Source: Nocardia sp. BSTN01 | Lineage (GTDB): Bacteria > Actinomycetota > Actinomycetes > Mycobacteriales > Mycobacteriaceae | Length of the DNA: 64,000 bases | NCBI RefSeq assembly: GCF_015354405.1 | Contig: NZ_JADKYP010000021.1 | Span: forward strand, 1-64,000 | Direction: 5' to 3' | Shown here: piece by piece, positions 1 to 64,000 of the stretch | Layout of the letters: every line of letters starts with the position of its first letter | Numbering within the stretch: the stretch's first letter is position 1 | The notes under the pieces: generated by a model | Told to the model about the DNA's origin: nothing | What the model saw: only the letters and a program-made list of their open reading frames with translations | Database searches by the model: none | Translations under genes and position numbers: made by a program

Positions 1-190
1 GCGAATCAGGCCGAAAACACCCTTAAATCCACAGTCCCGGTTGGGATGACCGTCCGCAGTGACACCCCTCAGGCCGCGATCACCGGGGAGGCCGTCGTGG
101 CGGTGGTTTGCCACAGCGGGGCGATCGTGTCAGTCGATGAGATGGTGGGCTATCCAGAGTTAGGACCGGTTGCTGATTGGCGGCCGTCGG

Positions 191-724
191 TTAGCGCGGG
201 GGAAGGCCGTCGTGGAGGTACGCGACTTGGCCGGTTTGCCGGGCGTGGAGGGCGGCGTCGACTCGTTTCCATAGTGCTGTGTTGAGTCGTTGTTGTGCTT
301 GGTTCGGTGAGCAGAGCTCATATGCGGTGAGTTCGGGGTCGTTGATGTGGAGGCTGGCGAGTTGTGTGTCGGTTAGTTCGATGCCGCCGAAGATGAACTT
401 CAGCCAGTCGTCCCATTTGCTGTGTGGTGATACCCAGTCCACGCACAGCAGGTGTAGGTCGCTCGTTGGGAGGTCGAGGCCGAGTTCTTCGTGGAGTTCG
501 CGTTGCGCTCCGATGTCGGGGGGTTCATTGGCTTTGACGTTTCCGCCGGGAAGGTCCCATCCGGGCTTGTAATTCGGGTCGACGAGCAGGATTTGACCGT
601 GCTGGTCGAGGAGTAGTACATCGGCGCTGACAAGTTTGCGCGGAAGGGTGGCATTGCCTTCGGCGATGTGTGCCGCGTAAGCGTCGGGGTCGCGTTCGTA
701 CAGGGGCCGCTCCACGGCACTCAT
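191..724 (-). CDS. Nudix hydrolase
   Basis: Predicted hydrolase of nucleoside-diphosphate-linked substrates, 177 aa. The Nudix box is complete: G61, E67, R75-E76, E79-E80 and G82 fit the GX5EX7REUXEEXGU pattern, so a metal-dependent active site is expected. The ATG at 724 is chosen over an upstream ATG at 772 because AGAAGG lies just before it and the extra N-terminus would be low-complexity. It lies 66 bp downstream of the XRE regulator on the same strand and is probably cotranscribed with it. The substrate cannot be told from sequence. A house-cleaning or nucleotide-sugar role next to the divergent metabolic cluster is possible. Confidence 0.85.
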   Translation of the reverse strand: MSAVERPLYERDPDAYAAHIAEGNATLPRKLVSADVLLLDQHGQILLVDPNYKPGWDLPGGNVKANEPPDIGAQRELHEELGLDLPTSDLHLLCVDWVSPHSKWDDWLKFIFGGIELTDTQLASLHINDPELTAYELCSPNQAQQRLNTALWKRVDAALHARQTGQVAYLHDGLPPR

Positions 725-790
725 AACATCACCTTCTTGATTGAGGCTGCTACGCGACGGCGTCGCGCACATTGCTGAACTCGGGGCTGG

Positions 791-2227
791 TCATGTCATG
801 GTGGTGAGACGGGTGGAAGTCTGGTTGATGACCATGGCGGGGATCCAGGTGCGGGCGCGGATGGTTTCGCGGAGGTGTTCGCCGAATGCGATCACGGTGG
901 GGCTCGACCGGTAGGGCTTGAGGTGGCCGGCTAGATCGCTGAGATGGCGGACCAGGACGTGGGAGGCCATATCGGTGGTGTTGGCAATGACCTCGGTGGC
1001 CATCGTGCACGCCTGTTCGGGGTGACCCTGTTGGGCGAGGATCGTGGCTAGTGTGAGTTGGGCGAAGGCGCGGGCGCGGGCGCGTTCGGGTGGCCGGAGT
1101 TCAAGGACATGTTGAGCGTGTTCGGCGGCGCGGTGGAGTTGGCCGAGTTGTCTGGCGCAGCGGGCGGCTTCGGTTGCGAGGCTGGCGTTGTCGAATCGGC
1201 TCACCCACGGGGACAACGGATATGCGGTGGAGGAGTGGAGCGCGTCGGCGGCGCGGTCGAGCATGGCGTGCGTTTGTCGAGCTTCGCCGAGGGCGGCGAG
1301 TCCGCGGGCTTGCATCGCGAACAGGCGGGCTTTGAGTTCGGGGCTGCTGGGTGCTTTGGAGAGGGCGGATTCGGCGTCGTAGGCGTGGCGGATGGCGCTT
1401 TTAGGTTGCCCATTGTGGAGATCGATGTGGCTGAGACTCGCGAGAATGTGAACCGGCAGCTGCCGGTCGGGTCCGATCTTGGCGAGCTCGCGGGCTCGGG
1501 TGAACTGGCGGCGCGCTCGCTCGTCGTGGCCTGCGTCATGAGCCATCCAGCCGGCCATTTCGACCAAGCCCGCCGCGACGACGAACAGGGCAGGGTCGGC
1601 GTCGTCCTCGCCGAAGAACAGGCGGGGGGCGAGGTCGCTGGTCAGGTAATGGGTCAACTCGCTGTAGAGGTGGCCGCCGCCCATGGTGAGGTCGGCCGAC
1701 CGCAGCGATTGCACGACCGCCATATCGCGGTGCTCGGCCGGAAGATGGGTGTCCAGGCGCAGCAGCCGATACGGTCCGGTCACGGGAGCGGGTGCACTGG
1801 TGCGTGGCGGTGCGGGCGCGGGATAGCTGTGGCCGGGCATCTGGAACCACAGCAGGTGGTAGGGGATGCCGAGCAGCTTGGCCCAGAACACGAGGCTGTC
1901 CATGTGCCGGATCGGCGGCCCGGTCTCGATGCGGCTGATGCGAACTTGGCTGATCCCCGCCCAGCGGGCCACGTCGGCCTGGCGCACGGCGGCGCCGTGG
2001 GCGGGGTGGCGGCGGTAGGCGGCGATGATGCGGCCCATATGCCGCTCGGCCAGTGCCTGTTTGATCGGCGGGTGGTCCCAGAACCCCGGCATCAGTGCGG
2101 GCGGCTCGATGAGGTGCTGGCGGGTATTGGAGGTGCAGGTGCCGCACAGGCGCGTGGTGTTGTCAGCGGCCAGCTCGCGTCGGCATCCACGACAGCTCAG
2201 CGGATGCCTGCCTGACGCTGGTTCCAT
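791..2227 (-). CDS. XRE-family transcriptional regulator with zinc-ribbon N-terminus
   Basis: Probable DNA-binding regulator, 478 aa. Residues 12-31 hold a CxxC...CxxC pair (C12, C15, C28, C31) that looks like a small zinc ribbon. A Cro/C1-type helix-turn-helix follows around residues 75-110 (QADVARWAGISQ, then SRIE). The long C-terminal part is alpha-helical, alanine-rich and TPR-like, as in large actinobacterial XRE regulators. The start at 2227 has GGGGGCAGAGG in front; the open frame extends further but without coding character. It diverges from the P450 gene across about 180 bp, which makes it the likely local regulator of the metabolic cluster. The ligand is unknown. Confidence 0.85.
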   Translation of the reverse strand: MEPASGRHPLSCRGCRRELAADNTTRLCGTCTSNTRQHLIEPPALMPGFWDHPPIKQALAERHMGRIIAAYRRHPAHGAAVRQADVARWAGISQVRISRIETGPPIRHMDSLVFWAKLLGIPYHLLWFQMPGHSYPAPAPPRTSAPAPVTGPYRLLRLDTHLPAEHRDMAVVQSLRSADLTMGGGHLYSELTHYLTSDLAPRLFFGEDDADPALFVVAAGLVEMAGWMAHDAGHDERARRQFTRARELAKIGPDRQLPVHILASLSHIDLHNGQPKSAIRHAYDAESALSKAPSSPELKARLFAMQARGLAALGEARQTHAMLDRAADALHSSTAYPLSPWVSRFDNASLATEAARCARQLGQLHRAAEHAQHVLELRPPERARARAFAQLTLATILAQQGHPEQACTMATEVIANTTDMASHVLVRHLSDLAGHLKPYRSSPTVIAFGEHLRETIRARTWIPAMVINQTSTRLTTMT

Positions 2228-2406
2228 AGCCTCTGCCCCCGGGATCGTGACGATCGCACCAACACTGCGATCTGCCGAGTGTAGGCAGAGCCAAGCGGTT
2301 CGAGCTGGAGTTATAACCCGACTCGCATACCGCATAACCATTTGGGCATACGCCGGCCGGCCGCGCGAGGTCAAAGTGAGGTCGATTCGAACTCGAAGGA
2401 GCGACA
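2228..2406. promoter_or_regulatory. divergent promoter region, XRE regulator / P450 cluster
   Basis: This 179-bp gap separates the divergent regulator and cluster. It is locally AT-richer than its surroundings, with TATAAC and ATAACC stretches between about 2310 and 2345 that could be -10 boxes. No operator can be assigned from one sequence. GAAGGAG at 2396-2402 is a good ribosome binding site for the P450 ATG at 2407. Confidence 0.5.
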
Positions 2407-3594
2407 ATGGATCTCGACCGATCGACCATGGTGTGCCCTCGGCGGTATCCCTTCGGCGCCGACCATCACACGTTGGATCTGGAACCCGACTACGGCGATT
2501 GCGGCTCGGTGGCACAGGTGGTTCTGCCTAGCGGTCTGACGGCGTGGTTGGTGATCGAGCACGCGTTGGTGCGGCAGGTACTGGCAGACCCGGTCTTCTC
2601 CCGGGAGCTGGCCAATCGGCCGGAGGTCGCGCGACTGTCCACGGAAGTGCTTCCGGCAGCAGCTATTCTGGCGACCGACCCACCGCGACACACACGGCTG
2701 CGGACCCTGATCGCGAGAATGTTCGCACCCGGGCAGGTCGACGCGACGGGCCCGCGTATCGCGGAACTGGCGGTGGACCTTCTCGAGGATCTGGTGGCTG
2801 CCGGGCCACCAGCGGACCTTCTGACCGGGTGGGTCGAGCCCTACGCGGCGGCGGTGGTGTGCGAGATATTCGATGTGCCAGCACATTTCCGCGAACAGGT
2901 TTTCACCCTTAGCGATGCGCTCACCGCGCGGGATGCCACACCGCAGGCCCTGGCGGCAGCACGCGCTGAGTGCGAGGACCTGGCGCGTGCGATGGCGGAG
3001 GAAAACCCGGGCGGGTTGTTCGGTCTACTCGGCGATTCGGCCGAGTTCGACGACGAGGTGATCAATTTGGTGATCGCGTGCCTGATCGGCGGGCGCGGAT
3101 CACCGACGGTCTTTCTGTCGAGCGCAATCTTCGCTCTGTTGCGAGAGCGCCGGCACTACCAGCTGTTGGTGGATAGGCCCGAGGCGATACCTGCGGCAGT
3201 CGAGGAGCTGCTGCGGTTCGTGCCGGTCGGTGTCGGTGGCGGATTCACCCGAGTCGCCCGAGCGGATGTCCAGCTCGGGCCCGTGCTCGTGCGCGCCGGG
3301 GACGCGGTGATCCCGGCCATGCACGCCGCCGGACGCGATCCAGCGGTTTTCGACGACCCTGATCGACTGGTGCTCGACCGGGGGGCCAAGGTGGCTCATC
3401 TGGCGTTCGGGCACGGCCCGCACTACTGCGTAGGCGCGCACCTGGCTCGTCTGCAAGCCCGCATTGCCCTGCACACCTTGACCACTCGCCTGCCCGATCT
3501 GCGGCTGACCGACTCCGCCGAGCCCGTCAGCTGGCGGCACGGCCGCGTCGTGCGAGCACTGGAACGACTGGAGGTCACATGGACACCCGCCTGA
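2407..3594 (+). CDS. cytochrome P450 with an atypical I-helix
   Basis: Soluble bacterial P450, 395 aa, normal length. The haem-ligand loop is intact (FGHGPHYCVG, Cys341), as is the K-helix ExxR (E267-R270). The I-helix oxygen-activation motif, normally A/G-G-x-D/E-T-T/S, reads GGRGSP at residues 228-233: the acid is Gly and the conserved Thr is Ser followed by Pro. P450s that have lost the acid-alcohol pair often use substrate-assisted proton delivery, peroxide, or do non-oxygenase chemistry. It is the first gene of the cluster and overlaps the ferredoxin-fusion gene by 16 bp, so that protein is its likely electron partner. Substrate unknown. Confidence 0.92.
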   Translation: MDLDRSTMVCPRRYPFGADHHTLDLEPDYGDCGSVAQVVLPSGLTAWLVIEHALVRQVLADPVFSRELANRPEVARLSTEVLPAAAILATDPPRHTRLRTLIARMFAPGQVDATGPRIAELAVDLLEDLVAAGPPADLLTGWVEPYAAAVVCEIFDVPAHFREQVFTLSDALTARDATPQALAAARAECEDLARAMAEENPGGLFGLLGDSAEFDDEVINLVIACLIGGRGSPTVFLSSAIFALLRERRHYQLLVDRPEAIPAAVEELLRFVPVGVGGGFTRVARADVQLGPVLVRAGDAVIPAMHAAGRDPAVFDDPDRLVLDRGAKVAHLAFGHGPHYCVGAHLARLQARIALHTLTTRLPDLRLTDSAEPVSWRHGRVVRALERLEVTWTPA

Positions 3595-4328
3595 TCGTCG
3601 ACCACCACCGCTGCACCGGCACCGGTGTGTGCGTATCGATCGCACCGCAGCACCTACGCCTGGTCGACGGCACCGCACACCCGGTCGAAGGAACCACACT
3701 GGGCCGCGACGACGCGCGAGCCGCCGCAGCCTGCTGCCCGAGCGAGGCACTCACGATCGACACGAACAATCCGGCGGTCTTCCGGGTGCCGGAGCCGATA
3801 GTCACGTTGGGACCGGCCGGAACCGACGCCCACGCCGAGGCCGACAAGCACTCCAGCACAGTGCGTCTGGTCGAGTCGTTCACCGACACAATGGCCTGCG
3901 CGGCAGCAGACCCCGGGGTACACGCCCTCGTCGCCGCCGGATACCTGGCCCTCGATGAAGCAGGCGTTGCCGTCGATTCGTGGACCGATCAGCACTTCAC
4001 TCACTCGGGAGTGCTACGACTGGAGCGCTGCTGGGAAAGCCGCACCAAGCCCATGTGTTTCGCGATCCACCGCACCGTGCCACGGACATCGGTGCGGGCG
4101 GTCGCGACGCATCCGGCGACCCGGACGTTCGCCGCTCGCTACGCGCCCTCGGCGCGCCAGCTTTCCATGCGAGCCAAGCCGCTGGCCGCGCTCGCCGCCG
4201 CGCACCGGGACGTTGATGCGTGTATCGCCTCCACCGATATCGTCGCCCGGTTCCCGCAACTCGAGGTGGTCGACGAATTCCAGCCGACGATGGTGTGGCT
4301 GCTGTACCGAAAGGCGAGCGATGAGTGA
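3579..4328 (+). CDS. ferredoxin fused to prephenate-dehydratase/BacA-like domain
   Basis: Two-domain protein, 249 aa. Residues 1 to about 65 are a P450-type single-cluster ferredoxin: C12-x5-C18 and a later CCP motif, the pattern of 3Fe-4S ferredoxins next to actinobacterial P450s. From about residue 75 a second domain begins with TLGPAGTDAHA, like the GPxGT loop that opens the prephenate dehydratase / prephenate decarboxylase (BacA) fold, and it keeps similar length and spacing to the end. The fusion is unusual: these ferredoxins are normally about 65 aa and free-standing. GGAGG inside the P450 3' end precedes the ATG. I infer that electron transfer to the P450 is coupled to a prephenate-like or arogenate-like substrate. 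The second domain could instead be a non-catalytic ligand-binding relic. Confidence 0.8.
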   Translation: MDTRLIVDHHRCTGTGVCVSIAPQHLRLVDGTAHPVEGTTLGRDDARAAAACCPSEALTIDTNNPAVFRVPEPIVTLGPAGTDAHAEADKHSSTVRLVESFTDTMACAAADPGVHALVAAGYLALDEAGVAVDSWTDQHFTHSGVLRLERCWESRTKPMCFAIHRTVPRTSVRAVATHPATRTFAARYAPSARQLSMRAKPLAALAAAHRDVDACIASTDIVARFPQLEVVDEFQPTMVWLLYRKASDE

Positions 4329-5184
4329 CCAGAGCGTCGTCGCGGTCCTCGGTGCCGGGATCATGGCCAACACGGTCGCGAACACCCTCGCCGCCAACGG
4401 GTTCGAGCTACGCCGCTACAACCGAACCACCAGCGCCATCGAGGGACCGGCGATCGTGTGCGCCTCCCCGGCGCAGGCCGCCGAGGACGCCACCGCGATA
4501 TGGAGCTTCGTCCACGACGACACCGCGAGCCGGGCCGTATGGTTCGGTACCGACGGCGCACTCACCGCAGTCGAGCACGGGGCTGTGGTAATCGAAAGCT
4601 CGACGCTCTCTGCGGAATACGCGGACTACTGGATACGTACAGCGGACTCGCTCGCCGCCCGCCCGGTGCTGGCCCCGGTGACCGGCAGCCGCCCGGCCGC
4701 CGCGCACGGCACGCTCGTCGCCTTCGTCGCCGGTGCCCCCGACGCCATCGACGCGGCGAACCCGCTGCTGAGGATGCTCAGCCGCGACGTGATCCGGGTC
4801 GGAAGCGCCGCCGACGCGGCAAGACTGAAACTGGTGAACAACGCTTTGGCCGCGACCATCCTGACCGGACTGGCTGAAGCCCTCACCGCGGCAGCCGCAC
4901 TCGGTCTGGACCGTGACCGGGTGGCGCAGGTGTGGAGACAATACGGCTGGGCCGCCCCGGTCGCCAACGCTTACACCTCGGCGATGCTATCGGGTGAGCA
5001 TGAGTTGAGCGATTGCTCGTTGAAAGTGATCGCCAAGGATCTGGCCTACACCCTCGCGGGACTTGGTGCCGCGACCCCACCGGTGCTGGCCGCCGTCGCC
5101 GACCGCTTCCAACGAGCTCTCGCAGCGAACCTCGGCGACCTCGAGATGTCGGCGATCATCGAGACCTACAAGGCACTGTCATGA
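4321..5184 (+). CDS. NAD(P)-dependent beta-hydroxyacid dehydrogenase / imine reductase-like
   Basis: Oxidoreductase of the 6-phosphogluconate/3-hydroxyisobutyrate dehydrogenase superfamily, 287 aa. The N-terminal Rossmann loop is VLGAGIMA (usually GxGxMG). The substrate loop APVTGS corresponds to the family's D-x-P-V-S-G, and KLVNN holds the lysine expected at the active site. The C-terminal helical half (residues 165-287) is the usual dimerisation domain. Within this superfamily, imine reductases and beta-hydroxyacid dehydrogenases cannot be separated on these motifs alone. The ATG overlaps the previous stop by 8 bp (ATGAGTGA), so translation is coupled. It likely reduces an oxo or imino intermediate in the cluster's pathway. 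Confidence 0.85.
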   Translation: MSDQSVVAVLGAGIMANTVANTLAANGFELRRYNRTTSAIEGPAIVCASPAQAAEDATAIWSFVHDDTASRAVWFGTDGALTAVEHGAVVIESSTLSAEYADYWIRTADSLAARPVLAPVTGSRPAAAHGTLVAFVAGAPDAIDAANPLLRMLSRDVIRVGSAADAARLKLVNNALAATILTGLAEALTAAAALGLDRDRVAQVWRQYGWAAPVANAYTSAMLSGEHELSDCSLKVIAKDLAYTLAGLGAATPPVLAAVADRFQRALAANLGDLEMSAIIETYKALS

Positions 5185-6341
5185 CCACCGTCACCATCCG
5201 CGACTGGTTCACCCACACCGCCACCGTGCCGGCCGAGGCACGCTGCCAAGTCAACCAGCAACTCGCCGCCTACTCCGACACCGTGCAGGCCTGCGCGACA
5301 AGATATCTCGGCAAACAGGTCACCGTGTGCGTGTCCGGATCACTGGCCCGCGGCGAGCCCGCCGTGCGCCGCGAGCACAACAGATACCGGCTCGCCTCCG
5401 ACGTCGATCTGGTCGCCATCATCGACACCACGGAAACCGCCGCGCAAGCCGAGAACTTCCGCAATAGCGTGCTGCGACACCATCCACAGATCGAGACCAC
5501 GGTATTCGCCACCGGTCGCCGCGATCTGGCTCGCGTGGCGGGCAGGTTCGGTGCCGACCTGTACTCGGCAGCCACACGCCCTCTGGCCGGACCTGTTCCC
5601 GACCCGGCAGTGATGCCTCGGCTCGGCAAACGTGAAGGGCTGGAAGGAATAACGCATCAACTGGCGACGAGATACGACCCCGATAATTCCGGCGGGGACA
5701 ACCCGTGGCGAGTGAAGACGGTGTTGGAGGCATTGCGCGCCGTGGCCGATCACCGCCCGGGGCCTCATCGCTTCAGCGACCTGCCTTCCGACCCTGCCGT
5801 GCGTGAGCGGCTGGACCCCGCCATCGTCGCGCAGCTGGTACGAGCTCGCGAGAACAGCACGGCCCTGCCGATCACCATCGCCGAGGCGTACCGCTGCGTG
5901 ATTGCGTCGGCATGCTGGCTGTTCGGGGTACCGGCAACCCACCGCGACCTCATCGACGCCCTGCACACAATCGAGCAGGGGACCCACCTGCTCGACGGAT
6001 TCCAGGCCGCCGTGCTGGCCGCAACCATCGTCCTCGACGGGCCGATCACCTACCGCCGCTCGGCGGCATCGGCGCTGCACGTCATCGCCACCGCGATCGA
6101 CCCGAGCGCGCTCATCACCGCCCATGACTCGCTGCGGGCATTGACCGCGATCTCGCCCATCGACATCTGCCGCGGCCTCGAGCACCCCAATCACGTTCTG
6201 TGCCAGCACATACAGGGCCTGCGCCGCGACTACTACGCCTGGCTCGGCCCTCACAACTTCGGCACCCACCCCGTCGCCGAATACCGAGGCCCTGCCCTCG
6301 CGAACCTCGCGCCATCAACAAGGAGCGCCGATCATGGATGA
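5181..6341 (+). CDS. nucleotidyltransferase-fold protein
   Basis: Predicted nucleotidyltransferase, 386 aa. The Pol-beta-type signature is present near the N-terminus: SGSLARGE, followed after a short insert by SDVDLVAI, giving the GS motif and the DxD metal ligands. The remaining 250 residues are mostly helical and unrecognised, which suits a C-terminal substrate or kanamycin-nucleotidyltransferase-like helical domain. The ATG overlaps the preceding stop by 4 bp (ATGA). In a metabolite cluster such an enzyme may adenylylate or otherwise nucleotidylate the product, as activation, storage or self-protection; toxin-antitoxin nucleotidyltransferases are an alternative, but the polycistronic setting argues against that. 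Confidence 0.8.
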   Translation: MTTVTIRDWFTHTATVPAEARCQVNQQLAAYSDTVQACATRYLGKQVTVCVSGSLARGEPAVRREHNRYRLASDVDLVAIIDTTETAAQAENFRNSVLRHHPQIETTVFATGRRDLARVAGRFGADLYSAATRPLAGPVPDPAVMPRLGKREGLEGITHQLATRYDPDNSGGDNPWRVKTVLEALRAVADHRPGPHRFSDLPSDPAVRERLDPAIVAQLVRARENSTALPITIAEAYRCVIASACWLFGVPATHRDLIDALHTIEQGTHLLDGFQAAVLAATIVLDGPITYRRSAASALHVIATAIDPSALITAHDSLRALTAISPIDICRGLEHPNHVLCQHIQGLRRDYYAWLGPHNFGTHPVAEYRGPALANLAPSTRSADHG

Positions 6342-6669
6342 CTGGCCCGACTGGATCCATCAACTCCCTACCGTCGACATCTCGTTCCCCGGCGAAGGAA
6401 AGCTGCTGGCATGCAAGCACGGCCAGGTCGTGCTTTGGTCGTTCCCAACCGGGGCCCAGGTGCCCGTCCACTCCCATGGCCCGCAGCTCGGCTTCGTCGT
6501 CACAGGAAGCGTCGCTCTCACCCTCGATGACCAGGAATGCGTCATCGAGGCCGGCGGGCACTTCACGATCGGCGATCGAGTCTTACACGGCGCGACCGTG
6601 GCTCCGGGCACGCTCGTGGTCGAGATATTCGCCGAACACGACCGGCACACCGCCATCCCAACGACATGA
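6334..6669 (+). CDS. single-domain cupin
   Basis: Small cupin, 111 aa, one beta-barrel. Motif 1 is VPVHSHGPQLGFVVTG: the two metal-binding histidines are there but the usual glutamate position is Gln. Motif 2 contains GDRVLHG with the third histidine. Metal binding by three His plus Gln is plausible. It overlaps the nucleotidyltransferase gene by 8 bp. In bacilysin-type pathways a cupin (BacB) acts just after the prephenate-decarboxylase-like enzyme, and the co-occurrence here with a BacA-like domain is suggestive but not proof. It could also be a sensor or isomerase of unrelated function. Confidence 0.85.
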   Translation: MDDWPDWIHQLPTVDISFPGEGKLLACKHGQVVLWSFPTGAQVPVHSHGPQLGFVVTGSVALTLDDQECVIEAGGHFTIGDRVLHGATVAPGTLVVEIFAEHDRHTAIPTT

Positions 6670-7832
6670 CGCCACGAGTTCTCCACGCCACGCGCGTCGT
6701 CACCGGTCTGGGCACCGTCCACGCCCCGGGAACGGTCGTCGTCGACGACAAGCACATCGCCTGGGTCGGTACACCCAACCAACTCCCCGACACCTGGACC
6801 ACCAACAAGGCTCACCAAATTCACCTCCCGCAGGCGACACTGCTCCCCGGACTCATCGACGCGCACGTACACCTCGCCTTCGACCACAGCCCCGATCCGC
6901 GTCGGGCAGCCGTAAAGTTGAGCACCGCCGTGCAGCAACTGTTGCACGCCGGAATCACCACCGCCCGTGACCTCGGCGCACCCCATCACACCGACATCAG
7001 CGCGATAGCGGAAACCAGCGGGCCACGAATCCTGTCCGCCGGTGTGCCGCTCACCGTTCTGGGCGGTCACTGCGACGAATTCGGCGGCAGCGTCACGTCA
7101 TCGGCAGACATCGACCGCGTCGTTTCCCGCAACGCCGAACGGGGCGCAGCCTGGATCAAGGTCATGGTCACCGGAGGCTTCACCTCGCGCGGCCACTGCT
7201 CACCGTATGCACCACAGTTCACCGACATCCAACTCGCGGACATCGTCGCCGCCGCGCGCGACCACGACCTGCCCGTGGCCGCTCACGCTCATGGCACAGC
7301 GGGGATCAGGCAAGCGGTCGACGCCGGGGTCGACAGTGTCGAACACTGCACCTGGATGACCGAGAATGGCTTTCATCTGGATCACGGCATCGTCAACGCG
7401 ATTGCGGAGCAACGAATCCTGGTGTGCCCCACCATCAACCACCTCGCTCGCCAGGCGAGCGGGCGACTTCCGTGGCCGGTGCGCCGAGCCCATCTGGACA
7501 TCATGCTCAGCGCCGGTGTACGCATCGTGCCCGGCAGCGACTCCGGAATCCCGCACACGCCCCATCACATGTATGGGCACTCGCTACCTGCCTATACCGA
7601 TCTCGGCTTCTCGCCGGCCGAGGTCGTCGACCTCGCTACCCGCCGAGCCGCTGAAGCGCTCCGAGTCAGCCACCTCACCGGTACGCTCACCGCCGGACGG
7701 GCCGCCGATCTCATCGCCGTTCCCGGCGACCCCACCCGAGAGCTCCACGTGCTGACCACACCGATCCTGGTAATGACCAGCGGACACATCCATTACTTGG
7801 ACACCAACGCCGAGGAGGAAACCCCGCGATGA
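6666..7832 (+). CDS. amidohydrolase (imidazolonepropionase/prolidase-like)
   Basis: Metal-dependent hydrolase of the amidohydrolase superfamily, 388 aa. The expected ligands occur in order: HVH after PGLIDA, a lysine in WIKVMVTGG that could be carboxylated, HAHG, VEHC, and the aspartate in GSDSG. The N-terminal and C-terminal beta-sandwich segments typical of the family flank the barrel (PQATLLPGLID and TAGRAADLIAV). The ATG overlaps the cupin stop by 4 bp. The likely reaction is hydrolysis of an amide, lactam or cyclic amidine bond; the closest recognisable type is the imidazolonepropionase-like group. It may process the cluster product or release an active form. Confidence 0.88.
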   Translation: MTPRVLHATRVVTGLGTVHAPGTVVVDDKHIAWVGTPNQLPDTWTTNKAHQIHLPQATLLPGLIDAHVHLAFDHSPDPRRAAVKLSTAVQQLLHAGITTARDLGAPHHTDISAIAETSGPRILSAGVPLTVLGGHCDEFGGSVTSSADIDRVVSRNAERGAAWIKVMVTGGFTSRGHCSPYAPQFTDIQLADIVAAARDHDLPVAAHAHGTAGIRQAVDAGVDSVEHCTWMTENGFHLDHGIVNAIAEQRILVCPTINHLARQASGRLPWPVRRAHLDIMLSAGVRIVPGSDSGIPHTPHHMYGHSLPAYTDLGFSPAEVVDLATRRAAEALRVSHLTGTLTAGRAADLIAVPGDPTRELHVLTTPILVMTSGHIHYLDTNAEEETPR

Positions 7833-8629
7833 GCGGACCCACCCTGTCATCGGAATACGCCTCTCCCACACCGCTGCAGGTACGCATCGAAACCCACGCC
7901 CGCTACAGCGAACACCCCGATGACCCAGTCGCTGCCGTGACCTCGGTGCTCGACCTCAGCGGTGACGAATCAGTGGCCGATATCGGATGTGGCGACGGAC
8001 GATTCCTTGCTCACCTCGCCCAATCCGGTCACTGCGGTCGCCTGATCGGCGTCGACACCTCCCCGGCCATGGTCGAAGCTGCTCGAAAGATCCCGGGCGT
8101 GGAGGCCCTACCAGGTGACGCCGAGCGTCTGCCGTTCGCCGACCGCTCGATATGCCGAACCACCGCCCGCCACATGCTCTACCACGTTCCTCATCCGGTG
8201 AAGGCCCTGCGCGAATTCCGCCGCATCACCCGCGACGGCGGCATGGTCGCCGTCGCCGTCAACCACCCGCAAACCTGCGCCCGCACACGAGAACTCGTCA
8301 CCAGACGCGCCCACGAGTACGGCCTGGTCCCGGTCGAAGAACTCGCCAACACCGTGAACTCCGACGCCCTCCCGGAGATGATGGCGACGGTGTTCCCGGA
8401 CGTGCAGGTCCACCGGTTCGACAACGCCCTGGTCTTCGACCGTCCCGAACCGCTGATCCGGCTGGCCGAAGCGGTGTTCAGCTTCTGCGGCATCAGCGCC
8501 GACAATCCGCACCGGCCCGACATCCTCGCCGCGGTCACCACCGATATCGCCGATTGGTTCACCGCGCACCCCGGCCAGGTATGGCGTGACCCCAAGGGCT
8601 ACATCATCGCCACCGCTACGGTTGAATAA
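7829..8629 (+). CDS. class I SAM-dependent methyltransferase
   Basis: Predicted small-molecule methyltransferase, 266 aa. Motif I is VADIGCGDGRF, motif II is GVDTSPAM, an acidic residue follows in GDAERLPF, and the post-motif LREFRRITRDGG is typical of the Methyltransf_11/25 type. It overlaps the amidohydrolase stop by 4 bp (ATGA), so it belongs to the same translationally coupled unit. The acceptor atom cannot be inferred. C-terminal residues 190-266 carry a substrate cap region without recognised motifs. Confidence 0.88.
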   Translation: MSGPTLSSEYASPTPLQVRIETHARYSEHPDDPVAAVTSVLDLSGDESVADIGCGDGRFLAHLAQSGHCGRLIGVDTSPAMVEAARKIPGVEALPGDAERLPFADRSICRTTARHMLYHVPHPVKALREFRRITRDGGMVAVAVNHPQTCARTRELVTRRAHEYGLVPVEELANTVNSDALPEMMATVFPDVQVHRFDNALVFDRPEPLIRLAEAVFSFCGISADNPHRPDILAAVTTDIADWFTAHPGQVWRDPKGYIIATATVE

Positions 8630-8655
8630 CCCGCTCTCCGAGGAGGATCGAACCC

Positions 8656-9645
8656 GTGAAGTTGCTCGTCACCGGCGGCGCCGGATACATCGGCTCCGTT
8701 GTCGCCCACGACCTCGTCAACGCCGGACACGACGTCGAGATCATCGACAACCTTTCCACCGGACACGCGTCGAACCTGCCACCACAAGCCATCTTCCATC
8801 AGCGTTCGATCCACGACGTCGCCGAAATTCTCACCCCGCAAGCCGGATTCGACGGTGTGTTGCACTTCGCCGCTTCGATCGAAGTCGCCGAGTCGGTGCG
8901 CAACCCCGACAAGTACTGGCACAACAACATCGAAGGCACACTCGCGCTTCTGCGAGCGATACGCGCGGCAGCCGTACCGCGGCTGATCTTCTCCAGCACC
9001 GGGAGCATGTACGTGGGCAACGGCGAGACCGCCTTCGACGAGCACGCGGAGGTCAAACCCCGTAACCCGTATGCGGCCACCAAAGCCTTCATCGATCAGA
9101 TGATCACCGGGGAATGCGGTGCCTCCGCCGCGCTCGGTGCCGCGTCGCTGCGCTACTTCAATGCGGCCGGGGCCGTGTTCACCGACTCGGGAGTGCACCT
9201 GGGGGAACGACACGACCCGGAGTCACACCTGATCCCGATCCTGCTGCAAGCCGCAGGCGGGCAACGCGAATCGTTCACGATGTTCGGTACCGATTATCCG
9301 ACCAGCGACGGCACAGCGGTCCGCGACTACATCCACGTCAGCGACCTGTCCTCAGCACACCTGCTGGCACTGGAGGCGGTCCAGCCCGGCCGCCACGACA
9401 TCTACAACCTCGGCAACGGCAACGGATACACCAACGCCGAAGTGCTGCGCACTGTCAAAGAAGTCACGGGCATCGACTTCCCTGTCACCCACGTCGGACG
9501 TCGCCCAGGCGACCCTGCCGTATGCATTGCATCCAGCGACCTGGCTCACCGCGAGTTGGGATGGAAGCCCCAACGGCCGCAACTGGATGCGATTATCAGC
9601 GACGCGTGGGGCTTCCACCAGTTTCTCGATAACATCGCCCAATGA
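8656..9645 (+). CDS. UDP-glucose 4-epimerase-like NAD-dependent epimerase
   Basis: Extended short-chain dehydrogenase/epimerase, 329 aa. It has GGAGYIGS at the N-terminus for NAD, NNIEGT and the YxxxK catalytic pair in NPYAATK, and RYFNAAGA, all as in GalE. The Ser of the catalytic triad lies in SSTGSMY. Start is GTG at 8656 with AGGAGG at 8641-8646. It is last in the cluster, 26 bp after the methyltransferase. A sugar-nucleotide role suggests that the product is glycosylated or that a nucleotide sugar is made, yet no glycosyltransferase is visible in the cluster. Confidence 0.88.
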   Translation: MKLLVTGGAGYIGSVVAHDLVNAGHDVEIIDNLSTGHASNLPPQAIFHQRSIHDVAEILTPQAGFDGVLHFAASIEVAESVRNPDKYWHNNIEGTLALLRAIRAAAVPRLIFSSTGSMYVGNGETAFDEHAEVKPRNPYAATKAFIDQMITGECGASAALGAASLRYFNAAGAVFTDSGVHLGERHDPESHLIPILLQAAGGQRESFTMFGTDYPTSDGTAVRDYIHVSDLSSAHLLALEAVQPGRHDIYNLGNGNGYTNAEVLRTVKEVTGIDFPVTHVGRRPGDPAVCIASSDLAHRELGWKPQRPQLDAIISDAWGFHQFLDNIAQ

Positions 9646-9888
9646 CCAGCGGCATGGCTTGCGGCGCAACGTATACGAGTAGACCAGGCTCGACTGCGCC
9701 ACAGGCGGTGGCGAGATCCACAAGGCCGCTCCATGCCGCGAGCCTACGCGCTAGTTCCGCAACTCCCGCGTCAAACGAACACCAGAGGAAGCGGCGGCGG
9801 AACTGGTCCCGGTCCGACGAGCCCAGCAAGTAGGGTTCGGCAGCAAGCACCGCTGAGGCTGTCGGTGGTTGCTTCTATCGTTGGGCGC

Positions 9889-10140
9889 ATGACCGATATC
9901 GCCCCACTGGCGGCATCCACACGCGCCGTGTTCGGCGATCCTGGTGTGCACGCCGTCGTCAGAGCCGGTCGCACTGTACACGCGGTCGTTCTCGGGCAGT
10001 GGGTCGGCGATGAGCAGGCACCGGAACTGCTGTGCCACACGGGGGTATCTGGATGGTCGCCAACCGTCCTGGAGGCTATGCGCGCGGACGTCACCTGCGC
10101 GCTGCTTGGTCAAGTCCAAATGCGTGGTGTATCGGGGTGA
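9889..10140 (+). CDS. small hypothetical protein next to IS256
   Basis: Short open frame, 83 aa, starting MTDIAPLAAS. No domain recognised. The middle (VHAVVRAGRTVHAVVLGQWV) alternates like beta strands, while the C-terminus ends only about 20 bp before the IS256 transposase stop, so the last residues may come from IS DNA and the gene may be truncated. It could be an unrelated remnant at the end of the cluster. The 243 bp between the epimerase and this frame hold nothing I can support. Confidence 0.4.
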   Translation: MTDIAPLAASTRAVFGDPGVHAVVRAGRTVHAVVLGQWVGDEQAPELLCHTGVSGWSPTVLEAMRADVTCALLGQVQMRGVSG

Positions 10141-10161
10141 TTGCCGCGTGATCCTGGTTGG

Positions 10162-11391
10162 TCAGGCGGTCAGTGCTGGAGTGGTGGTGTCCTCCTGTTC
10201 GTCGGTGAGGCCGCGGGATCGGGTGAGGACGTCCAGGCCGAGGTAGCGGCGGCCTTCGATCCATTCATCGTGTTGCTCGGCCAGGACGGCCCCGACGAGG
10301 CGGATGATGGCTTGCCGGTCGGGAAAGATCCCGACAACGTCTGTGCGCCTGCGGATTTCCTTGTTCAACCGCTCCTGAGGATTGTTCGACCAGATCTGGC
10401 GCCAGATCTGCCTGGGGAACGCGGTGAACGACAGCAGATCCGCGCGTGCCGCATCGAGGTGAGCAGCCACCTTCGGAAGCTTCTCACCCAATGCGTCGAG
10501 CACCCGATCATATTGGGCACCAACTGATTCAGCGTCTGCTTGGTCGAACACCGAATGCAGCAAAGTCCGCACCCACGGCCACGACGATTTCGGGGTGATC
10601 GACATCAGATTCACCGTGTAATGCGTCCTGCATCGTTGCCAGGCCGCGCCGGGCAGCGTGGCGCCGATCGCGGCGACCAGCCCGGCGTGTGCGTCGGAGG
10701 TCACCAGGCTGACGCCGGACAGGCCGCGCGCGACCAGGTCACGGAAGAACACCAGCCAGCCCGCGCCGTCCTCACCGGAGGTGACCTGGATTCCGAGGAT
10801 CTCTCGATATCCGTCGGCGTTGACGCCGGTGGCGACCAGTGCGTGCACGTTGACCACGCGCCCGTTCTCACGCACTTTCAGCACCAGCGCGTCGGCGGCG
10901 ACGAACGTGTAAGGGCCTTGATCCAGTGGCCGGGTGCGGAACGCTTCGACCTGGGCGTCGAGCTCGGCGGCCATGACCGAGACCTGTGATTTGGAAAGCT
11001 TTGTCACACCCAATGATTCGACCAGCTTCTCCATCCGGCGGGTGGACACCCCGAGCAGATAGCAGGTGGCCACCACGCTGGTGAGGGCTCGTTCGGCGCG
11101 TTTGCGACGCTCGAGCAGCCAATCCGGGAAATAGCTTCCCGAACGCAGCTTCGGGATCGCGACGTCGACGGTGCCGACACGGGTGTCGAAATCGCGGTGG
11201 CGGTAGCCATTTCGGGAGTTGACGCGGTCGTCGGAGCGTTCGCCGTAGCCGGCACCGCACATCGAGTCGGCTTCATTGCTCATCAGGGATTGAATGAAGG
11301 TGGACATCATCTCGCGCAGCAGGTCCGGGCTCGCGACGGCGAGTTGGTCCGACAGCATCTTGGACGGGTCGATAGGCTGGACAGAGGTCAT
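10162..11391 (-). CDS. IS256-family transposase
   Basis: Mutator/IS256-type DDE transposase, 409 aa, full length. Recognisable blocks are SRNGYRHRDFDTRVG and the LRSGSYFPDWL region near the N-terminus, the first catalytic aspartate in FVAADAL, VTSDAHAG for the second, and SNNPQERLNKEIRRR for the glutamate. ATG at 11391 starts a protein (MTSVQPIDPSK) with normal IS256 N-terminal length. The terminal repeats could not be fixed; CCTTCAA...TTGAAGG near 11408-11436 upstream is a candidate component of the right end. No disruption is seen, so it may be active. Confidence 0.9.
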   Translation of the reverse strand: MTSVQPIDPSKMLSDQLAVASPDLLREMMSTFIQSLMSNEADSMCGAGYGERSDDRVNSRNGYRHRDFDTRVGTVDVAIPKLRSGSYFPDWLLERRKRAERALTSVVATCYLLGVSTRRMEKLVESLGVTKLSKSQVSVMAAELDAQVEAFRTRPLDQGPYTFVAADALVLKVRENGRVVNVHALVATGVNADGYREILGIQVTSGEDGAGWLVFFRDLVARGLSGVSLVTSDAHAGLVAAIGATLPGAAWQRCRTHYTVNLMSITPKSSWPWVRTLLHSVFDQADAESVGAQYDRVLDALGEKLPKVAAHLDAARADLLSFTAFPRQIWRQIWSNNPQERLNKEIRRRTDVVGIFPDRQAIIRLVGAVLAEQHDEWIEGRRYLGLDVLTRSRGLTDEQEDTTTPALTA

Positions 11392-11451
11392 CGCGTGAAC
11401 TTTCTTTCCTTCAAGTGACTTGGTCTTTTGAAGGAATCTCAATGACTGTTG

Positions 11452-12716
11452 TCAAGTGGCGACGGCCGCTCCGACCGGGGCTGGGAGTCTGTGGACGAAG
11501 TGCCGGCCATCGCGCAACAGTGCCCAGAGGACGTCGACCAACCGCCGGGCGAGTGCAAGCAGCGCCTGGGTATGAACCCGTCGCTCAGATCTTTTGCGCT
11601 GATAGAACTCTCGTGACGGCCCCTCGACCTTGAGGCTCGACAGTGCCGCCATGAAGAACACGCGCCGCAGTCGTCGGTTGTATCGCTTGGGCCGGTGTAG
11701 ATTGCCACTGATGCGGCCGGAGTCTCGCGGCACCGGCACCAGCCCCGCATAGGAGGCCAGTCGGCCTGCGGTGCCGAACGCAGCCAGGTCAGCGCCGGTA
11801 GCTACCAGGAACTCGGTCCCTAGATGTGGCCCCATGCCGGGCAGCGACTCGATGATCGAGGCGTGTGGATGTTCCCGAAATCGAGCGGTGATTTGCTTGT
11901 CGAGGTCCTTGATCTCACGATCGAGGTCGAGCAGCTTACGCGCTAGCCGCTTGATCAAGGCCGCCGTCGCGGGCTCACCAGGCACCGCCACGTACTGCTC
12001 GCTGGCGGCGGCAACTGCTCGTGCGGCGAGATTATCGATACCTTTAGACCACGCCCCGTTGGTCACCAGATGCGCTGTCACACCATCGATTCCAGCCCTC
12101 CGAACTTCGTTCGGGGTGACCACACCGCTGACCAGGATCAACGGCGAGCGTGTCGAGTAGTCGAACGCGGCCTCCAGAGCCGGGAAGATCGCTGCGAGCA
12201 TGCTGCGGAGTTGGTTGACCCGCGGACCCAGTCGGCCATCAGGTCACCTCGATAGCTCGACAACTGCGTCAACTCCGCGATCAATTCATCCGGCGAGGTC
12301 ACCGGCTGCAGATCTTCGCGCATGCGGGCGGTGTCGGCGATGACACGTGCGTCCTTGGCATCAGTCTTGCCCTCGCCGCGGAATACGCCGGTCATGGCCG
12401 ATACCGTCCGACCAGGGACGTAGGCCACCGATTGCCCAGCATCGAGCAGAACCGTGATCAGCAAGGCTGCCAGCGGGCTGACCAGATCGATCGCCCACCG
12501 CAGCTCGACACCGGTTCGGCGTGCACGCTCGATGACCGCTTCGATATCTCGCTGATCGTTGCCGACCCTGCCTGACCAGCACACCTTTCCGATCTCATCG
12601 ACTATGCACGCATGATGGCTCGCCTTGCCGACATCTATTCCGATCCAAATTCTTTGGCGCAGAGCCACTCTCACACTCCCGATCACGCAGACCGAGCCCG
12701 TGGACAACCCCGCCAT
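11452..12716 (-). pseudogene. IS110-family transposase, single frameshift
   Basis: Two overlapping frames together make one IS110 transposase of about 420 aa. The N-terminal part (12716 down to about 12224) carries the DEDD RuvC-like half: IGIDVGK, DLVSP and the acidic pair in DAKDARVIAD. The C-terminal part (about 12220 to 11452) has the Transposase_20 region SLPGMGPHLG and the serine region DSGRISG. The join lies at about 12221-12228, where one base appears to be missing, probably from an original W-V-R-R-V-N-Q. The element is therefore likely inactive unless frameshifted. Its end abuts the IS256 head, so two insertions are stacked here. Confidence 0.85.
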
Positions 12717-13140
12717 CAGGTCCCTAGTCAGCGACGATCCGCATCAGATCTCAATCAGTGGCCGGAGCGTCCAGTCCGGTGGGGCAGCCATTCCTTCAGA
12801 GCCTCGACAACGACATCACGCAGGTCAGCTACACCCCACCGTTCTGGGCATCCGGAACCCGTTGCTCCGGACAGTCATAACCCTAGGGATCACGCGGTGA
12901 CCACCCCCTATCCGGCTACGACACGCCCGCACTTTGCTGACGTCCGGTCGTACACCATCCTGCTGGACTCAACCCGCTGCCGCTTACGCAAACTCGGCGG
13001 CCCACATCCTGCGCAGCAGCGGCAATTGCACCTGTTCGGTGACAGCAGCCCTGACCGATAACGGGGCAGATCCCGGTCAGCGGTCGGGCCCTGTCAGCAT
13101 CTCGGTGTTCGACGGCTACCCAACCGATTGGGGCTTCGAA
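12717..13140. other. intergenic, no supported gene; possible gene tail
   Basis: Between the IS110 remnant and the next gene nothing convincing is coded. On the minus strand, about 12900 to 12755, one frame ends in DVVVEALKEWLPHRT before a stop. This reads like the C-terminus of a normal protein and may be a remnant left by IS activity. Confidence 0.3.
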
Positions 13141-14148
13141 TCACACGCGACGTCCAGGGCGGGGCCGGATCTCGATTACCGTTTGGCTCTGCCGCTGGAT
13201 TCGCCGGATCGAGAATTTCTTGGTCGCAGCAATCAGCGCGATGTCGGCTTTATATCCCCAGCGCTCGCATGCCCAGGTTTGGTCGGCCTTCATACAGGCT
13301 GCGGTGATGTCGGTCATTCTGGACCAACCGTTGGCGCGTGCGGTTGCGGCCGCCGCGTTGTACAGCAGATTCATCAGCTTCTGGTCGGCCAGCAGCTCGT
13401 CTCGGCTGTGTTTGTCGTTGGCGGCCAGCAGTACTCGCCGATCGATGCTGCGCTGAGGGTTGATCGAGTGCGGGTCTGCCAACTCTCGCGCCATCAGCGC
13501 AGCGACCCGGCATGCGGCCACATCGTCGTGGTCGCGTGCACACTTGGCCCCTCGCGTGAGCAGGTCGCTGGCGTGAAGCCAGATCGCTTTGCAGCCGACC
13601 GCGGCGATGCGTGCCTGAATCACCACCAGCTCGACGAACTCGCCGTGGGTGAGCGGATCACTCAACTGTCCCGGGTACAGCTGGGTCGCCATATTCAGCG
13701 GTGCCAGCATCGTTACCCGCTCGTCCTGGACGGTCAGCTCCGGCAGCGACGGCGCGGTCTCGAGCCACGCCAGCGCCACCTCGAGCTCGTCCCGCAGCCG
13801 GCCCAGACCGTTGGGGCCGGGCCAGAACCGCGCGGGGTCGGTATCGAGCAGGGTCTCCTCGAGCAGTCGATCCGCGGCCGTGGTCAGATCCAACGACTCG
13901 TAGGTGATCTTCAGTACCGTCGGAGTATCTGTGGCATCCGTCGTCGTGAGCCGCGCTACTTCGGTGTGCAACACATCCAGCAGGGTCGGGGCTGGGCTGG
14001 CCGACTCGGTACTGTCAGGGCGCGAGCCGTGTTCACTGGTGCCGGGGTTGGCGTGTCGCAGAGCCTCGGTGTAGCGCAAATTCTCCCGCATCGTGAGTTC
14101 CCGTGCCCGCCGCTTGCGTCGTGAGCTGCCGTTCTTCGGCATCATCAT
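13141..14148 (-). CDS. hypothetical protein of the mobile element
   Basis: Unrecognised protein, about 335 aa; any of three successive ATGs at 14148-14142 could start it. The N-terminus is strongly basic (SSRRKRRARE) and is followed by MRENLRYTEALRHAN, a pattern seen at the start of several actinobacterial plasmid proteins and possibly a DNA-binding or targeting helix. The rest is helical, with no metal or catalytic motif that I can name. It is on the same strand as the relaxase, 221 bp downstream of it, and likely belongs to the element backbone. The 14149-14369 gap shows no gene. Confidence 0.65.
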   Translation of the reverse strand: MMMPKNGSSRRKRRARELTMRENLRYTEALRHANPGTSEHGSRPDSTESASPAPTLLDVLHTEVARLTTTDATDTPTVLKITYESLDLTTAADRLLEETLLDTDPARFWPGPNGLGRLRDELEVALAWLETAPSLPELTVQDERVTMLAPLNMATQLYPGQLSDPLTHGEFVELVVIQARIAAVGCKAIWLHASDLLTRGAKCARDHDDVAACRVAALMARELADPHSINPQRSIDRRVLLAANDKHSRDELLADQKLMNLLYNAAAATARANGWSRMTDITAACMKADQTWACERWGYKADIALIAATKKFSIRRIQRQSQTVIEIRPRPGRRV

Positions 14149-14369
14149 CCGTTCCGGCGAAGGCTCCCACGCCGCCCCGCCATCACGAATCGTGCCGATA
14201 CGAAAAAGGGGGTCAACTCGCGGGTCCCGGGTAGGACCTTGGCCACGTCACCGGCCGGCGTGGGCGGGGCGACTCGGGCGAGGAGCGTGCGCGTCCAGCT
14301 CCACGCCGAGCATAACCGTCGTCAACCGATCCCCGCATCACCTAGCCTCTGGCGCGATTGGGGGTCGCA

Positions 14370-17300
14370 TCAATGGAATTCGGGGCCGTCGCCGTCGCGG
14401 CCGGAATCGAACTCTGGCGCTGGTGGCTCGAAGCGTGACCATGTGTCTGATCCGTCCGCGAGTCGGGTGCGCTGTGCGTCTTCGGTGGCTGACTGTTCCG
14501 GGGTGAGGTGTGCGCGGCGTGTGAGTTCTGCTTGGAGTTCGGTGAGTTCTTCTGCTAGCCAGTGAGTATCGAGTGGGTTGGTGGCGTCGGAGGTACCGGG
14601 CGCGGGCCCGTACATGGTGGCCTCGTCGTCGGCGAGGTGGATGCGGAGTTCGACAGTGCGGACAGAGTCGCGCAGTGCCGCGTCGGTCAGCAGGTGAATC
14701 GGGTTGGTTGGATCGAAGCCGCTGCGGAGGTTCGGGTCTTCGGTGGCGGTTGAGGGTGTGTGGACGGCGCGGGCGAAGGTTTCGATGGTGGCGCGGTCGG
14801 CGGGGTTTGTGGTGTGCCGCCATGTTTTCCGTAGCAGCGACAGCGCGGCTGCCGGGCTGTGGTGGGTGGTGATGAAGGTGCAGCGGGCGTTCATGTGGTC
14901 GACCGGGTTGTGGTCGGGGATGCCGGGTCGGTTGTCGTCGCGGCAGGTACTGCACAGTCCGTCGTCGCAGTGGTTGTCGGGCGGGAGGGGAGTGTCGAGC
15001 AGGGCGCGTTCGAGTCCACAGGACAAGCAGGGTAGGCCGTGGTGGTCGGCGACTGCGTAACGGTCGTAGTCGACGGTGTAGCCGGTGCCGGCCAGAAAAC
15101 TGGCGGCTTCGGCGCGTTCTGGTGTCGCGCGGGCGGGTTGGTGGCGGGTGGTGCCGGTGCCTTCGGGGACGGGGAGATGTGCGGGGTCGACATCGAGATC
15201 GGCGAAGGATCGTGTGTAGGCGTCGAAGGCGTCGCGGCCACGGTCGGGTCGGGGCGGGCGTCGGCGTGTTTGGTCGGTCCATTCGCGGTGATCGCGGGCG
15301 GCGGTGCGCGGGTCGTGGGTGGGGCGGGTGGTGTCGATGGGTTGATAGAGGTGGGGATCGGTGGTGGGGATCGCGGCGAGGATGAAGGCGCGGTGGTCGG
15401 GGTAGTGGTCGGCGGCCCAGCGCAGGCGGGCGACCGCGACGGGATAGGCGCGGGTGGACAGGGTTGTGATGACTCGTCGCAGCAGGTCGCGGTCGGTGTC
15501 GTGCAGGTGTGCGGTGAGGCGGGTGAAGGCGTGTCGGGCGTCGTCGAGACGGCCGGTGGACACCAGTTCGCCGATGGCGCCGACGATGGCGGCCGGTGCG
15601 GGATCGGCGTTTTCCCGGACTGGGCGGGCGGTGGGGTTCTCGTCGGGTTCGGATGGTTTTGGTGCCATGGTCGCGTCGGTTTCGGTTGTCGGTGTCGTGT
15701 TTTCGGTGGGGTGATGGGTGAGTATTTCGACGCGCCAGGCCAATGCGATGGCGAGTTGATCGGCGCGCGGTGGTGTCGTGTTGTCGTCGGTGGCGGTGAG
15801 TAAAAGTTCGTGGGCGGTGGCGATGAGATCGTGGGGTGTCCAGCCGGAAGGGGCGGTGTCGATCGCGGCGACCAGCCGCGGCCATGCCGGGTCGTTGATG
15901 ACGTGTTCGGCGGCTTCAGGGCCGAGGATGTCGTGCAGATGCGGGGTCCAGTCGGGGCGCAGAAGGTGTCCGGTGGGGATGGTGAGTGCGGCGGGATCGA
16001 GGCGCAGGCGGGACCAGAGTGCGGCCGCGGGCATGTCGTCGGGTAGCGGACGCGGAGTGGCGGCGTCGGTGAGCAGCGTGTCGATGTCGAGTCCGGCCGC
16101 GGCTGCGGTGTCGAGGTGGGCGGCGAGGACGGGCCACCAGGGGTCGCTGGTGATGCGGGTGTCGAGTCGTTTGGCCAGAGGCTCCCAGGTGTGGGTGGCG
16201 GTGTGCAGATCGCCGAGCGCATCGGTCACCCGAGTGTTCAGTCTGGCTTGGTGGTCGCGTTCGCGGGTGGGGAAGCGCGCGGGTCCGGTGGGGCGCAGGT
16301 CGGTGTCGGGGACATGGTGGGCGGCGCGCCACACCGCCAGCTCGGCGATCAAGTTCTGGTTGCCGAGCAGGGGCCGCGCCCAGACCGGCGCGGTGGCAGC
16401 GACCCAGGTGCGGGCGTCGGTGGTGATCTGGGTGGTGAGGTCGGCGACGATGCGTCGGCGTGCGTGTAGTTGGCCGGCGATGGCTGGGTCGGATAGCCGC
16501 TGGGGCAGGCCGTGCAGCCAGGGCAGGGGTCCGGTGCCGGTGGAGTGGGCGCCGCTGGTGTCGAGGCGCCAATCCAGCACGGCGGCCGGATCGTTCGCGG
16601 TGTCGAGTTCGCGGTCGTCGATGGCCTCGCATAGGGCGGTGGCAGGATCGTGCCCGGCGAGGGCGAGGATGGCCAGGTGCTGGCGCAGGGTGGGGTAGGC
16701 GGGTGCGTCGGTGAGGCCGGGCAGCAGCGTTTCGGCGTCGTGGTCGATCTGGGTGAGGGCGTCGGGGCCCAAGGCGTGTTCGGTGGCGACGCCGACGGCG
16801 TCGAGGTAGATGTCGACGGCGCGGCCGAGCCGACGATAGGGGTCGAGGGCGTCGCGTAGGGCGGTGTGGGCGCTGGTGGGTGTGGCCTCGCGGGCGAGGA
16901 TGTCCTGTAGAACTTCGACGGCGGTGTGGGGGAGGACGGCGGATTCGGTCCAGAAGGAGGCTTCGCTGCCGTCGATGGTGGTCGGGACGTAGAGGTGGTT
17001 GGAGTGGATTCCGCGGGTGACCGCGACGTAGAGTTGGTTGCGTGATTCGGTGCCGGTGAGCACGGTGTGGCAGGTGTCGGCGGTGGTTCCCTGCGCGGAA
17101 TCGATCGTCATCGCGTAACCCAGTCGCACGTGCAGGCCGACGTATGAAGCGGGAAGGACCGTGGTGGCGCCGGTCGTGTTTCCGGGGCGCAGGTGGGTGA
17201 CGGTGAGAGTGCCGTCGGGGTGGACGGTGTCGATCCGCCACCGGTAGCCGTTGCGTACCCAGTCGCGCTCGCCGACCGGCAGGCCGCGGTTGTTGCGGCG

Positions 17301-19943
17301 GGTGCACACGATGTCACCCGCCGACGCGGACAATCCGTCTGCCAACAACGTTGTCGCTGGCGTGGTTTCGGTGGTGCGGGCGAGACGGTCAGCGCGGGCA
17401 CGGTCGTTGAGGTCGGTGACGATGTCGTGAGTTGGGGCGAGCATGATCGCGTCGCGTCCGGCGTGCTGGTCGGCGAACCAGGCGCCGTAGGCTTTGTCGG
17501 CGACGGCGGCGGCGCTGCCGGAATGGATGCGCCGATGGTCGAGGTAGAAGCCGAGACCTGAGGGATCGCCGTCGCGTAGTGCCAGGCCCACGGTGGCTTC
17601 GGCGGTGTCGGCGAAGCGCACCACGTGGGTCAAAGTGATCGCGTCGGGGGTGTGGGCGAAGTCGATTCCGGCGCCGCCGGCGTCGATGGCGGGCAGTTGT
17701 TTGTCGTCGCCGACACAGCGGATGGTAGCGCCGCAGGCGGTGAGGAATTCGAACAACTGCAGCCGTTTTCGATCCGATAGTTTGATGTGTTCGTCGATGA
17801 TCACCAACGTTCGGTCGTCGATTTGTGTCACCCATCGCGGCACCGCCGCGGGAAAATCCCGGCTCGCAGGCTCAATACCCTGCCCGGACAATGGCCGGTG
17901 CTGGTTGAGGATGTGTAACAGCCGGTCGACAGTTTCGACGCGGACCCGCGTGGCTTCGGCGAGGACCGCGGCGGGTGCGGCCTCGGGCGCCAGGCCCAAA
18001 ACCGTGCCGCCGGAGGCGCACCAGGCGTCGACGAGAACGCGCATGGCGGTGGTTTTCCCGGTGCCGGCAGGGGCGGAGGCGACCGCGATGCGGGCGGGGG
18101 AGATGGCGAAGCGGGTGACCATCGCTGTCTGGCCGGCGTTGAGTTTCTTGCCTTGATTCGCGGGATCGGTGTTGTAGTCATCGATCGCGGCGGCCACGAA
18201 ACTCTCATCGATCGTGCGTGCACCGGGCTGCACCGACAGCTCTGCGAGGCGGTATTCGATGTCGAGTTGGTGGGCGGAGGTGTAGGTCTGGCTGCCGGAG
18301 CGGGTGTAGACGCTGGCGCCGTCGCGGCGCTGGAACGGCTCAGGAACGGTGGCGAGATCGGGTTCGGCGGCGATCTCGGGGTCCCCGCGAGCGAGGGAAT
18401 TTCGGGGTGAGAGTGCTTCGCCGACAACGGAATCGACGATGGACGCCCACGTGTCGCGGTCGGTGAGGGCACGGGTGCGGCGTTCGGTTTCGGCGCGGAT
18501 GTGGTGGTGCTGCCACACCGACCGCTGCGCCGACACCACCTCCACGACCTCGCCGGCGATGTCCGCGATGCGATCCTCATCGACCACCGGCGAAGGTGCC
18601 GGCGCCCGGTTCAGCGTGGTGGCGACGACCTGATCGAGCGCGTGATGGTCGCCGAGGACGGTGACGGCTTGGGCACGCCAGTCGCGGCGTTGTTCGGCCC
18701 ATGACCGGGACAGGTGTTTGGCTGGACGGGTCTGCAAGGTGGCGACTTGCGCGAGATTCCACACTTCCACTGGTGTGGGTTCGCGCCCGATCTGCTGGTG
18801 GAAGTCGACGGTCAGCTCTCCCAGCCGGTTCCTGATGGCGGCGTCGCGGCGCGACCAGTACCGGATCAGCGTCGGGGGGATGCCATCGATTTCGCGGATG
18901 GGGCGTTTGCTCGGGTTCGTGCCGGGATGTTCGGTGAACTCGACGCCGAGGTCGGCGCGCAGGTGGTGTTCGAGGCGGGTGTTGTAGATCTCGCTGATCG
19001 TCACGTTCAGCCGGTAGATCACAGCCGCGTCCAGGGTTCGCCACCTGCCATCGGCTCCGCGTACGCGGTTGGCGATCAGCACGTGGGTGTGCAAATCGGG
19101 ATCCCCGCAGCGGGATTCGCGGTGGACGAACCGTGCTGCGACGATGCCGTCGACATCGAGTTGACGCACTCCGTTGCGGCCCGCCCGGGTGAAGATCCCG
19201 TGTTCTTGCAGCCAACCGAGTGCGTCGTCGACGGCGGCATCGTGGGCGCTGGCGACGCGCTCGGAGACCTCGATAGGGGCGATGGCCCACAGCGCGGAGA
19301 CGCTTTTGACGGGAGAGAACGTGATGTCGAAGCCGGCGACCGCCGCTGATTTCGGGCGCGAAATCTTGGCGACGAACCCGGACAACTCACGGTCATCCAA
19401 GGGCGGTCGCTCGTAGTGTTCAATGAACATTTCCGTCGCGACGTCGGTGCGAATCCGCGCGCGAGCCTCGTCGGGAATCGCCGCGCGAGCGTCGACTCCG
19501 GCAGCGATATTGTGCGCGGAAAACGCCACGCCGCAGCGTTTGCGGAACTCGTTGTCACCGGAATAGGTCCTATACGGATTGCCCAACCGTGTCGCTCGCT
19601 GCGCCATTTCCCCCGCGGCTTTGAGGCTGGTTCCTTTCACAGTCTCGGCGGTGATGATGCGGGCGGTGATCGTTTCCGTGTCGGGGTGGCGGCCTTGCCC
19701 GAACAGTGCCCGCATCTGTGCTTCGGTGACTTCGTCACCGGGTGAGAGGTTCAGGGCGGCAAGTCCGTTGCCCCACCATGTACCGGGTCGTTCCCCGTGG
19801 GCGGAGTAGTAGTCCGACAGGCTTCCGGGGCCGCGGTCGGTAGCATCGGCGGCGGCGACCTGACGAAGGTAGTAGCGGTAGCTGTCGCCGGCGAGAATTT
19901 TGTGGAGCGTCGCGGTCACCTTTCCATCACATGCCCAATGCAT
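14370..19943 (-). CDS. MobF-type conjugative relaxase/helicase (TraA-like)
   Basis: Very large relaxase, 1857 aa. The N-terminal TrwC domain begins KILAGDSYRYYLRQ with candidate catalytic tyrosines near residue 21. The three-histidine metal motif is at about residues 280-292 (GDPDLHTHVLI). A RecD2-like helicase follows: Walker A APAGTGKTTA around residue 630, VIIDEHIKL as Walker B, and DSAQGTTADT as a late helicase motif. The last 450 residues are specific to this type and include a zinc-binding CLSC...CSTC near residues 1636-1670. It nicks oriT, stays bound to the 5' end and unwinds DNA for transfer. A GTG at 19919 (VTATLHK) is an alternative start. No T4SS or coupling protein is in the window. 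Confidence 0.93.
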   Translation of the reverse strand: MHWACDGKVTATLHKILAGDSYRYYLRQVAAADATDRGPGSLSDYYSAHGERPGTWWGNGLAALNLSPGDEVTEAQMRALFGQGRHPDTETITARIITAETVKGTSLKAAGEMAQRATRLGNPYRTYSGDNEFRKRCGVAFSAHNIAAGVDARAAIPDEARARIRTDVATEMFIEHYERPPLDDRELSGFVAKISRPKSAAVAGFDITFSPVKSVSALWAIAPIEVSERVASAHDAAVDDALGWLQEHGIFTRAGRNGVRQLDVDGIVAARFVHRESRCGDPDLHTHVLIANRVRGADGRWRTLDAAVIYRLNVTISEIYNTRLEHHLRADLGVEFTEHPGTNPSKRPIREIDGIPPTLIRYWSRRDAAIRNRLGELTVDFHQQIGREPTPVEVWNLAQVATLQTRPAKHLSRSWAEQRRDWRAQAVTVLGDHHALDQVVATTLNRAPAPSPVVDEDRIADIAGEVVEVVSAQRSVWQHHHIRAETERRTRALTDRDTWASIVDSVVGEALSPRNSLARGDPEIAAEPDLATVPEPFQRRDGASVYTRSGSQTYTSAHQLDIEYRLAELSVQPGARTIDESFVAAAIDDYNTDPANQGKKLNAGQTAMVTRFAISPARIAVASAPAGTGKTTAMRVLVDAWCASGGTVLGLAPEAAPAAVLAEATRVRVETVDRLLHILNQHRPLSGQGIEPASRDFPAAVPRWVTQIDDRTLVIIDEHIKLSDRKRLQLFEFLTACGATIRCVGDDKQLPAIDAGGAGIDFAHTPDAITLTHVVRFADTAEATVGLALRDGDPSGLGFYLDHRRIHSGSAAAVADKAYGAWFADQHAGRDAIMLAPTHDIVTDLNDRARADRLARTTETTPATTLLADGLSASAGDIVCTRRNNRGLPVGERDWVRNGYRWRIDTVHPDGTLTVTHLRPGNTTGATTVLPASYVGLHVRLGYAMTIDSAQGTTADTCHTVLTGTESRNQLYVAVTRGIHSNHLYVPTTIDGSEASFWTESAVLPHTAVEVLQDILAREATPTSAHTALRDALDPYRRLGRAVDIYLDAVGVATEHALGPDALTQIDHDAETLLPGLTDAPAYPTLRQHLAILALAGHDPATALCEAIDDRELDTANDPAAVLDWRLDTSGAHSTGTGPLPWLHGLPQRLSDPAIAGQLHARRRIVADLTTQITTDARTWVAATAPVWARPLLGNQNLIAELAVWRAAHHVPDTDLRPTGPARFPTRERDHQARLNTRVTDALGDLHTATHTWEPLAKRLDTRITSDPWWPVLAAHLDTAAAAGLDIDTLLTDAATPRPLPDDMPAAALWSRLRLDPAALTIPTGHLLRPDWTPHLHDILGPEAAEHVINDPAWPRLVAAIDTAPSGWTPHDLIATAHELLLTATDDNTTPPRADQLAIALAWRVEILTHHPTENTTPTTETDATMAPKPSEPDENPTARPVRENADPAPAAIVGAIGELVSTGRLDDARHAFTRLTAHLHDTDRDLLRRVITTLSTRAYPVAVARLRWAADHYPDHRAFILAAIPTTDPHLYQPIDTTRPTHDPRTAARDHREWTDQTRRRPPRPDRGRDAFDAYTRSFADLDVDPAHLPVPEGTGTTRHQPARATPERAEAASFLAGTGYTVDYDRYAVADHHGLPCLSCGLERALLDTPLPPDNHCDDGLCSTCRDDNRPGIPDHNPVDHMNARCTFITTHHSPAAALSLLRKTWRHTTNPADRATIETFARAVHTPSTATEDPNLRSGFDPTNPIHLLTDAALRDSVRTVELRIHLADDEATMYGPAPGTSDATNPLDTHWLAEELTELQAELTRRAHLTPEQSATEDAQRTRLADGSDTWSRFEPPAPEFDSGRDGDGPEFH

Positions 19944-20069
19944 CCAATATTTCCAGGTTTGGAAGGGAGGTAGTTTGTATCAAAACGCGCCATTTTCCCA
20001 GGTTGTAAGGAAATTCTCAGCTTCCGAAATGCATGAGGTGTGCGGGGGGGTGGGTGAATGTGGGGGTGA
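19944..20069. other. oriT-like region upstream of the relaxase
   Basis: Directly in front of the relaxase gene, this AT-richer stretch has a hairpin TTCCA-GGTT-TGGAA at 19951-19964. An imperfect direct repeat of about 17 bp follows at 19950-19966 and 19994-20010 (both TTTCC...AGGTT...AAGG). ATGCAT occurs at 19938 and 20029. Hairpins and repeats beside a MobF gene are usual for an origin of transfer, where the relaxase binds next to the nick. The nick itself cannot be located. Confidence 0.45.
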
Positions 20070-20093
20070 GGGGTTATGGGGTTATGGGGTTAT
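20070..20093 (+). repeat. three tandem GGGGTTAT octamers
   Basis: Exact tandem array of the octamer GGGGTTAT, three copies, followed by a further GGG, inside a strongly G-biased run (about 20041-20160). Four G-tracts in series could fold as a G-quadruplex or act as protein-binding iterons. It lies between the oriT-like region and the small membrane-protein frame. Confidence 0.8.
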
Positions 20094-20248
20094 GGGTGTG
20101 AGTGGAATAGGTGGTGTTGTGGGTGAGTGAGTGTGGGGTGAGTGGGTGAGAGTGAATGTGGAGAGTGCTGGGGCCTGCGAGCTGGCTGTCGCAGGCCCCA
20201 CGGCGACGCAGCGAGCACGACAGCGCCGCGGTCGCGCGGCGCAGCGGG

Positions 20249-20368
20249 TCAGTCGCGCGGGCGCTTGTCGTCGCCCGGCGTACGGGTGCCGGGGACGGTC
20301 ATGAGCGGGTGGCCGGAGAGCGCGAAGCCGATGAGCAGTCCGACGACGAAGATGAGCAGGTCGTGTAC
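20249..20368 (-). CDS. putative small one-helix membrane protein
   Basis: Short frame encoding one clear hydrophobic segment (LLIFVVGLLIGFALSG) with a charged tail DDKRPRD. AAGGAG at 20375-20380 is well placed for a start near 20368, but the codon there is GTA and the next usable start is CTG at 20359, so the initiation codon is unresolved. It sits downstream of the 480-aa protein gene and its terminator. Small membrane proteins of this kind are common near transfer genes; the function is unknown. Confidence 0.3.
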   Translation of the reverse strand, partial: VHDLLIFVVGLLIGFALSGHPLMTVPGTRTPGDDKRPRD

Positions 20369-20401
20369 GAGAAACTCCTTGCAGGAGAGGATGAGTGGTG
20401 G

Positions 20402-20440
20402 CCGGTCCGTCGCAGGAGGGGTGTCACCGCGACGGACCGG
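20402..20440 (-). terminator. 12-bp perfect hairpin after the 480-aa protein gene
   Basis: CCGGTCCGTCGC and its exact complement are separated by 15 nt, 20 bp after the stop of the gene at 20460. There is no T-run, so it may act as a Rho-assisted terminator or an RNA-stabilising end, typical for GC-rich actinomycetes. Confidence 0.55.
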
Positions 20441-20459
20441 GGATCGAGACTCGCGCGTT

Positions 20460-21902
20460 TTAGGCGGCGACGGTCTGGCGTGTGGGTGGGGTGACGAGGC
20501 CGAGCCAGACGCGGCATTCGGTGCAGAACCCGTCGTCGTGGATGGCGCGGATGCGGGTGCACCCTTCGCAGCGGGCCTGGCGCTGCCCGGCACCGGTCAC
20601 CGGGCCACGACGGCGACGGGTCACAGGCTTGGCCTGTGCCGCACCGGTTTCGACGTCGGCCTTCGAGTCGGCGGCCTGCTCGATGTGTTCAGGCTGGGGA
20701 AGGTGTTCGTCGATGATGGCGGTCAGCCAGCGCGGCGCGCGGCGGCGGGTCTCAGCGAGCAGGGCGGTCGCGGCACCCGGATAGCTGGTGGCCAGGAACC
20801 GGCAGTACGTGCGGGTGAGATCGGTGGCGGTGAACCCAGCGGGGAGCTCGGGCAGGCGCGGGGTGCGGTCGTCGCTGCGGCAGGAGTCGCACAACCCGTC
20901 GTCGCTACGCCGCCGTCCACCCACGGAGTGGATGAGGCGCTGGTCGCGGGTGGAGCGTTCGATGAAGCAGGCGACGCAGCGCCACCCCGAGATCGGGGTC
21001 ATGGCTTCGCGGGTGTAGTCGACGCTGTCGCCGTGGAACGGCAACTCGGGCCGAAGGTCTCCGCGCACACCGGTGCGAGCGTCGGCGTAGGCGAGCGCGT
21101 TGTCGTGGGAGACGCGGCGACTGTGTTCGGCGGCCGCGGCGTCGTGGGTGTGCTGTTCGGCAACGTGGTGGACGAACTCGAGGTCCCACCGCGCCTGCAC
21201 ATCCTCGTCGCTACGCTGCTGCGCGCCCTGCACCCGCAGCGACGCGGAGGGTGCGGGTTCGGCGAGCAGGCCGAGGTCGCGGAACCGCTGTTCGGTGGCG
21301 CGGGTGCGGGCGATCTCTCGGGCCATGGTGTCGCGGTGCAGGTCCTCGGCGATGTAGCCGGTGACCACGTCGGGCTCGATGGGCGCGGGTCGGCGCTTGC
21401 CGCGCGCGCGGACACGCGCGGTGATCTGCTCGGGTGTCATGCGGGACTTGTCGGTTGCCCGTGAGGGTGCGAGGTAGACGCGGGCAGGTGGGTTGCGCCA
21501 CAACCGGATCGAGGTCGGTGCGGTCTCGGCGGCAGTGAGTGGGGCGTAGTCGCGGAAGGCTTCCTCGTCGACGCTGCTCCCGTTGGCGCGGGCACGCTGT
21601 TCCAGGATCGCGATCCGCTCCTCCCGCTCGCGCACGTAGAGGCCGGGGTCGGTGTCGGGCAGCAACCGCGCCAGCAACTCGCGTTTCGGTTCGTGGTAGC
21701 GGAACGCGGCTTCCAGGCGCAGCAGCGCGGTGCGGAACGGGTAGAGGGTGAAGGTGTCGACCATGGCGTCGAGCACCTCGCGCTCACCGGGGGTGGTGTG
21801 GGTGAGTGCGGTGGTGAAGGTGCGGCGGGCGGCGCGGCGGTCGCTGGTGATGCTGTAGTCGAGGTGGGCGATGGCATCGAGGAAGGTGCTGGTTTCGGTC
21901 AC
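20460..21902 (-). CDS. zinc-finger protein homologous to the relaxase C-terminus
   Basis: Unrecognised 480-aa protein whose layout repeats the C-terminal part of the neighbouring relaxase. Its residues 5-80 (helical, ending LLPDTDPGLYVRE) match the relaxase segment ending AAIPTTDPHLYQP. Its central CVAC...DDGLCDSCRSDDR matches the relaxase CLSC...DDGLCSTCRDDNR, each followed by a similar helix with P-AA--LL. A second zinc motif is at the C-terminus (CEGC...CTEC). Start is GTG at 21902 with AGGA upstream. It may be a stand-alone partner or adaptor for the relaxosome that arose by partial duplication of the relaxase gene. Confidence 0.75.
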   Translation of the reverse strand: MTETSTFLDAIAHLDYSITSDRRAARRTFTTALTHTTPGEREVLDAMVDTFTLYPFRTALLRLEAAFRYHEPKRELLARLLPDTDPGLYVREREERIAILEQRARANGSSVDEEAFRDYAPLTAAETAPTSIRLWRNPPARVYLAPSRATDKSRMTPEQITARVRARGKRRPAPIEPDVVTGYIAEDLHRDTMAREIARTRATEQRFRDLGLLAEPAPSASLRVQGAQQRSDEDVQARWDLEFVHHVAEQHTHDAAAAEHSRRVSHDNALAYADARTGVRGDLRPELPFHGDSVDYTREAMTPISGWRCVACFIERSTRDQRLIHSVGGRRRSDDGLCDSCRSDDRTPRLPELPAGFTATDLTRTYCRFLATSYPGAATALLAETRRRAPRWLTAIIDEHLPQPEHIEQAADSKADVETGAAQAKPVTRRRRGPVTGAGQRQARCEGCTRIRAIHDDGFCTECRVWLGLVTPPTRQTVAA

Positions 21903-22237
21903 GAGAGTTCGTCCTGTCGTCGAAGAGGGGATGTGCGAGCACCCGCCGGGACCGTCACGGCCCCGATCGAACACGCGGGTGTCGGGCCGGTCGTGGTGAC
22001 CAGCCGAGGGCGCAAGAACCGGGGCGGGAGGCGACACGCGGGGCAGGGGCGGAACGCGCCGGGGCGTGCGCGCACGAATTCCCGCGCACACCACCGAAAC
22101 CGGTGATGGAGATTAGGGTCGGCGCGCCGAGGAATTCGTGGGCGCCGGGCGCGGGCCGTCACGCGCGGCGCCGCCCGCCCCGGTAGCCCTCGGACGGCTG
22201 GTCGCCGCGACCGGCCAGTCGCCCGCCCCGCAACGCA

Positions 22238-22282
22238 ACTCACCCCGCCCGGAACCGGGAGAGGGTTCCGGACGCGGTGAGT
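22238..22282 (-). terminator. two-tier hairpin after ssb
   Basis: Nested inverted repeats: outer ACTCACC...GGTGAGT and inner CCGGAACC-7 nt-GGTTCCGG, 34 bp after the ssb stop. The rest of the 413-bp gap from 21903 to 22315 contains no gene that I can support. Confidence 0.6.
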
Positions 22283-22315
22283 CGGCACGAGCAGGGTGGA
22301 GCGAGGTGATGAAGC

Positions 22316-22873
22316 TCAGAATGGAGGCGCGTCGTCTCCGAAACCTGCGGCGGCCCCAGCCATCACCGGCTCCCGCCACGGATCCTCACCACGGGACGGG
22401 GAAGTCGCAGGCTGACCGAATCCCGTGCTGGTGTCCACGGCGGGGCCGCCGAACCCGTCGCGGTGCGCGGTCACGGCGCGGTCGGTGCGCGGCCCGCCGG
22501 ATGTGCCGGCGGAGATTCGGGTGACCTTCGCGGTGGCGTAGCGCAACGAGGGGCCGATCTCGTCGACGTCGAGTTCGACGACGGTGCGTTTGTCGCCCTC
22601 TCGGGTGGTGAACGAGCGCTGCTTGAGTCTGCCCGTGACGATGACACGCGCTCCCCGCGAGAGGGATTCGGCGAGGTTCTCCGCTGCCTGTCGCCACAGG
22701 TTGCAGCGCAGGAACAACGGATCGCCGTCTTTCCACTCCCCGGCGGTGCGGTCGAAGTACCGCGGTGTGGAGGCGACGGTGAAGTTGGCCACCGCCGCGC
22801 CGGCTGGAGTGAACCGGAGCTCTGGCGAGTCTGTCAGGTTTCCTGTCACGGTCAGGACGGTGTCACCGGCCAT
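22316..22873 (-). CDS. ssb: single-stranded DNA-binding protein
   Basis: SSB, 185 aa. The OB-fold spans about residues 1-115: it opens [23 protein letters not shown], then FTVAS, and has [25 protein letters not shown] flexible linker leads to the acidic tail GDDAPPF, close to the canonical DDDIPF that recruits replication and repair partners. ATG at 22873 has GGAG upstream. On mobile elements an own SSB protects transferred single strands and can dampen the SOS response of the recipient. Its place between the ParB-like and zinc-finger genes fits a maintenance and transfer module. Confidence 0.93.
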
Positions 22874-22921
22874 GGGCGTTCTCCTCAATCATCAGCAACG
22901 GGGATCGGATGGAATACGAGA

Positions 22922-22950
22922 CCGGCCCTGCCGGGGCGTGGCAGGACCGG
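22922..22950 (-). terminator. hairpin between the parB-like gene and ssb
   Basis: CCGGCCCTGCC pairs with GGCAGGACCGG (one mismatch) across a 7-nt loop, about 17 bp after the ParB-like stop. No T-run follows. It could attenuate rather than end transcription into ssb. Confidence 0.45.
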
Positions 22951-22966
22951 GGTACGGCAGGTGTGG

Positions 22967-24658
22967 TTATTTGTCGATGGGGATGTCGTGGAAGTCGATG
23001 TCGCCGGCGGCGGCCTGTTCGACGTCGACCAACGCGAAATCGTCGTCGGCAGTGGCGATGTCGGCGAGCAGGTGCAAATACCGGGTGGTGGTCTGCGACC
23101 GTGTGCGCCACAGGCTCTTGTCCAGGGTGACCTCCCGGTTGGCCAGCACCATGCCCAGTGCGAGCACCCACGCCCGGTTGGTCGACGCGGCACCGATCAC
23201 CTTCACCAGTTCCTCGGTCGAGGACCCGACCCCGAGCAGCTTGGTCATCAACTGGAGAGCGCCTGGCGCGAGATTCCGCGCCAGGTACTCGGCCACGAAA
23301 TGCGCGGCCTGCACCGGCGGCTTGCTCCGCTGGATATACTTCGTCAGGAATTCCTCGCGCCGCTCGGCCGCGGCGACACCCCGCTTGTTCAGCTCCCGCA
23401 CCCGGCGGCGGGCCAACCGTGCTTCTTCCCGCGCCGCCGCAGCGCGTTCGGCGGCGGCCAGCGCCTCCTGCGGGTCAGCGGCCTGCGGAACAGGACGCTG
23501 TAGTCCGGTGGTGTCGAGCTGGTCGGCGGGCAGGTAGTAGGCCGGGATCCAGCGATCACGCCAGGCGAGCCCGTCCGCGCGGCGCAACCCGTCGCCGGGT
23601 TCGGTGTCGCGGTCGTGCTGGGTGTCCCAGTCGACGGTGTCGGGATCGACGAGCGTGCCGGTGGCGGTATCGACCAGCTCCCCGTTTTCCTCGACATCGA
23701 CCCACACCACCCACCGCGCCGGATCGGCGTAGACGTCGGTGTCGGTGACCGGTTCGCCGTCGGCGCGGGTGAGGTCGGTGGCGGGTAGGTAGGCGTCGTC
23801 GGGGCCGGGTTCGTCGGTGAGGATCCCGAATCCGTAGGCGCCGTAGGGCAGTGACGCGTGGAGGCGGCGGCGGGTTTCGTCGCGATCGGCGGCGATCGCC
23901 TTGGCCGTGTAGCTGAAGTTGTAGCGGGAGGTCGTCGTCAGCTTCTCGACGGCGTCGGCGTCGCCGAGGTTGTCGTAGTCGGCGATGACGGCGAGCTGAT
24001 CGAGGCTGTACTGGCCGGCATCGGCCAGCTCGCGTCCTGTCGCCGAACGGCCGACCGCGGCGAGCTTGCGCACTTCCGCGCGTTTGGTCTGTTGCAGTCC
24101 TTTCGCCACCCGTGTCGGGGAGGCACCCAGATCGAGCATGAGCGCGACCCCGGCGGCGTAGTCGGCCTGGGTCAACGGGATCCGACGCTCGTTGAGATTG
24201 ATCTGCGCCATCGTGCGGTCGATACGACGCTGCTTGACATCGACGTCGACGGGTGCATCGGTGATCCACACCGGAACCCGGGCAAGGCCGACGGCCTGGG
24301 CGATCAACACCCGCACCTGACCATCGAGCACGTGCACCGACCCGTCGGGTTCGCGTTCGGCCAGCACCGGAGCGCCGACACCGAACTCGCGGATCGAGTC
24401 GGCCTGTTTCGGATGCTCGGCGACGTCGAAGCCGGTGCGCACATTCTCCGCGATCACCAACTCCCGCGGATCCATATACGCCGCGGTCGCATTCGGCGGA
24501 ACCTCCAGCTCCGCCTCGCCGGCGGGGTGCGGGTCGCGCTCATTCTCGGCGGACTCGGCACTGGTGGCGGATTCCGCACCGGTGGCATCACCGATGGGGG
24601 TGGCCGAGGCGGCGGCGGGTTCGATGTCGGGCACGACGGTGAGAGTGGTGGGGCTCAA
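22967..24658 (-). CDS. ParB/Srx-domain protein
   Basis: Large ParB-like protein, 563 aa. Residues about 55-150 form a ParB/sulfiredoxin-type N-terminal domain (MDPRELVIAENVR, then SIREFGVGAPVLA and VLDGQVRVLIAQAVG). A helix-turn-helix linker with INLNERRIPLTQADYAAG follows. A long C-terminal half has a charged coiled coil near residues 400-440 (EERLARRRVRELNKRG type) and ends acidic. Start is TTG at 24658 with AGGAGG six bases before. ParB-fold proteins of mobile elements bind centromere-like sites or act as CTPases or nucleases; no parA is visible nearby, so a partition role is unproven. Confidence 0.85.
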   Translation of the reverse strand: MSPTTLTVVPDIEPAAASATPIGDATGAESATSAESAENERDPHPAGEAELEVPPNATAAYMDPRELVIAENVRTGFDVAEHPKQADSIREFGVGAPVLAEREPDGSVHVLDGQVRVLIAQAVGLARVPVWITDAPVDVDVKQRRIDRTMAQINLNERRIPLTQADYAAGVALMLDLGASPTRVAKGLQQTKRAEVRKLAAVGRSATGRELADAGQYSLDQLAVIADYDNLGDADAVEKLTTTSRYNFSYTAKAIAADRDETRRRLHASLPYGAYGFGILTDEPGPDDAYLPATDLTRADGEPVTDTDVYADPARWVVWVDVEENGELVDTATGTLVDPDTVDWDTQHDRDTEPGDGLRRADGLAWRDRWIPAYYLPADQLDTTGLQRPVPQAADPQEALAAAERAAAAREEARLARRRVRELNKRGVAAAERREEFLTKYIQRSKPPVQAAHFVAEYLARNLAPGALQLMTKLLGVGSSTEELVKVIGAASTNRAWVLALGMVLANREVTLDKSLWRTRSQTTTRYLHLLADIATADDDFALVDVEQAAAGDIDFHDIPIDK

Positions 24659-24680
24659 AGGAGACCTCCTATGAGATGAC

Positions 24681-24728
24681 GATCGGCGCGGCCGCGCCGA
24701 TATGAATAGCGGTGGGGCCGCGCCGATC
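24681..24728 (-). terminator. 13-bp inverted repeat hairpin
   Basis: GATCGGCGCGGCC and its exact complement flank a 22-nt spacer between the small gene at 24756 and the ParB-like gene. The left arm itself contains a 20-bp palindrome centred at about 24690, giving alternative folds. Terminator or processing signal. Confidence 0.55.
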
Positions 24729-24755
24729 TGGACGGTGAAGCGGAACAGAGGTGGG

Positions 24756-24995
24756 TCAGGCGGCTGCCTGGCTCGACGCGCGGGTGACGTTGATCGGGTG
24801 CAGCCGCAGCACGCCGTGCTCGTCGTCGAGGTAGGCCCAGTGGCGGCCACGCCACCCGGCGTGCTCGGCGCGCCAGCGGTCGGCGACGGCGGGATCCATC
24901 TCGGTGAGGGTGGCGCTCGTGCCCGCGGCGCCGCGGTGTTCGAGGCGATCGAATTGCGCGCGGGACAGGGTGGGGACAGAGTTCGCGGACGGCAT
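24756..24995 (-). CDS. small hypothetical protein
   Basis: 79-aa protein starting MPSANSVPTLSRAQFDRLE, ATG at 24995 with AAAGGT nine bases upstream. The C-terminal half (WRAEHAGWRGRHWAYLDDEHG) is rich in tryptophan and histidine and reads like a compact beta domain, but I recognise no family. It sits between the DUF4192 and ParB-like genes and is probably cotranscribed with them. Confidence 0.6.
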   Translation of the reverse strand: MPSANSVPTLSRAQFDRLEHRGAAGTSATLTEMDPAVADRWRAEHAGWRGRHWAYLDDEHGVLRLHPINVTRASSQAAA

Positions 24996-25054
24996 GAACG
25001 GTGACCTTTCTGATCGGGGACGAAACGAGGAGACGGCCAAAGAGGCGATGCTGG

Positions 25055-26095
25055 TCAGCGGTGTAGATCGACGCCGAGTGCGTCGGCGATGTCGTGTGCG
25101 TAGGTGACGACGGCGTGGAGGGAGGGTGGGGCTGTGGCGTCTCGCAGTGTGGTATCGAGGGACCGTGCGAACCGATGCTGTGGGTCGGAGTCAAGGGCTG
25201 CGTCCAGCGCGATCGAGGCCAGCGCTCCGTCGCCTCGGTGATAGGCCGAGAACGCCAGCAGAGCCGCGGCATGGGCGCGTTCGGGATCGGGCAGGCTGCG
25301 GGTGAGCAGCGCCCACAACCGTTCAGCCGCGTCGACACGAGCAGTGCCGGCCAGCCCGAGCAGGCAATGGCGCACGGCCGCTGTGCGTAAGGCCACCGCG
25401 AGTGCGGCCATCTCCGCCGGTGTCAGCGTCGAACCTGCTGCGAGCGTGTCGATGTGCTCGACCACCGTCGCGACGGTGGCGGTGATCTCGCTCGCCGCGC
25501 TCTGCGTGTGGATGCCGGTGTCGGCGTGCAGCAGTGCGCGGACCTGGTCGGCCAGCGCCGGGTCGGGCTCGATCAGGCGGGTCAGTTCCTCGCGTGACCG
25601 GCGGATCGGATGTCCCGCGACGACGAACGCGGCGGCAAGCGTGGTCGCGTCGGGGTCGGGCACGACGCCGGACTCGGTGGCATCGAGCAGGCTCCACCAC
25701 GGCGCGCCTGCGTCGATCACGCGGGTCGCCCACGCCGACGCGAGAACAACACCGCGTGTGGTGAGGGCTCGGTCGAGGATGTCGAGGGTGTGGGTGTGCC
25801 TGCCAGGGGGCGCGGACGTTGGTTGCGCGGTGCTGTCGACGATGAGAACCAATACTGCCGACGCGTTTTCGTTCGCGGCGACGTCGGCCAGTTGCGCCAC
25901 GACGGCGGTGAGCCGGCTGTCGCTGACGTGGAGGTCGTGGCGGGCGACGACTTTGATGCAGACCTCGTCGGCGGGAGGGCGGCGTTCGAGGAGCGCCACG
26001 ACCAATGAATCGACGGGGTAGAAGCCGAGCAGGGCCGGCACGGCGGCGATGAATTCCCCCGGGGCAGACATGCGTAGTGTCGTCGGCTGAATCAT
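25055..26095 (-). CDS. DUF4192-family protein
   Basis: 346-aa protein with the DUF4192 layout: it begins with a short strand and then GEFIAAVPALLGFYPVDSLVVALL, the family signature, followed by an alternating alpha/beta half (about residues 60-180) and an alpha-helical C-terminus resembling TPR repeats (AFSAYHRGDGALASIALD). Chromosomal members are widespread in actinobacteria with no settled function. ATG at 26095 with GAAGGGA upstream. A copy on a conjugative element next to DprA-like genes suggests a DNA-processing or regulatory role, but this is only association. Confidence 0.82.
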   Translation of the reverse strand: MIQPTTLRMSAPGEFIAAVPALLGFYPVDSLVVALLERRPPADEVCIKVVARHDLHVSDSRLTAVVAQLADVAANENASAVLVLIVDSTAQPTSAPPGRHTHTLDILDRALTTRGVVLASAWATRVIDAGAPWWSLLDATESGVVPDPDATTLAAAFVVAGHPIRRSREELTRLIEPDPALADQVRALLHADTGIHTQSAASEITATVATVVEHIDTLAAGSTLTPAEMAALAVALRTAAVRHCLLGLAGTARVDAAERLWALLTRSLPDPERAHAAALLAFSAYHRGDGALASIALDAALDSDPQHRFARSLDTTLRDATAPPSLHAVVTYAHDIADALGVDLHR

Positions 26096-26178
26096 GAACG
26101 ATCCCTTCACTGGACAACGAATCGGAGACGGCCGACACAGCTGACCGGGGCGCGGGCAGCCCGGTCGGCGCGCCGCGG

Positions 26179-27041
26179 TCAGCTCATGAAGTGGTGGATG
26201 TCGTGGCCGCTGGTGGTCAGGCGCGCGCGCCCGGTGGCGATCAACTCGTGCGGCAGCGCGGTGGTCGCACTGGTCACCGGTCCTGGCACCGCGAACACCG
26301 GAACCCGATGGCGCACAGCGTGCGCCGCGATCGTGGCGGGTTCACCGCCTGGTGTGGACTCGAGCACTGCCCGCGACAGCGCGGCCAACAGGCGAGTCTG
26401 GGCGCGGCGACGGGCCCGGGTCACCGACGTACCGGGCGGGTACTCGGATACCAAAACTCCGCTGGTGGCGACGGTGGCGAGTAGTCCGGAATGTCCAGGC
26501 GGGTGAGCGACGTCGATCCCGGCCGCGAGAACCGCGACCGGATGGCCGTGAGCAGCGAGCGCGGCTTTGTGCGCGATCGCGGCGACCCCGTATGCGCTGT
26601 CCGCCGAGACATTCCAGCCCAGGGTGGTGAGTTCGGCGGCGATCCGGTCGGTGACGGCGCGGCCGTATCCGGTCGCGGCCCGGGAACCGGTGATGGTGAT
26701 CGCCCGCTCGATGACGGTGTCGAGGCGGACAGGGCCGCGCAGGTAGAGCGCGAACGGGCCGGATTGTGTGGCGCGGTCCAGCCGCGCCAGCTGCCACGGC
26801 CATTCAGCGTCGTCGCGGGTGACCACCCGGCATCGAGTTCATTGAGGCGATCGACGTCGCGGCGTGCGAGGTCGCCGAGATCGGAAGGGGTCGGGAAACC
26901 AGTGTGTCCGCGGCGGATCCGATCGGCTATCTCGCTGGTGGGTCTGGACTGCCACAGCAGGCGCGTTCGGTGATCGCTGGTGGTGAGTGCGCGGGCGACG
27001 AGGGCTCGGTCCAGCAGGTCGCAGGTGCTGGTGTCGGTCAC
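26179..27041 (-). pseudogene. second DprA-like protein, frameshifted
   Basis: The N-terminal domain (GTG at 27041, VTDTSTCDLLDRAL...) runs in one frame to about 26830; the Rossmann part (TRDDAEWPWQLARLD, then TITGSRAATGYG, VLAAGIDVAHPPGHS, VSEYPPG) continues in another to 26179. Restoring one G in the G-run near 26826-26829 joins them as L-D-A-G-V-V-T-R-D-D, which aligns with the intact paralogue next door. The DprA-type RxxxRNR segment that binds DNA is altered here (RARRRAQTRLLAALS). Its start overlaps the stop of the first DprA-like gene by 4 bp (GTGA). Either a recent pseudogene or a sequencing slip. Confidence 0.75.
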
Positions 27042-27967
27042 GAGGCCGGCCCCGCGCCGAGGTCGGTGACGATGTCGAGCGCGTCGCTTCCGCTGGCGGC
27101 CAGGTGCGCGGTGTGCTCGCGCAGCAAGTGGTGGCATCCGGTGGAGGTGGCCGAGTAGATCGGACCAGGGACCGCGGCGATGCGGCGGTGCAATCGTCGC
27201 GCCCACGACGCGGTGTCGAGGGTGCTCGAGCGCGCACCGGCCTCACAGATGACCAGGCCTGTCGAGAGGGCGGCGACGAGTCGATTACGTTCGGGGAAAC
27301 GGGATTTGGTCGGCGGGGAGCCGGGCGGATACTCGGAAACGATCAGCCCGCGTTCGGCGAGCTGATCGAACAGCGGTGTGTTTCCGGTCGGGTAGGCGCG
27401 GTCGACTCCGGCGGCCACGACCGCGATTGTGGGCGCCGACAACAGCAGCGCGGCCTGGTGGGCGGCGGTGTCGATGCCGTACCCGGCGCCACTGAGGACA
27501 CACCAGCCGCGCTCGGCGAAGTAGGTCGCCATATCGTGGGCGACGTGGATGCCGTAGTCGGAGGCCGCCCGCGCCCCCGTCACTGCCACGGTGCGATCAA
27601 CGCAGACGGTGAGCGCGAGCGGGCCGCGCACCCACAAGGCGACCGGGGCAGTGACGTTCGCGCGTTCGAGGTCGGCGACCGCGGCCGTCGGCCAATCGGG
27701 ATCCTCGGGAGTCAGAAGCATCGCCTCGACCGCGGCCGCGCGATCGAGGTCGGCTACGGCTTGGTCCCGCACATCGGGTGGAATTTGGAACAGTTCGGGG
27801 TCGGTGCACAACTGTTCGGCGACCTGCTCGACGTCGGTGTCAGCCAGAAGTGCCGCCACGGTAAGGGAATTGGTCAACGCGGCGCGGGCAGCGACGGCCC
27901 ACGCAAACCGCCTCTGCGCGCTCAACGGCGCGAAGCGTTCGTCGCAGGCAGGGGCGGAAGCGGACAC
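27038..27967 (-). CDS. DprA-like DNA-processing protein
   Basis: DprA/Smf-family Rossmann protein, 309 aa. Motifs in order: VAVTGARAASDYG, SGAGYGIDTAAHQAAL, VVAAGVDRAYPTGN, SEYPPGSPPTKSRFPERNRLVAALS (ssDNA-binding positive patch), and GARSSTLDTASWA with AAVPGPIYSATSTGCHHLL. GTG at 27967 with CAGGAG upstream. DprA loads RecA on incoming single strands in competence; on a conjugative element it may protect or process transferred strands, or contribute to anti-defence. Two consecutive copies are unusual. The protein lacks the C-terminal winged helix seen in some chromosomal DprA. Confidence 0.88.
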   Translation of the reverse strand: MSASAPACDERFAPLSAQRRFAWAVAARAALTNSLTVAALLADTDVEQVAEQLCTDPELFQIPPDVRDQAVADLDRAAAVEAMLLTPEDPDWPTAAVADLERANVTAPVALWVRGPLALTVCVDRTVAVTGARAASDYGIHVAHDMATYFAERGWCVLSGAGYGIDTAAHQAALLLSAPTIAVVAAGVDRAYPTGNTPLFDQLAERGLIVSEYPPGSPPTKSRFPERNRLVAALSTGLVICEAGARSSTLDTASWARRLHRRIAAVPGPIYSATSTGCHHLLREHTAHLAASGSDALDIVTDLGAGPAS

Positions 27968-28449
27968 GGCAATCTCCTGATGGAAGTCAATTGGGGGAGT
28001 CGATCAGCGCAGCGGGGGCGGCGACCAGGCAGCGCCGAAGCAAGCGGGTGTGCCGGAAAGCCGGACGAGCCCCTGCCGCGATGGCGCATGACACCGGGAC
28101 AGCGCATCGGTGTGCACAGTGGACGGCGCAGGCGAAAACTGGCCACTATCAGCCGATTGAGTCCGCGCCGCCTCGGGGCGCGAGTCGTTTGCGAGGAGAA
28201 CGGGCGTGTCCGGAGGGGGTGGACTGAGCCCGTTCTCGCACCCTTCGCCCTGCAACGGTGTGTAAACGCACCGCGATGGTGACGGGGCGCATCGGGGTAG
28301 GGGATGGTGCGAGCCACCCGTGTATCCCCTCGATCCCCCCGATCCCATCGCGAAGTCTAGACCTCACCGTTCGACTGCGGCAGTGGCGAGTGGAGTCCGA
28401 CCACGACTGTTCGTGTCGTGGTCGCAGGGTGGAGGGTCGGTGGTGCGTG
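27968..28449. other. intergenic, two hairpins, no supported gene
   Basis: No gene with coding character is seen in this 482-bp gap. It holds an inverted repeat GAGAACGGGC...GCCCGTTCTC (28196-28237). It presumably also carries the promoter of the dprA-DUF4192-parB-ssb block and the end of the metalloprotein gene. Confidence 0.5.
28398..28424 (-). terminator. 10-bp perfect hairpin after the metalloprotein gene
   Basis: CGACCACGAC and its exact complement are separated by 7 nt, 25 bp after the stop of the gene at 28450. There is no T-run. Confidence 0.6.
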
Positions 28450-28950
28450 CTAGGTGAGGTGGGCTCCGGTGTCGTGGAGCAGGGTGCGCATCAGCCATCC
28501 GGCTTCCGCGCCGACGACGGTGTCGAGCACCTCGCAGAACACGCGACAGAACTCGGGCCCGTGCCCGGCAGCGGGGCGTGGTTGCAGGTGGTGAGCAAGC
28601 TCGTGCAGCACCAGCAGTTCTCGCACCGCATGCTCGCGCAGCGGGACCGCGATCGTGGCGGTCGCGGGCTCGTAGTGCGCATAACGACTGCCGCGCCGCG
28701 CACGCACCCGCACAGCCGCCGCTGCCCGCGGGTACCGGGCACGGATCGAGGGCAGCGCCATCACGGCTGCGAGGTACGCGGTCACGGATTCGACTGTGCC
28801 CATGCGCCTTTCGACCGGTACACAGATATGGGAGCCGAACAGTTCGACGGTGCGTCCCGGAGTGCGATCGGCGAGATCGAACAGGGCACGCAGCCGGTGC
28901 TCGGCGTCGTAGACCTTGCGTCGCTGGCTATCACGTGGTCGTGCGGTCAC
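28450..28950 (-). CDS. HExxH metallohydrolase-like protein (TIGR04338 type)
   Basis: 166-aa actinobacterial metalloprotein. The zinc site is LHELAHHLQP, with a third ligand probably in GHGPEFCRVF about 12 residues later, the spacing of SprT/WSS1-like gluzincin-type folds. I associate it with the TIGR04338 family, whose biochemical function is unknown. GTG at 28950 overlaps the DUF2786 stop by 4 bp (GTGA). On the element it always travels with the DUF2786 gene here, so the two may act together, for example in processing DNA-protein crosslinks or relaxase complexes; that is speculation. Confidence 0.82.
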   Translation of the reverse strand: MTARPRDSQRRKVYDAEHRLRALFDLADRTPGRTVELFGSHICVPVERRMGTVESVTAYLAAVMALPSIRARYPRAAAAVRVRARRGSRYAHYEPATATIAVPLREHAVRELLVLHELAHHLQPRPAAGHGPEFCRVFCEVLDTVVGAEAGWLMRTLLHDTGAHLT

Positions 28951-29714
28951 GACGGTAAACCTTTTCGCGGTCCGTCGATCTCGCTGAGACCGTGCAGGCG
29001 GGCGCGTTGCCCGTCGCGGTCACCGGCCTCGCCGGCGGCGGGTGCGTGGCCGCCTGCGCGGCGGTGCCCCGGCCAGGTGCCTTTCGCGGTGGAGTGGGCG
29101 GTGTAGTAGTCGCGTAGCTCGATGTCTTTGTCCCGCAACGCCAACGCCGTGCCCGCCGCGGCCGGCGAGGTGGGGGTGAGGGCGTCGGCGCGTGCTTGGT
29201 CGCGCTCGTCCCGTAGGCGTTGCCCGACGCGGGCGGCGAAGGCGCGCTGGTAGGCCAGCCGCGCGGTGACACCGGCTACCGGGTGGCGCTGGTGGGCCGC
29301 GGAGTTCAGGTAGGCACGTGAGCCACGCACCATCTGGGCGAGCAGATGGGTGTAGAGCAGCTGGGTGGTGTCGATGTCGGAGCCGAGCCCGAAGGCGATC
29401 ACCCAGGTCGAGTTGTGGGCGGCGTCCACGCGCACGTCGTTGGCGTGGGCGATGGCCACGAACAACTGCACATAGGTGGCCAGCCCTTTGGTGTGTTTGG
29501 CGCCGATTTCGATGCGCCGCATGCCCGGCATCGGGCGGGCACGGCCGCGGTCGGCGGCAGCGGCGCGGGCCACGGCCAGGTCGATGGAATGCTGGGTCGC
29601 CAGCTGCTGGGCGCGGGCGAGGAAGGCCTCGGCTTCGTGCGGGTTGTCGGTGCCCTCGGCCTGGCGCATCAACGCACCGATGCGGGTGAGCACCCTGTCC
29701 GTATCGGCCATCAT
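28947..29714 (-). CDS. DUF2786-domain protein
   Basis: 255-aa protein. Residues 1-50 match the DUF2786 opening: LTRIGALMRQAEGTDNPHEAEAF, then the helix QLATQHSIDLAVA. The central part has KHTKGLATYVQLFVAIAHAND and a hydrophobic core, and the C-terminal 60 residues are low-complexity and polar. Two start codons in tandem (29714 and 29711) are possible; the first overlaps the stop of the preceding gene. DUF2786 proteins are frequent in phages and plasmids, often beside SprT-like metalloproteins as here. Function unknown. Confidence 0.82.
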   Translation of the reverse strand: MMADTDRVLTRIGALMRQAEGTDNPHEAEAFLARAQQLATQHSIDLAVARAAAADRGRARPMPGMRRIEIGAKHTKGLATYVQLFVAIAHANDVRVDAAHNSTWVIAFGLGSDIDTTQLLYTHLLAQMVRGSRAYLNSAAHQRHPVAGVTARLAYQRAFAARVGQRLRDERDQARADALTPTSPAAAGTALALRDKDIELRDYYTAHSTAKGTWPGHRRAGGHAPAAGEAGDRDGQRARLHGLSEIDGPRKGLPS

Positions 29715-30391
29715 TCACCGTCCCTGGTGAACAGGGTGCGGGTGGCGATGATCGCGGCCAGCAGGTCCAGCGGCTGATCACCGGTGTCGGTGGGTGCGGC
29801 GTCGCGGATCTTGCGGAGTTTGCGCAGCCGCGAGGCGGGGCGCAGTTCGACACCGAACATCGCCATGCTGTGTTCGCTACCGGGAGCGCGGATGAGCGTG
29901 TAGTCCTCGATCGCGATCCATGCCTCGTACCAGGCCTCGGCCGGCTGGCCTTCACGCCGGCCTTCGCCGGGCTGGGGATTCGGTGGCGCCCACAGTCGGC
30001 AGGTGCACTCCGGGTCGCCGCACGGGCGCCGGCTCGGATGCCGGTTGTAGTGATCGCTCTGCCCGGCCAGCATGGGGCATGTCCGTTTCGAATACAGACC
30101 ACACTCGGGGTGCAGCGCGGGTTCCGGGCCGATGCCGCGCAGGTAGTCCTGCGGCCGGATGTAGACCACCACCCACGGGCCGTGGAGGCGCTGACCGCAC
30201 ACCTGGCACAGGCTGTGCTGCCAGATTTGTTGCAGCCGCGCGGGATTCACCGCGCCCCACACGGGCTTGGCGGGGTCGCGGTGGGTCATCGTGATGTAGG
30301 GAACGACCATGCCCGCCGCGACCGGCGCCTCGGCCAGACGTTGCGGAACCGGAACCGGGCCCGGGATGGCGCCGCCGGGAGTGTCGGGCAT
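29711..30391 (-). CDS. cysteine-rich hypothetical protein
   Basis: 226-aa protein with several putative zinc-binding positions: CQVCGQRL (about residue 62), HPECGLY, RTCPM, and CGDPECTC. The N-terminus is proline-rich (GPVPVPQRLAEAP). I recognise no catalytic domain; the spacing resembles treble-clef zinc proteins found on actinobacterial mobile elements. ATG at 30391 with GGAGG upstream. The stop overlaps the DUF2786 start, so the two are translationally coupled. Confidence 0.7.
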   Translation of the reverse strand: MPDTPGGAIPGPVPVPQRLAEAPVAAGMVVPYITMTHRDPAKPVWGAVNPARLQQIWQHSLCQVCGQRLHGPWVVVYIRPQDYLRGIGPEPALHPECGLYSKRTCPMLAGQSDHYNRHPSRRPCGDPECTCRLWAPPNPQPGEGRREGQPAEAWYEAWIAIEDYTLIRAPGSEHSMAMFGVELRPASRLRKLRKIRDAAPTDTGDQPLDLLAAIIATRTLFTRDGE

Positions 30392-30547
30392 CGGGTACCT
30401 CCATTCGGATCGAAAGGGGAAAGCAACGGGGCGGTGCTGCGGTGAGCCGGACCGGTCGCCGCGAGCACCGTCGTTTCTCTCGGGTCACCGCTGGTAGCCG
30501 TGACGTTCGGTTGCGAGTCCGGTCGCGGCGGAGTCCGGGAACGCCTT

Positions 30548-30790
30548 CTACTCGTGGGCGCTTGCCGAGCTGCGCAGTGCGCGATATGTGACGCGGACGA
30601 GCCGTTCGTGGGTGCGGTAGTCGGCGATGGCGTGGTTGAGCAGAGTCAGGGGTTCGCCGCCGACGACGGTGGCCATGGTGTGGGCGATACCGAGCGCACG
30701 CCGTGTCGAGGCGATGTAGGGGCCGAGGGCCTCGACCAAGAGGGCGACGGTCTCGTCGCGGCTCAACGGTTTGACGGTGGATTCGCTCAC
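30548..30790 (-). CDS. small helical hypothetical protein
   Basis: 80-aa protein (VSESTVKPLSRDETVALLVEAL...), GTG at 30790 with AAGGAG eight bases before. It is predicted to be all alpha-helical from its heptad-like leucines and alanines. No family recognised. It lies immediately downstream of the first glutamine amidotransferase gene (83 bp) and could be part of that transcription unit. Confidence 0.6.
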   Translation of the reverse strand: MSESTVKPLSRDETVALLVEALGPYIASTRRALGIAHTMATVVGGEPLTLLNHAIADYRTHERLVRVTYRALRSSASAHE

Positions 30791-30872
30791 GGGAACAACT
30801 CCTTGCACAGCGAGCACGGGCACGGCAGCGAAGCGGTGGCGGGGCCGGGCCCGGTGATGGGTGGTCGGCTGG

Positions 30873-31631
30873 TCAGTGGGTTGGCAGGCCGAGCAGGTCG
30901 GCGTAGCGGTCGACGCCGTCGAATTGCGGGCAGGCGCAGCGGGGGAACGGGTGCGCGCAGTCGGCGCAGTATCCGCACCACCCGCAGTGCGGGCCGAAGG
31001 GGTCGTCTTCGAATGCGCCGCAGTGTTCGCAGAATCCGATGTAGTCGGTGTCGGCGCTGGCCCACTCGCGTATCAGGTAGCTGTCGTTGGAGTACCAGGT
31101 GCCCCCGACCCAGCGCCCGTGGCGTTCCCCGAACACGTAGGCGGGATGTTTGTAGGCGGGATCGGTGGTCAAGATGACGACCTTGTTGGAGCCGAGCCAG
31201 TGTTCGAACCGGTCTCGCCCCGCCCAGCTGTCGAGTGACCCGAACGGTTTGGTGGGCAGGAAGTCCTCGGCCGCGATCCGGGTATCCGAGCGCGCGTCGC
31301 CCGCTGCGGGGTGCACGTTGGGCGGCAGCACTCCGTTGTGGGCGAGGACGGTGCGCGGGTCGCCGCCGACGGTGAAGGGGTGGCAGTTGCTGGTGTCGCG
31401 GTCGCCGTGTGTGGCGTAGCGGGAGTGGAACAACGCCGGACCGCCCGGATGCTTGGTGCGTTGTTCGGCGAACTCGGCGATCACGTCGTCGCTGTTCATG
31501 CCGTGGCCGACGAGGATCGTCTTGCCGGTGTGGATGGCGTAGCCGTGGCCGTGCGGGTTGGCCAGGGCCCCGCCGTGCAGGGCGTCGAGGTCGGGGTCCT
31601 GGCCGGGTTTGTAGAAGGTCAGGATGCACAC
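30873..31631 (-). CDS. class II glutamine amidotransferase-like protein, copy 1
   Basis: 252-aa N-terminal-nucleophile amidotransferase. Initiation GTG is followed directly by Cys2 (VCILTFYKPG), the catalytic nucleophile of GATase II enzymes. Supporting motifs are HSRYATHG, then NCHPF, and LAHNGVL, which bind glutamine and form the oxyanion hole. A C-terminal zinc-ribbon array (CEHC, CGWC, CADC, CAC; about residues 197-235) is an added domain. It should release ammonia from glutamine or act as a related amidase. The start overlaps the amidoligase stop by 13 bp, so ligase and amidotransferase are made together. Confidence 0.85.
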   Translation of the reverse strand: MCILTFYKPGQDPDLDALHGGALANPHGHGYAIHTGKTILVGHGMNSDDVIAEFAEQRTKHPGGPALFHSRYATHGDRDTSNCHPFTVGGDPRTVLAHNGVLPPNVHPAAGDARSDTRIAAEDFLPTKPFGSLDSWAGRDRFEHWLGSNKVVILTTDPAYKHPAYVFGERHGRWVGGTWYSNDSYLIREWASADTDYIGFCEHCGAFEDDPFGPHCGWCGYCADCAHPFPRCACPQFDGVDRYADLLGLPTH

Positions 31632-32836
31632 GCGAAGGCCTCCAATTCGTCGGTCAGGCAGCGGTATTCGGGGCGCGCGGCCAGCCACGCTGTGAACGCC
31701 GCCCATTCCCAGCCACGGCGGCGAGCGATATCCGCTGCGGAGAGGGTGCGGGTGTATTCGACGGAGGCGTCGGCGAAGGCGAGCGCGGCTTGGACCTCCC
31801 GCGTGTTCAGGGAGCTGGCGAATACCCGTAGTTCGAAGGTGTGCTCGGGGCGTACGTTGATGGCCTGGTACCGGAACGCGCGTTCGGCGTTGCTTTTGGC
31901 GTGGGCGGCGGCGTTGGCGCGGGCGCCCGGGTCGAATACCGCCCATTCCTCGGAGTCGCGGCGCGCCAACGTCTTGACGTGGGATTCGTTGCGGTAGACG
32001 AATTTCAACCACCGGTAAGCGTGTGCCGGCGAGGAAAACCCGGCGCGGGACACGTGCACATGGATGCCGACACTGGTATCGGTGTAGGCTCCCAGAATCC
32101 GCAACCGATTCAGCAGCGGCCACGGAAAGTGTTGGCGCGCATACTTATACGACATAGGGTGCGTGACGAGCTCGTATCCGCACGGCTGGATACTCCCATC
32201 CTCCTTTAGATAGCCAATGTCGCCGAGCTGGTCGATGGCGAGCTCGACAGCTTCATCGAAAACGTCTCGGGGGGTTTTGATTTCGAGTTCCAGTCCGAGA
32301 TACAGCGGCCCGGTGCCGTGGAAGTCGGGTTCGGGTTTGTAGTCGTAGGAGTGGATGCCGTGATGGTCGGGTCGTTGGTTGGCGCAGTAGTCGCAGTAGT
32401 CCTCCCAGCAGCGGATGAGGATTTCGCAGCCGGGGCAGCGGCGGTAGTCGGCGTCCTCGCAGCGCCCGCACACGTCCGTCCCGGATTCGGTCTCGTTGAG
32501 CCCGTCCGCGCGTGAGCCGCAGTCATCGCACACCAGGTAGCTGTCGGCGCAGTCGTCGCAGACCTCGCCGTGCCCGATGACACGGACGAGATCGCTGTCG
32601 AAGCGGTCGCAATCGCGGCACCGTCGCCACCCGATCGAACATTCCGTGCACACGTCGGTGTCGTGCACGGTGGAGCGGCGATCGCGCGTGGGGGTGGCGC
32701 AGTCGTCGCAGGTATCGAGCCGGTCGGCGCACGCACGGCACAGATGATCCCCCTCGACCGTGAGGACGGTCGTGGTGTCGTCGATCGGGTGTGAACAGTC
32801 CTCGCACCGCCGATCGGTGAGAGTGGATGAGAGCAT
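31619..32836 (-). CDS. zinc-ribbon-array amidoligase, copy 1
   Basis: 405-aa fusion. Residues 11-151 hold ten CxxC motifs (CEDC, CRAC, CDDC, CTEC and so on), a tandem array of about five zinc knuckles. From about residue 174 a glutamine-synthetase-fold amidoligase domain begins (GTGPLYLGLELEI, then YLKEDGSI, YELVTHPMS, VGIHVHVSRAGF, YRNE and YQAINVRPEHTFELRVFASSL), the COOH-NH2 ligase type of PF12224. The acidic ELEI, the HVH and the ELR arginine are the expected metal and phosphate ligands. ATG at 32836 has AAGGA upstream. It likely forms an amide or isopeptide bond on a peptide or protein bound by the zinc fingers. Confidence 0.85.
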   Translation of the reverse strand: MLSSTLTDRRCEDCSHPIDDTTTVLTVEGDHLCRACADRLDTCDDCATPTRDRRSTVHDTDVCTECSIGWRRCRDCDRFDSDLVRVIGHGEVCDDCADSYLVCDDCGSRADGLNETESGTDVCGRCEDADYRRCPGCEILIRCWEDYCDYCANQRPDHHGIHSYDYKPEPDFHGTGPLYLGLELEIKTPRDVFDEAVELAIDQLGDIGYLKEDGSIQPCGYELVTHPMSYKYARQHFPWPLLNRLRILGAYTDTSVGIHVHVSRAGFSSPAHAYRWLKFVYRNESHVKTLARRDSEEWAVFDPGARANAAAHAKSNAERAFRYQAINVRPEHTFELRVFASSLNTREVQAALAFADASVEYTRTLSAADIARRRGWEWAAFTAWLAARPEYRCLTDELEAFACAS

Positions 32837-32877
32837 ACGAATTTCACGTCCTTCCGGAGAATGAGGGAGAGACGACA

Positions 32878-32916
32878 GCGCCCCGCTCCGGGCCATGACT
32901 GGCCGGAGCGGGGCGC
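32878..32916 (-). terminator. strong hairpin between the two amidoligase/amidotransferase units
   Basis: GCGCCCCGCTCCG and its exact complement, extended by GCC/GGC, enclose ATGACT. It lies between the amidoligase-1 start and the IS481 left end. Before the IS insertion it would have ended the copy-2 unit about 50 bp after its original stop. Confidence 0.7.
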
Positions 32917-33012
32917 AGGGCTAATGCGTCGAGAAGCAGCTGGAATGAGCGGTGAGTCGCGAATCAGCTGGATGCTGGGAACCGAGTCGCGGCTCGGCGA
33001 ATAGGGGCTAGT

Positions 33013-34021
33013 TGTGCTACTGACGGTGGCCGGTGACAGTGTGGGCTTGGGTCTTCTGTAGCAGCCTTTCATAGGGTGTCTGTCCTCCGAGGCCGCCGTG
33101 GGGGCGGTGGTAGTTGTAGTAGTCCTCCCACTCTTTGAGCTTGTCGTTGAATAGTCCGGCATCGTCGATGACCACCCCGTCGAGGAGGCGGTAGAACTCC
33201 TCGGCGTCGATGCGGTGCGAACGTTCAACCTTGCCGTTGAGCCGCGGCGTGGCCGGTTTGATGTAGGTATGGCCGATGCCCTGGTCGATCACGTGCCAGT
33301 GGAATGCCGACTGGAACTCCGCGCCGTTATCGGTCTGGATCTTCTCGATCTGGAACGGCAGCCGGGCGATGAGGTAGTCGAGGAACTGGATCGCGGTCTT
33401 CTGATCCGATCGCGGGTATATGCGAAGCACCCGCAGCCGGGTGCAGTCGTCGATAGCGGTGTACTGGTAGAAGCGCTTGCGGCGGTGCGGGCCGGTCGTG
33501 ATCGGTTCGATGAACTTGACGTCGACCTGCACATGGTGGCCCGGCCGCTGCTTCTCGTAGCGTTTCCATCGCTGCTTGTGGCGTTTGTAGCGTTGCGAGG
33601 CCGGCAGCCGGTTCATCCCAAGGCGTTTCAGGATGCGCCACACCGCGGATTGACTGATCGAGACATCGTGGTAGCGCTGCAGGTACATCGAGATCTTCAG
33701 CGGACCGAAGTGGTAGTGCTGACGCAGATGGATGATCTTGGCGACGACTTCGGGCTGGGTGACGTTCGGGCAGTGCAATGGTGCGCTCGACCGGTCTTTC
33801 AGCCCGTCGATCCCCTCGTCCTCGTAACGACGTTTCCACCGGTAGAAGACATTTCGACTGATCCCGTAGTACCGGCATGTCGCGGTGACGTTGCCGCTGA
33901 CCTCCTCGGCATGTTGTAGAACGGCCAGGCGCCGATTCGCGCGCCTGATCAGATCCTTCTCGCTCCATACACGTTCGGGCACAAGGACTCCTCTTCATAT
34001 CAGGAGCCCAGACTGTCAACA
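33013..34021 (-). mobile_element. IS481-family insertion sequence
   Basis: The right terminal sequence (read inward on the minus strand) begins TGTTGACAGTCTGGGCTCC at 34021; the left end is taken as TGTGCTACTGACGG from 33013. The repeats are only loosely similar, so the ends may be off by a few bases. Deleting this interval restores an uninterrupted amidotransferase reading frame, which supports the chosen borders. No target duplication is evident. Confidence 0.65.
33017..33982 (-). CDS. IS481-family transposase
   Basis: 321-aa DDE transposase. An N-terminal HTH (VTATCRYYGISRNVFYRWKRR) is followed by a second one, then the catalytic core: QVDVKF (D), QTDNGAEFQ (D), and the E in NGKVERSHRIDAEEF, with a C-terminal YNYHRPHGGLGGQTP block typical of IS481 and IS3 OrfB. 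No frameshift is needed, which separates it from IS3. It appears intact. Confidence 0.93.
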   Translation of the reverse strand: MPERVWSEKDLIRRANRRLAVLQHAEEVSGNVTATCRYYGISRNVFYRWKRRYEDEGIDGLKDRSSAPLHCPNVTQPEVVAKIIHLRQHYHFGPLKISMYLQRYHDVSISQSAVWRILKRLGMNRLPASQRYKRHKQRWKRYEKQRPGHHVQVDVKFIEPITTGPHRRKRFYQYTAIDDCTRLRVLRIYPRSDQKTAIQFLDYLIARLPFQIEKIQTDNGAEFQSAFHWHVIDQGIGHTYIKPATPRLNGKVERSHRIDAEEFYRLLDGVVIDDAGLFNDKLKEWEDYYNYHRPHGGLGGQTPYERLLQKTQAHTVTGHRQ

Positions 34022-34746
34022 ACCTCCGGCAGTTTTATAGCTAACTCACAGGTGCAGGAGAACAGGACGGATCGGCAGTCGAAACACCAGCCACACGTCC
34101 GGCAGTAGCGGCTGGTGCGTTCGAGATCGCGGTCCAGGCAGTACCCGCACACCGTCCGGCGCCGGGCCGGCCACCGCTGCTCAGGCGGCAGGAAGGAGCG
34201 GTTGGAATACCAGATCCCGCCCACCCACTGCCCCGCTCGTTCCCCGAACACGTAGGCGGTGTGGGCGTAGGCCGGGTCGACGGTCAAGATCACCAGCTTG
34301 CTCGACCCCAACCAGCCCGACAGCCCCCGCGCACCGGCGACGGTGTCGATCGGGCCGAACGGTTGCCTCGGCAGGTAATCCTCGGCCGCGATCCGGGTAT
34401 CCGAGCGCCGGTCATACGCGCGTGGATGGACCCGCTTGGGCAGGGTGCCGTTGTGCGCCAATACCGTTCGCGCATCGCCGCCGAGCCGGAAGGGATGACA
34501 GTTGGATAGATCGACCGCGCCGCGGGTGGCGTAGCGGGAGTGGAACAACGCCGGGCCGTCCAGATGGTCGGCGCGGGTGCGGGCAAAGGTGCCGATCACG
34601 GTGTCAGCGTTCATGCCGTGCCCGGTGATGATGCGACCGCCGGCCACGATCGCGAAGCCGTGACCGTCGGGATTCGCATCAGCCCCGAACCGCAGCGCTC
34701 CCTTGTCGATCGCAGCACCGGCGGGGTAGTAGGTCAGCAGGCACAT
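34000..34746 (-). CDS. class II glutamine amidotransferase-like protein, copy 2, C-terminus altered by IS481
   Basis: 248 aa, paralogue of the copy at 30873. It starts ATG-TGC (MCLLTYYPAG), again placing Cys2 as nucleophile. HSRYATRG, NCHPF and LAHNGTL are retained, as is a C-terminal Cys-rich segment (CGYC, CRTC, CFDC, CTC). Its last residues (VDSLGS) are read from IS481 terminal DNA. The native tail, LAPIRRAATRFPASS, can be read on the other side of the IS and would end at 32964. The catalytic domain and zinc ribbons are untouched, so activity may persist. The start overlaps the amidoligase-2 stop by 13 bp, exactly as in copy 1. Confidence 0.82.
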   Translation of the reverse strand: MCLLTYYPAGAAIDKGALRFGADANPDGHGFAIVAGGRIITGHGMNADTVIGTFARTRADHLDGPALFHSRYATRGAVDLSNCHPFRLGGDARTVLAHNGTLPKRVHPRAYDRRSDTRIAAEDYLPRQPFGPIDTVAGARGLSGWLGSSKLVILTVDPAYAHTAYVFGERAGQWVGGIWYSNRSFLPPEQRWPARRRTVCGYCLDRDLERTSRYCRTCGWCFDCRSVLFSCTCELAIKLPEVVDSLGS

Positions 34747-35927
34747 TGCAGGGCCTCCATCTCCGCGGCCAGCGGCTGGTAGTCGGGGCGGGTGGTGACC
34801 CAGGTGGCGAAGCGGGCCCAGTCCCAGGCGCCGGCGCGGATATCGGCGACCCGCAGACCGCGGGTGTAGTCGATGGAGGCGGCGGTGAACGCGAGCGCGG
34901 CCTGCACCTGCTGCACATCCAGCGAGCTGGCGAACACCCGCACCTCCAACGTGTTGCGCGGCAGCGGATTGATCGCCTGATACCGCTCCAGCCCCAGCGC
35001 GTGCTGCGGCCCCTTGGCCGTGTCGCGGGCACGCGCGCGGGCGGCGCTGTCGAACTGGGCGTAATGCGTGCGGCGGCGCGCCAACCGTGTGACCGCTTCC
35101 TCGTTGCGGTACAACAGTTTCAGCCATCGATACACGTGTGCCGGGTTGTCGAACCCGGCCCGGCTGGCGTGCACGTGCAGCCCCACCGACGCGTCGGCCT
35201 CACACCCCAGCCGGTGCAGTTGGTCGAGCAGCGGCCAGGGAAACGACTCGATCGCATACCGGTAGGAGAGGGGGTGAGTGACGAGCTCGAACCCGGACGG
35301 CCTGATGGAAGAGTCGCGTTTCAGATATCCGAGGCCGGCGAGGTGGTCGGTGGCCAGGGTGGCGCAGGTGTCCAAGCGGTGTTCGGGGACGATGATTTCC
35401 AGTTCGAGCCCCAGATACAGGGGTCCGGTGCCGTGGAAGCGGGGGTCGGGGCGGTAGGTGTAGTTCCACACCTTTCCCCGGTTGCCGCAGGCCTCGCACC
35501 GGTGTCCGGGTTGGACGAGGGTGCCGCATGCCGGGCAGGCGTGGAATCGACTGGCGCAGCGGGGGCAGGCGCGGTGCCCGCCGGAGATGTAGCGGCTGTC
35601 GGCAGTGAACCGCCCGCAGCTGAAACACGCGGCGAACAACACGCTCGCGCACCGCGCGCACACCGGGTCATCGGTATCGGTGCGCAACTGCGGGCCGGTC
35701 AACTCCTGGCACGACACACACCCGGCCCACCCCGTCAGGCAGTGCGCGCACAACTCGGCCTCGTCGGCAGTGCGTGTCAACCGCAAGGAGGGGGTCCGGC
35801 AGTAGGCGCAGCGGGGTAGCTGTTGCCAACACGAGTCGCACACAGCGAAATTCGCGATGCACAGCTCCGTGTCGGCTGCCGCGCCGTCGCAGACCGCGCA
35901 CGGTGGACCCAGGATCGGATCGGTCAT
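34734..35927 (-). CDS. zinc-ribbon-array amidoligase, copy 2
   Basis: 397-aa paralogue of the amidoligase at 31619. Residues 10-148 hold ten CxxC motifs (CAVC, CDSC, CAYC, CAHC, CVSC, CARC, CFSC, CPRC, CPAC, CEAC). The catalytic part begins around residue 166 (GTGPLYLGLELEIIVP) and continues with YLKRDSSI, FELVTHPLS, VGLHVHASRAGF, YRNEE and YQAINPLPRNTLEVRVFASSL. The two copies agree over the whole catalytic domain but diverge strongly in the zinc array apart from the cysteines, suggesting an old duplication with different targets. ATG at 35927 with GGAGGG upstream. Confidence 0.85.
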   Translation of the reverse strand: MTDPILGPPCAVCDGAAADTELCIANFAVCDSCWQQLPRCAYCRTPSLRLTRTADEAELCAHCLTGWAGCVSCQELTGPQLRTDTDDPVCARCASVLFAACFSCGRFTADSRYISGGHRACPRCASRFHACPACGTLVQPGHRCEACGNRGKVWNYTYRPDPRFHGTGPLYLGLELEIIVPEHRLDTCATLATDHLAGLGYLKRDSSIRPSGFELVTHPLSYRYAIESFPWPLLDQLHRLGCEADASVGLHVHASRAGFDNPAHVYRWLKLLYRNEEAVTRLARRRTHYAQFDSAARARARDTAKGPQHALGLERYQAINPLPRNTLEVRVFASSLDVQQVQAALAFTAASIDYTRGLRVADIRAGAWDWARFATWVTTRPDYQPLAAEMEALQCAC

Positions 35928-35955
35928 GAACGCACACACCCTCCACAACAGAAAA

Positions 35956-35984
35956 GCGCCGGCCGACAGGGAGTCGACCGGCGC
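35956..35984 (-). terminator. Rho-independent terminator
   Basis: On the minus strand a 12-bp stem (GCGCCGGTCGAC with one G-T-type mismatch) and a 5-nt loop are followed by TTTTC. It ends the transcript of the gene at 36103 before the amidoligase-2 unit. Confidence 0.75.
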
Positions 35985-36102
35985 GGAAAACGGACAGAAA
36001 CAGGGCAAACAAGAACCGAGGTGAGCGCTCGGTAGAAGCGGAGACCCGCGTGTGCCAGAGCCGCTGCGTCAGGGCGAGAGGACGCGCGGTCTAGGTTTTC
36101 GC

Positions 36103-36678
36103 TCAGGCAGCCAAGCTTGAACGCGCGTACTCGCAGTCGTCGGCCGGTTGGCCGTGGTGGCGGCCCGGACAGTCGATAGATCGCAGGACGCGGTCGGCCA
36201 CCGACAGGCGAGTGCGTGTCTCGGCTTCGAGATCATCGATGCGGGACTTGGCGATCGCTTCGTAGTGCTGGTGCGAATCGGTCACCGATTCCAAGGGAGG
36301 GAATCCGGCCTGGATCCACGTCCGCGTGTACAGGCCGAACGCGGCGGTGTTGAGCGGGGCGCGCTGGCTGGCCGCCATGACCGCGAGCGCGACCTCGGCC
36401 GCCGTTCCCGGAACCGGGGACAGGCCCCCGGCGACGCGGTCGAGCAGTTCGCGGCAGTGCGACCGGTACACGAATTCCTGGCGCATCCGCTCATGGGTCG
36501 GCATCAGCAGCCCGAACGAGTGATAGAGGGTGTTGCGGTGGCGCGGATGGCGGCGTTGCGCGCGGGCGATTTCGTCTTCGGCCCAGTCGATCTGCTCGAA
36601 CACCGGCTCCAGGTCGGACAGACACCGAGAGACGACCGATGCGATATCAGCAACTTCGACGAGCTGGCTTTCGGTCAC
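36103..36678 (-). CDS. hypothetical helical protein
   Basis: 191-aa protein, GTG at 36678 with AAGGAG five bases before (VTESQLVEVADIASVV). It is rich in charged helices (DWAEDEIARAQRRHPRHRN, then DDLEAETRTRLSVADRVLRSID) and has no cysteine array. No known domain. It stands upstream of the amidoligase units with a terminator between, and opposite to the plus-strand gene at 36857, which shares the intergenic promoter region 36679-36856. Confidence 0.65.
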   Translation of the reverse strand: MTESQLVEVADIASVVSRCLSDLEPVFEQIDWAEDEIARAQRRHPRHRNTLYHSFGLLMPTHERMRQEFVYRSHCRELLDRVAGGLSPVPGTAAEVALAVMAASQRAPLNTAAFGLYTRTWIQAGFPPLESVTDSHQHYEAIAKSRIDDLEAETRTRLSVADRVLRSIDCPGRHHGQPADDCEYARSSLAA

Positions 36679-36856
36679 GGGGGCTCCTTTCGACAGCAAT
36701 GGGCAGTAGAGAAAAGGGAGGCGAGACATGACCGCGAGTTGACGGCTGACGTCGCTCCCTCTGACCGCGATGTGGCGGCGGCGCTGGATGGTTGGGCGTA
36801 TCGTTGAACCGCGAGGCGCGGGTTGATCTCACCCAGAATTTTGGGAGATCACGGAC

Positions 36857-37264
36857 ATGAACGACCCCCAGGCGAGCAGGAGCAAACGCGGACGGGACGC
36901 CGGGAATCTCGCTGGCCAACTACGTCATTCGCGGGAAGTAATGGATCGCCGCCGCGCGGTCGAACGTCGGCGCGAACAGAATGTCAGCGACGCGGTGCGG
37001 GAGTATTGGTCTGCGTGGCAGGCGATTTCGACGATTGAACAGCGCCGCGACCGCCGCGTCCGTGCGTTGCGCGACAAGATCGGCCACCTCGAACAAGCCG
37101 CCGCAACTGAAATCGCGGTACACCACGACAGGCAGGCGGCGGCTGTGGCGCGCATGAACGAGCAGGGATGTAGCACCGACGACATCGCCGAACTGCTCGA
37201 AATCAGCCTCAAAGGCGCTCAAAGGCGCTCGCCAACTACTGGCCGCCGGGCGGGCAGAGCCTGA
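36857..37264 (+). pseudogene. coiled-coil/HTH-like protein, frameshifted by a 10-bp duplication
   Basis: Basic, helical protein (RSKRGRDAGNL, then RRRAVERRREQNVSDAV) with a C-terminal helix pair, MNEQGCSTDDIAELLEISLKGA, that reads like a small sigma/HTH motif. At 37208-37227 the decamer CTCAAAGGCG is present twice in tandem. Removing one copy lets the frame continue as GARQLLAAGRAEPEPG and on to a stop at 37370, adding about 35 residues. The present stop at 37262-37264 therefore reflects a slippage mutation, unless the short form is functional. Only plus-strand backbone gene in this part of the element. Confidence 0.65.
37208..37227 (+). repeat. 10-bp tandem duplication
   Basis: Two exact consecutive copies of CTCAAAGGCG within a coding frame, followed by a third CTC. 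The original frame can be read through when one copy is dropped. Typical of replication slippage. Confidence 0.85.
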
Positions 37265-37454
37265 ACCTGGTGTGCAGACGACACATCGTCAGAGCGAGCA
37301 GAGACTCAACGAGCCGCAGCGGTCTGCGGAATTGGCAGAGCGATCGCCGAAACCGGCATCCGGGCAATAGCCCGCCGAGCGGACCGGCGAGCCGACGGCC
37401 GCCAGCAAGCTCGGCCTGGCGACGGTAGTGGCCTACGACTCGTGTCAGTGGAGA

Positions 37455-38066
37455 TCACGCGTCGTTGAGATAACCCCCGGCGTTCCAGACGATCCCCTGG
37501 AAACCGCCCGGGGGCACCGGATGCCGCACCGGGATCCCGGCGGCCGGTGCGAAGGGCCAAAAGCACATGCCGCATCGATGGCAGTACACGCCGGCGCGCC
37601 ACACCGCATAAGCCGCAGGCGCACCACGGCGAATCCGGGCCGACCGTCGCAGCCTCCGGAACGCGAACCACAGAATCAGCAAGGACGGAAGCGCAAGGAA
37701 AAGCGCAAGACCAAAAGTCCCCATCACAATCGAAGCAGTCGAGACGTCGGGCTGTGGACGGCTAATCAGCACGGCTCCAGCGGCGAAATACCCAACTGCA
37801 GGCAAGCTCAGCACCACTGCGAGGGTTGTGAGGCGGCCAGCACCCCGGAATCCAGGCTCCGGCGCGAGTGATTGTGCGAGATAACTGGATTGCGTCCGCT
37901 CAACGAGCGAGGAGCCCATGACCGGCACCGGACCCAGCGAACTCACACCGACACCGGAGTAGTAGTCGGTGCCATAGACCGTCGAGGTCCCCGAAGCGCG
38001 GATCGCAGGAACGCTCTGCACACAATCGTCGTAACCGCAAGAGGGACAAGATATATCGACGCTCAT
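37455..38066 (-). CDS. zinc-ribbon membrane protein
   Basis: 203-aa protein. The N-terminus has CPSCGYDDC, a rubredoxin-like knuckle, and a partner pair CHRCGMC occurs near residue 167. Between them are a Ser/Gly/Val-rich stretch and two predicted transmembrane helices (LTTLAVVLSLPAVGYFAAG and IVMGTFGLALFLALPSLLIL), followed by a basic FRRLRRSARIRRG loop, consistent with a two-pass topology and both zinc parts on the same side. ATG at 38066 with GGAGGGA upstream. Last recognisable element gene before the attachment site. Confidence 0.75.
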   Translation of the reverse strand: MSVDISCPSCGYDDCVQSVPAIRASGTSTVYGTDYYSGVGVSSLGPVPVMGSSLVERTQSSYLAQSLAPEPGFRGAGRLTTLAVVLSLPAVGYFAAGAVLISRPQPDVSTASIVMGTFGLALFLALPSLLILWFAFRRLRRSARIRRGAPAAYAVWRAGVYCHRCGMCFWPFAPAAGIPVRHPVPPGGFQGIVWNAGGYLNDA

Positions 38067-38386
38067 GAGGTTCCGATTCCCTCCGACCGCCGCTGCGCCG
38101 GAATGATCGCGGGTGCGCAACAACGTCTCTGCTCGTAGCCGGTGTCGAGATGGTTGCGTCCATCGAACACCTCCCCCCGGAGCCTGTCGATAGGTAAAAC
38201 GCACAGTTGTGTCACCCATCGGGCATGTACCTCCTCATCTGCCACACGAATATGGCGCACATCACACGACTCTGGTAGAGGGCGTGTACTTGTTATCTGT
38301 ATGAATCCGTGAAGTACGCGTGTCGAGCGTCGGCCTGCTCGAACGCGATGCCCTACCTGGACCCGTGAGTGTTGTCGATTGGTCTG

Positions 38387-38428
38387 CTGACGCCGTCAGG
38401 AGCAGGGATGAAGTGTTGACGGCGTCAG
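38387..38428. repeat. paired near-palindromes CTGACGCCGTCAG / TTGACGGCGTCAG
   Basis: The first unit (38387-38399) and the second (38416-38428) are 12-bp inverted copies of each other and each is itself nearly palindromic. Centres are 29 bp apart, close to three helical turns. This looks like a double operator or arm-type recombinase site near the element end. Confidence 0.6.
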
Positions 38429-38540
38429 CAGGGAACAGGTATCGTTTGCGCCGGAAAATTGCGCGAAGTCTCGTGAAATTCCCGTTGCTACCGGCGGAGA
38501 CGTTGCATCCGCAGCCTCAGCTCGATTTTTGCGAGGGAGT

Positions 38541-38571
38541 GGTTAGGGGTTCGATTCCCCTACCCCCTACA
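38541..38571 (+). other. isolated tRNA 3'-end-like sequence
   Basis: AGGGG-TTCGATT-CCCCT is a perfect T-arm, followed by ACCCCCT and A, as in a tRNA acceptor end. No matching 5' half (AGGGGGT) is present upstream. It may be a scar of an earlier integration or chance. Confidence 0.35.
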
Positions 38572-38925
38572 GGTGGCGCGTGCTCGTGTGAAGTGCGTGT
38601 ACGTCGAGCGGACTGCGGTTGTGCGGCCGCGAGTGCCATCCGGCAAGGACGTGCCGACTCCCTATGCGTCGACCGGTTGCTGGCGAAGGTGCACTCGCTT
38701 GGGTGCAGACGGGGCATCGCGGGGTCGCGCTCGAATGGCCCGACGCTCCAGGTCCGGCGCTGCCGGATGCTGCGTGGCGCTCATGGCCAACCCGATCCCA
38801 GGTGGCCAAGAACTGGCCAAGACGCCACGAAACAAGGCGCGACGGGACGAACTGGCTGAATGCCAAAAACGCTGTGACCTGTACGAACGAGCATCAAGCG
38901 GACCAGAAAGACAGTTCTCAGCGCT

Positions 38926-38970
38926 CTTACACACCAGCGGTCGGGGGTTCGAACCCCTCTGCGCCCACAG
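38926..38970 (+). other. tRNA-Val(TAC) 3' half; likely attR of the element
   Basis: CTTACAC (anticodon loop, TAC), ACCAG, a variable region GCGGTC, GGGGG-TTCGAAC-CCCTC and TGCGCCC-A give the complete 3' half of a tRNA. The matching 5' half (GGGCGCA...) is absent. Tyrosine integrases often recombine in the anticodon loop and leave exactly such a fragment at the distal end. The tRNA-type terminator right after it shows that the right flank is the original chromosomal 3' flank, so the element lies to the left. Confidence 0.65.
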
Positions 38971-38974
38971 CCGA

Positions 38975-39008
38975 CCTCTGATCTGTCAACACAGGTCAGA
39001 GGCTTTTT
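38975..39008 (+). terminator. Rho-independent terminator of the tRNA
   Basis: CCTCTGATCTGT and ACAGGTCAGAGG pair across CAAC with one mismatch and are followed by CTTTTT. Placed 5 bp after the tRNA 3' end. Confidence 0.85.
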
Positions 39009-39009
39009 C

Positions 39010-39306
39010 ACGCCACATGTCGACTTCGAAGTGGGCTCCGCGCTCATTCGCCTGGCTCGCCGTGGTGAACTCGAGTTCGATCAGGCGCGTGAACTGATTG
39101 CTGCGTTCAGCACGCATTCCGTGGAGCGAATCCGCGAGCCGGTGGATTCGGTCGCCGCTGTCGGAATGATCGACCACGCCGCCTACGCGGACGCTGGGTA
39201 TATCGTGTTGGCTCAGCGGCTCGCCTATCCGCTGATGACCCTGGACGACGGGATGCAGAAGGCAGCACGGATTCACGGAGTAGAAGTGATAAGTGCATCG
39301 GGCTGA
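39010..39306 (+). pseudogene. C-terminal remnant of a VapC/PIN-domain toxin
   Basis: About 97 codons without a proper start match the second half of VapC-type PIN domains: HVDFEVGSALIRLARRG resembles the HVDLEVLSAL block, and HAAYADAGYIVLAQRL followed by LMTLDDGMQKAAR contains the last acidic residues. The N-terminal strand with the first catalytic aspartate is missing, and no vapB precedes it. The remnant starts directly at the tRNA terminator, so an earlier rearrangement at this hotspot probably removed the 5' end. Confidence 0.75.
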
Positions 39307-39443
39307 ACCGTGCGGCACGCGGTGTCACTCGGCACGTCGGCCGGCAAGAAATAGGTATACGCAGGGGTAGTTCTACCGTCGCGGGGGTGCCCGTCGGTGA
39401 CGAGGCTGGAGTGCGTTCTATCGGTCACGTTGCGGAGGATTCG

Positions 39444-39899
39444 ATGTCTGCACCCAAGCTTCAGCACAGGTCTCATAGCGGCACGAGGACCTCGGAAGAG
39501 GTCTTGATGATCCGGCGATGCGCGAAATGTGACAAGTTGTATGCGCCGCTGACGGCGGGGTGTTCCTCGTGTGCGTCGGATGTCCTGGAACGGGTGCCGT
39601 CGTCGGGTGCGGGTTCGGTCGTGTCGTGGCGGGTGGTGGAACGTGCCGGTGCGGGGGGTGTGCTGGCTCAGTCGACGGTCGCGATCGTCGAACTCGACGA
39701 GGGCCCGTGGGTCTACACCTCGCTGGAGGGGGAGGTGCCGTTGCTTGCGGATCGGCCCGTGCGCGTGCATTTCCAGCCGCGTCCGCGAGACGACAGGTTT
39801 CCGGTCTTCGTCGTGTGTGCCGATCGCCGGCACCGGCAGTGCAGCCGCGAATCGGTGACTTCCTCGGGCTCCGACGGACGAGGCCATGCGTCGCGGTGA
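39444..39899 (+). CDS. DUF35 zinc-ribbon/OB-fold protein
   Basis: 151-aa protein of the DUF35 type, which usually partners thiolases or acyl-CoA enzymes. The rubredoxin-like ribbon is CAKCDKLYAPLTAGCSSC (about residues 26-43); the OB-fold follows with GSVVSWRVVER, STVAIVELDEGPWVYT and PVRVHFQPRP. ATG at 39444 with GGAGG seven bases before. No thiolase lies nearby, so its partner must be elsewhere or lost. The gene overlaps the next frame by 14 bp. Confidence 0.75.
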   Translation: MSAPKLQHRSHSGTRTSEEVLMIRRCAKCDKLYAPLTAGCSSCASDVLERVPSSGAGSVVSWRVVERAGAGGVLAQSTVAIVELDEGPWVYTSLEGEVPLLADRPVRVHFQPRPRDDRFPVFVVCADRRHRQCSRESVTSSGSDGRGHASR

Positions 39900-40251
39900 A
39901 CCTGGTGTCGCGCGGTGCTACAGCCAGGCATGGGTCCGGACCTCGCTGCAGCAATGCCGACTTCTCGAGAGAGACGGCTATCTCGATCCGCATGCGCGGT
40001 CGATAGTCGTATTCGCCATTCATTGGGCGCCGTTCGGCGGTGCCGACTCCAGCGAGTTGCTGGTGCGTTTCGGCGTCGCCAGACGACGGTTCCTGCAGAT
40101 GTTGCAGGCGGCGCTGGCTCCCGGCCGTACGGACAACAGGGAGACGAGGGGACTGAAGCAGCATCTGCTGGCAGCACTGGACTACGCATGGAATCCCAGT
40201 CGCGACCCCGCCCTCCTGCCGGATTTGGTGAACGGCGATCGAGCTTCGTGA
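39886..40251 (+). CDS. hypothetical protein, DUF3263/HTH-like
   Basis: 121-aa protein. The segment LDPHARSIVVFAIHWAPFGG followed by SSELLVRFGVARRRFLQMLQAAL resembles the actinobacterial DUF3263 pattern (a conserved acidic/aromatic helix, then a helix-turn-helix). It overlaps the DUF35 gene by 14 bp and is likely cotranscribed. A DNA-binding role is inferred only from this resemblance. Confidence 0.5.
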   Translation: MRRGEPGVARCYSQAWVRTSLQQCRLLERDGYLDPHARSIVVFAIHWAPFGGADSSELLVRFGVARRRFLQMLQAALAPGRTDNRETRGLKQHLLAALDYAWNPSRDPALLPDLVNGDRAS

Positions 40252-40404
40252 AGTCAGCAGCCCGCAGTTGAACGGTTGATGCCGCCGCCTCTCCGCGCGT
40301 CCACGAACACGCCGCGGCGCCCTGCGTGTCGACGGCGGCTACGTCGACTCAATCCTGCAATAGCGCACGGCCTCGCTCAGCGGTGACCACTGCGGACCGG
40401 GAGG

Positions 40405-40852
40405 TCAGGTTGCCGCGCCCGGAACCAGGCCCACCAAGCCTCCGTCGACGAGCAGGTCCTGACCGGTGATGTACGACGCCTCGTACGAGGCCAGGCTGGA
40501 TCGTGAAGAACACCCCTTTGATGTTGACGCCGACCACCCGGTCGAAATCGGCCTCGGTCACCGCGTCGGTCGGCGGGAAGAATCCGATGCCCGCGTTCAC
40601 GAAGAGCACGTCCAACCGGCCGTACCTGTTACGGATGGTGTCGAACAGGGCGTCGAGATCGGTCGTCTCGGCGGCGATCGTGAGTGCCTCCGGTCCGAGT
40701 TCCTGGGCGGCCGCGGCCAGCCGGGCCGGGTCGCGTCCGGTGACGATCACTCGCGCGCCCTCGTCGCGCAACCGTCGCGCCGTGGCCAGTCCCATACCGC
40801 TCGTACCGCCGGTGACCAGTGCGATCCTGCCGTCGAATCTGTTGTGTGCCAT
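40405..40852 (-). pseudogene. short-chain dehydrogenase with internal deletion
   Basis: The N-terminal Rossmann half is good (RIALVTGGTSGMGLATARRL, VLFVNAGIG, NIKGVFFTIQ; ATG at 40852). It then runs out of frame; the proper C-terminus continues in another frame as SYEASYITGQDLLVDGGL and ends at 40405. Roughly 90 codons, including the catalytic Ser and YxxxK, are missing between the halves. The protein cannot be an active SDR. Confidence 0.8.
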
Positions 40853-40921
40853 GCCGAGAAGCCTGCCGACGATCGCCCTGGACAACCGGTGCGAGGTCAA
40901 CGTGGGATCACTACCACCAGG

Positions 40922-41376
40922 CTATGCGGGTGCGGCCGACCGTTCCGGCGCCGGCAGGCGCGGGCGCTGCTCGGTCTCGGTGCCGGGCCGCGGGTTGTAC
41001 AGCACCAGATGCAGATCGGGATGGTCCGCGACGATCAGCGTGGTGGTGTCGAAGTACAGCTCACCCGCGTCCGGATGGCGCACCGCGTGGACCGCCTGCG
41101 TCGGGGCGCCGACGTCGTGGCGTGCCCACAACTCGGCGAATTCGGAACTGACCGAGGAGAGTTCGGTGATCACCCGGTCGAATTCGGGGTCGCCCTGCGC
41201 CGCATCGGCACGATAGGCGGCGACGACCGCCGGTGCGGCGGCGGTCCAGTGCAGATGCATCTCCCGGTAGCTCGCGTTTGGACGACCTGAACCGCCGGTG
41301 TTCCGGCCGGCTGTTCCGCCAGAGCCGGCGCGGCAGGCAGTATCGGCGCGACCGCGATGGCCGTCACCATGAGCAC
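40922..41376 (-). pseudogene. scrambled remnant: signal-peptide fragment joined to an MmyB ligand-binding domain
   Basis: From 41376 a frame reads MVTAIAVAPILPAAPALA, a clear signal peptide with AxA cleavage site, and then QPAGTPAVQVVQ. Near 41278 similarity switches frame to the C-terminal ligand-binding domain of MmyB-like XRE regulators (LHWTAAAPAVVAAYRADA, then FAELWARHDV, RHPDAGELYFDTTTL), ending at 40922. The regulator's HTH is gone and so is the secreted protein's body. These are two unrelated gene fragments brought together by deletion. Confidence 0.7.
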
Positions 41377-41504
41377 TCGCGCCCCGACTCGTAAGGTGGA
41401 CCGCGCCTTCGATTGAACGTCGTTCCCGCGGCCGACTCAACGGTTCGAACACATGTCAGATCAATTTTCCGGAACTCTCGGGACCCGCGCACATCGTCGT
41501 GCCC

Positions 41505-42818
41505 CTAGGTCACGATTCGCAGCGGGTGCTCGACCAGCTCCTTCAGTTGGGCCAGGAACTGCGCCGCGACGGCTCCGTCGATGGCGCGGTGGTCGGCGGA
41601 CATGGTGACCCGCAGGACCTTTCGGCTCACGACCTCGTCGCCGTCGAGTCGCAGTTCGTCGGTGGCGGCGCCGATCGCGAGGATGGCGGCTTCGGGCGGA
41701 TTGATGACGGCGGTGAAGTGTTCGATGCCGTACATGCCGAGGTTGGAGATGGTGAAGGTGCCGCCGGTCATCTCCTCGGCGCGGAGTTTGCGGTCGCGGG
41801 CGCGTTCGGCCTTGTCACGGGTTTCGGCGGCGATGGCCGACACCGTTTTGCGGTCGGCGTCGCGAATGACCGGCACGAGCAGGCCGGCGGGGGTGGCGAC
41901 GGCGACGCCGAGGTGAATGCCGTGGTGGCGGCGCAGGGTGTCACCGGCGAAGGAGACGTTGACCGCGGGGCTGGCGCGCAGTGCCGTGGCGACGGCCTTG
42001 ACGAGCAGATCGTTGACGCTGACCTTGCCGGCCCCGGTGTCGGCGAGTGTCTCGTTGATCCGGGTGCGGAAGGCGAGGAGTTCGGTGACGTCGATGGCGC
42101 TGGTCAGGTAGATGTGTGGCGCCTGCTGTTTGCTCTCGGTGAGGCGAGTGGCGGAGACGCGCTGGATGGTGGTCAGCGGGATTTCGTCGTAGTCGCCGGA
42201 GGCCGGGGTGGCAGTGGTGCCCGGTTCCGCGCGTTCCGGTGCGGCGGTTGTTTGCGCGGCGTCGGAAGACTCTGCCGCATGGGCGTTTTCGACGTCGAGG
42301 CGGGTGATGCGACCGCCGGGGCCGGTTCCGGTGACGGTTGCGATGTCGACACCGAGTTCCTGCGCGATCTTGCGCGCCAGAGGCGAGGATTTGCGGCGGA
42401 CGGCATCGGAGGACGCAGCCGACCTTGCCGGCGCCGCGTCGGCCGGGCTGGGCTGTTGCGCGATCCGCCGCTGTTCCGCGGCGGTGTCGGCCGGCTCTGA
42501 CCGCTCCTGGGCGGGCTGCCGTGTCGCTGCGCTCTCGGCCTGCTGAACGGTCGAAGACGGTGCAGGTGATGCAGCGGGCGCAGTGCCGTCGCCGAGGATG
42601 GCGATGGGTTCGCCGATCGGCACGCGGGTTCCGGGTGCGGCGATGATGCGTTCGAGGACGCCGTCGTCGTACGCCTCGAGCTCCATCAGGGCCTTGTCGG
42701 TTTCGATTTCGGCGAGTACCTCGCCGCGGGTGACGGTGTCACCGACCTGTTTGAGCCACGTGGCGACGACGCCGTCTTCCATGGTGTCGGAGAGGCGGGG
42801 CATGGTGATGTCGGACAA
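41505..42818 (-). CDS. dihydrolipoamide acyltransferase (E2)
   Basis: E2 of a 2-oxoacid dehydrogenase complex, 437 aa. One lipoyl domain (lipoyl-lysine K42 in ETDKALMELE), an Ala/Pro-rich linker to about 140, an E1/E3-binding domain (SSPLARKIAQELGVD, GTGPGGRIT), and the catalytic core from about 205 with DHRAIDG near the C-terminus. It moves the acyl group from E1 to CoA. Last gene of a four-gene operon, 12 bp after E1-beta. A single lipoyl domain and pairing with a split E1 fit pyruvate, acetoin or branched-chain oxoacid complexes; the substrate is undecided. Confidence 0.93.
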   Translation of the reverse strand: MSDITMPRLSDTMEDGVVATWLKQVGDTVTRGEVLAEIETDKALMELEAYDDGVLERIIAAPGTRVPIGEPIAILGDGTAPAASPAPSSTVQQAESAATRQPAQERSEPADTAAEQRRIAQQPSPADAAPARSAASSDAVRRKSSPLARKIAQELGVDIATVTGTGPGGRITRLDVENAHAAESSDAAQTTAAPERAEPGTTATPASGDYDEIPLTTIQRVSATRLTESKQQAPHIYLTSAIDVTELLAFRTRINETLADTGAGKVSVNDLLVKAVATALRASPAVNVSFAGDTLRRHHGIHLGVAVATPAGLLVPVIRDADRKTVSAIAAETRDKAERARDRKLRAEEMTGGTFTISNLGMYGIEHFTAVINPPEAAILAIGAATDELRLDGDEVVSRKVLRVTMSADHRAIDGAVAAQFLAQLKELVEHPLRIVT

Positions 42819-42830
42819 CGGTCTTTCCTC

Positions 42831-43823
42831 TCAGCGTCGCTTGCCCACGGCCGCAAGGGTTTCGACGGCGGCGGTGTAGAGCGATTCGACGGACGGCAGA
42901 GCCAGCTTCTCCAGCGGCTTGGCGTAGGGGAGCGGCACTTCGGCCATGGCGACGCGGCGCACGGGGGCATCGAGATAGTCGAAGGCGCCGTCGGAGATGG
43001 AAGCGGCGATTTCGGCGCCGATGCCGTAGGTCAGCCAGTCGTCTTCGCCGATGACCGCGCAGCCGGTCTTGCGCGCCGAGGCGACGATGGTGTCGCGGTC
43101 GAGCGGACGCAGACTGCGCAGGTCGATCACCTCGGCGGAAATACCTTCGGCGGCAAGCTTTTCCGCGACCTGGGTGCAGACCGTGGCCATCCGCGAGTAG
43201 CCGATCAGCGTGATGTCGGTGCCCTCGCGGGTGACAGCGGCCTTGCCGATCTGCGCGGGTGGGAGATCATCCGGTACGTCGCCTTTGGTGTTGTAGAGCG
43301 ACAGGTTCTCCAGAAAAAGCACCGGATCGTCGTCGTCGATGGCAGCTTTGAGCAGGGCGCGGGCGTCGGCGGGGGTGCTGGGCGCGACGACTTTGAGGCC
43401 GGGCACGAACGCGTAGTAGAGCTCGATGTTCTGGGAGTGGGTGGCGCCGAGTTGCTGTCCGCCGCCGCCCGGAGTGCGGATGACCATCGGCACGCTGGTC
43501 TGCCCGCCGAACATGCCGTAGATCTTGGCAGCGTGATTGACGATCTGATCCAGCGCGAGCAGCGAGAAGTTGATCGTCATGATCTCCACGACCGGGCGCA
43601 ACCCCAGCATGGCGGCGCCGATGGCCGCGCCGACGAACCCTTCCTCCGCGATCGGGGTGTCGCGAACTCGCTTGTCGCCGAATTCGTTCAGCAGTCCGGC
43701 GGTGATCTTGTAGGAGCCTTCGAAGACGCCGATCTCCTCACCGATGAGAAGGATGTCGTCGTCGCGGCGCATTTCCTCGCGCAGGGTCTCGCGCAGCGCT
43801 TCGCGGTAGGTCATGACAGGCAC
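42831..43823 (-). CDS. 2-oxoacid dehydrogenase E1 beta subunit
   Basis: 330-aa TPP-dependent E1-beta. Conserved blocks are LLIGEEIGVFEGSYKIT, DTPIAEEGFVGAAIGAAMLG, VEIMTINF, QQLGATHSQ and EVIDLRSLRPLD. The QLGATHSQ loop holds the active-site histidine. It forms an alpha2-beta2 tetramer with the product of the gene 9 bp upstream. The motifs are closest to pyruvate/acetoin-type E1-beta. Confidence 0.92.
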   Translation of the reverse strand: MPVMTYREALRETLREEMRRDDDILLIGEEIGVFEGSYKITAGLLNEFGDKRVRDTPIAEEGFVGAAIGAAMLGLRPVVEIMTINFSLLALDQIVNHAAKIYGMFGGQTSVPMVIRTPGGGGQQLGATHSQNIELYYAFVPGLKVVAPSTPADARALLKAAIDDDDPVLFLENLSLYNTKGDVPDDLPPAQIGKAAVTREGTDITLIGYSRMATVCTQVAEKLAAEGISAEVIDLRSLRPLDRDTIVASARKTGCAVIGEDDWLTYGIGAEIAASISDGAFDYLDAPVRRVAMAEVPLPYAKPLEKLALPSVESLYTAAVETLAAVGKRR

Positions 43824-43832
43824 GGGTGATCC

Positions 43833-45002
43833 TCAGACGGTGAAGAGCGGGTCGGCGGGCAGGCGGCGGGAATCGCCGGGCACCGGGGTGGCGTAGGTGT
43901 AGTCGAACAGGCTCGACGGCTGCGGATGCGGGCTGGAGTCGGCGAACTCGACGGCGGCGGCGACCTCGGCGATGATCTCCGCGTCCAGGGCGGTGGCCGA
44001 ATCGTCGCTGAGCGCACCGATTTTCAGCAGCGCGCTCTTCCAGATCTCGATCGGGTCGTGGGATCGCGCCGCCGCGACCGTTTCCTCGGTGCGGTATTTC
44101 GCGGGATCGACCACCGAGTGGCCTTTCAAGCGGTGGCTGACCGCCTCCAGCAGGGCCGGCTTTCCCTCACGGCGTGCGGTGTCGATGAGCTGCTCGGCGG
44201 TATCGCGGACGGCGAGGACATCGGTGCCGTCGACGCGTTCGCCGCGCATGCGGTAAGCGGCGGCGCGCTTCCACAGATCGGGTTCGGCGGAGGACTTCTC
44301 GACGGTGGTGCCCATGCCGGTCTGGTTGTTGACCACCAGGAAGACGATCGGCAGATTCCACAGCGCGGCAAGGTTCAGCGATTCGTGGAAGGCGCCGATA
44401 TTCGTTGTGCCCTCGCCCATTTGACAGACGACGACGTCGTCGCCGCCGCGGTAGTCGATCGCCAGTGCCGCGCCGACGGCGAGCGGTACCTGGCCGCCGA
44501 CGATGGCGTAGCCGCCGAGCAGCCGGGTCTGGGTGTCGTACATGTGCATCGATCCGCCCCAGCCTTTGGAGGTGCCGGTGGAGCGGCCGTACAGTTCGGC
44601 CATGACCCGGCCGGGTTCGATGCCCTTGGCGAGGGCGTAACCGTGTTCGCGGTAGTTGGTGAACAGATAGTCGGTGGGCCGCATCGCCGCGCCGAGACCG
44701 ACCACGGTGGCCTCTTCACCGAGGTTGAGGTGGCAGTAACCGCCGATCTTGGCCTGCTGGTAGCTCTGCGCGGTGCGCTCCTCGAATCGGCGCACGAACA
44801 GCATGTCGCGATACAGCTTCCGCAGTGTGCCGGGGTCCTCGGCCGCCACACGGGCCTCGAATGATGCTGTCTGCGAGGCGGTTCGGTCGGCCAGGAGAGA
44901 TTCACTCGATCCGTTCCCGGTCGACTCGGTGGTCACGGCCGGTCGTTTCGGTGCGCGCCGGGTCGACGTGCGCGTGGCCTTCTGTGGGGTTGTGGTAGTC
45001 AC
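43833..45002 (-). CDS. 2-oxoacid dehydrogenase E1 alpha subunit
   Basis: 389-aa E1-alpha. The TPP motif is GEGTTNIGAFHESLNLAAL ending in VVNNQ; GYCHLNLGEEA, GGSMHMYD and GGQVPLAVGAAL are also typical, as is the phosphorylation-loop-like YRMRGERVDGTD. Start is GTG at 45002 with GGAG upstream; the first 55 residues are a basic, Thr/Lys/Arg/Ser-rich extension (TRTSTRRAPKRPAV) absent from most homologues and likely disordered. It decarboxylates the 2-oxoacid with TPP and reductively acylates E2. Gap to E3 is 11 bp. Confidence 0.92.
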   Translation of the reverse strand: MTTTTPQKATRTSTRRAPKRPAVTTESTGNGSSESLLADRTASQTASFEARVAAEDPGTLRKLYRDMLFVRRFEERTAQSYQQAKIGGYCHLNLGEEATVVGLGAAMRPTDYLFTNYREHGYALAKGIEPGRVMAELYGRSTGTSKGWGGSMHMYDTQTRLLGGYAIVGGQVPLAVGAALAIDYRGGDDVVVCQMGEGTTNIGAFHESLNLAALWNLPIVFLVVNNQTGMGTTVEKSSAEPDLWKRAAAYRMRGERVDGTDVLAVRDTAEQLIDTARREGKPALLEAVSHRLKGHSVVDPAKYRTEETVAAARSHDPIEIWKSALLKIGALSDDSATALDAEIIAEVAAAVEFADSSPHPQPSSLFDYTYATPVPGDSRRLPADPLFTV

Positions 45003-45013
45003 GGTGGTGCTCC

Positions 45014-46468
45014 TCAACGTGAACGCGGCGCGATGTGGACCGGCAGGCCGAGCCCGGTCAGGGCTGCTTCCATGCCGATCTCGCCGAGTGTGGGGTGGGC
45101 GTGGATGGTGTCGGCGAGTTCGTCGAGCGTCGCCTCGAGCGATATCGCCAGTGCCCCTTCGGCGATCAGGTCGCTCGCCGAGGGACCGATGATGTGCACG
45201 CCGAGCACTTCCCGGTGGCGTGCCCCGGCGACGATCTTGCAGAAGCCCTGGGTATCGCCGAGCGCTTCGGCTCGCCCGAGCGCGGCGAACGGGAATTTCG
45301 CGGTGATCACCTCCTGGCCGCCGGCGCGAGCCGCGTCCTCGGTCAGGCCGACGCTCGCGATCTCCGGATGGGTGAACGTCGCCGCGGGGATGACGGTGTA
45401 GTCGATGTGGGCGTCGTGACCGGCGATCACATCGGCGGCGGTGAGCCCCTGATGGGAGGCCACGTGGGCCAGCAGCGCCTTGCCGGTGACATCGCCGATC
45501 GCGTAGACATGCTCGACCGTGGTCCGCAGCCGATCGTCGACCGGGATGAAACCCCGTGCGTCGGTGTCGATTCCGGCGTATTTCAGGTCGAGGTCGGCGG
45601 TGTTCGGTCGTCGTCCCACGCCGACGAGCACGACGTCGGCCGCGACCTTCCGAGTCGTCGCGCCGTTCACGTCGAGCACCAGCGCATCGCCGGTCCGGTC
45701 GATACCGGTGACGGTGCAGCCGGTCAGGACGGTGATGCCGCGCTCGGTGAACGAGCGGCCCAGCGCGGCGCCGATCTCGGTGTCCTCCGCGGGAACCAGC
45801 CGGTCCTGCATCTCCACGACGGTCACCTCGGCGCCGAAGGCGGCGAACAGGCCGGCCCATTCGACGCCGACCGCGCTGCCACCGATGACGACCAGCCGCC
45901 GCGGTACCTCGGTCAACCCGAACGCGCCGTCGGAGGTGATCACGCCGGGCAGGTCGGCGCCCGGCACGGGCAGGACCGCGGGCACGGACCCGGTCGCGAC
46001 GATCACGTCGGTGGCCGTCACGGTTCGCGTCGGGGTCCCGGTCGGCGCGGCCGCGTAGCGCGGACCGTCCGCGAAGACCGGCGAGGGACCCGGCTGGAAT
46101 ACCTCGACCGTGGTCGGTCCGGTGAAGCGGGCATGCCCCTCGATCACGGTGACGCCGTTGGCTCGCAGGAGCCCGGCCACGCCGCCGGTGAGTCTGCCGA
46201 CGATCCCGTCCTTGCGCCGGCGGACGGCCGCGAAGTCGAACCGCACGTCGTCGGCGTACACACCGAAATCTGCTGCGGTGCTGAGAGTTTCGAATACCTC
46301 TGCCGAGCGCAGCATGGCCTTGGTGGGGATGCAGCCCCAGTTCAGGCACACCCCGCCCGGGCGTTCCTTCTCCACCACGGCGACGTGCAGGCCGCGCTGG
46401 GCCGCGCGGATCGCCGCGACGTACCCGCCCGGCCCGCCACCGATGACCAAGAGATCGAATTCCGGCAC
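45014..46468 (-). CDS. lpdA: dihydrolipoamide dehydrogenase (E3)
   Basis: 484-aa FAD-dependent E3. FAD loop GGGPGGYVAAIRAAQ at the N-terminus, redox disulfide GGVCLNWGCIP (C41, C46), NAD loop VIGGSAVGVEWA, the FAD motif ending in VYAIGDV, and the C-terminal HAHPTLGE with the active-site His-Glu. Start GTG at 46468 with GAGGAG upstream. It reoxidises E2 lipoyl groups with NAD. First gene of the complex operon, 174 bp after the PucR regulator. Confidence 0.94.
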   Translation of the reverse strand: MPEFDLLVIGGGPGGYVAAIRAAQRGLHVAVVEKERPGGVCLNWGCIPTKAMLRSAEVFETLSTAADFGVYADDVRFDFAAVRRRKDGIVGRLTGGVAGLLRANGVTVIEGHARFTGPTTVEVFQPGPSPVFADGPRYAAAPTGTPTRTVTATDVIVATGSVPAVLPVPGADLPGVITSDGAFGLTEVPRRLVVIGGSAVGVEWAGLFAAFGAEVTVVEMQDRLVPAEDTEIGAALGRSFTERGITVLTGCTVTGIDRTGDALVLDVNGATTRKVAADVVLVGVGRRPNTADLDLKYAGIDTDARGFIPVDDRLRTTVEHVYAIGDVTGKALLAHVASHQGLTAADVIAGHDAHIDYTVIPAATFTHPEIASVGLTEDAARAGGQEVITAKFPFAALGRAEALGDTQGFCKIVAGARHREVLGVHIIGPSASDLIAEGALAISLEATLDELADTIHAHPTLGEIGMEAALTGLGLPVHIAPRSR

Positions 46469-46642
46469 TTGTGGTGCTCCTCGTCCTGAATCGCGTGACC
46501 CTAATCCGGTTGCGGTGTGGGCCATCACATGTGGAGTCTTGTCCGCACACGGAGGCCGGACAATTCCCGGCAAGCCCAGGTTTTGCGACCCGGGATTGGG
46601 CGCTGCGCCCAATATCGCTTGCGGCCGCGCCGCGCGAAACGC

Positions 46643-47896
46643 TCAGCCGGCGGAGTGATCGAGCAGGTCGCGGGCGGTGAGCGCGAGGGTGAGTTCGAAT
46701 TGGTGGCGCCGGCCCTCGAGCGGCCGCCCGAGCAGCGTCGCGGCGCGCTGGAGCCGGTTGATGACGGTGTTGCGATGGCAGTGCAAGCGCGGTGCGGCGT
46801 GCGCGGCCGAGCCGTTCTCGGCCAGCCAAACCGTCAGCGTGCGCAGCAGGACGTCGCGCTCTCTGGCGGGCAGCACCAGAATCGGACCCAAGCACCGCTG
46901 GACCAATCGCTGCGCCAGATCGGGCGCGCGCACCAGCAAGGCTTCCGGGTAGCGATCGTCCAGCAGCGTGAGCGTGGTTTCGCGGCCTTTCGGCGCGGTA
47001 TCGAGTGCCAGCGTGGCGAGTGCGTGGGCGACGTCGACCTCGGCCAAACCGTCGACCGTGGGGGAGAGCCCGGCGCGCCCGAGAACGAGCGGACCCAGCA
47101 GCTCCGCCACCTGCTGCGGCGAATGCCGTTCGAGTGCGACGATGCCGACCGTGTGGTCACCCCGATCGTGGCGGACCGAACGAATCCCCATGGCCGCCAA
47201 CGCACTTTCGGTGCCCAGCCGCAGCGGCTGCGGTTCCCCACGAGCGACGACCACCAGATAGTCGCCGCCGGCGGGGAGGTCGAGTTCTCGCGCCGCATAC
47301 GCCGCGAAGGCGGCATCGCGGCCACGCCCGGAGAGCACATCTTCGATCAAGGCGTGCCGGCGGCGCTCGTCGCGTCGAACGCGATCGAGTTCGGCGCCAC
47401 GATAGGAGGTCACCAGCGCCGAGGACATCCCGTCGACGACCGCCCACATCGCGGTGCCGATGTCACGGAGATCGGCAGGTGACATATCGCCGGCACGATC
47501 CATCAGCGCTTCCCAGACGATGCGCCCGCCCAGGCGGAAGGTGCGCTGCATGGCCTCGAGCGGAACACCCTGCGCGGCGCGTTGCCGGCCGATCGCGGCG
47601 GCCACATCGTCGCGCTCGGCGCCGGCGCCCCTCGCCGCGAGCAACTCCAGCACCCGCGTCAGGAACCGCCGGCATCCCTCCTGCAGGTCGGTCCTGCTCA
47701 CCGCCGAATAGTCGGTCCACTCCGGGTTGTCGGTGAACACCGCCGCCATGAGCCGGGCGGTGAGCTCGGCGATATCACTCCCGCACGCCCTCGCCAACTC
47801 CGCGGAGTCGGGCACGGGTTCGGAGATTTCTGCGGGCGCCACGACGGCCACACTACGTCGAGAGCGGACGCGCAGACGACGCCGGTAGGTCGGCAC
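46643..47896 (-). CDS. PucR/CdaR-type transcriptional regulator
   Basis: 417-aa regulator. The N-terminal two thirds is helical and then GGDEF-like (typical of RsbRD and PucR sensor regions: GVPLEAMQRTFRLGGRIVWEAL). The C-terminus is the PucR HTH_30 (LRTLTVWLAENGSAAHAAPRLHCHRNTVINRL). It precedes the 2-oxoacid dehydrogenase operon on the same strand and is the natural candidate to control it. The GTG at 47896 has a weak RBS; internal GTGs around codons 17-19 could also start it. Confidence 0.82.
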   Translation of the reverse strand: MPTYRRRLRVRSRRSVAVVAPAEISEPVPDSAELARACGSDIAELTARLMAAVFTDNPEWTDYSAVSRTDLQEGCRRFLTRVLELLAARGAGAERDDVAAAIGRQRAAQGVPLEAMQRTFRLGGRIVWEALMDRAGDMSPADLRDIGTAMWAVVDGMSSALVTSYRGAELDRVRRDERRRHALIEDVLSGRGRDAAFAAYAARELDLPAGGDYLVVVARGEPQPLRLGTESALAAMGIRSVRHDRGDHTVGIVALERHSPQQVAELLGPLVLGRAGLSPTVDGLAEVDVAHALATLALDTAPKGRETTLTLLDDRYPEALLVRAPDLAQRLVQRCLGPILVLPARERDVLLRTLTVWLAENGSAAHAAPRLHCHRNTVINRLQRAATLLGRPLEGRRHQFELTLALTARDLLDHSAG

Positions 47897-48233
47897 GGTG
47901 ACGGTCTCGGCAGCCCGATGTGCGCTCGAACGCGGAGATCAATTCGATCGGTGAGCAGACCGGGCAATGCCCGCCTCCCCAACAGGCGTCGACCAGCCCG
48001 TCGAGCTGGTCCCACCGACCGATGTGCACGCCGTAGGGCATGGCGGCGCGGCCGGTTTCGCGTGCGATCTCGTCGGCGGTGGCCACGCACGTGTCGTAGT
48101 TGCGACTGGCGATGATCACATCGGCACCACAGCGCGCGGTGGCGAAGGCCATCTCGCGCCCCAGTCCGCGGCTGCCGCCGGTGACCAGAACCACCTTGCC
48201 GGTCAGATCGAACAGCTCGTCGGCATATCCCAC
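47853..48233 (-). pseudogene. 5' part of a short-chain dehydrogenase
   Basis: About 82 codons match an SDR N-terminus (KVVLVTGGSRGLGREMAFATA, VIIASRN, HIGRWDQLDGLVDA). After this the sequence changes to unrelated codons and stops inside the 5' end of the regulator gene. The NNAG motif and the catalytic YxxxK are missing. GTG at 48233 follows the stop of the upstream oxidoreductase by 7 bp, so the two were once an operon. Confidence 0.75.
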
Positions 48234-48240
48234 GGCGTTG

Positions 48241-49272
48241 TCACCTCGACAGCCACAGATCGGCGGGTGCGCAGGGCAATCCCACCTCTTTCAGTGTCGA
48301 GATGCCGGCGGGCGCACGGGCGACGTCGAAGACGGAATTCACCGCCGGCATCGCGGTCATGGTGTCCCACTCGTGATTTCCCCAGCTGTCCGGCGGGACG
48401 AACCTGATCCGGGTCCGCACCTCGGGCTCTCCCTCGATGACGATGTAATAGTGATCGTCGTCGAATTCCCAGCTCTCGTTCAGCGCTTTCGTCAGATACC
48501 ACGCGACGTTCGAGCGGACGACGGATTTCTCGCCGACGGTGCCGGTCCATCCGCCGCGCACCGCGGCAATGGTGTCCTTCTCGATGCGGATCCAGCCCAG
48601 ATCCACCGTTTCGGCGGCGGTCGCGTACTCGATGGAGAAATCGATATCGTCGAATTCGTAGCCCAGGGCCACGCCCATGCGCCGCACCGAATCACGGAAG
48701 GTGCTCATCCACAGTTTCGCGATCTCGATCAGCTCCGGGGTGGCCTCGGGCCGTGAAATGCCCAGGGCCTGCCACGTTTCCGCCGATTCGTAGACCGAGA
48801 CGTCGGCCGATTCGAAGATCGAAATCGATCGGACGTCACGGCACACCGCGGTCAACGCGGTGGTCACGGCATTGACCCAGCCCGGGTTGATGCCGGTGAT
48901 ATGCAGCGAGCTGTTGCCGCGTTCACAGGCGGCGGCGAGTTTCTGCTCCGTCTCGCCCTGAATTCCGCCGACGTTGAGGAACAGGTTGGTGCTGATGAGA
49001 TCGAGGCCGCTCTCGAGCAACCGCGTCGCATGGTCGAGGTCGGCCATGAACGGCGTGTAGATGACGGTATCCGCATCGAGCGCGAGCAGCGCATCGATAT
49101 CGGAGGTGGCGAGCACTCCCGTATCGGGCCGTCCGCACAGCCTGCCCGCATCCACCCCGACCTTGTCGTCGGAATAGGCGTAGACACCGGCCAACTCGAG
49201 TCGCGGATCGTCGAGAATCCCTCGCAGACTGAGCTTTCCGACCTTCCCGGTGGTCCATTGAATGACGCGCAC
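48241..49272 (-). CDS. dihydrodipicolinate-reductase-like NAD(P) oxidoreductase
   Basis: 343-aa protein of the DapB_N/2,4-diaminopentanoate-dehydrogenase-like group. It opens VIQWTTGKVGKLSLRGIL with a Rossmann loop modified as in this group (T-G-x-V-G-x), then VYTPFMADLDHATRLLESGLD and GINPGWV. Actinobacterial paralogues of this family are abundant and mostly linked to steroid or lipid catabolism, without a settled reaction. Start at 49272 by homology. Divergent from nothing; upstream (49273-49448) the light-regulator gene ends on the same strand. Confidence 0.8.
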   Translation of the reverse strand: MRVIQWTTGKVGKLSLRGILDDPRLELAGVYAYSDDKVGVDAGRLCGRPDTGVLATSDIDALLALDADTVIYTPFMADLDHATRLLESGLDLISTNLFLNVGGIQGETEQKLAAACERGNSSLHITGINPGWVNAVTTALTAVCRDVRSISIFESADVSVYESAETWQALGISRPEATPELIEIAKLWMSTFRDSVRRMGVALGYEFDDIDFSIEYATAAETVDLGWIRIEKDTIAAVRGGWTGTVGEKSVVRSNVAWYLTKALNESWEFDDDHYYIVIEGEPEVRTRIRFVPPDSWGNHEWDTMTAMPAVNSVFDVARAPAGISTLKEVGLPCAPADLWLSR

Positions 49273-49448
49273 GTGATCGACCTTTCGAGCCGCCGGTAAT
49301 GTCGGCGAGTGCGAGAATATGATTCTCGCATACGAAAATTAGCATCACGCTTGCTGCGGGACAAGGTCCGGCACGCTCTCGGCAGCGGAGCCGGGGGTCC
49401 CGCACTGCGTGCCGCCCGGCCGGTAATCCCCGATCAGCGTGGTCGAGG

Positions 49449-50315
49449 TCATACCCCTGCCGGGTGGGCGTGGGACAGTTCCGCCAGTGCGGACCGAAGG
49501 TCGTCGACGATCTCGGCGGTGTCCGGGGCGGGTACGTCCTGCCAGCCCGGGCCTGCCAGCAGGACGCGGGCGCCGCGGTCGGCGCAGGTGCGCACGGCCG
49601 AGAGGAGGGCGGTCGATTCCTGCTGTGACCACAGCACCGCGACCGAGTCCGGCGCGCCGCGATCGAGGGCGTCGCCGAGGGCGGGGGTGGGGACGTTGGG
49701 GCCGAGCATGGTGGCCGGAACGTCACGCTCGGCGAGGGCCGCGCGCAACACCTCGAGTGGCAGGGAGTGCGCCTCACCGCTGGTGCAGGCGAGCAGGACG
49801 GGGGTGGCGGGTGCGTCGGCCGGGGGCGGGACCGCGCGGTGGAGCGCGGCCGTGATGCACCAGGACAGCAGGTGTTCGACGTCGATGCACCCGATGCCCG
49901 CCCCTTGCCGCTGGACGATCTCGGCGAAGGCCGGGCGGCACAGCCGATCCCAGGTGTCGACCACGCCGAAGGCGCGAATGTGGGCGAGCAGCAGCGACTG
50001 CAGTGTGGTGGGGTCGGAGGCGAAGGCGGCTTCGAGGAGTGACGCGTGGTCTCCGGCGACCGGCAGGGGTCCGCGCACGGACTCGGCCGCTCGTGCCGGG
50101 CTCGATCCGCCTCGCACGAGCACGACCATGCGCTCGAGCCGGGCGATATCGGCCTCGGAGTAGAGGCGGTGGCGACCGCGCCGATGCTGGGAGGGGCCGA
50201 TGCCGTAGCGCTGATTCCAGCTGCGCAGGGTCGCGGTGGGGATGCCGATGCGCTCCGCGACGGTGCGTACCGAGAATCCGGTCGCGTCGTTGTCGGGAGG
50301 CGATGCATCGGACAT
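49449..50315 (-). CDS. litR: MerR-family regulator with cobalamin-binding-type domain (LitR/CarH-like)
   Basis: 288-aa regulator. The N-terminal MerR winged helix is VRTVAERIGIPTATLRSWNQRYGIGP with the recognition region RLYSEADIARL. A four-helix bundle follows with DVEHLLSW, then a Rossmann-like domain with ACTSGEAHSLPLEVL, where the histidine matches the B12 lower ligand of CarH. The tryptophan and upper-ligand histidine of CarH's bundle (WH before the EH pair) appear here as Val-Gln, so photochemistry may differ. It sits beside photolyase and carotenoid genes, the classical LitR targets, and probably binds the 11-bp direct repeats in front of 50488. Confidence 0.8.
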   Translation of the reverse strand: MSDASPPDNDATGFSVRTVAERIGIPTATLRSWNQRYGIGPSQHRRGRHRLYSEADIARLERMVVLVRGGSSPARAAESVRGPLPVAGDHASLLEAAFASDPTTLQSLLLAHIRAFGVVDTWDRLCRPAFAEIVQRQGAGIGCIDVEHLLSWCITAALHRAVPPPADAPATPVLLACTSGEAHSLPLEVLRAALAERDVPATMLGPNVPTPALGDALDRGAPDSVAVLWSQQESTALLSAVRTCADRGARVLLAGPGWQDVPAPDTAEIVDDLRSALAELSHAHPAGV

Positions 50316-50410
50316 GACGATCATTCTGCCTTTCGCGGGCATGGGCACCGCAACGTCACAGTGCTACGGCGCCCGCGCGGTGGGGGTGATGCGTCGGCGG
50401 CACCTCCAGT

Positions 50411-50443
50411 ATGCATCGATTACGCATCGATTGCTGTAGGATC
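50411..50443 (+). promoter_or_regulatory. light-regulon promoter with 11-bp direct repeats (lipocalin-photolyase operon)
   Basis: ATGCATCGATT (50411) and ACGCATCGATT (50422) are direct repeats exactly one helical turn apart. TAGGAT at 50437-50442 is a fitting -10. The repeats occupy the -35 area, as expected for CarH/LitR repressors. It also lies about 100 bp from the divergent regulator start, so autoregulation is possible. Two TCATCGAAC copies follow at 50451 and 50467. Confidence 0.7.
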
Positions 50444-50487
50444 GTCAGTGTCATCGAACCCATGCTCATCGAACGGAGGAGTCGCAG

Positions 50488-51192
50488 GTGCTCGAACATC
50501 GTTCGAAGGTAGATCGGCCCGGTGGCTTCGACGGGAAGGTGGCGGGAGCGCTGACCGGCGCCCTCCGCCGCGTGACCGCGTTCGCTGCGGCAGCGATGCG
50601 CCCGGCCCGGCTGGCAGGTGTGGCCGTCGCGGCGATGGTCGTGTTCGGAGCCGTCGCGGCGCCCGCCGGTGCGAGTCCGGCGGCCGGTCCGGCTCCCGTT
50701 CCCGCGCTGGATCTGAGCCGTTATGTCGGAACGTGGTACCAGGTCGCCGCAGTTCCTCAGTATTTCAATCTCGTCTGCGCCCGCGATACGCGCGCCGAAT
50801 ACGCGGCACTGCCGAACGGTGATGTGTCGGTGCACAATTCGTGCACCACGTGGTCGGGTGCGAACAACGAGATCCAGGGTGCGGCGCGCGCGGTCGATCC
50901 GGTGACGGGAGCGCAATTGCGTGTGGCGTTCCCGGGAGTCCCGACGCAGGAAAGCCTGGACGGTCCGCCCAACTATGTCGTGACCGCACTCGGGCCGGAC
51001 TACTCCTGGGCCCTCGTCACAGACCCCTACCGGATCTCCGGATTCGTGCTCTCCCGCACGCCCGCACTGGATGCGGATCAGTGGAACCGCGTCGTCGCGG
51101 CGATCGTGGCCGCCGGGGAGCAGCCCTGCCTGTACCTGACCTCGCCGGTGACCGGTGGGCGTGGCGACATCACCCCGCTGTGCCGGCTGTGA
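50488..51192 (+). CDS. secreted lipocalin (Blc-like)
   Basis: 234-aa lipocalin, GTG at 50488 with GGAGGAG upstream. Residues 41-62 form the export signal (RLAGVAVAAMVVFGAVAAPAGA) after a basic N-terminus of unusual length. The barrel starts with the lipocalin signature LDLSRYVGTWYQVAAVP and includes DTRAEYA and NYVVTALGPDYSWALVTDP. Bacterial Blc-type lipocalins bind fatty acids or lysophospholipids. A C-terminal Cys pair could form a disulfide. First gene of a likely operon with the photolyase (47-bp gap). Confidence 0.88.
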   Translation: MLEHRSKVDRPGGFDGKVAGALTGALRRVTAFAAAAMRPARLAGVAVAAMVVFGAVAAPAGASPAAGPAPVPALDLSRYVGTWYQVAAVPQYFNLVCARDTRAEYAALPNGDVSVHNSCTTWSGANNEIQGAARAVDPVTGAQLRVAFPGVPTQESLDGPPNYVVTALGPDYSWALVTDPYRISGFVLSRTPALDADQWNRVVAAIVAAGEQPCLYLTSPVTGGRGDITPLCRL

Positions 51193-51239
51193 GCCCGAGT
51201 ACGAGCCATGGCAAGTCCGGTGAGTGGAGGTGAGAAGCG

Positions 51240-52562
51240 ATGGGTGTGGCGGTAGCTCTGTTCACTCGTGATCTACGGGTTCACGACAATCCGATGCTGA
51301 CCGCGGCGCAGCGTGCCGGAGATGCGGTGGTTCCACTGTTCATCCTCGACGAATCGTTGGTCACCGGCGCGGAGGCCGCACCCAACCGGGTGCGATTCCT
51401 CGCCGCGGCGCTGGACGAACTCGACGGCGAATTGCGCACACGCGGTGGGCATCTCGTTCTACGGCGCGGCAAGGTTGTCGACGAGGTCGAACGGATCGTC
51501 GCCCAGACGCAGGCGGAGTCGGTCCACCTCGCGGCCGAAGTCAGCTATTACGGCAAACGACGCGAGTCGGCCCTGCGTGACAGGCTCGAACCGCACGGTT
51601 GCCAGGTGCATACGCACGCTGCCACCGTGACCAGTGTGGACCTCGATGCGATCGAGCCGAGCACCGGACGCGATCATTTCGCGATCTTCACGCCGTACTT
51701 CCGGCGCTGGGAAAGCGCCCGCCATCGGCGTCCCCTGCCGCCGCCCGCAGACCTCGAGGTGCCGCGCCTGGACGGCGAGCAACCGGGTCTCGACAAACTC
51801 CGCACCGTGCGGTCCTCACCGGACCTGCGCGTCGGCGGCGAGACGACCGGGCGAAAGATGTTGCGCCGCTGGTTGTCCGATCCGGTCACCGCCTATGACG
51901 ATGCCAACGACGATCTCGCCGCCGATGCCACCTCACATCTGTCGCCGTATTTGCATTTCGGATGCCTGTCGGCCGCGGAGGTGGTGTCGCGTCTGGACAT
52001 GTCGGACCCGGGCGCGCACAGTTTCGCCCGGCAACTGGCCTGGCGCGACTTTCATCATCAGGTGCTGGCGGCCCGCCCCGCGGCGGCGTGGTCCGATTAC
52101 CGCTCGGGCCCGGTCGAGATCCGCGAGGATGAGCAGGCCTTCGAGGCGTGGACGCACGGTCGCACCGGTTTCCCGATCGTCGACGCGCCGATGCGCCAGC
52201 TGCGTGACGAAGGGTGGATGCCGGGGCGCGCGCGGCTGATCACCGCATCGTTTCTGGCCAAAACGCTGCGGCTGGATTGGCGAATCGGCGCAGCCCAGTT
52301 CCGGTACTGGCTGGTCGACGGTGATGTGGCGAACAACCAGATGAACTGGCAGTGGGTCGCGGGCACCGGAACCGACACCCGCCCCAATCGCATGCTCAAT
52401 CCACTGCGGCAAGCGCACCGTTTCGATCCGGAGGGTGAGTACGTCCGCCGCTGGCTACCCGAACTCGCCCACCTGTCCGGCGCGGCGGTGCACCGCCCGT
52501 GGCGCGAGGACATCGACGATGCGACCTATCCGGCGCCGATCGTGGAAGTGCCCGGCATGTAA
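51240..52562 (+). CDS. phrB: deoxyribodipyrimidine photolyase
   Basis: 440-aa class I CPD photolyase. The N-terminal antenna domain begins ALFTRDLRVHDNP; the FAD domain includes TSHLSPYLHFG, LAWRDFHHQVL, GFPIVDAPMRQLRDEGWMPGRAR and the WQWVAGTGTDTRPNRMLNP block that holds the FAD and substrate contacts. It repairs cyclobutane dimers with blue light. ATG at 51240 with GGAGGTGAG upstream. Cotranscription behind the light-regulated promoter at 50411 makes physiological sense. Confidence 0.94.
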   Translation: MGVAVALFTRDLRVHDNPMLTAAQRAGDAVVPLFILDESLVTGAEAAPNRVRFLAAALDELDGELRTRGGHLVLRRGKVVDEVERIVAQTQAESVHLAAEVSYYGKRRESALRDRLEPHGCQVHTHAATVTSVDLDAIEPSTGRDHFAIFTPYFRRWESARHRRPLPPPADLEVPRLDGEQPGLDKLRTVRSSPDLRVGGETTGRKMLRRWLSDPVTAYDDANDDLAADATSHLSPYLHFGCLSAAEVVSRLDMSDPGAHSFARQLAWRDFHHQVLAARPAAAWSDYRSGPVEIREDEQAFEAWTHGRTGFPIVDAPMRQLRDEGWMPGRARLITASFLAKTLRLDWRIGAAQFRYWLVDGDVANNQMNWQWVAGTGTDTRPNRMLNPLRQAHRFDPEGEYVRRWLPELAHLSGAAVHRPWREDIDDATYPAPIVEVPGM

Positions 52563-52586
52563 TCGATGCGGTGATCAGGAGACGGT

Positions 52587-54059
52587 ATGCGATGTGTGGT
52601 GTTCGGTGCGACCGGCTACATCGGCGGCCGCTTGGTGCCCGAGCTACTGGCCGCGGGCCACGAGGTGCGGGTGCTGGCCCGCACACCGGCCAAACTCGAT
52701 GACGCCGCCTGGCGCGACAGCGTGGAAGTCCTGCGCGGTGATGTGCTCTGCGCCGACGATGTGGCCGCGGCCTGCGCCGAGGCGGACGTGCTCTATTACC
52801 TGGTGCATTCGCTGACGCGAACCGATTTCGACGATGTCGACCGCCGCGCGGCGACATTGGTGGCCGAGCAGGCGGCGCGGGCGGGGATACGCCGGATCGT
52901 GTATCTGGGCGGCATCGTTCCGCCGGGTCAGCGACTGTCGCGGCACCTGTCCTCCCGTGCCGAGGTCGGGCGAATCCTGCTGGCGGGATCGGTTCCGGTG
53001 ATAGCGATGCAGGCCGCGGTGATCATCGGATCCGGTTCGGCCAGTTTCGAAATGCTGCGGTATCTCACCGAACGGCTGCCGGTGATGGTCACGCCGCGGT
53101 GGGTGCGCAACCGCATCCAGCCGATCGCGGTGCGCGATGTGCTGTACTACCTGACGCGGGCGGCCGAACTACCGCCGGATGTGCGCGGCGCCTTCGATAT
53201 CGGCGGCCCGGATGTGCTCACCTACGAACAGATGATGCGTGACTACGCCGAAGTGGCGCGGCTGCCTCGGCGCGTAATCGTCCCGGTCCCGGTGCTCACG
53301 CCGTGGCTGTCGGCGCAATGGGTCGATCTCGTCACCCCGGTGCCGAAGGCGATCGCGGTGCCGCTGATGGAATCGCTGGTCAACGACGTTGTCTGCGAAG
53401 ACCACGCGATCGCCGAGCGCATCCCCGACCCGGCGCGCGGATTGATCGACTACCGCACCGCGGTCGAACTGGCGTTGACGCGCATTCGCGACCTCGACGT
53501 TCCCACCCGCTGGTCGGACGCCGACCAGCTCGGTCGTGAACCGTCGTCGCCGCTGCCCACCGATCCCGCGTGGTCGGGCGGTTCCCTCTATGTCGATGTG
53601 CGAGAACGCCACACCCGCGCCGATCCGGCGACGCTGTGGGCGGTGATCGAATCCATCGGCGGCGAATACGGCTGGTATTCGTTTCCGCTGGCGTGGTCGT
53701 TGCGCGGCTGGATCGACCGGCTGGCCGGCGGCGCCGGATTGCGCCGGGGAAGAAGGGATCCGCATCGGCTGCACGCCGGAGAGGCGCTGGACTGGTGGCG
53801 AGTGGAACGCATCGAGCGACCGCGCATCCTTGTGTTGCGTGCGGAAATGCGGGTGCCGGGGCGGGCGTGGCTGGAGCTCCGCGTGGACTCCGCCGCGCGG
53901 GGCACGGTCTACCGTCAGCGGGCCGTCTTCGACCCGCACGGCCTGGCCGGTCACCTCTACTGGAAGGCCATCGCTCCCTTCCACGCGCTCATCTTCGGCG
54001 GAATGACCCGTAATATCACCGGAGCGGCGGAAGAGGCTGTGTCCCAGCCGGTTTCATAG
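52587..54059 (+). CDS. NAD(P)-binding atypical SDR fused to DUF2867
   Basis: 490-aa two-domain protein. Residues 1 to about 290 are an atypical SDR (VVFGATGYIGGRLVPELLAAGHEV; YYLVHSL; RIVYLGGIV), the type in NmrA/YbjT proteins. Residues 325-490 match DUF2867, a SRPBCC-like fold (WSGGSLYVDVRERHTRADPATLW, then DWWRVERIERPRIL and WKAIAPFHALIFGGM). The same fusion occurs beside photolyase and carotenoid genes in actinobacteria and proteobacteria. Function unknown. Its 3' end overlaps convergent crtB by 44 bp. Confidence 0.85.
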   Translation: MRCVVFGATGYIGGRLVPELLAAGHEVRVLARTPAKLDDAAWRDSVEVLRGDVLCADDVAAACAEADVLYYLVHSLTRTDFDDVDRRAATLVAEQAARAGIRRIVYLGGIVPPGQRLSRHLSSRAEVGRILLAGSVPVIAMQAAVIIGSGSASFEMLRYLTERLPVMVTPRWVRNRIQPIAVRDVLYYLTRAAELPPDVRGAFDIGGPDVLTYEQMMRDYAEVARLPRRVIVPVPVLTPWLSAQWVDLVTPVPKAIAVPLMESLVNDVVCEDHAIAERIPDPARGLIDYRTAVELALTRIRDLDVPTRWSDADQLGREPSSPLPTDPAWSGGSLYVDVRERHTRADPATLWAVIESIGGEYGWYSFPLAWSLRGWIDRLAGGAGLRRGRRDPHRLHAGEALDWWRVERIERPRILVLRAEMRVPGRAWLELRVDSAARGTVYRQRAVFDPHGLAGHLYWKAIAPFHALIFGGMTRNITGAAEEAVSQPVS

Positions 54060-54987
54060 CGCCGCCGACGCGACTGCGAGACCAGACGGCAGCGGCGAGA
54101 CCTCGGGTTCCCACCGCGGCGCGTCGTGGAATCCCGACGCGGGCACGATGAACGAAGATGTCGAAGTCCAGGCTCTCGATACGATCCAGGATTTCCGAAT
54201 AGAGGGTGAGCGCGGCGGCGACGCACGGCCGCGACCGCGGGTCGAGCAGGGCGATACCGGCACGGGCATAGTCGTAGATGCCGCGAGTGTGGGAGTGCTG
54301 GGTGATCAGGGCACGCCGGACTCGGGCGTCGGTGCGGCGGTGCGCCTGGCACCACAGCAACAGATCCCGGTCGACGCCGTGGGCGGCCAGTTCGTCCGCC
54401 GGCAGATAGACCCGGTCCCGGACCAGGTCCTCGTCCACATCGCGCAGAAAGTTGGTCAGCTGGAAGGCTTTTCCGAGCGCGGCGGCGTACGGGGCGGCCT
54501 CGTCCACCGGGCACACCGTGCCCAGCACCGGTAGCACCTGTAATCCGATGACCTCGGCGGAACCGTAGACGTAGCGGTCCAGCGCGCGCCGATCCGGATA
54601 GTCGGTAACCGTGAGATCCATGCGCATCGACTCCAGGAACGAGTCGAACAGCGACGCAGCGATGCGGTAGGAGTGTGCCGTGTGCAGGACGGCCGGGAGG
54701 ACCGCGTCGGCATCGGCGTCCTCGGTGGTGAACTGCGCGGCCAGCGCGTCCAGTCGCGCCGCGCGTTCGGAGATCGGGCGGCGCGGGTCGATGTCGTCGA
54801 GGAGGTCGTCGGCGCGGCGGGCGAAGCCGTAGAGCGCGTGGATCGCCGGACGCTGATCGGGGGCGAGTAACCGGGTGGCGAGGAAGAAGGTCTTGCCATG
54901 GCGCGCGTTGAGGGTGCGACAGGCGCGATAGGACCGCTGCAGCTGGGGATCGGCGCGGCCGTTGTCGAGAAAGGCGATGGGGGACAT
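54016..54987 (-). CDS. crtB: phytoene synthase
   Basis: 323-aa squalene/phytoene synthase. It condenses two GGPP to phytoene. The two aspartate-rich motifs are present: DDLLDD (about residue 58-63) and NFLRDVDEDLVRDRVYLP. The substrate pocket block YVYGSAEVIGLQVLP is also typical. ATG at 54987, 10 bp after crtI, so it ends the crtE-crtI-crtB operon. The C-terminal 25 residues lie in the overlap with the convergent gene and have low conservation. Confidence 0.93.
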   Translation of the reverse strand: MSPIAFLDNGRADPQLQRSYRACRTLNARHGKTFFLATRLLAPDQRPAIHALYGFARRADDLLDDIDPRRPISERAARLDALAAQFTTEDADADAVLPAVLHTAHSYRIAASLFDSFLESMRMDLTVTDYPDRRALDRYVYGSAEVIGLQVLPVLGTVCPVDEAAPYAAALGKAFQLTNFLRDVDEDLVRDRVYLPADELAAHGVDRDLLLWCQAHRRTDARVRRALITQHSHTRGIYDYARAGIALLDPRSRPCVAAALTLYSEILDRIESLDFDIFVHRARVGIPRRAAVGTRGLAAAVWSRSRVGGAMKPAGTQPLPPLR

Positions 54988-54997
54988 GAGTTTCCGA

Positions 54998-56536
54998 TCA
55001 GCGAATGATGGCGGCGGTCGAAGTGGAAAGGGCGGACGCGCGTCGGCGTGCGGGCTGTGCGGAAGGCATCGGTCCGGTGACGCGGTCCGCGGCGAGCCGG
55101 CCGGAAATCAGGACAGGAGGTATGCCGACACCGGGGACGGTGCTGCCGCCCGCCAGCACCACGTTCTCGAGTCCGCGGATCATGTTGGCCGGGCGGAAGG
55201 GGCCGGTCTGGGTGACGGTGTGGGCCAATGCGAAGGGGCTGCCTGCCAGCATGCCGCGCCGCGCCCAGTCGGCGGGCGTAGTGATGTGGAGCAGCCAGGG
55301 ATCGGTCAGTGGGATCGGCAAGCGATCCTGAACGGTGGTCAGAACTTCCTGCGCGTAGGCGGGGCCGAAGCGGTCCCAATTGATCGGTCCCCGTACGGCA
55401 TTCGGTACCGGCGCGAGGATGTAGAGCAGGTCGCGTCCGGGTGGGGCCAGGCTCGGGTCACCCGCGGTGGGCCTGGTGACCAGCAGCGACGGATCTGTCA
55501 TGACGCTGCCGCGAGCGATGATGTCGTCGAAGGCTTCGTCCCAGGCGCGGCCGAAGAGCAGATGGTGGTGCGCGGCCCGGGGCATCGCCTCGCAGCCGAC
55601 GTGCAGCACGACCGCGGACGGTGCCGCTGTGGGACGCAGCGGACGGCGCGGGGAATGGCCCGTCAGGCGGTAGGTGTCGGACAACTCGGTGGTGAGCACG
55701 ACCGCATCGCAGGGGATGCGCTCGCCGGTGTCGGTGACGATCGTGCGGATCCGGGATCCGGTGCGGTCCAGGCTCGCCACGGCGGTGTCGTAGCGGATCT
55801 CGACGCCGGCTTCGTGCGCCGCCGCGGCGAGGGCGTCGGGTAGCGCTCGCATCCCGCCGCGCGGGAACCAGACGCCGGCGATCGTGTCCATATAGGCGAT
55901 CACCGCGTATGCCGCTATCGCTCGGCTGGGCGCGACGCCGGCATACAGGGATTGAAAGGTGAACAGCCGCCGCAGTTCCGGATCGTCGATGTGCTGTGCG
56001 ACCGCGCGGTCCCAGCGACGGAATCCTCCCATTGCCGCCAGCCGGCCGAGCGAGGGACGCAGCGCCGAGAACGGCGAATCGAAATTCGCCCCGATGAACG
56101 AGTCGAACTCTGTCCGGTAGAGCTGGATCAGCCACGCGCGCAATCGCCGGTATCCCGCCGCCTGGCCGGCTCCGGCGAACTCGGTGATCGCCGCGGCCAT
56201 GCGTTCGGCGTCGCTGTGGACCTCGAGCTGGCGTCCGTCGGCGAAATGGGCCCGATAGGCCGGATCCACCGGCACCAACGAGAGGCGGTCGTCCATCCGC
56301 TCACCGACCGCGGCGAACGTCTCCTCGACCAGGTGTGGCATCGTCAGCACGGTCGGGCCGGTGTCGAGGCGGTAGCCGTCCACATCGACGCGACCGGTGC
56401 GGCCACCGGGGACCGAATCACGTTCCAGCACGGTGACTGTGCGGCCGCGGCCGGCCAGGTGCAGCGCCGCGGACAGTCCGGCCAGCCCGGCTCCGACTAC
56501 GACGACGCGGTTGCTGAGACCGATGGTCGTGCGCAT
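54998..56536 (-). CDS. crtI: phytoene desaturase
   Basis: 512-aa CrtI-type FAD oxidoreductase that desaturates phytoene to lycopene-type carotenoids. N-terminal FAD loop VVVGAGLAGLSAALHLAGRG then PGGRTGR; C-terminal signature GSTVPGVGIPPVLISGRLAADRV of bacterial CrtI. ATG at 56536 with GAGGAGG upstream, 11 bp after the crtE stop. No cyclase or ketolase is in this window, so the end product is probably lycopene unless later enzymes lie elsewhere. Confidence 0.93.
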   Translation of the reverse strand: MRTTIGLSNRVVVVGAGLAGLSAALHLAGRGRTVTVLERDSVPGGRTGRVDVDGYRLDTGPTVLTMPHLVEETFAAVGERMDDRLSLVPVDPAYRAHFADGRQLEVHSDAERMAAAITEFAGAGQAAGYRRLRAWLIQLYRTEFDSFIGANFDSPFSALRPSLGRLAAMGGFRRWDRAVAQHIDDPELRRLFTFQSLYAGVAPSRAIAAYAVIAYMDTIAGVWFPRGGMRALPDALAAAAHEAGVEIRYDTAVASLDRTGSRIRTIVTDTGERIPCDAVVLTTELSDTYRLTGHSPRRPLRPTAAPSAVVLHVGCEAMPRAAHHHLLFGRAWDEAFDDIIARGSVMTDPSLLVTRPTAGDPSLAPPGRDLLYILAPVPNAVRGPINWDRFGPAYAQEVLTTVQDRLPIPLTDPWLLHITTPADWARRGMLAGSPFALAHTVTQTGPFRPANMIRGLENVVLAGGSTVPGVGIPPVLISGRLAADRVTGPMPSAQPARRRASALSTSTAAIIR

Positions 56537-56547
56537 GAGATTCCTCC

Positions 56548-57675
56548 TCAGGGGTGGCGGGTGACACAGATGAGCCCCATGCCGTCGAGTACGCGGCGCA
56601 TCGGTTCGGGCAGGCTCGCACTCTCGGCCGCGTGCCGCGCCTCGCCGATGCGGTCGCTGATCATCGCCTCGATCCGGGCGGGCGCTCCGGAGGCGGTGAT
56701 CACAGCGCGCAATCTGTCGGTGGCGCCGGCATCGACGACCGGTGCCGACAGCAGGGTGTCGAGTTCGCTGCGGGCGGCGGGTTCGGCGAGTTGCCGGGCG
56801 GCGATCACCACGGTGGTCGCCTTGCGCTGAGTCAGGTCTCCGTCACCGGGTTTGCCTGTGGCATCGACGCTTCCGAAGACTCCCAGCAGGTCGTCGCGCA
56901 TCTGGAACGCCTCGCCCACCGCGCGTCCATACCGGCTCAGCGCCGACAGGGTCGGCTCGTCGCATCCGGCCATCGCCGCGCCGAGTTCGAGTGGCCGGCG
57001 CACGGTGTAGTTGCCGGATTTCGCCCGTGCCAGCGCCAGTACCTGCCCGAAATCCGGTTCGGTGCGGACGTCGTTGAGCAGATCGCCGAACTGCCCCACC
57101 GCCAGCTCGATACGCATCGCGTCGAAGCGGGGCCACACGCGGTAGAGGCAATCGGGGCGAATTCCGCTGTCGCGCAGCATCTTATCCGCCCAGACCAGGC
57201 AGATATCGCCGAGAAGCACGGCCGCCGAGTCGCCGAAACGAGCGGCGTCGCCGGGCATTCGACGATCCCGGTGCGCGTCTGCGAAGGCGACGTGCCCGGT
57301 GGGTGCGCCGCGGCGCAGCGCCGACTCGTCCATCACATCGTCCTGGATCAACGCGAAGGCGTGGACCAGTTCCAGCGCGGCGGCGGCTCGCAGCGCGGCG
57401 GCATCCGGGGCCTCGCCACACAACCAGCCGATGTACATGAACGTCGATCGCAGGCATTTGCCGCCTGCCACGTATCGGCGTGCGATGTCGTCGACCGCGA
57501 TCCCGTGAACGGCGCCGATCCGGTTCTCGCGCAGGAAGGTGGCCAGTTCGGTCAGCACTCGATCCTGCACCGCGGCGCGCCACCGTGCGACACCATCCGC
57601 CACGTTCACCGGGTGATCGGCCAGAATCGTTGCGGGGGAACACAATCGGCGTGAATTGTCGATGGTGACGCTCAC
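56548..57675 (-). CDS. crtE: geranylgeranyl diphosphate synthase
   Basis: 375-aa polyprenyl synthase. First aspartate-rich motif LIQDDVMDES; second reads FQMRDDLLGVFG, i.e. DDxxG instead of DDxxD, as in many actinobacterial type GGPP synthases. GGKCLRSTF carries the IPP-binding residues. GTG at 57675 is preferred over a GTG two codons earlier because GGAG is six bases before it. It leads the crt operon behind the 11-bp-repeat promoter at 57783-57814. Confidence 0.9.
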   Translation of the reverse strand: MSVTIDNSRRLCSPATILADHPVNVADGVARWRAAVQDRVLTELATFLRENRIGAVHGIAVDDIARRYVAGGKCLRSTFMYIGWLCGEAPDAAALRAAAALELVHAFALIQDDVMDESALRRGAPTGHVAFADAHRDRRMPGDAARFGDSAAVLLGDICLVWADKMLRDSGIRPDCLYRVWPRFDAMRIELAVGQFGDLLNDVRTEPDFGQVLALARAKSGNYTVRRPLELGAAMAGCDEPTLSALSRYGRAVGEAFQMRDDLLGVFGSVDATGKPGDGDLTQRKATTVVIAARQLAEPAARSELDTLLSAPVVDAGATDRLRAVITASGAPARIEAMISDRIGEARHAAESASLPEPMRRVLDGMGLICVTRHP

Positions 57676-57782
57676 GTCCACTCCTCGGTTCGGCGGTACG
57701 GGTGCCGGCTGGGTCTGCGAGGCGGGGATCGGGACCGCGTATTGCGGCCCGCCTGGGGATCCTCCCTCGACGTCCGAACCCC

Positions 57783-57814
57783 AGGCTACCGCAAACGATG
57801 CATAAATGATGCAG
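57783..57814 (-). promoter_or_regulatory. light-regulon promoter with 11-bp direct repeats (crt operon)
   Basis: On the minus strand CTGCATCATTT and ATGCATCGTTT are consecutive 11-mers, followed after 4 nt by TAGCCT as -10. Spacing and order equal those at 50411. It lies about 108 bp before the crtE start. Confidence 0.7.
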
Positions 57815-57942
57815 TGAAAGCTGTATCGATCTGCCGAGGCTGATTGTGTATCGCGCAGCCGGGGCGAGCATGGTTGATCGACTAGCGCGAGGTAGGCGCG
57901 GTTCGCAGGTTGCCACCGCGATCAGTTGAAGCCAAGGGCAAA

Positions 57943-57976
57943 TTGCATCGTTTATGCATCGAATTTCGGGTATTCT
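57943..57976 (+). promoter_or_regulatory. light-regulon promoter with 11-bp direct repeats (secreted protein gene)
   Basis: TTGCATCGTTT and ATGCATCGAAT follow each other, then TATTCT after 6 nt. It faces the gene at 58008. Between this and the crt operator (57815-57942) nothing else is recognised. Confidence 0.65.
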
Positions 57977-58007
57977 GGCTGAGACGAACCAATCAGAGGA
58001 GGCCCTC

Positions 58008-58505
58008 ATGTCTCGTTCTTCCGCGCGTCGCGCGCTGTTCGCTCTCGTCTCCGGCGGCGGTATCGCATTGACCTCGGCCGCGTTGCCGGCCGCGCCGGCC
58101 CAAGCCGACTCCACCAGTTGCCCGGCGCCGGGCGCCACATCGGTCGCCGATACGGGCGCCGATGCCGCGTGTTCGGCCACCAGTACCGGCGGGAGCGCGG
58201 CTGCCGCCTACGGCATCAACGGTACGGCTTCCGCCGACGCGGGGCCGACGAGCTTGTCGCTGGCCATCGCACAAGGCGGTGGCACCGCGCGGTCCGCCTC
58301 GGGGCCGTGGTCGGGGCCCGCGGCGATCGCGGTCGGTTCCGGCGCGACCGCCGACCTGTCCGGGGTCCGGCCGGGTCTGGCCATCGGCATCGCAGGACCG
58401 GGCGCCACGGTCACCGTCTCCGGCGTCGGGACCCCGGAATGTACCGGCGGCCCGGGCTTCGCGGGCGATTTCCAGACCTTCCAGGGCTGCCTGTCGATGC
58501 GGTGA
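58008..58505 (+). CDS. small secreted protein
   Basis: 165 aa, ATG at 58008 with GAGGAGG upstream. A signal peptide with Arg pairs (SRSSARRALFALVSGGG, then ALPAAPAQA before the cleavage) is followed by a Gly/Ala/Ser-rich mature part with four cysteines (CPAPG, CSATS, CTGGP, CLSMR) and repeated short beta-like units. Unrecognised, perhaps a cell-wall or surface protein. The shared promoter motif suggests that it is induced with carotenoids. Confidence 0.75.
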   Translation: MSRSSARRALFALVSGGGIALTSAALPAAPAQADSTSCPAPGATSVADTGADAACSATSTGGSAAAAYGINGTASADAGPTSLSLAIAQGGGTARSASGPWSGPAAIAVGSGATADLSGVRPGLAIGIAGPGATVTVSGVGTPECTGGPGFAGDFQTFQGCLSMR

Positions 58506-58687
58506 CCGCGCCTCTCCACGCCGCGGTCCTCGTGCCGGTTCCGCGCGGGTGTGGGTGGTCGGGTGATCCGGCGTGACAGCGGCGCAAGTGCGAGCGATCG
58601 GGATCTCGGCGCGTAGTCTCGAACGCGGCAACCCGCCGGCGTCTGTGTCTGGTTGTGCCGGCTTCCCTCGAACTCCCGGGAGTCGAC

Positions 58688-60082
58688 GTGGAACCACTGA
58701 CCGAGCAACTGCGCCGCGACCGCGCGGATCGGGCGAGCGCCGTCGCCGCCGCCCTGAGCGCCCGGGATGTCGACGCCGTGGCGGTCACCTGGGTCGACAC
58801 CGGCGGTATCGTCCGGATGAAAGCCGTTCCGGTGGAACGTTTCTCGCATGCGGCCGCCTGGGGCATCGGCGCGTCGCCGGTTTTCGACGCCTTCCTGGTC
58901 GACGACTCCATCCTGACCGAACACGTCGCCGGTGGCCCGACCGGGGATCTGCGGCTGTATCCCGACGTCGACCGGGCCACCGCCGTGGCCGCGCTACCGG
59001 GCTGGGGGTGGGCGCCCGCGGATCGCTACACGCAAAGTGGCACCCCGCATGCACGCGATCCCCGGTTGCTGCTGCGCCGGCTCGTCGCCGAATTGGCCGA
59101 CGACGGTTACGAACTGCGCACCGCGATCGAATTCGAATGGACGATATCGCGCCCCGACCCACATGACCCGGACACTTTCATCCCCGCCACCTCGGCGCCC
59201 GCCTACGGCATGGCCAGACTCGGTGAATTGGCGCCGTACCTGCGCGATGTGGTGTCGAAGGTGCGCGACAGCGGCATCGGTGTCGAGCAGATCCATCCTG
59301 AATACGAGGTGGGCCAGTTCGAACTGTCGATTGCCTCCGCCGATCCCGTCCGCACCGCCGACAACGCCGTGCTGGTGCGCGAGGTCGTCCGGGCCGTCAG
59401 CCACGCCCACGGATTGCGGGCGACGTTCAGCCCGATGGTCGTGCCCGGTGTCGTCGGCAACGGCGGCCACGTCCATCTGAGCCTGTGGCGCCAGGGCGTG
59501 AATCGGATGTGCGGCGGTCCCGGTCCGTTCGGCATCGGTGCGGAGGGAGAGCACTTCGCCGCGGGGATCCTGGACCATCTGCCCGCGCTGCTGGCCGTCG
59601 GCTGCCCGGCGGTGGCGAGCTATCTGCGATTGCAGCCCAGCCACTGGGCCGGGGTCTTCCGATGCTGGGGGTTGGAGAACCGAGAGGCCGCCCTGCGCTA
59701 CATCACCGGAAGCGAGGGAGAACGCGACCGCGCGGCCAATATCGAGATCAAGACCTTCGACGCCGCCGCCAATCCCTACCTGGCATTGGCGGGCCTGCTG
59801 GCAGCGGGCCGGGCGGGCTTGCGCGCGGGCGCGACCCTGCCCGAGCCGGTCGCCGGCGATCCGGCTCGCCTCGACTCCGCCACCCGCTCGGCGCGCGGGA
59901 TCACCCCGTTGCCCACCACGCTCGCGGACGCGGTGGCGGCTTTCGACGCCGACGAGGTGCTCTGGACGGCATTCGGCGACGACCTCGCCGACACCATCGG
60001 CAGCGTCCGGCGCGGTGAGATCGCGCTGTTCGCCGACGCCACACCCGAGCAGATCACCGACGCGTGCCGGTGGAGGTACTGA
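58688..60082 (+). CDS. glutamine synthetase-like ligase
   Basis: 464-aa protein of the GlnA superfamily, distinct from housekeeping GS. Catalytic motifs are TAIEFEWTIS and EYEVGQFELS (metal glutamates), GNGGHVHLS, GLENREAALRYITG, and IEIKTFDAAANPYLALAGLLAAG. The arginine normally in the ExR metal site is Lys (EIK). Such paralogues ligate amines other than ammonia to glutamate (gamma-glutamyl-polyamine or -anilide type) or are uncharacterised. GGGAG precedes GTG 58688; a further GTG at 58655 lacks an RBS. Confidence 0.85.
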   Translation: MEPLTEQLRRDRADRASAVAAALSARDVDAVAVTWVDTGGIVRMKAVPVERFSHAAAWGIGASPVFDAFLVDDSILTEHVAGGPTGDLRLYPDVDRATAVAALPGWGWAPADRYTQSGTPHARDPRLLLRRLVAELADDGYELRTAIEFEWTISRPDPHDPDTFIPATSAPAYGMARLGELAPYLRDVVSKVRDSGIGVEQIHPEYEVGQFELSIASADPVRTADNAVLVREVVRAVSHAHGLRATFSPMVVPGVVGNGGHVHLSLWRQGVNRMCGGPGPFGIGAEGEHFAAGILDHLPALLAVGCPAVASYLRLQPSHWAGVFRCWGLENREAALRYITGSEGERDRAANIEIKTFDAAANPYLALAGLLAAGRAGLRAGATLPEPVAGDPARLDSATRSARGITPLPTTLADAVAAFDADEVLWTAFGDDLADTIGSVRRGEIALFADATPEQITDACRWRY

Positions 60083-60095
60083 GGCGGCGCGGTCG

Positions 60096-60584
60096 TCAGC
60101 TCGCCGCCGGCTCGATACTGCCGGCTCGTTCGAGCAGTGCACGCACGAACGCCAGATGGCCGGGCACCACGCCGAACCACACATCCGGCGCACGCGTGCC
60201 GCGCATGGCCACGAAGGTCGACAGCGCGACGACGCCGTCGCGGATCTCGATCGCCAATTCGCCGTGGAAGCCAAGCCCCGAATCGGCCCGCAGCAGAAGA
60301 CATTCCGGTGCGGAGAAGGTGATGCGCCAGCCGGCGACGGTCTCCGGCGCACCGGGGGTGAGATCGAGTTCGATGCCGGCCCACGCCGCACGCAATCGCG
60401 CCCGGACCTCTTCGGGGACGTCCTCCATGATCGTGCGGGCCCACTGCTCGGCGGTGCGGCCGGTGGCGGCGGGGGTTTCCAGCACGTGGCTGTCGATGTA
60501 GACGACGTCGTCCAGGGTGGTGAGGGTGAGCAGTTCGGCGGTGATTCCGCATTGGCGGACGCTGGGGCAGATGTGCACGGACAT
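60096..60584 (-). CDS. SRPBCC-like hypothetical protein
   Basis: 162-aa protein, ATG at 60584 with AGAAGG upstream. The layout (YIDSHVLETPAATGRTAEQWARTIM, then WRITFSAPECLLLRADSG and the C-terminal HLAFVRALLERA) resembles DUF2867-type or polyketide-cyclase-type SRPBCC proteins. The product is not known. It is divergent from a TetR regulator across a perfect palindrome and is thus the likely target of that regulator. Confidence 0.7.
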   Translation of the reverse strand: MSVHICPSVRQCGITAELLTLTTLDDVVYIDSHVLETPAATGRTAEQWARTIMEDVPEEVRARLRAAWAGIELDLTPGAPETVAGWRITFSAPECLLLRADSGLGFHGELAIEIRDGVVALSTFVAMRGTRAPDVWFGVVPGHLAFVRALLERAGSIEPAAS

Positions 60585-60616
60585 GACGAGAACCTTCTGG
60601 TTTCGGTACTGCACAA

Positions 60617-60641
60617 TAGATACAGAACAGTACTGTATCTA
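60617..60641. promoter_or_regulatory. operator palindrome between SRPBCC and TetR genes
   Basis: TAGATACAG and its exact complement CTGTATCTA flank 7 nt (AACAGTA). It lies 32 bp before the SRPBCC start and 53 bp before the TetR start, a typical TetR-family operator in a divergent promoter. Confidence 0.75.
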
Positions 60642-60693
60642 TCGAGGGTGATCTAATCAAGGGCGTATCGAGCCGGTCGAGAAGGAGGGCGTG

Positions 60694-61242
60694 ATGGCAC
60701 CACCGGTGCGAACTCCGCGGCGGGCGTGGGTCGATGCCGGACTCTCCGTGCTCGAGCGCCAGGGCCCCGACGCGGTCCGGGTGGAAGCGCTGGCGGCACA
60801 ACTCGGAGTGACCCGCGGTGGTTTCTACCGGCAGTTCCGCTCCCGCGACGAACTACTCGAGGCGATGCTCGACGACTGGGAGCGCCGTGCCGTCGACGAT
60901 GTGCGCGAACAGGTCGAACGCGAGGGCGGCGACCCGAAGCGCAAGATCCGGCGGGCGGGCACGCTCACCTTCGCCGAGGATTTGACGCCGTTGGACCTCG
61001 CCATCCGGGCCTGGGCCCGGCGCGACCCGGCCGTGGAGGCGCGGCTGCGGAAAGTGGACAACGCCAGAATGGACTACCTGCGCACCCTCCTGCGGAACTC
61101 CGGAGTCGCCTCGCAGGACGTGGAAGCGGTTGCGCTGCTGTCTTTTTCGATGGTCATCGCCAATCACCTGATCAAGGCCGAACACCCCGGGCAGAGCAGA
61201 TCGGATGTGCTCGCCCACGCCGCGCGGCTGCTGTTCGACTGA
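60694..61242 (+). CDS. TetR-family regulator
   Basis: 182 aa. The N-terminal HTH is VEALAAQLGVTRGGFYRQFRSRDELLEAML; the C-terminal helical ligand domain is unassigned. ATG at 60694 with AGGAGG seven bases before; a GTG directly upstream is less well spaced. It probably represses itself and the divergent SRPBCC-like gene through the palindrome at 60617-60641. Confidence 0.88.
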   Translation: MAPPVRTPRRAWVDAGLSVLERQGPDAVRVEALAAQLGVTRGGFYRQFRSRDELLEAMLDDWERRAVDDVREQVEREGGDPKRKIRRAGTLTFAEDLTPLDLAIRAWARRDPAVEARLRKVDNARMDYLRTLLRNSGVASQDVEAVALLSFSMVIANHLIKAEHPGQSRSDVLAHAARLLFD

Positions 61243-61263
61243 CCGCGCGGGCATACTGGCGGG

Positions 61264-62070
61264 GTGAGCGATGAACAAGGCGTTCCGTCCTTCCACATCG
61301 ACCAGGTCGACCACCCGGAACAAGACCTGATCGTCCGAATACTCGACAATCAGGCCGCCCTACCCGGCGTGGTGCGGATGCGCGAATGGGCACGCGCCGC
61401 GCTGGACCTGCGATCCGGCGAAGCGGCCCTCGATCTGGGCTCGGGCACCGGCACCGAAGTGGTCGAGCTGGCCGCTCTGGTGGGGGAGTCCGGGCGGGCC
61501 ATCGGTATCGACCCGAATCCGTCGATGCTCACGGTGGCCCGCGAGCGCGCCGCCGACGTGAAGGCCGAATTCATCGAGGGATCGGCCTACGATCTGCCGC
61601 TGCCGGACGCATCCGTCGACGCGGTTCGCTGCGAGCGGGTCTATCAGCACCTCGACGATCCGGCGAAGGCCACCGCCGAGATCGCGCGGGTACTGCGGCC
61701 GGGCGGACGGGTGGTGCTGATCGACAGCGACTGGTCGACGGCGATCTTCCATCCCGGCGATCCGGAGGTTGTCGCGGCCTTGCAGCAGCGGATGGAAACC
61801 AACAGTCCGAATCGCAACTCCGGCAGGCATTTACGAGGTCGGCTGGTCGACGCGGGGCTGGTGATCGACGATATCGGTTCCGAGGCCGTGATCTGGGAGC
61901 CGGAGGCGATCCTCCCGATGTTCACGGCGGTCACCGAGCGAGGTGTGGCCGACGGATTGATCACCGCCGCCCAGCGCGATCGCGTTCTCGCCGATGTCCG
62001 GCGTGCTGCCGAGAGCGGCGACTACCACTTCTCGGTGACCATGTTCGCGGTGGTGGCGCACAAACCCTGA
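61264..62070 (+). CDS. SAM-dependent methyltransferase
   Basis: 268 aa, class I fold. AALDLGSGTGTEV is motif I, GIDPNPSML motif II, then EGSAYDLPLPDASVDAVRCERVYQHL and LRPGGRVVLIDSD. It resembles UbiE/COQ5-like and Methyltransf_31-type enzymes. GTG at 61264, 21 bp after the TetR stop, so cotranscription with the regulator is likely. Substrate unknown. Confidence 0.87.
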   Translation: MSDEQGVPSFHIDQVDHPEQDLIVRILDNQAALPGVVRMREWARAALDLRSGEAALDLGSGTGTEVVELAALVGESGRAIGIDPNPSMLTVARERAADVKAEFIEGSAYDLPLPDASVDAVRCERVYQHLDDPAKATAEIARVLRPGGRVVLIDSDWSTAIFHPGDPEVVAALQQRMETNSPNRNSGRHLRGRLVDAGLVIDDIGSEAVIWEPEAILPMFTAVTERGVADGLITAAQRDRVLADVRRAAESGDYHFSVTMFAVVAHKP

Positions 62071-62077
62071 CCGTGGC

Positions 62078-63226
62078 TCACGGCGCGACCGGATCCGCCA
62101 CCGGCGGCCGTCGCGCCGCGAGCGCGGCAGCCACCGCCGCCGCGACGATCGTCACCAGCGCACTCAGCATCATCGCCGCCGCCTCGGCCGGAACCAGCAC
62201 ATGCAGCTGGGTGCCGACGGTGACGGCCGCGACCGGCACACCGATCTGAGCGGCGGCCAGCGCGCCGAAGGTGACCGGCTGTCCCAGCGTCCGCATGAGC
62301 AGATGTACCAGCAGCGCACCGGCCCCCATTGCGAATCCGAGCAGGATCAGCCGCGGCCGGTCGGCGAATTCCCGCAGATTCAGCCGGGCGCCCAGCCAGA
62401 CGAAGAACAGGGGAGCCAGGAATCCGTCGGTCGCGGCGAACAATTGCCGCGCCACCCGGCGCGGTTCGCCGACGGCCGCGACGGCCAGTCCGGCCGCGAA
62501 CCCGGCCAGCATGATCGAGACGTGCGTGCGGGTGGCGAGGGCGGCGATCCCGAACACGATGGCCAGACTGACCCGCAGTTCGAGGGCGAATTTGCGGCGC
62601 TCGGAGACCCGGTGCGCACGCCGGCGCAGGCCGGAGCGTTCCAGCCACCGCAGCAGGAAGAACAACAGCAGCGCGGTGCCGATCACCGCCAGCGCGCCCA
62701 GTGCCGCGCGTTCGGCATTTCCCGCGTCGATCACCAGCGGTAGCGCGACGATCGACGCGGTGTCGGCGATCGCGACCTGCGCCGTGAGCTCCAGCACCGA
62801 TCTGCCGTGCAGCCCTTGGGAATCGATGATCGGCAGCACCAGTGCCGCGGAGGAGGAGGTGAGCAGCACCGCATAGATCGCGCCGTGTCCGGTGTCGAAG
62901 AACCCGGCCAGCAGGGAGCCGACGACGGCCGCGGCCGCACCGACCAGCACGGCGCGTACGGCGCCGATTCCGAGTGCCGAGCGGATCCGTGGATCGCGAA
63001 TCGGAACATGGGTACCCGCCACGAACATCACCAGCGCGAAACCCATATCGGCCAGGAAGGCGAACACCGGATCCGAGGCATCGAGCAGCCCGAATCCGGT
63101 GACGCCGCAGATGATTCCGGCCAGCAGTTCGCCGACGATCACCGGTATGTGCCAGGCTTCGCGCCACGCCAGCAACGGTCCCGCCAGCCCGAGCGCCAGC
63201 ACCAGGGCCAGGGTGGACAAACTCAT
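62078..63226 (-). CDS. CPA2-type cation/proton antiporter
   Basis: 382-aa membrane protein with about 11-12 hydrophobic segments. Typical blocks are VIVGELLAGIICG near the N-terminus, ADTASIVALPL in the middle (ion-binding aspartate), and FFVWLGARLNL. It has no C-terminal TrkA-N domain, unlike KefB/KefC, so it is a short Na+(K+)/H+ antiporter form. It converges with the methyltransferase gene (7-bp gap). ATG at 63226. Confidence 0.87.
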   Translation of the reverse strand: MSLSTLALVLALGLAGPLLAWREAWHIPVIVGELLAGIICGVTGFGLLDASDPVFAFLADMGFALVMFVAGTHVPIRDPRIRSALGIGAVRAVLVGAAAAVVGSLLAGFFDTGHGAIYAVLLTSSSAALVLPIIDSQGLHGRSVLELTAQVAIADTASIVALPLVIDAGNAERAALGALAVIGTALLLFFLLRWLERSGLRRRAHRVSERRKFALELRVSLAIVFGIAALATRTHVSIMLAGFAAGLAVAAVGEPRRVARQLFAATDGFLAPLFFVWLGARLNLREFADRPRLILLGFAMGAGALLVHLLMRTLGQPVTFGALAAAQIGVPVAAVTVGTQLHVLVPAEAAAMMLSALVTIVAAAVAAALAARRPPVADPVAP

Positions 63227-63375
63227 CGGTGCCTACTTCTTCCGCTCGACCTGCTGCCGCTCGACGTCGTGCACACTGTCCGCCGCGCAACACTCCCGGT
63301 CACGCCGACACGCCGTCGCCTGCTGTCCGGCGCCGTGCCCGGCCGCATGCGCGGAGAGCCGGGCACGGCGAGGGC

Positions 63376-64000
63376 TCAGTGCGTGACGCCCTGGGCGTGT
63401 TCGGCCTGCAGCTGGTTGTACTTCTGTGTGCCCGCGGCGATTCCGACCGGAATGGCGACCGCGATTCCGCCGACACTCGCACCGAGACCGCCCACCGCGA
63501 CCAGGCCGACCAGGCAGGCCGCGGCCATCGCGGGGACGGTCATGGTGCCGGCGGTGGCGACGGAGATCAGGGTGCCCCCGGTGGCGATACCCAGCGGGCA
63601 ACCGATGGCCGCGCCGATCACCGAGCCGGCGATACCGCCGACCGCCATCGCCAGACCCATGTGCGGTCCGGCCGCCGCGACGGCCTGGTTGAGGTCCGAC
63701 AGCTGCGTGTCGGCGACCTGATTGGGCTGTGCCGCAGTGGTTTCCACGGTACCGGCGACGGTCTGGGACGGCGTCGCCGGCGGGGCGGAGTCGGCGGTCG
63801 CGGGAACCTCGATCGGAGTTCCGAGCAGTGTCCTACCGGCGCCGTCGCGAATGTCGAACTGTCCGGGGCGCACCGCCACCGCGCCGAGCGGAGTCTGTAG
63901 CGCCGCGGTGCCGGTGGTCGTATCGTCCTGGTAGTGGATGCCGGCACCCAGGTCGGTACTGGTCCAATTCGATTGCGGGGCAACGGGTGCGGGGGCGACG
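63376..64000 (-). CDS. secreted or membrane protein with hydrophobic C-terminal region, 5' end outside
   Basis: Partial; the frame is open to the right edge (WTSTDLGAGIHYQDDTTTG, then LGAVAVRPGQFDIRD) and ends at 63376. The visible N-terminal part is polar and extracellular in character; residues about 110-180 of the visible part form Gly/Ala-rich hydrophobic stretches (LAMAVGGIAGSVIGAAIGCPL, VPAMAAACLVGLVAVGGLG), as in several mycolata surface proteins. No family named. A GTG at 63879 looks like a start only because the window cuts the gene. Confidence 0.7.
   Translation of the reverse strand, partial: VAPAPVAPQSNWTSTDLGAGIHYQDDTTTGTAALQTPLGAVAVRPGQFDIRDGAGRTLLGTPIEVPATADSAPPATPSQTVAGTVETTAAQPNQVADTQLSDLNQAVAAAGPHMGLAMAVGGIAGSVIGAAIGCPLGIATGGTLISVATAGTMTVPAMAAACLVGLVAVGGLGASVGGIAVAIPVGIAAGTQKYNQLQAEHAQGVTH

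Follow-up and report, generated by a model that had tools for sequence, protein, structure and literature searches.

In MurT/GatD, a ligase and a separately encoded glutaminase are co-transcribed and amidate the glutamate of peptidoglycan, as described in the available part of PMC3267633. For UFV-P2, the accessible portion of PMC3890496 records a PF12224 amidoligase with a class II glutamine amidotransferase (GATase) gene nearby and an HNH gene between them. Amidoligase (AL) and glutamine amidotransferase (GAT) genes are both described for the phages MEP402 and MEP401 in the excerpted text of PMC10580990. The AL+GAT pair itself is already published for phages, and new here is the duplicated pair in Nocardia. 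In the literature cited, phage and plasmid amidoligases carry annotations but have no proven substrate. The Nocardia quartet offers a natural comparison, as it has matching cores and differing arrays in an ordered duplicate that has been kept, and this combination makes the substrate question testable.

The quartet and its island

The window is the whole stretch of 64,000 nucleotides that was analysed. Its minus strand carries two pairs, each composed of an AL (amidoligase, PF12224) and a GAT (class II glutamine amidotransferase), arranged head to tail (Table 1). The sequence-only reading had described two such pairs with an exact 13-bp overlap in each, and the coordinates agree. Its ten CxxC motifs per AL were counted again in the translations of AL1 and AL2, and its Met/Val-Cys start of the GATs corresponds to an ATG in GAT1 and a GTG in GAT2, with cysteine at codon 2 in both. 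The head-to-tail arrangement is also as it had been given, but the IS481-family transposase separating the pairs was absent from that account. The IS481 insertion altered the variable tail of GAT1 and nothing else in the pairs. The open reading frame of AL2 extends to 32896, beyond the called start at 32836. Compared with seven relatives, all four quartet genes have dN/dS below 1.

Table 1. Positions of the quartet, its parts and its neighbours in the window
Feature	Position	Strand	Remarks
AL1, amidoligase of upstream pair (pair 1)	34734..35927	-	397 aa; N-terminal zinc array and PF12224 core; 25.6 bits (cut-off 22); in upstream-copy AL clade
GAT1, class II glutamine amidotransferase of upstream pair	34000..34746	-	PF13230 28.3 bits (cut-off 23); copy-1 clade; Met-Cys start
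AL2, amidoligase of downstream pair (pair 2)	31619..32836	-	405 aa; PF12224 about 33.6-33.8 bits; in downstream-copy AL clade
GAT2, class II glutamine amidotransferase of downstream pair	30873..31631	-	PF13230 20.1 bits (cut-off 23); copy-2 clade
Predicted zinc array of AL1, ten CxxC	35487..35900	-	From translation and Cys conservation
Predicted zinc array of AL2, five CxxC-x(10-18)-CxxC units, one start per ~30 aa	32384..32806	-	
Predicted C-terminal zinc ribbons of GAT1, 8 Cys	34048..34149	-	
Predicted C-terminal zinc ribbons of GAT2, 8 Cys	30930..31031	-	
AL1/GAT1 overlap, 13 bp	34734..34746	-	
AL2/GAT2 overlap, 13 bp	31619..31631	-	
IS481-family transposase between pairs	33017..33982	-	NF033577 279 bits (cut-off 224)
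TIR-like arms of IS481-family element	33019-33047 and 34005-34033		
GC-rich hairpin, 28 nt 5' of AL1 ATG	35956..35984	-	
GC-rich hairpin, 39 nt 5' of AL2 ATG	32876..32918	-	
Same-strand neighbours: 91-aa ORF, p226, DUF2786, TIGR04338 HExxH, two DprA-like, DUF4192, ParB-like, SSB	22316..30823	-	
p226, conserved neighbour	29711..30391	-	No family over cut-off
TrwC-type relaxase/helicase, towards far end of same-strand block	14370..19943	-	PF08751 286 bits

The setting beside DprA, SSB and a HExxH protein had been recognized from the sequence, and profiles confirm it, the HExxH protein being TIGR04338. The proposal of a conjugative element held in part: the window encodes a TrwC relaxase, but the 30 of its ORFs compared with Pfam matched no coupling protein and no T4SS family (the contig has 105,783 bp). 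The TrwC relaxase and the quartet lie together within 60 kb in four of five single-contig genomes. Recurrent neighbours with a family name are DUF2786, DUF4192, DprA, TIGR04338, SSB, and TrwC, and several further clusters have none. The neighbour p226 accompanies 41 of the 44 Nocardia loci. It also turned up in plasmid records (37, of which 30 belong to Streptomyces), including plasmids on which no kin of AL or GAT was found; among plasmids, such kin were found only on mycobacterial ones. This distribution weakens the candidacy of p226 as a dedicated third subunit. Kin of the AL+GAT pair were found in both phages and plasmids. A PADLOC search at E 0.01 for known defence systems gave no match for AL, GAT, p226, DUF2786, HExxH, or DUF4192.

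Enzyme assignment and pairing

The ALs had been proposed to be of PF12224 type, and the profile search puts both over the cut-off of 22 bits (AL2 33.6, AL1 25.6). At E 0.001, PF12224 matched 71 of 84 AL kin and missed 13. The alignment of 84 ALs has 12 invariant columns, including GxExE, GxHxH, and ExR, and Glu183, Glu185, His259, His261, Arg264, Glu335, and Arg337 are identical in all 84 sequences. These conserved core residues presumably have roles in metal or ATP binding. When 11 core positions were checked in a wider set of 127 ALs, the exceptions were trimming gaps, fragments (L031 and L074), and a single Lys for Arg264 (L078). The assignment of AL as an amidoligase, with a predicted glutamine-synthetase fold and a predicted activity of ATP-dependent amide-bond formation, is supported at the sequence level.

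Regarding the partners, GAT1 is over the PF13230 cut-off, GAT2 is under it, and both fall below the cut-off of PF13522. At E 0.001, PF13230 missed 15 of 80 GATs, and GATase_4 is the commonest Pfam family among them (65 of 80 members). Cys2, Arg71, Thr74, His98, Asn99, and Asp116 are identical in 80 of 80 aligned GATs. They are likewise identical in 120 of 120 rows of an alignment that comprises every row with a found start, duplicates included, although the starts were picked by a Met/Val/Leu-Cys rule and the conservation of Cys2 is thus partly selected for. In the same 120 rows, G100 is kept in 119. The GAT family profile aligns with PurF and GlmS chains of the PDB over the HxRxATxG and HNG motifs, whose Arg, Thr, Asn-Gly, and Asp we take, from GlmS, to form the glutamine site. 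PurF and GlmS, which are true amidotransferases, are also its best-scoring solved-structure matches; other PDB matches are 1te5 ('conserved hypothetical protein') and 3mdn. With the glutamine-site residues kept and the match to PurF and GlmS, the earlier naming of the partners as class II GATases stands. Active-site residues are kept in the homologues of both AL and GAT.

The two genes are rarely found apart. The neighbourhood survey places AL beside GAT in 53 of 54 GAT-seeded genome loci, and no AL was found at the GAT locus L063. Of 11 AL-seeded viral loci, 9 have a GAT after the AL, and the remaining two end at a contig edge just past AL. Three loci (L029, L033, and L059) have an extra AL copy with no GAT behind it, so ammonia from GAT may be dispensable for AL. 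All 84 scored Nocardia pairs, which include those of the window and are the pairs in which both genes and a GAT start were detected, have the 13-bp overlap; among de-duplicated pairs it is seen in 92 of 111. Twelve of the 111 have a gap instead, and a missing overlap is frequent outside Nocardia. All 99 overlaps have a single register, and lengths of 10 or 13 bp account for 98 of them; we reject the idea that the 13-bp length carries a special signal. In the frame of the usual ATGA overlap, an early stop is ruled out by the Cys codon that must follow the start, and the next stops available there give 10 or 13 bp. The 13-bp overlap has a simple cause: a probable coupling overlap made longer by the Met-Cys start that GAT requires. 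The distance correlations between AL and GAT are equal for cognate and non-cognate combinations (0.79-0.86) and give no sign of cognate specificity.

Duplication and zinc arrays

Of 44 Nocardia loci, 40 have at least two pairs; the remaining four are interrupted by a contig end. Within the window's genus, 39 of 119 genomes carry GAT; in the order and class, as sampled, it is rare. All 39 genomes have at least two matches; one more genus genome, from the order search, has a single GAT match near a contig end (6 of 61 candidates scored). A quick tree of GATs puts the upstream copies in one clade and the downstream copies in another, with SH-aLRT values of 91 and 99. The same separation is seen for the ALs (support 0.998 and 0.934) in a FastTree tree built on the core, from which 23 of 119 rows without the trimming motif were left out. 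A third pair or third AL occurs in a few loci, one viral contig has three pairs, and some loci contain damaged members (AL2 of L031 and GAT1 of L051). A local duplication or an assembly artefact was rejected given the recurrence in 40 of 44 loci and the separate clades. The doubling of the quartet goes beyond chance, and the best explanation would be that a single early duplication gave the two ordered copies of the Nocardia pair.

AL1 and AL2 are 57% identical in the core; the identity of their arrays is 26% with cysteines and 14% without. The arrays are less conserved than the cores within each copy as well, and array dN/dS is higher than core dN/dS in all 14 comparisons made. Plain fast evolution accounts for the array divergence only partly: among sequences whose cores are 55-60% identical, arrays of the same copy are 24-27% identical and those of different copies 16.7%. 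Hence, between-copy array divergence exceeds the expectation from core divergence. That the cores are conserved and the arrays diverged had been read from the window itself, and this holds with the qualification that the divergence falls between the cysteines, while the cysteines themselves are kept. The differing arrays hint that each copy may modify something different. As for the GATs, the eight C-terminal cysteines of each are near-invariant in kin, but the ribbons are not universal: 5 of 89 Nocardia GATs (L018, L037, L049, L050, and L051) have at most three CxxC in their tails.

Proposed function and comparison with known systems

We think it somewhat probable that each pair is a two-subunit, glutamine-dependent amide ligase whose arrays select the target, and that the pair, duplicated once, helps the element at the head of whose relaxase-bearing island it lies. 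GAT would hydrolyse glutamine via its N-terminal Cys, and we infer that the ammonia passes from GAT to AL. AL, which is probably coupled with GAT in translation, would activate a carboxylate with ATP and join ammonia or another amine to it. The arrays, presumably by virtue of bound zinc, would pick the substrate, most likely a macromolecule. Two enzymes differing in their arrays would travel as one block heading the relaxase-bearing island, and the quartet probably helps the element to live in its host. MurT/GatD is a precedent for a ligase with a separate GATase gene. We are doubtful of a more specific form, a two-channel modifier of macromolecules driven by ATP and glutamine, in which the array of each sister enzyme would address it to a different protein or nucleoprotein of host or element and thereby aid establishment in a new host. 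If the target is a protein, the quartet would let mobile elements tag proteins through amide bonds.

Alternatively, the pair could conjugate and deconjugate, with AL adding a gamma-glutamyl or similar amide-linked group and an EgtC-like GAT of the class II GATase fold removing it; we consider this possible but not probable. EgtA and EgtC of ergothioneine synthesis are the model for such a pair. The commonest GAT family, GATase_4, to our understanding includes hydrolases of the EgtC/YafJ type, and the presence of 1te5 and 3mdn among the PDB matches also fits. The invariance of the glutamine-site residues is why we tentatively favour ammonia supply over deconjugation, although a gamma-glutamyl hydrolase would keep identical residues. 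The strongest solved-structure matches, PurF and GlmS, and the conserved overlap, which would be more natural for a 1:1 complex than for an on/off pair, speak against deconjugation without being decisive.

Another unlikely reading is that the pair amidates a precursor of peptidoglycan or envelope and so excludes other phages or elements. This role has been proposed for phiEco32 according to the available parts of PMC10580990 and PMC11318856, and MurT/GatD, a true ligase and GATase pair, acts on peptidoglycan according to the accessible text of PMC3267633; the occurrence of the pair's kin in phages and plasmids would also agree with it. However, large copy-specific zinc arrays seem superfluous for a small precursor. 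The recurrent neighbours named by family are not envelope genes, which is a weak argument given the clusters without a name. It is highly improbable that the second pair lacks a role of its own and is just a tandem copy, redundant or selfish. Tandem copies arise easily, as the third pairs and ALs and the viral contig illustrate, and one further genus genome has a lone match, but all 39 GAT-positive genomes counted above have at least two, and both copies are of long standing, keep their order, and evolve under purifying selection.

The preferred reading, a duplicated glutamine-dependent ligase, can be set against the known systems. MurT/GatD differs in its folds, a Mur ligase and a CobB/CobQ-type (class I) GATase, and is chromosomal housekeeping. 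The phiEco32/LUZ24-like clusters have a PF12224 amidoligase and a class II GATase in common with Nocardia, but, as far as the available descriptions go, differ in their ATP-grasp, COOH-NH2 ligase, and AIG2 partners, none of which is among the window ORFs scanned. In OM43 phage MEP402, as in MEP401, AL is followed by GAT, and the MEP402 overlap of 10 bp is in the same register as in Nocardia; the differences are ~26% identity, a single pair, two CxxC in AL, and none in GAT. The mycobacterial plasmids NZ_CP015269, NZ_CP065286, and NZ_CP025548 have AL and GAT in the same order, and NZ_CP015269 has a DUF4192 gene, also present in the Nocardia island, two genes upstream of the pair. These three plasmids differ in having a single pair, three to four CxxC in AL, an overlap of 10 bp or none, and a non-mobilizable PLSDB type. 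In Marvin-cluster mycobacteriophages, gp105 and gp106 of Marvin are a homologous AL (36% over 297 aa) followed by a homologous GAT (39.5%), both with CxxC motifs as in Nocardia. Unlike Nocardia, Marvin has a single pair in a phage genome, a 79-bp gap without overlap, and five CxxC in AL. The phage pairs of the Marvin and MEP type thus have the adjacent, homologous, AL-first arrangement in common with Nocardia, whereas theirs is a single pair and Nocardia has two anciently duplicated pairs.

Organization of the two amidoligase–amidotransferase pairs

Two gene pairs lie on the same strand, each composed of an amidoligase (AL) gene and a class II glutamine amidotransferase (GAT) gene overlapping by 13 bp, as the sequence-only reading had described. 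That reading left unmentioned an IS481-family transposase between GAT1 and AL2. The insertion lies directly beyond the final zinc cysteine in GAT1, whose variable tail is all that it changes; the transposase has no match in any of the 44 Nocardia loci described below. The proposed family assignment holds by Pfam profile for both ALs (PF12224, cut-off 22 bits; AL2 33.6, AL1 25.6 bits) and for GAT1 (PF13230, cut-off 23 bits; 28.3 bits), but GAT2 falls under the cut-off with 20.1 bits. At E 0.001, PF12224 is matched by 71 of 84 aligned ALs and PF13230 by 65 of 80 aligned GATs. The nearest named kin are from Nocardia, with 96–97% identity for GAT2; on this basis, the genus surveyed below is taken to be Nocardia.

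Features of the window discussed in the text
Feature	Coordinates	Strand
AL1 (upstream pair)	34734-35927	minus
GAT1 (upstream pair)	34000-34746	minus
AL2 (downstream pair)	31619-32836	minus
GAT2 (downstream pair)	30873-31631	minus
IS481-family transposase, between GAT1 and AL2	33017-33982	
GC-rich hairpin before AL1 start codon	35956-35984	
GC-rich hairpin before AL2 start codon	32876-32918	
p226	29711-30391	
Fuller DprA-like protein	27038-27967	
Short DprA-like protein	26179-26826	
Mutator and IS110-family transposases	10162-12716	

The catalytic cores are kept, as had been claimed. Met1-Cys2, Arg71, Thr74, His98, Asn99, and Asp116 are invariant among the 80 GATs. Among all 120 GAT rows with a found start, duplicates included, Gly100 is identical in 119 and the other residues from Cys2 onward in every row, the constancy of Cys2 being partly selected for by a start rule that demands Cys at position 2. 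A profile of the 80 GATs matched the PDB chains of PurF and GlmS (E 1e-7 to 1e-5); the match spans the HxRxATxG and HNG motifs. The GxExE, GxHxH, and ExR residues are invariant among the 84 ALs; in 127 AL rows, the exceptions are trimming gaps, fragments in L031 and L074, and a single Lys in place of Arg264 in L078.

The overlap is 13 bp in every Nocardia pair that could be scored, which required detection of both genes and of a GAT start (84 of 84, including the two in the window). Across 111 de-duplicated pairs, 92 overlap by 13 bp, 6 by 10 bp, and 1 by 1 bp, and 12 have a gap. All 99 overlaps share one register, which is that of the usual ATGA overlap. Because the Cys at GAT codon 2 (TGC/TGT) excludes the stop of ATGA, the next stops available in that frame give overlaps of 10 or 13 bp. 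Such an overlap would point to coupled translation and, through it, to AL and GAT being made in matching amounts.

Distribution and divergence of the two copies

A scan of genome contigs yielded 54 GAT loci, 44 of them from Nocardia. The AL adjoins the GAT in 53, so the co-occurrence looked for in the neighbourhood survey was found; the exception is a Kineosporia locus in which no AL was found. At least two pairs are held by 40 of the 44 Nocardia loci, counting one with a broken AL2 (L031), and the remaining four (L011, L021, L050, L054) are interrupted by a contig end. The ten non-Nocardia genome loci have one GAT each; nine have an AL and L059 has a second one. Among whole genomes of the genus (22 candidates scored per genome), GAT occurs in 39 of 119, each having between two and four matches, fragments included. 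With six candidates scored per genome, GAT was found in 6 of 397 genomes of the order, namely the window's own, another member of the genus whose single match lies close to a contig end, and four from other genera, and in 1 of 394 genomes of the class, the window's own. Two Nocardia copies are damaged: AL2 of N. ignorata (L031, 4672-6013) is split across two frames, and GAT1 of N. kruczakiae (L051, 3918-5054) has its C-terminus out of frame. Outside Nocardia, a viral contig (L078) shows multiplication of the pair, having three divergent AL-GAT pairs (571-2534, 4497-6862, and 9566-10890), each with a 10-bp overlap.

In a GAT tree of 114 rows built by a quick method, 41 upstream copies group together (SH-aLRT 91), as do 44 downstream or later copies (99), the two clades being joined at 93; the third GAT of L047 and L048 clusters with copy 2. 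The FastTree tree of AL cores, which took in 96 of 119 rows, likewise places 38 upstream copies in one clade (support 0.998) and 43 other Nocardia copies in another (0.934). A single duplication that predates the divergence of the sampled Nocardia would explain this most simply. dN/dS of all four genes is 0.13–0.32 against five near relatives and 0.33–0.66 against two farther ones. Over 24 loci, distances among the four genes correlate at 0.79–0.86 whether cognate or non-cognate, which argues that the quartet travels as one block.

The AL2 array has 20 cysteines in five units starting about 30 residues apart, four of the form CxxC-x(16-18)-CxxC and the last one shorter. Each AL array cysteine position is Cys in 69–84 of the 84 rows, and the array matches LIM and zinc-ribbon proteins in the PDB weakly (E 0.008 and worse). 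The GAT tail holds eight Cys. Among 89 Nocardia GATs, 5 carry three CxxC or fewer in it. The claim that the arrays diverged while the cores were conserved is borne out, since AL1 and AL2 of the window are 14% identical at non-Cys array positions and 57% in their cores. At 55–60% core identity, array identity is 26.7% within copy 1 (n=67), 24.3% within copy 2 (n=77), and 16.7% between copies (n=597), in a sample of 29 and 34 aligned Nocardia sequences assigned to copies by core similarity. Hence, AL arrays are generally less conserved and additionally copy-specific.

Island setting and upstream hairpins

The window carries the same gene block as the single-contig genomes of the genus. In all five of these, same-strand genes for the neighbour protein p226, a ParB-like protein, and DUF4192 come after the quartet; in four, so does DprA and, in four within the 60 kb fetched, so do SSB, p544, and a TrwC relaxase. 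Upstream, p254 is present in all five and a divergent p135 in four. SSB genes are reported as frequent in plasmid leading regions (PMC11541004, whose main text contains neither 'amidoligase' nor 'DprA'). The earlier label of a conjugative element fits the TrwC relaxase, but the scan of 30 window ORFs gave no match to a coupling protein or a transfer channel, which makes 'mobilisable or decayed' an equally fair description. The short DprA-like protein, which adjoins the fuller one, resembles ShosA (PADLOC 88 bits). p226 is Cys-containing, without a family, and present in 41 of the 44 Nocardia loci; many Streptomyces plasmids carry its kin, annotated in several records under the doubtful name 'cell envelope biogenesis protein OmpA'. 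At the island's low-coordinate side are the Mutator and IS110-family transposases. Elsewhere, the genome has a second TrwC relaxase (G000:C141:197956-199188), which suggests another mobile element.

In most loci tested, a GC-rich hairpin lies 13–54 nt 5′ of the AL start codon. The regions compared are a selection from the window and the 44 loci. A stem of at least 13 is present in 23 of 30 AL1 regions, versus 29/300 shuffles and 36/300 random downstream windows, and in 23 of 32 AL2 regions, versus 15/320 and 17/320. By eye, the hairpin sequence varies across lineages with the stem retained. It could be a terminator, an attenuator, or a processing site. Comparable hairpins also mark the borders of other genes in the island, and thus they may be general.

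Proposed function and relation to known systems

The GAT pocket residues would equally be retained by a gamma-glutamyl hydrolase, as in an EgtA/EgtC-like pair whose AL conjugates and whose GAT deconjugates, a less likely reading. The best-supported reading is that AL and GAT would act as coupled subunits of one glutamine-dependent amide ligase, with ammonia proposed to pass from GAT to AL, and that this ligase has been doubled into two enzymes addressed by different arrays, for which zinc binding is predicted. ALs with no GAT after them (L029, 9818-11005; L033, 8651-9976; L059, 7446-8705) suggest that an AL can sometimes act by itself or together with a GAT produced elsewhere; another one (L031, 8755-10029) stands where its locus reaches a contig end. 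The proposed amide ligase has a likeness in MurT/GatD, where amidation is reported to need both the ligase and a glutaminase encoded by its own gene (PMC3267633). AL and GAT genes have been reported for phages MEP401/402, in a paper that also cites phiEco32 and Marvin (PMC10580990), and for the LUZ24-like phage UFV-P2 (PMC3890496). Among the papers retrieved by literature searches for an AL-GAT pair in Nocardia or for a double pair, none names it in the title or the opening of the abstract. The Nocardia double pair is therefore a new form of a pair already known from phages, not a new kind of system.
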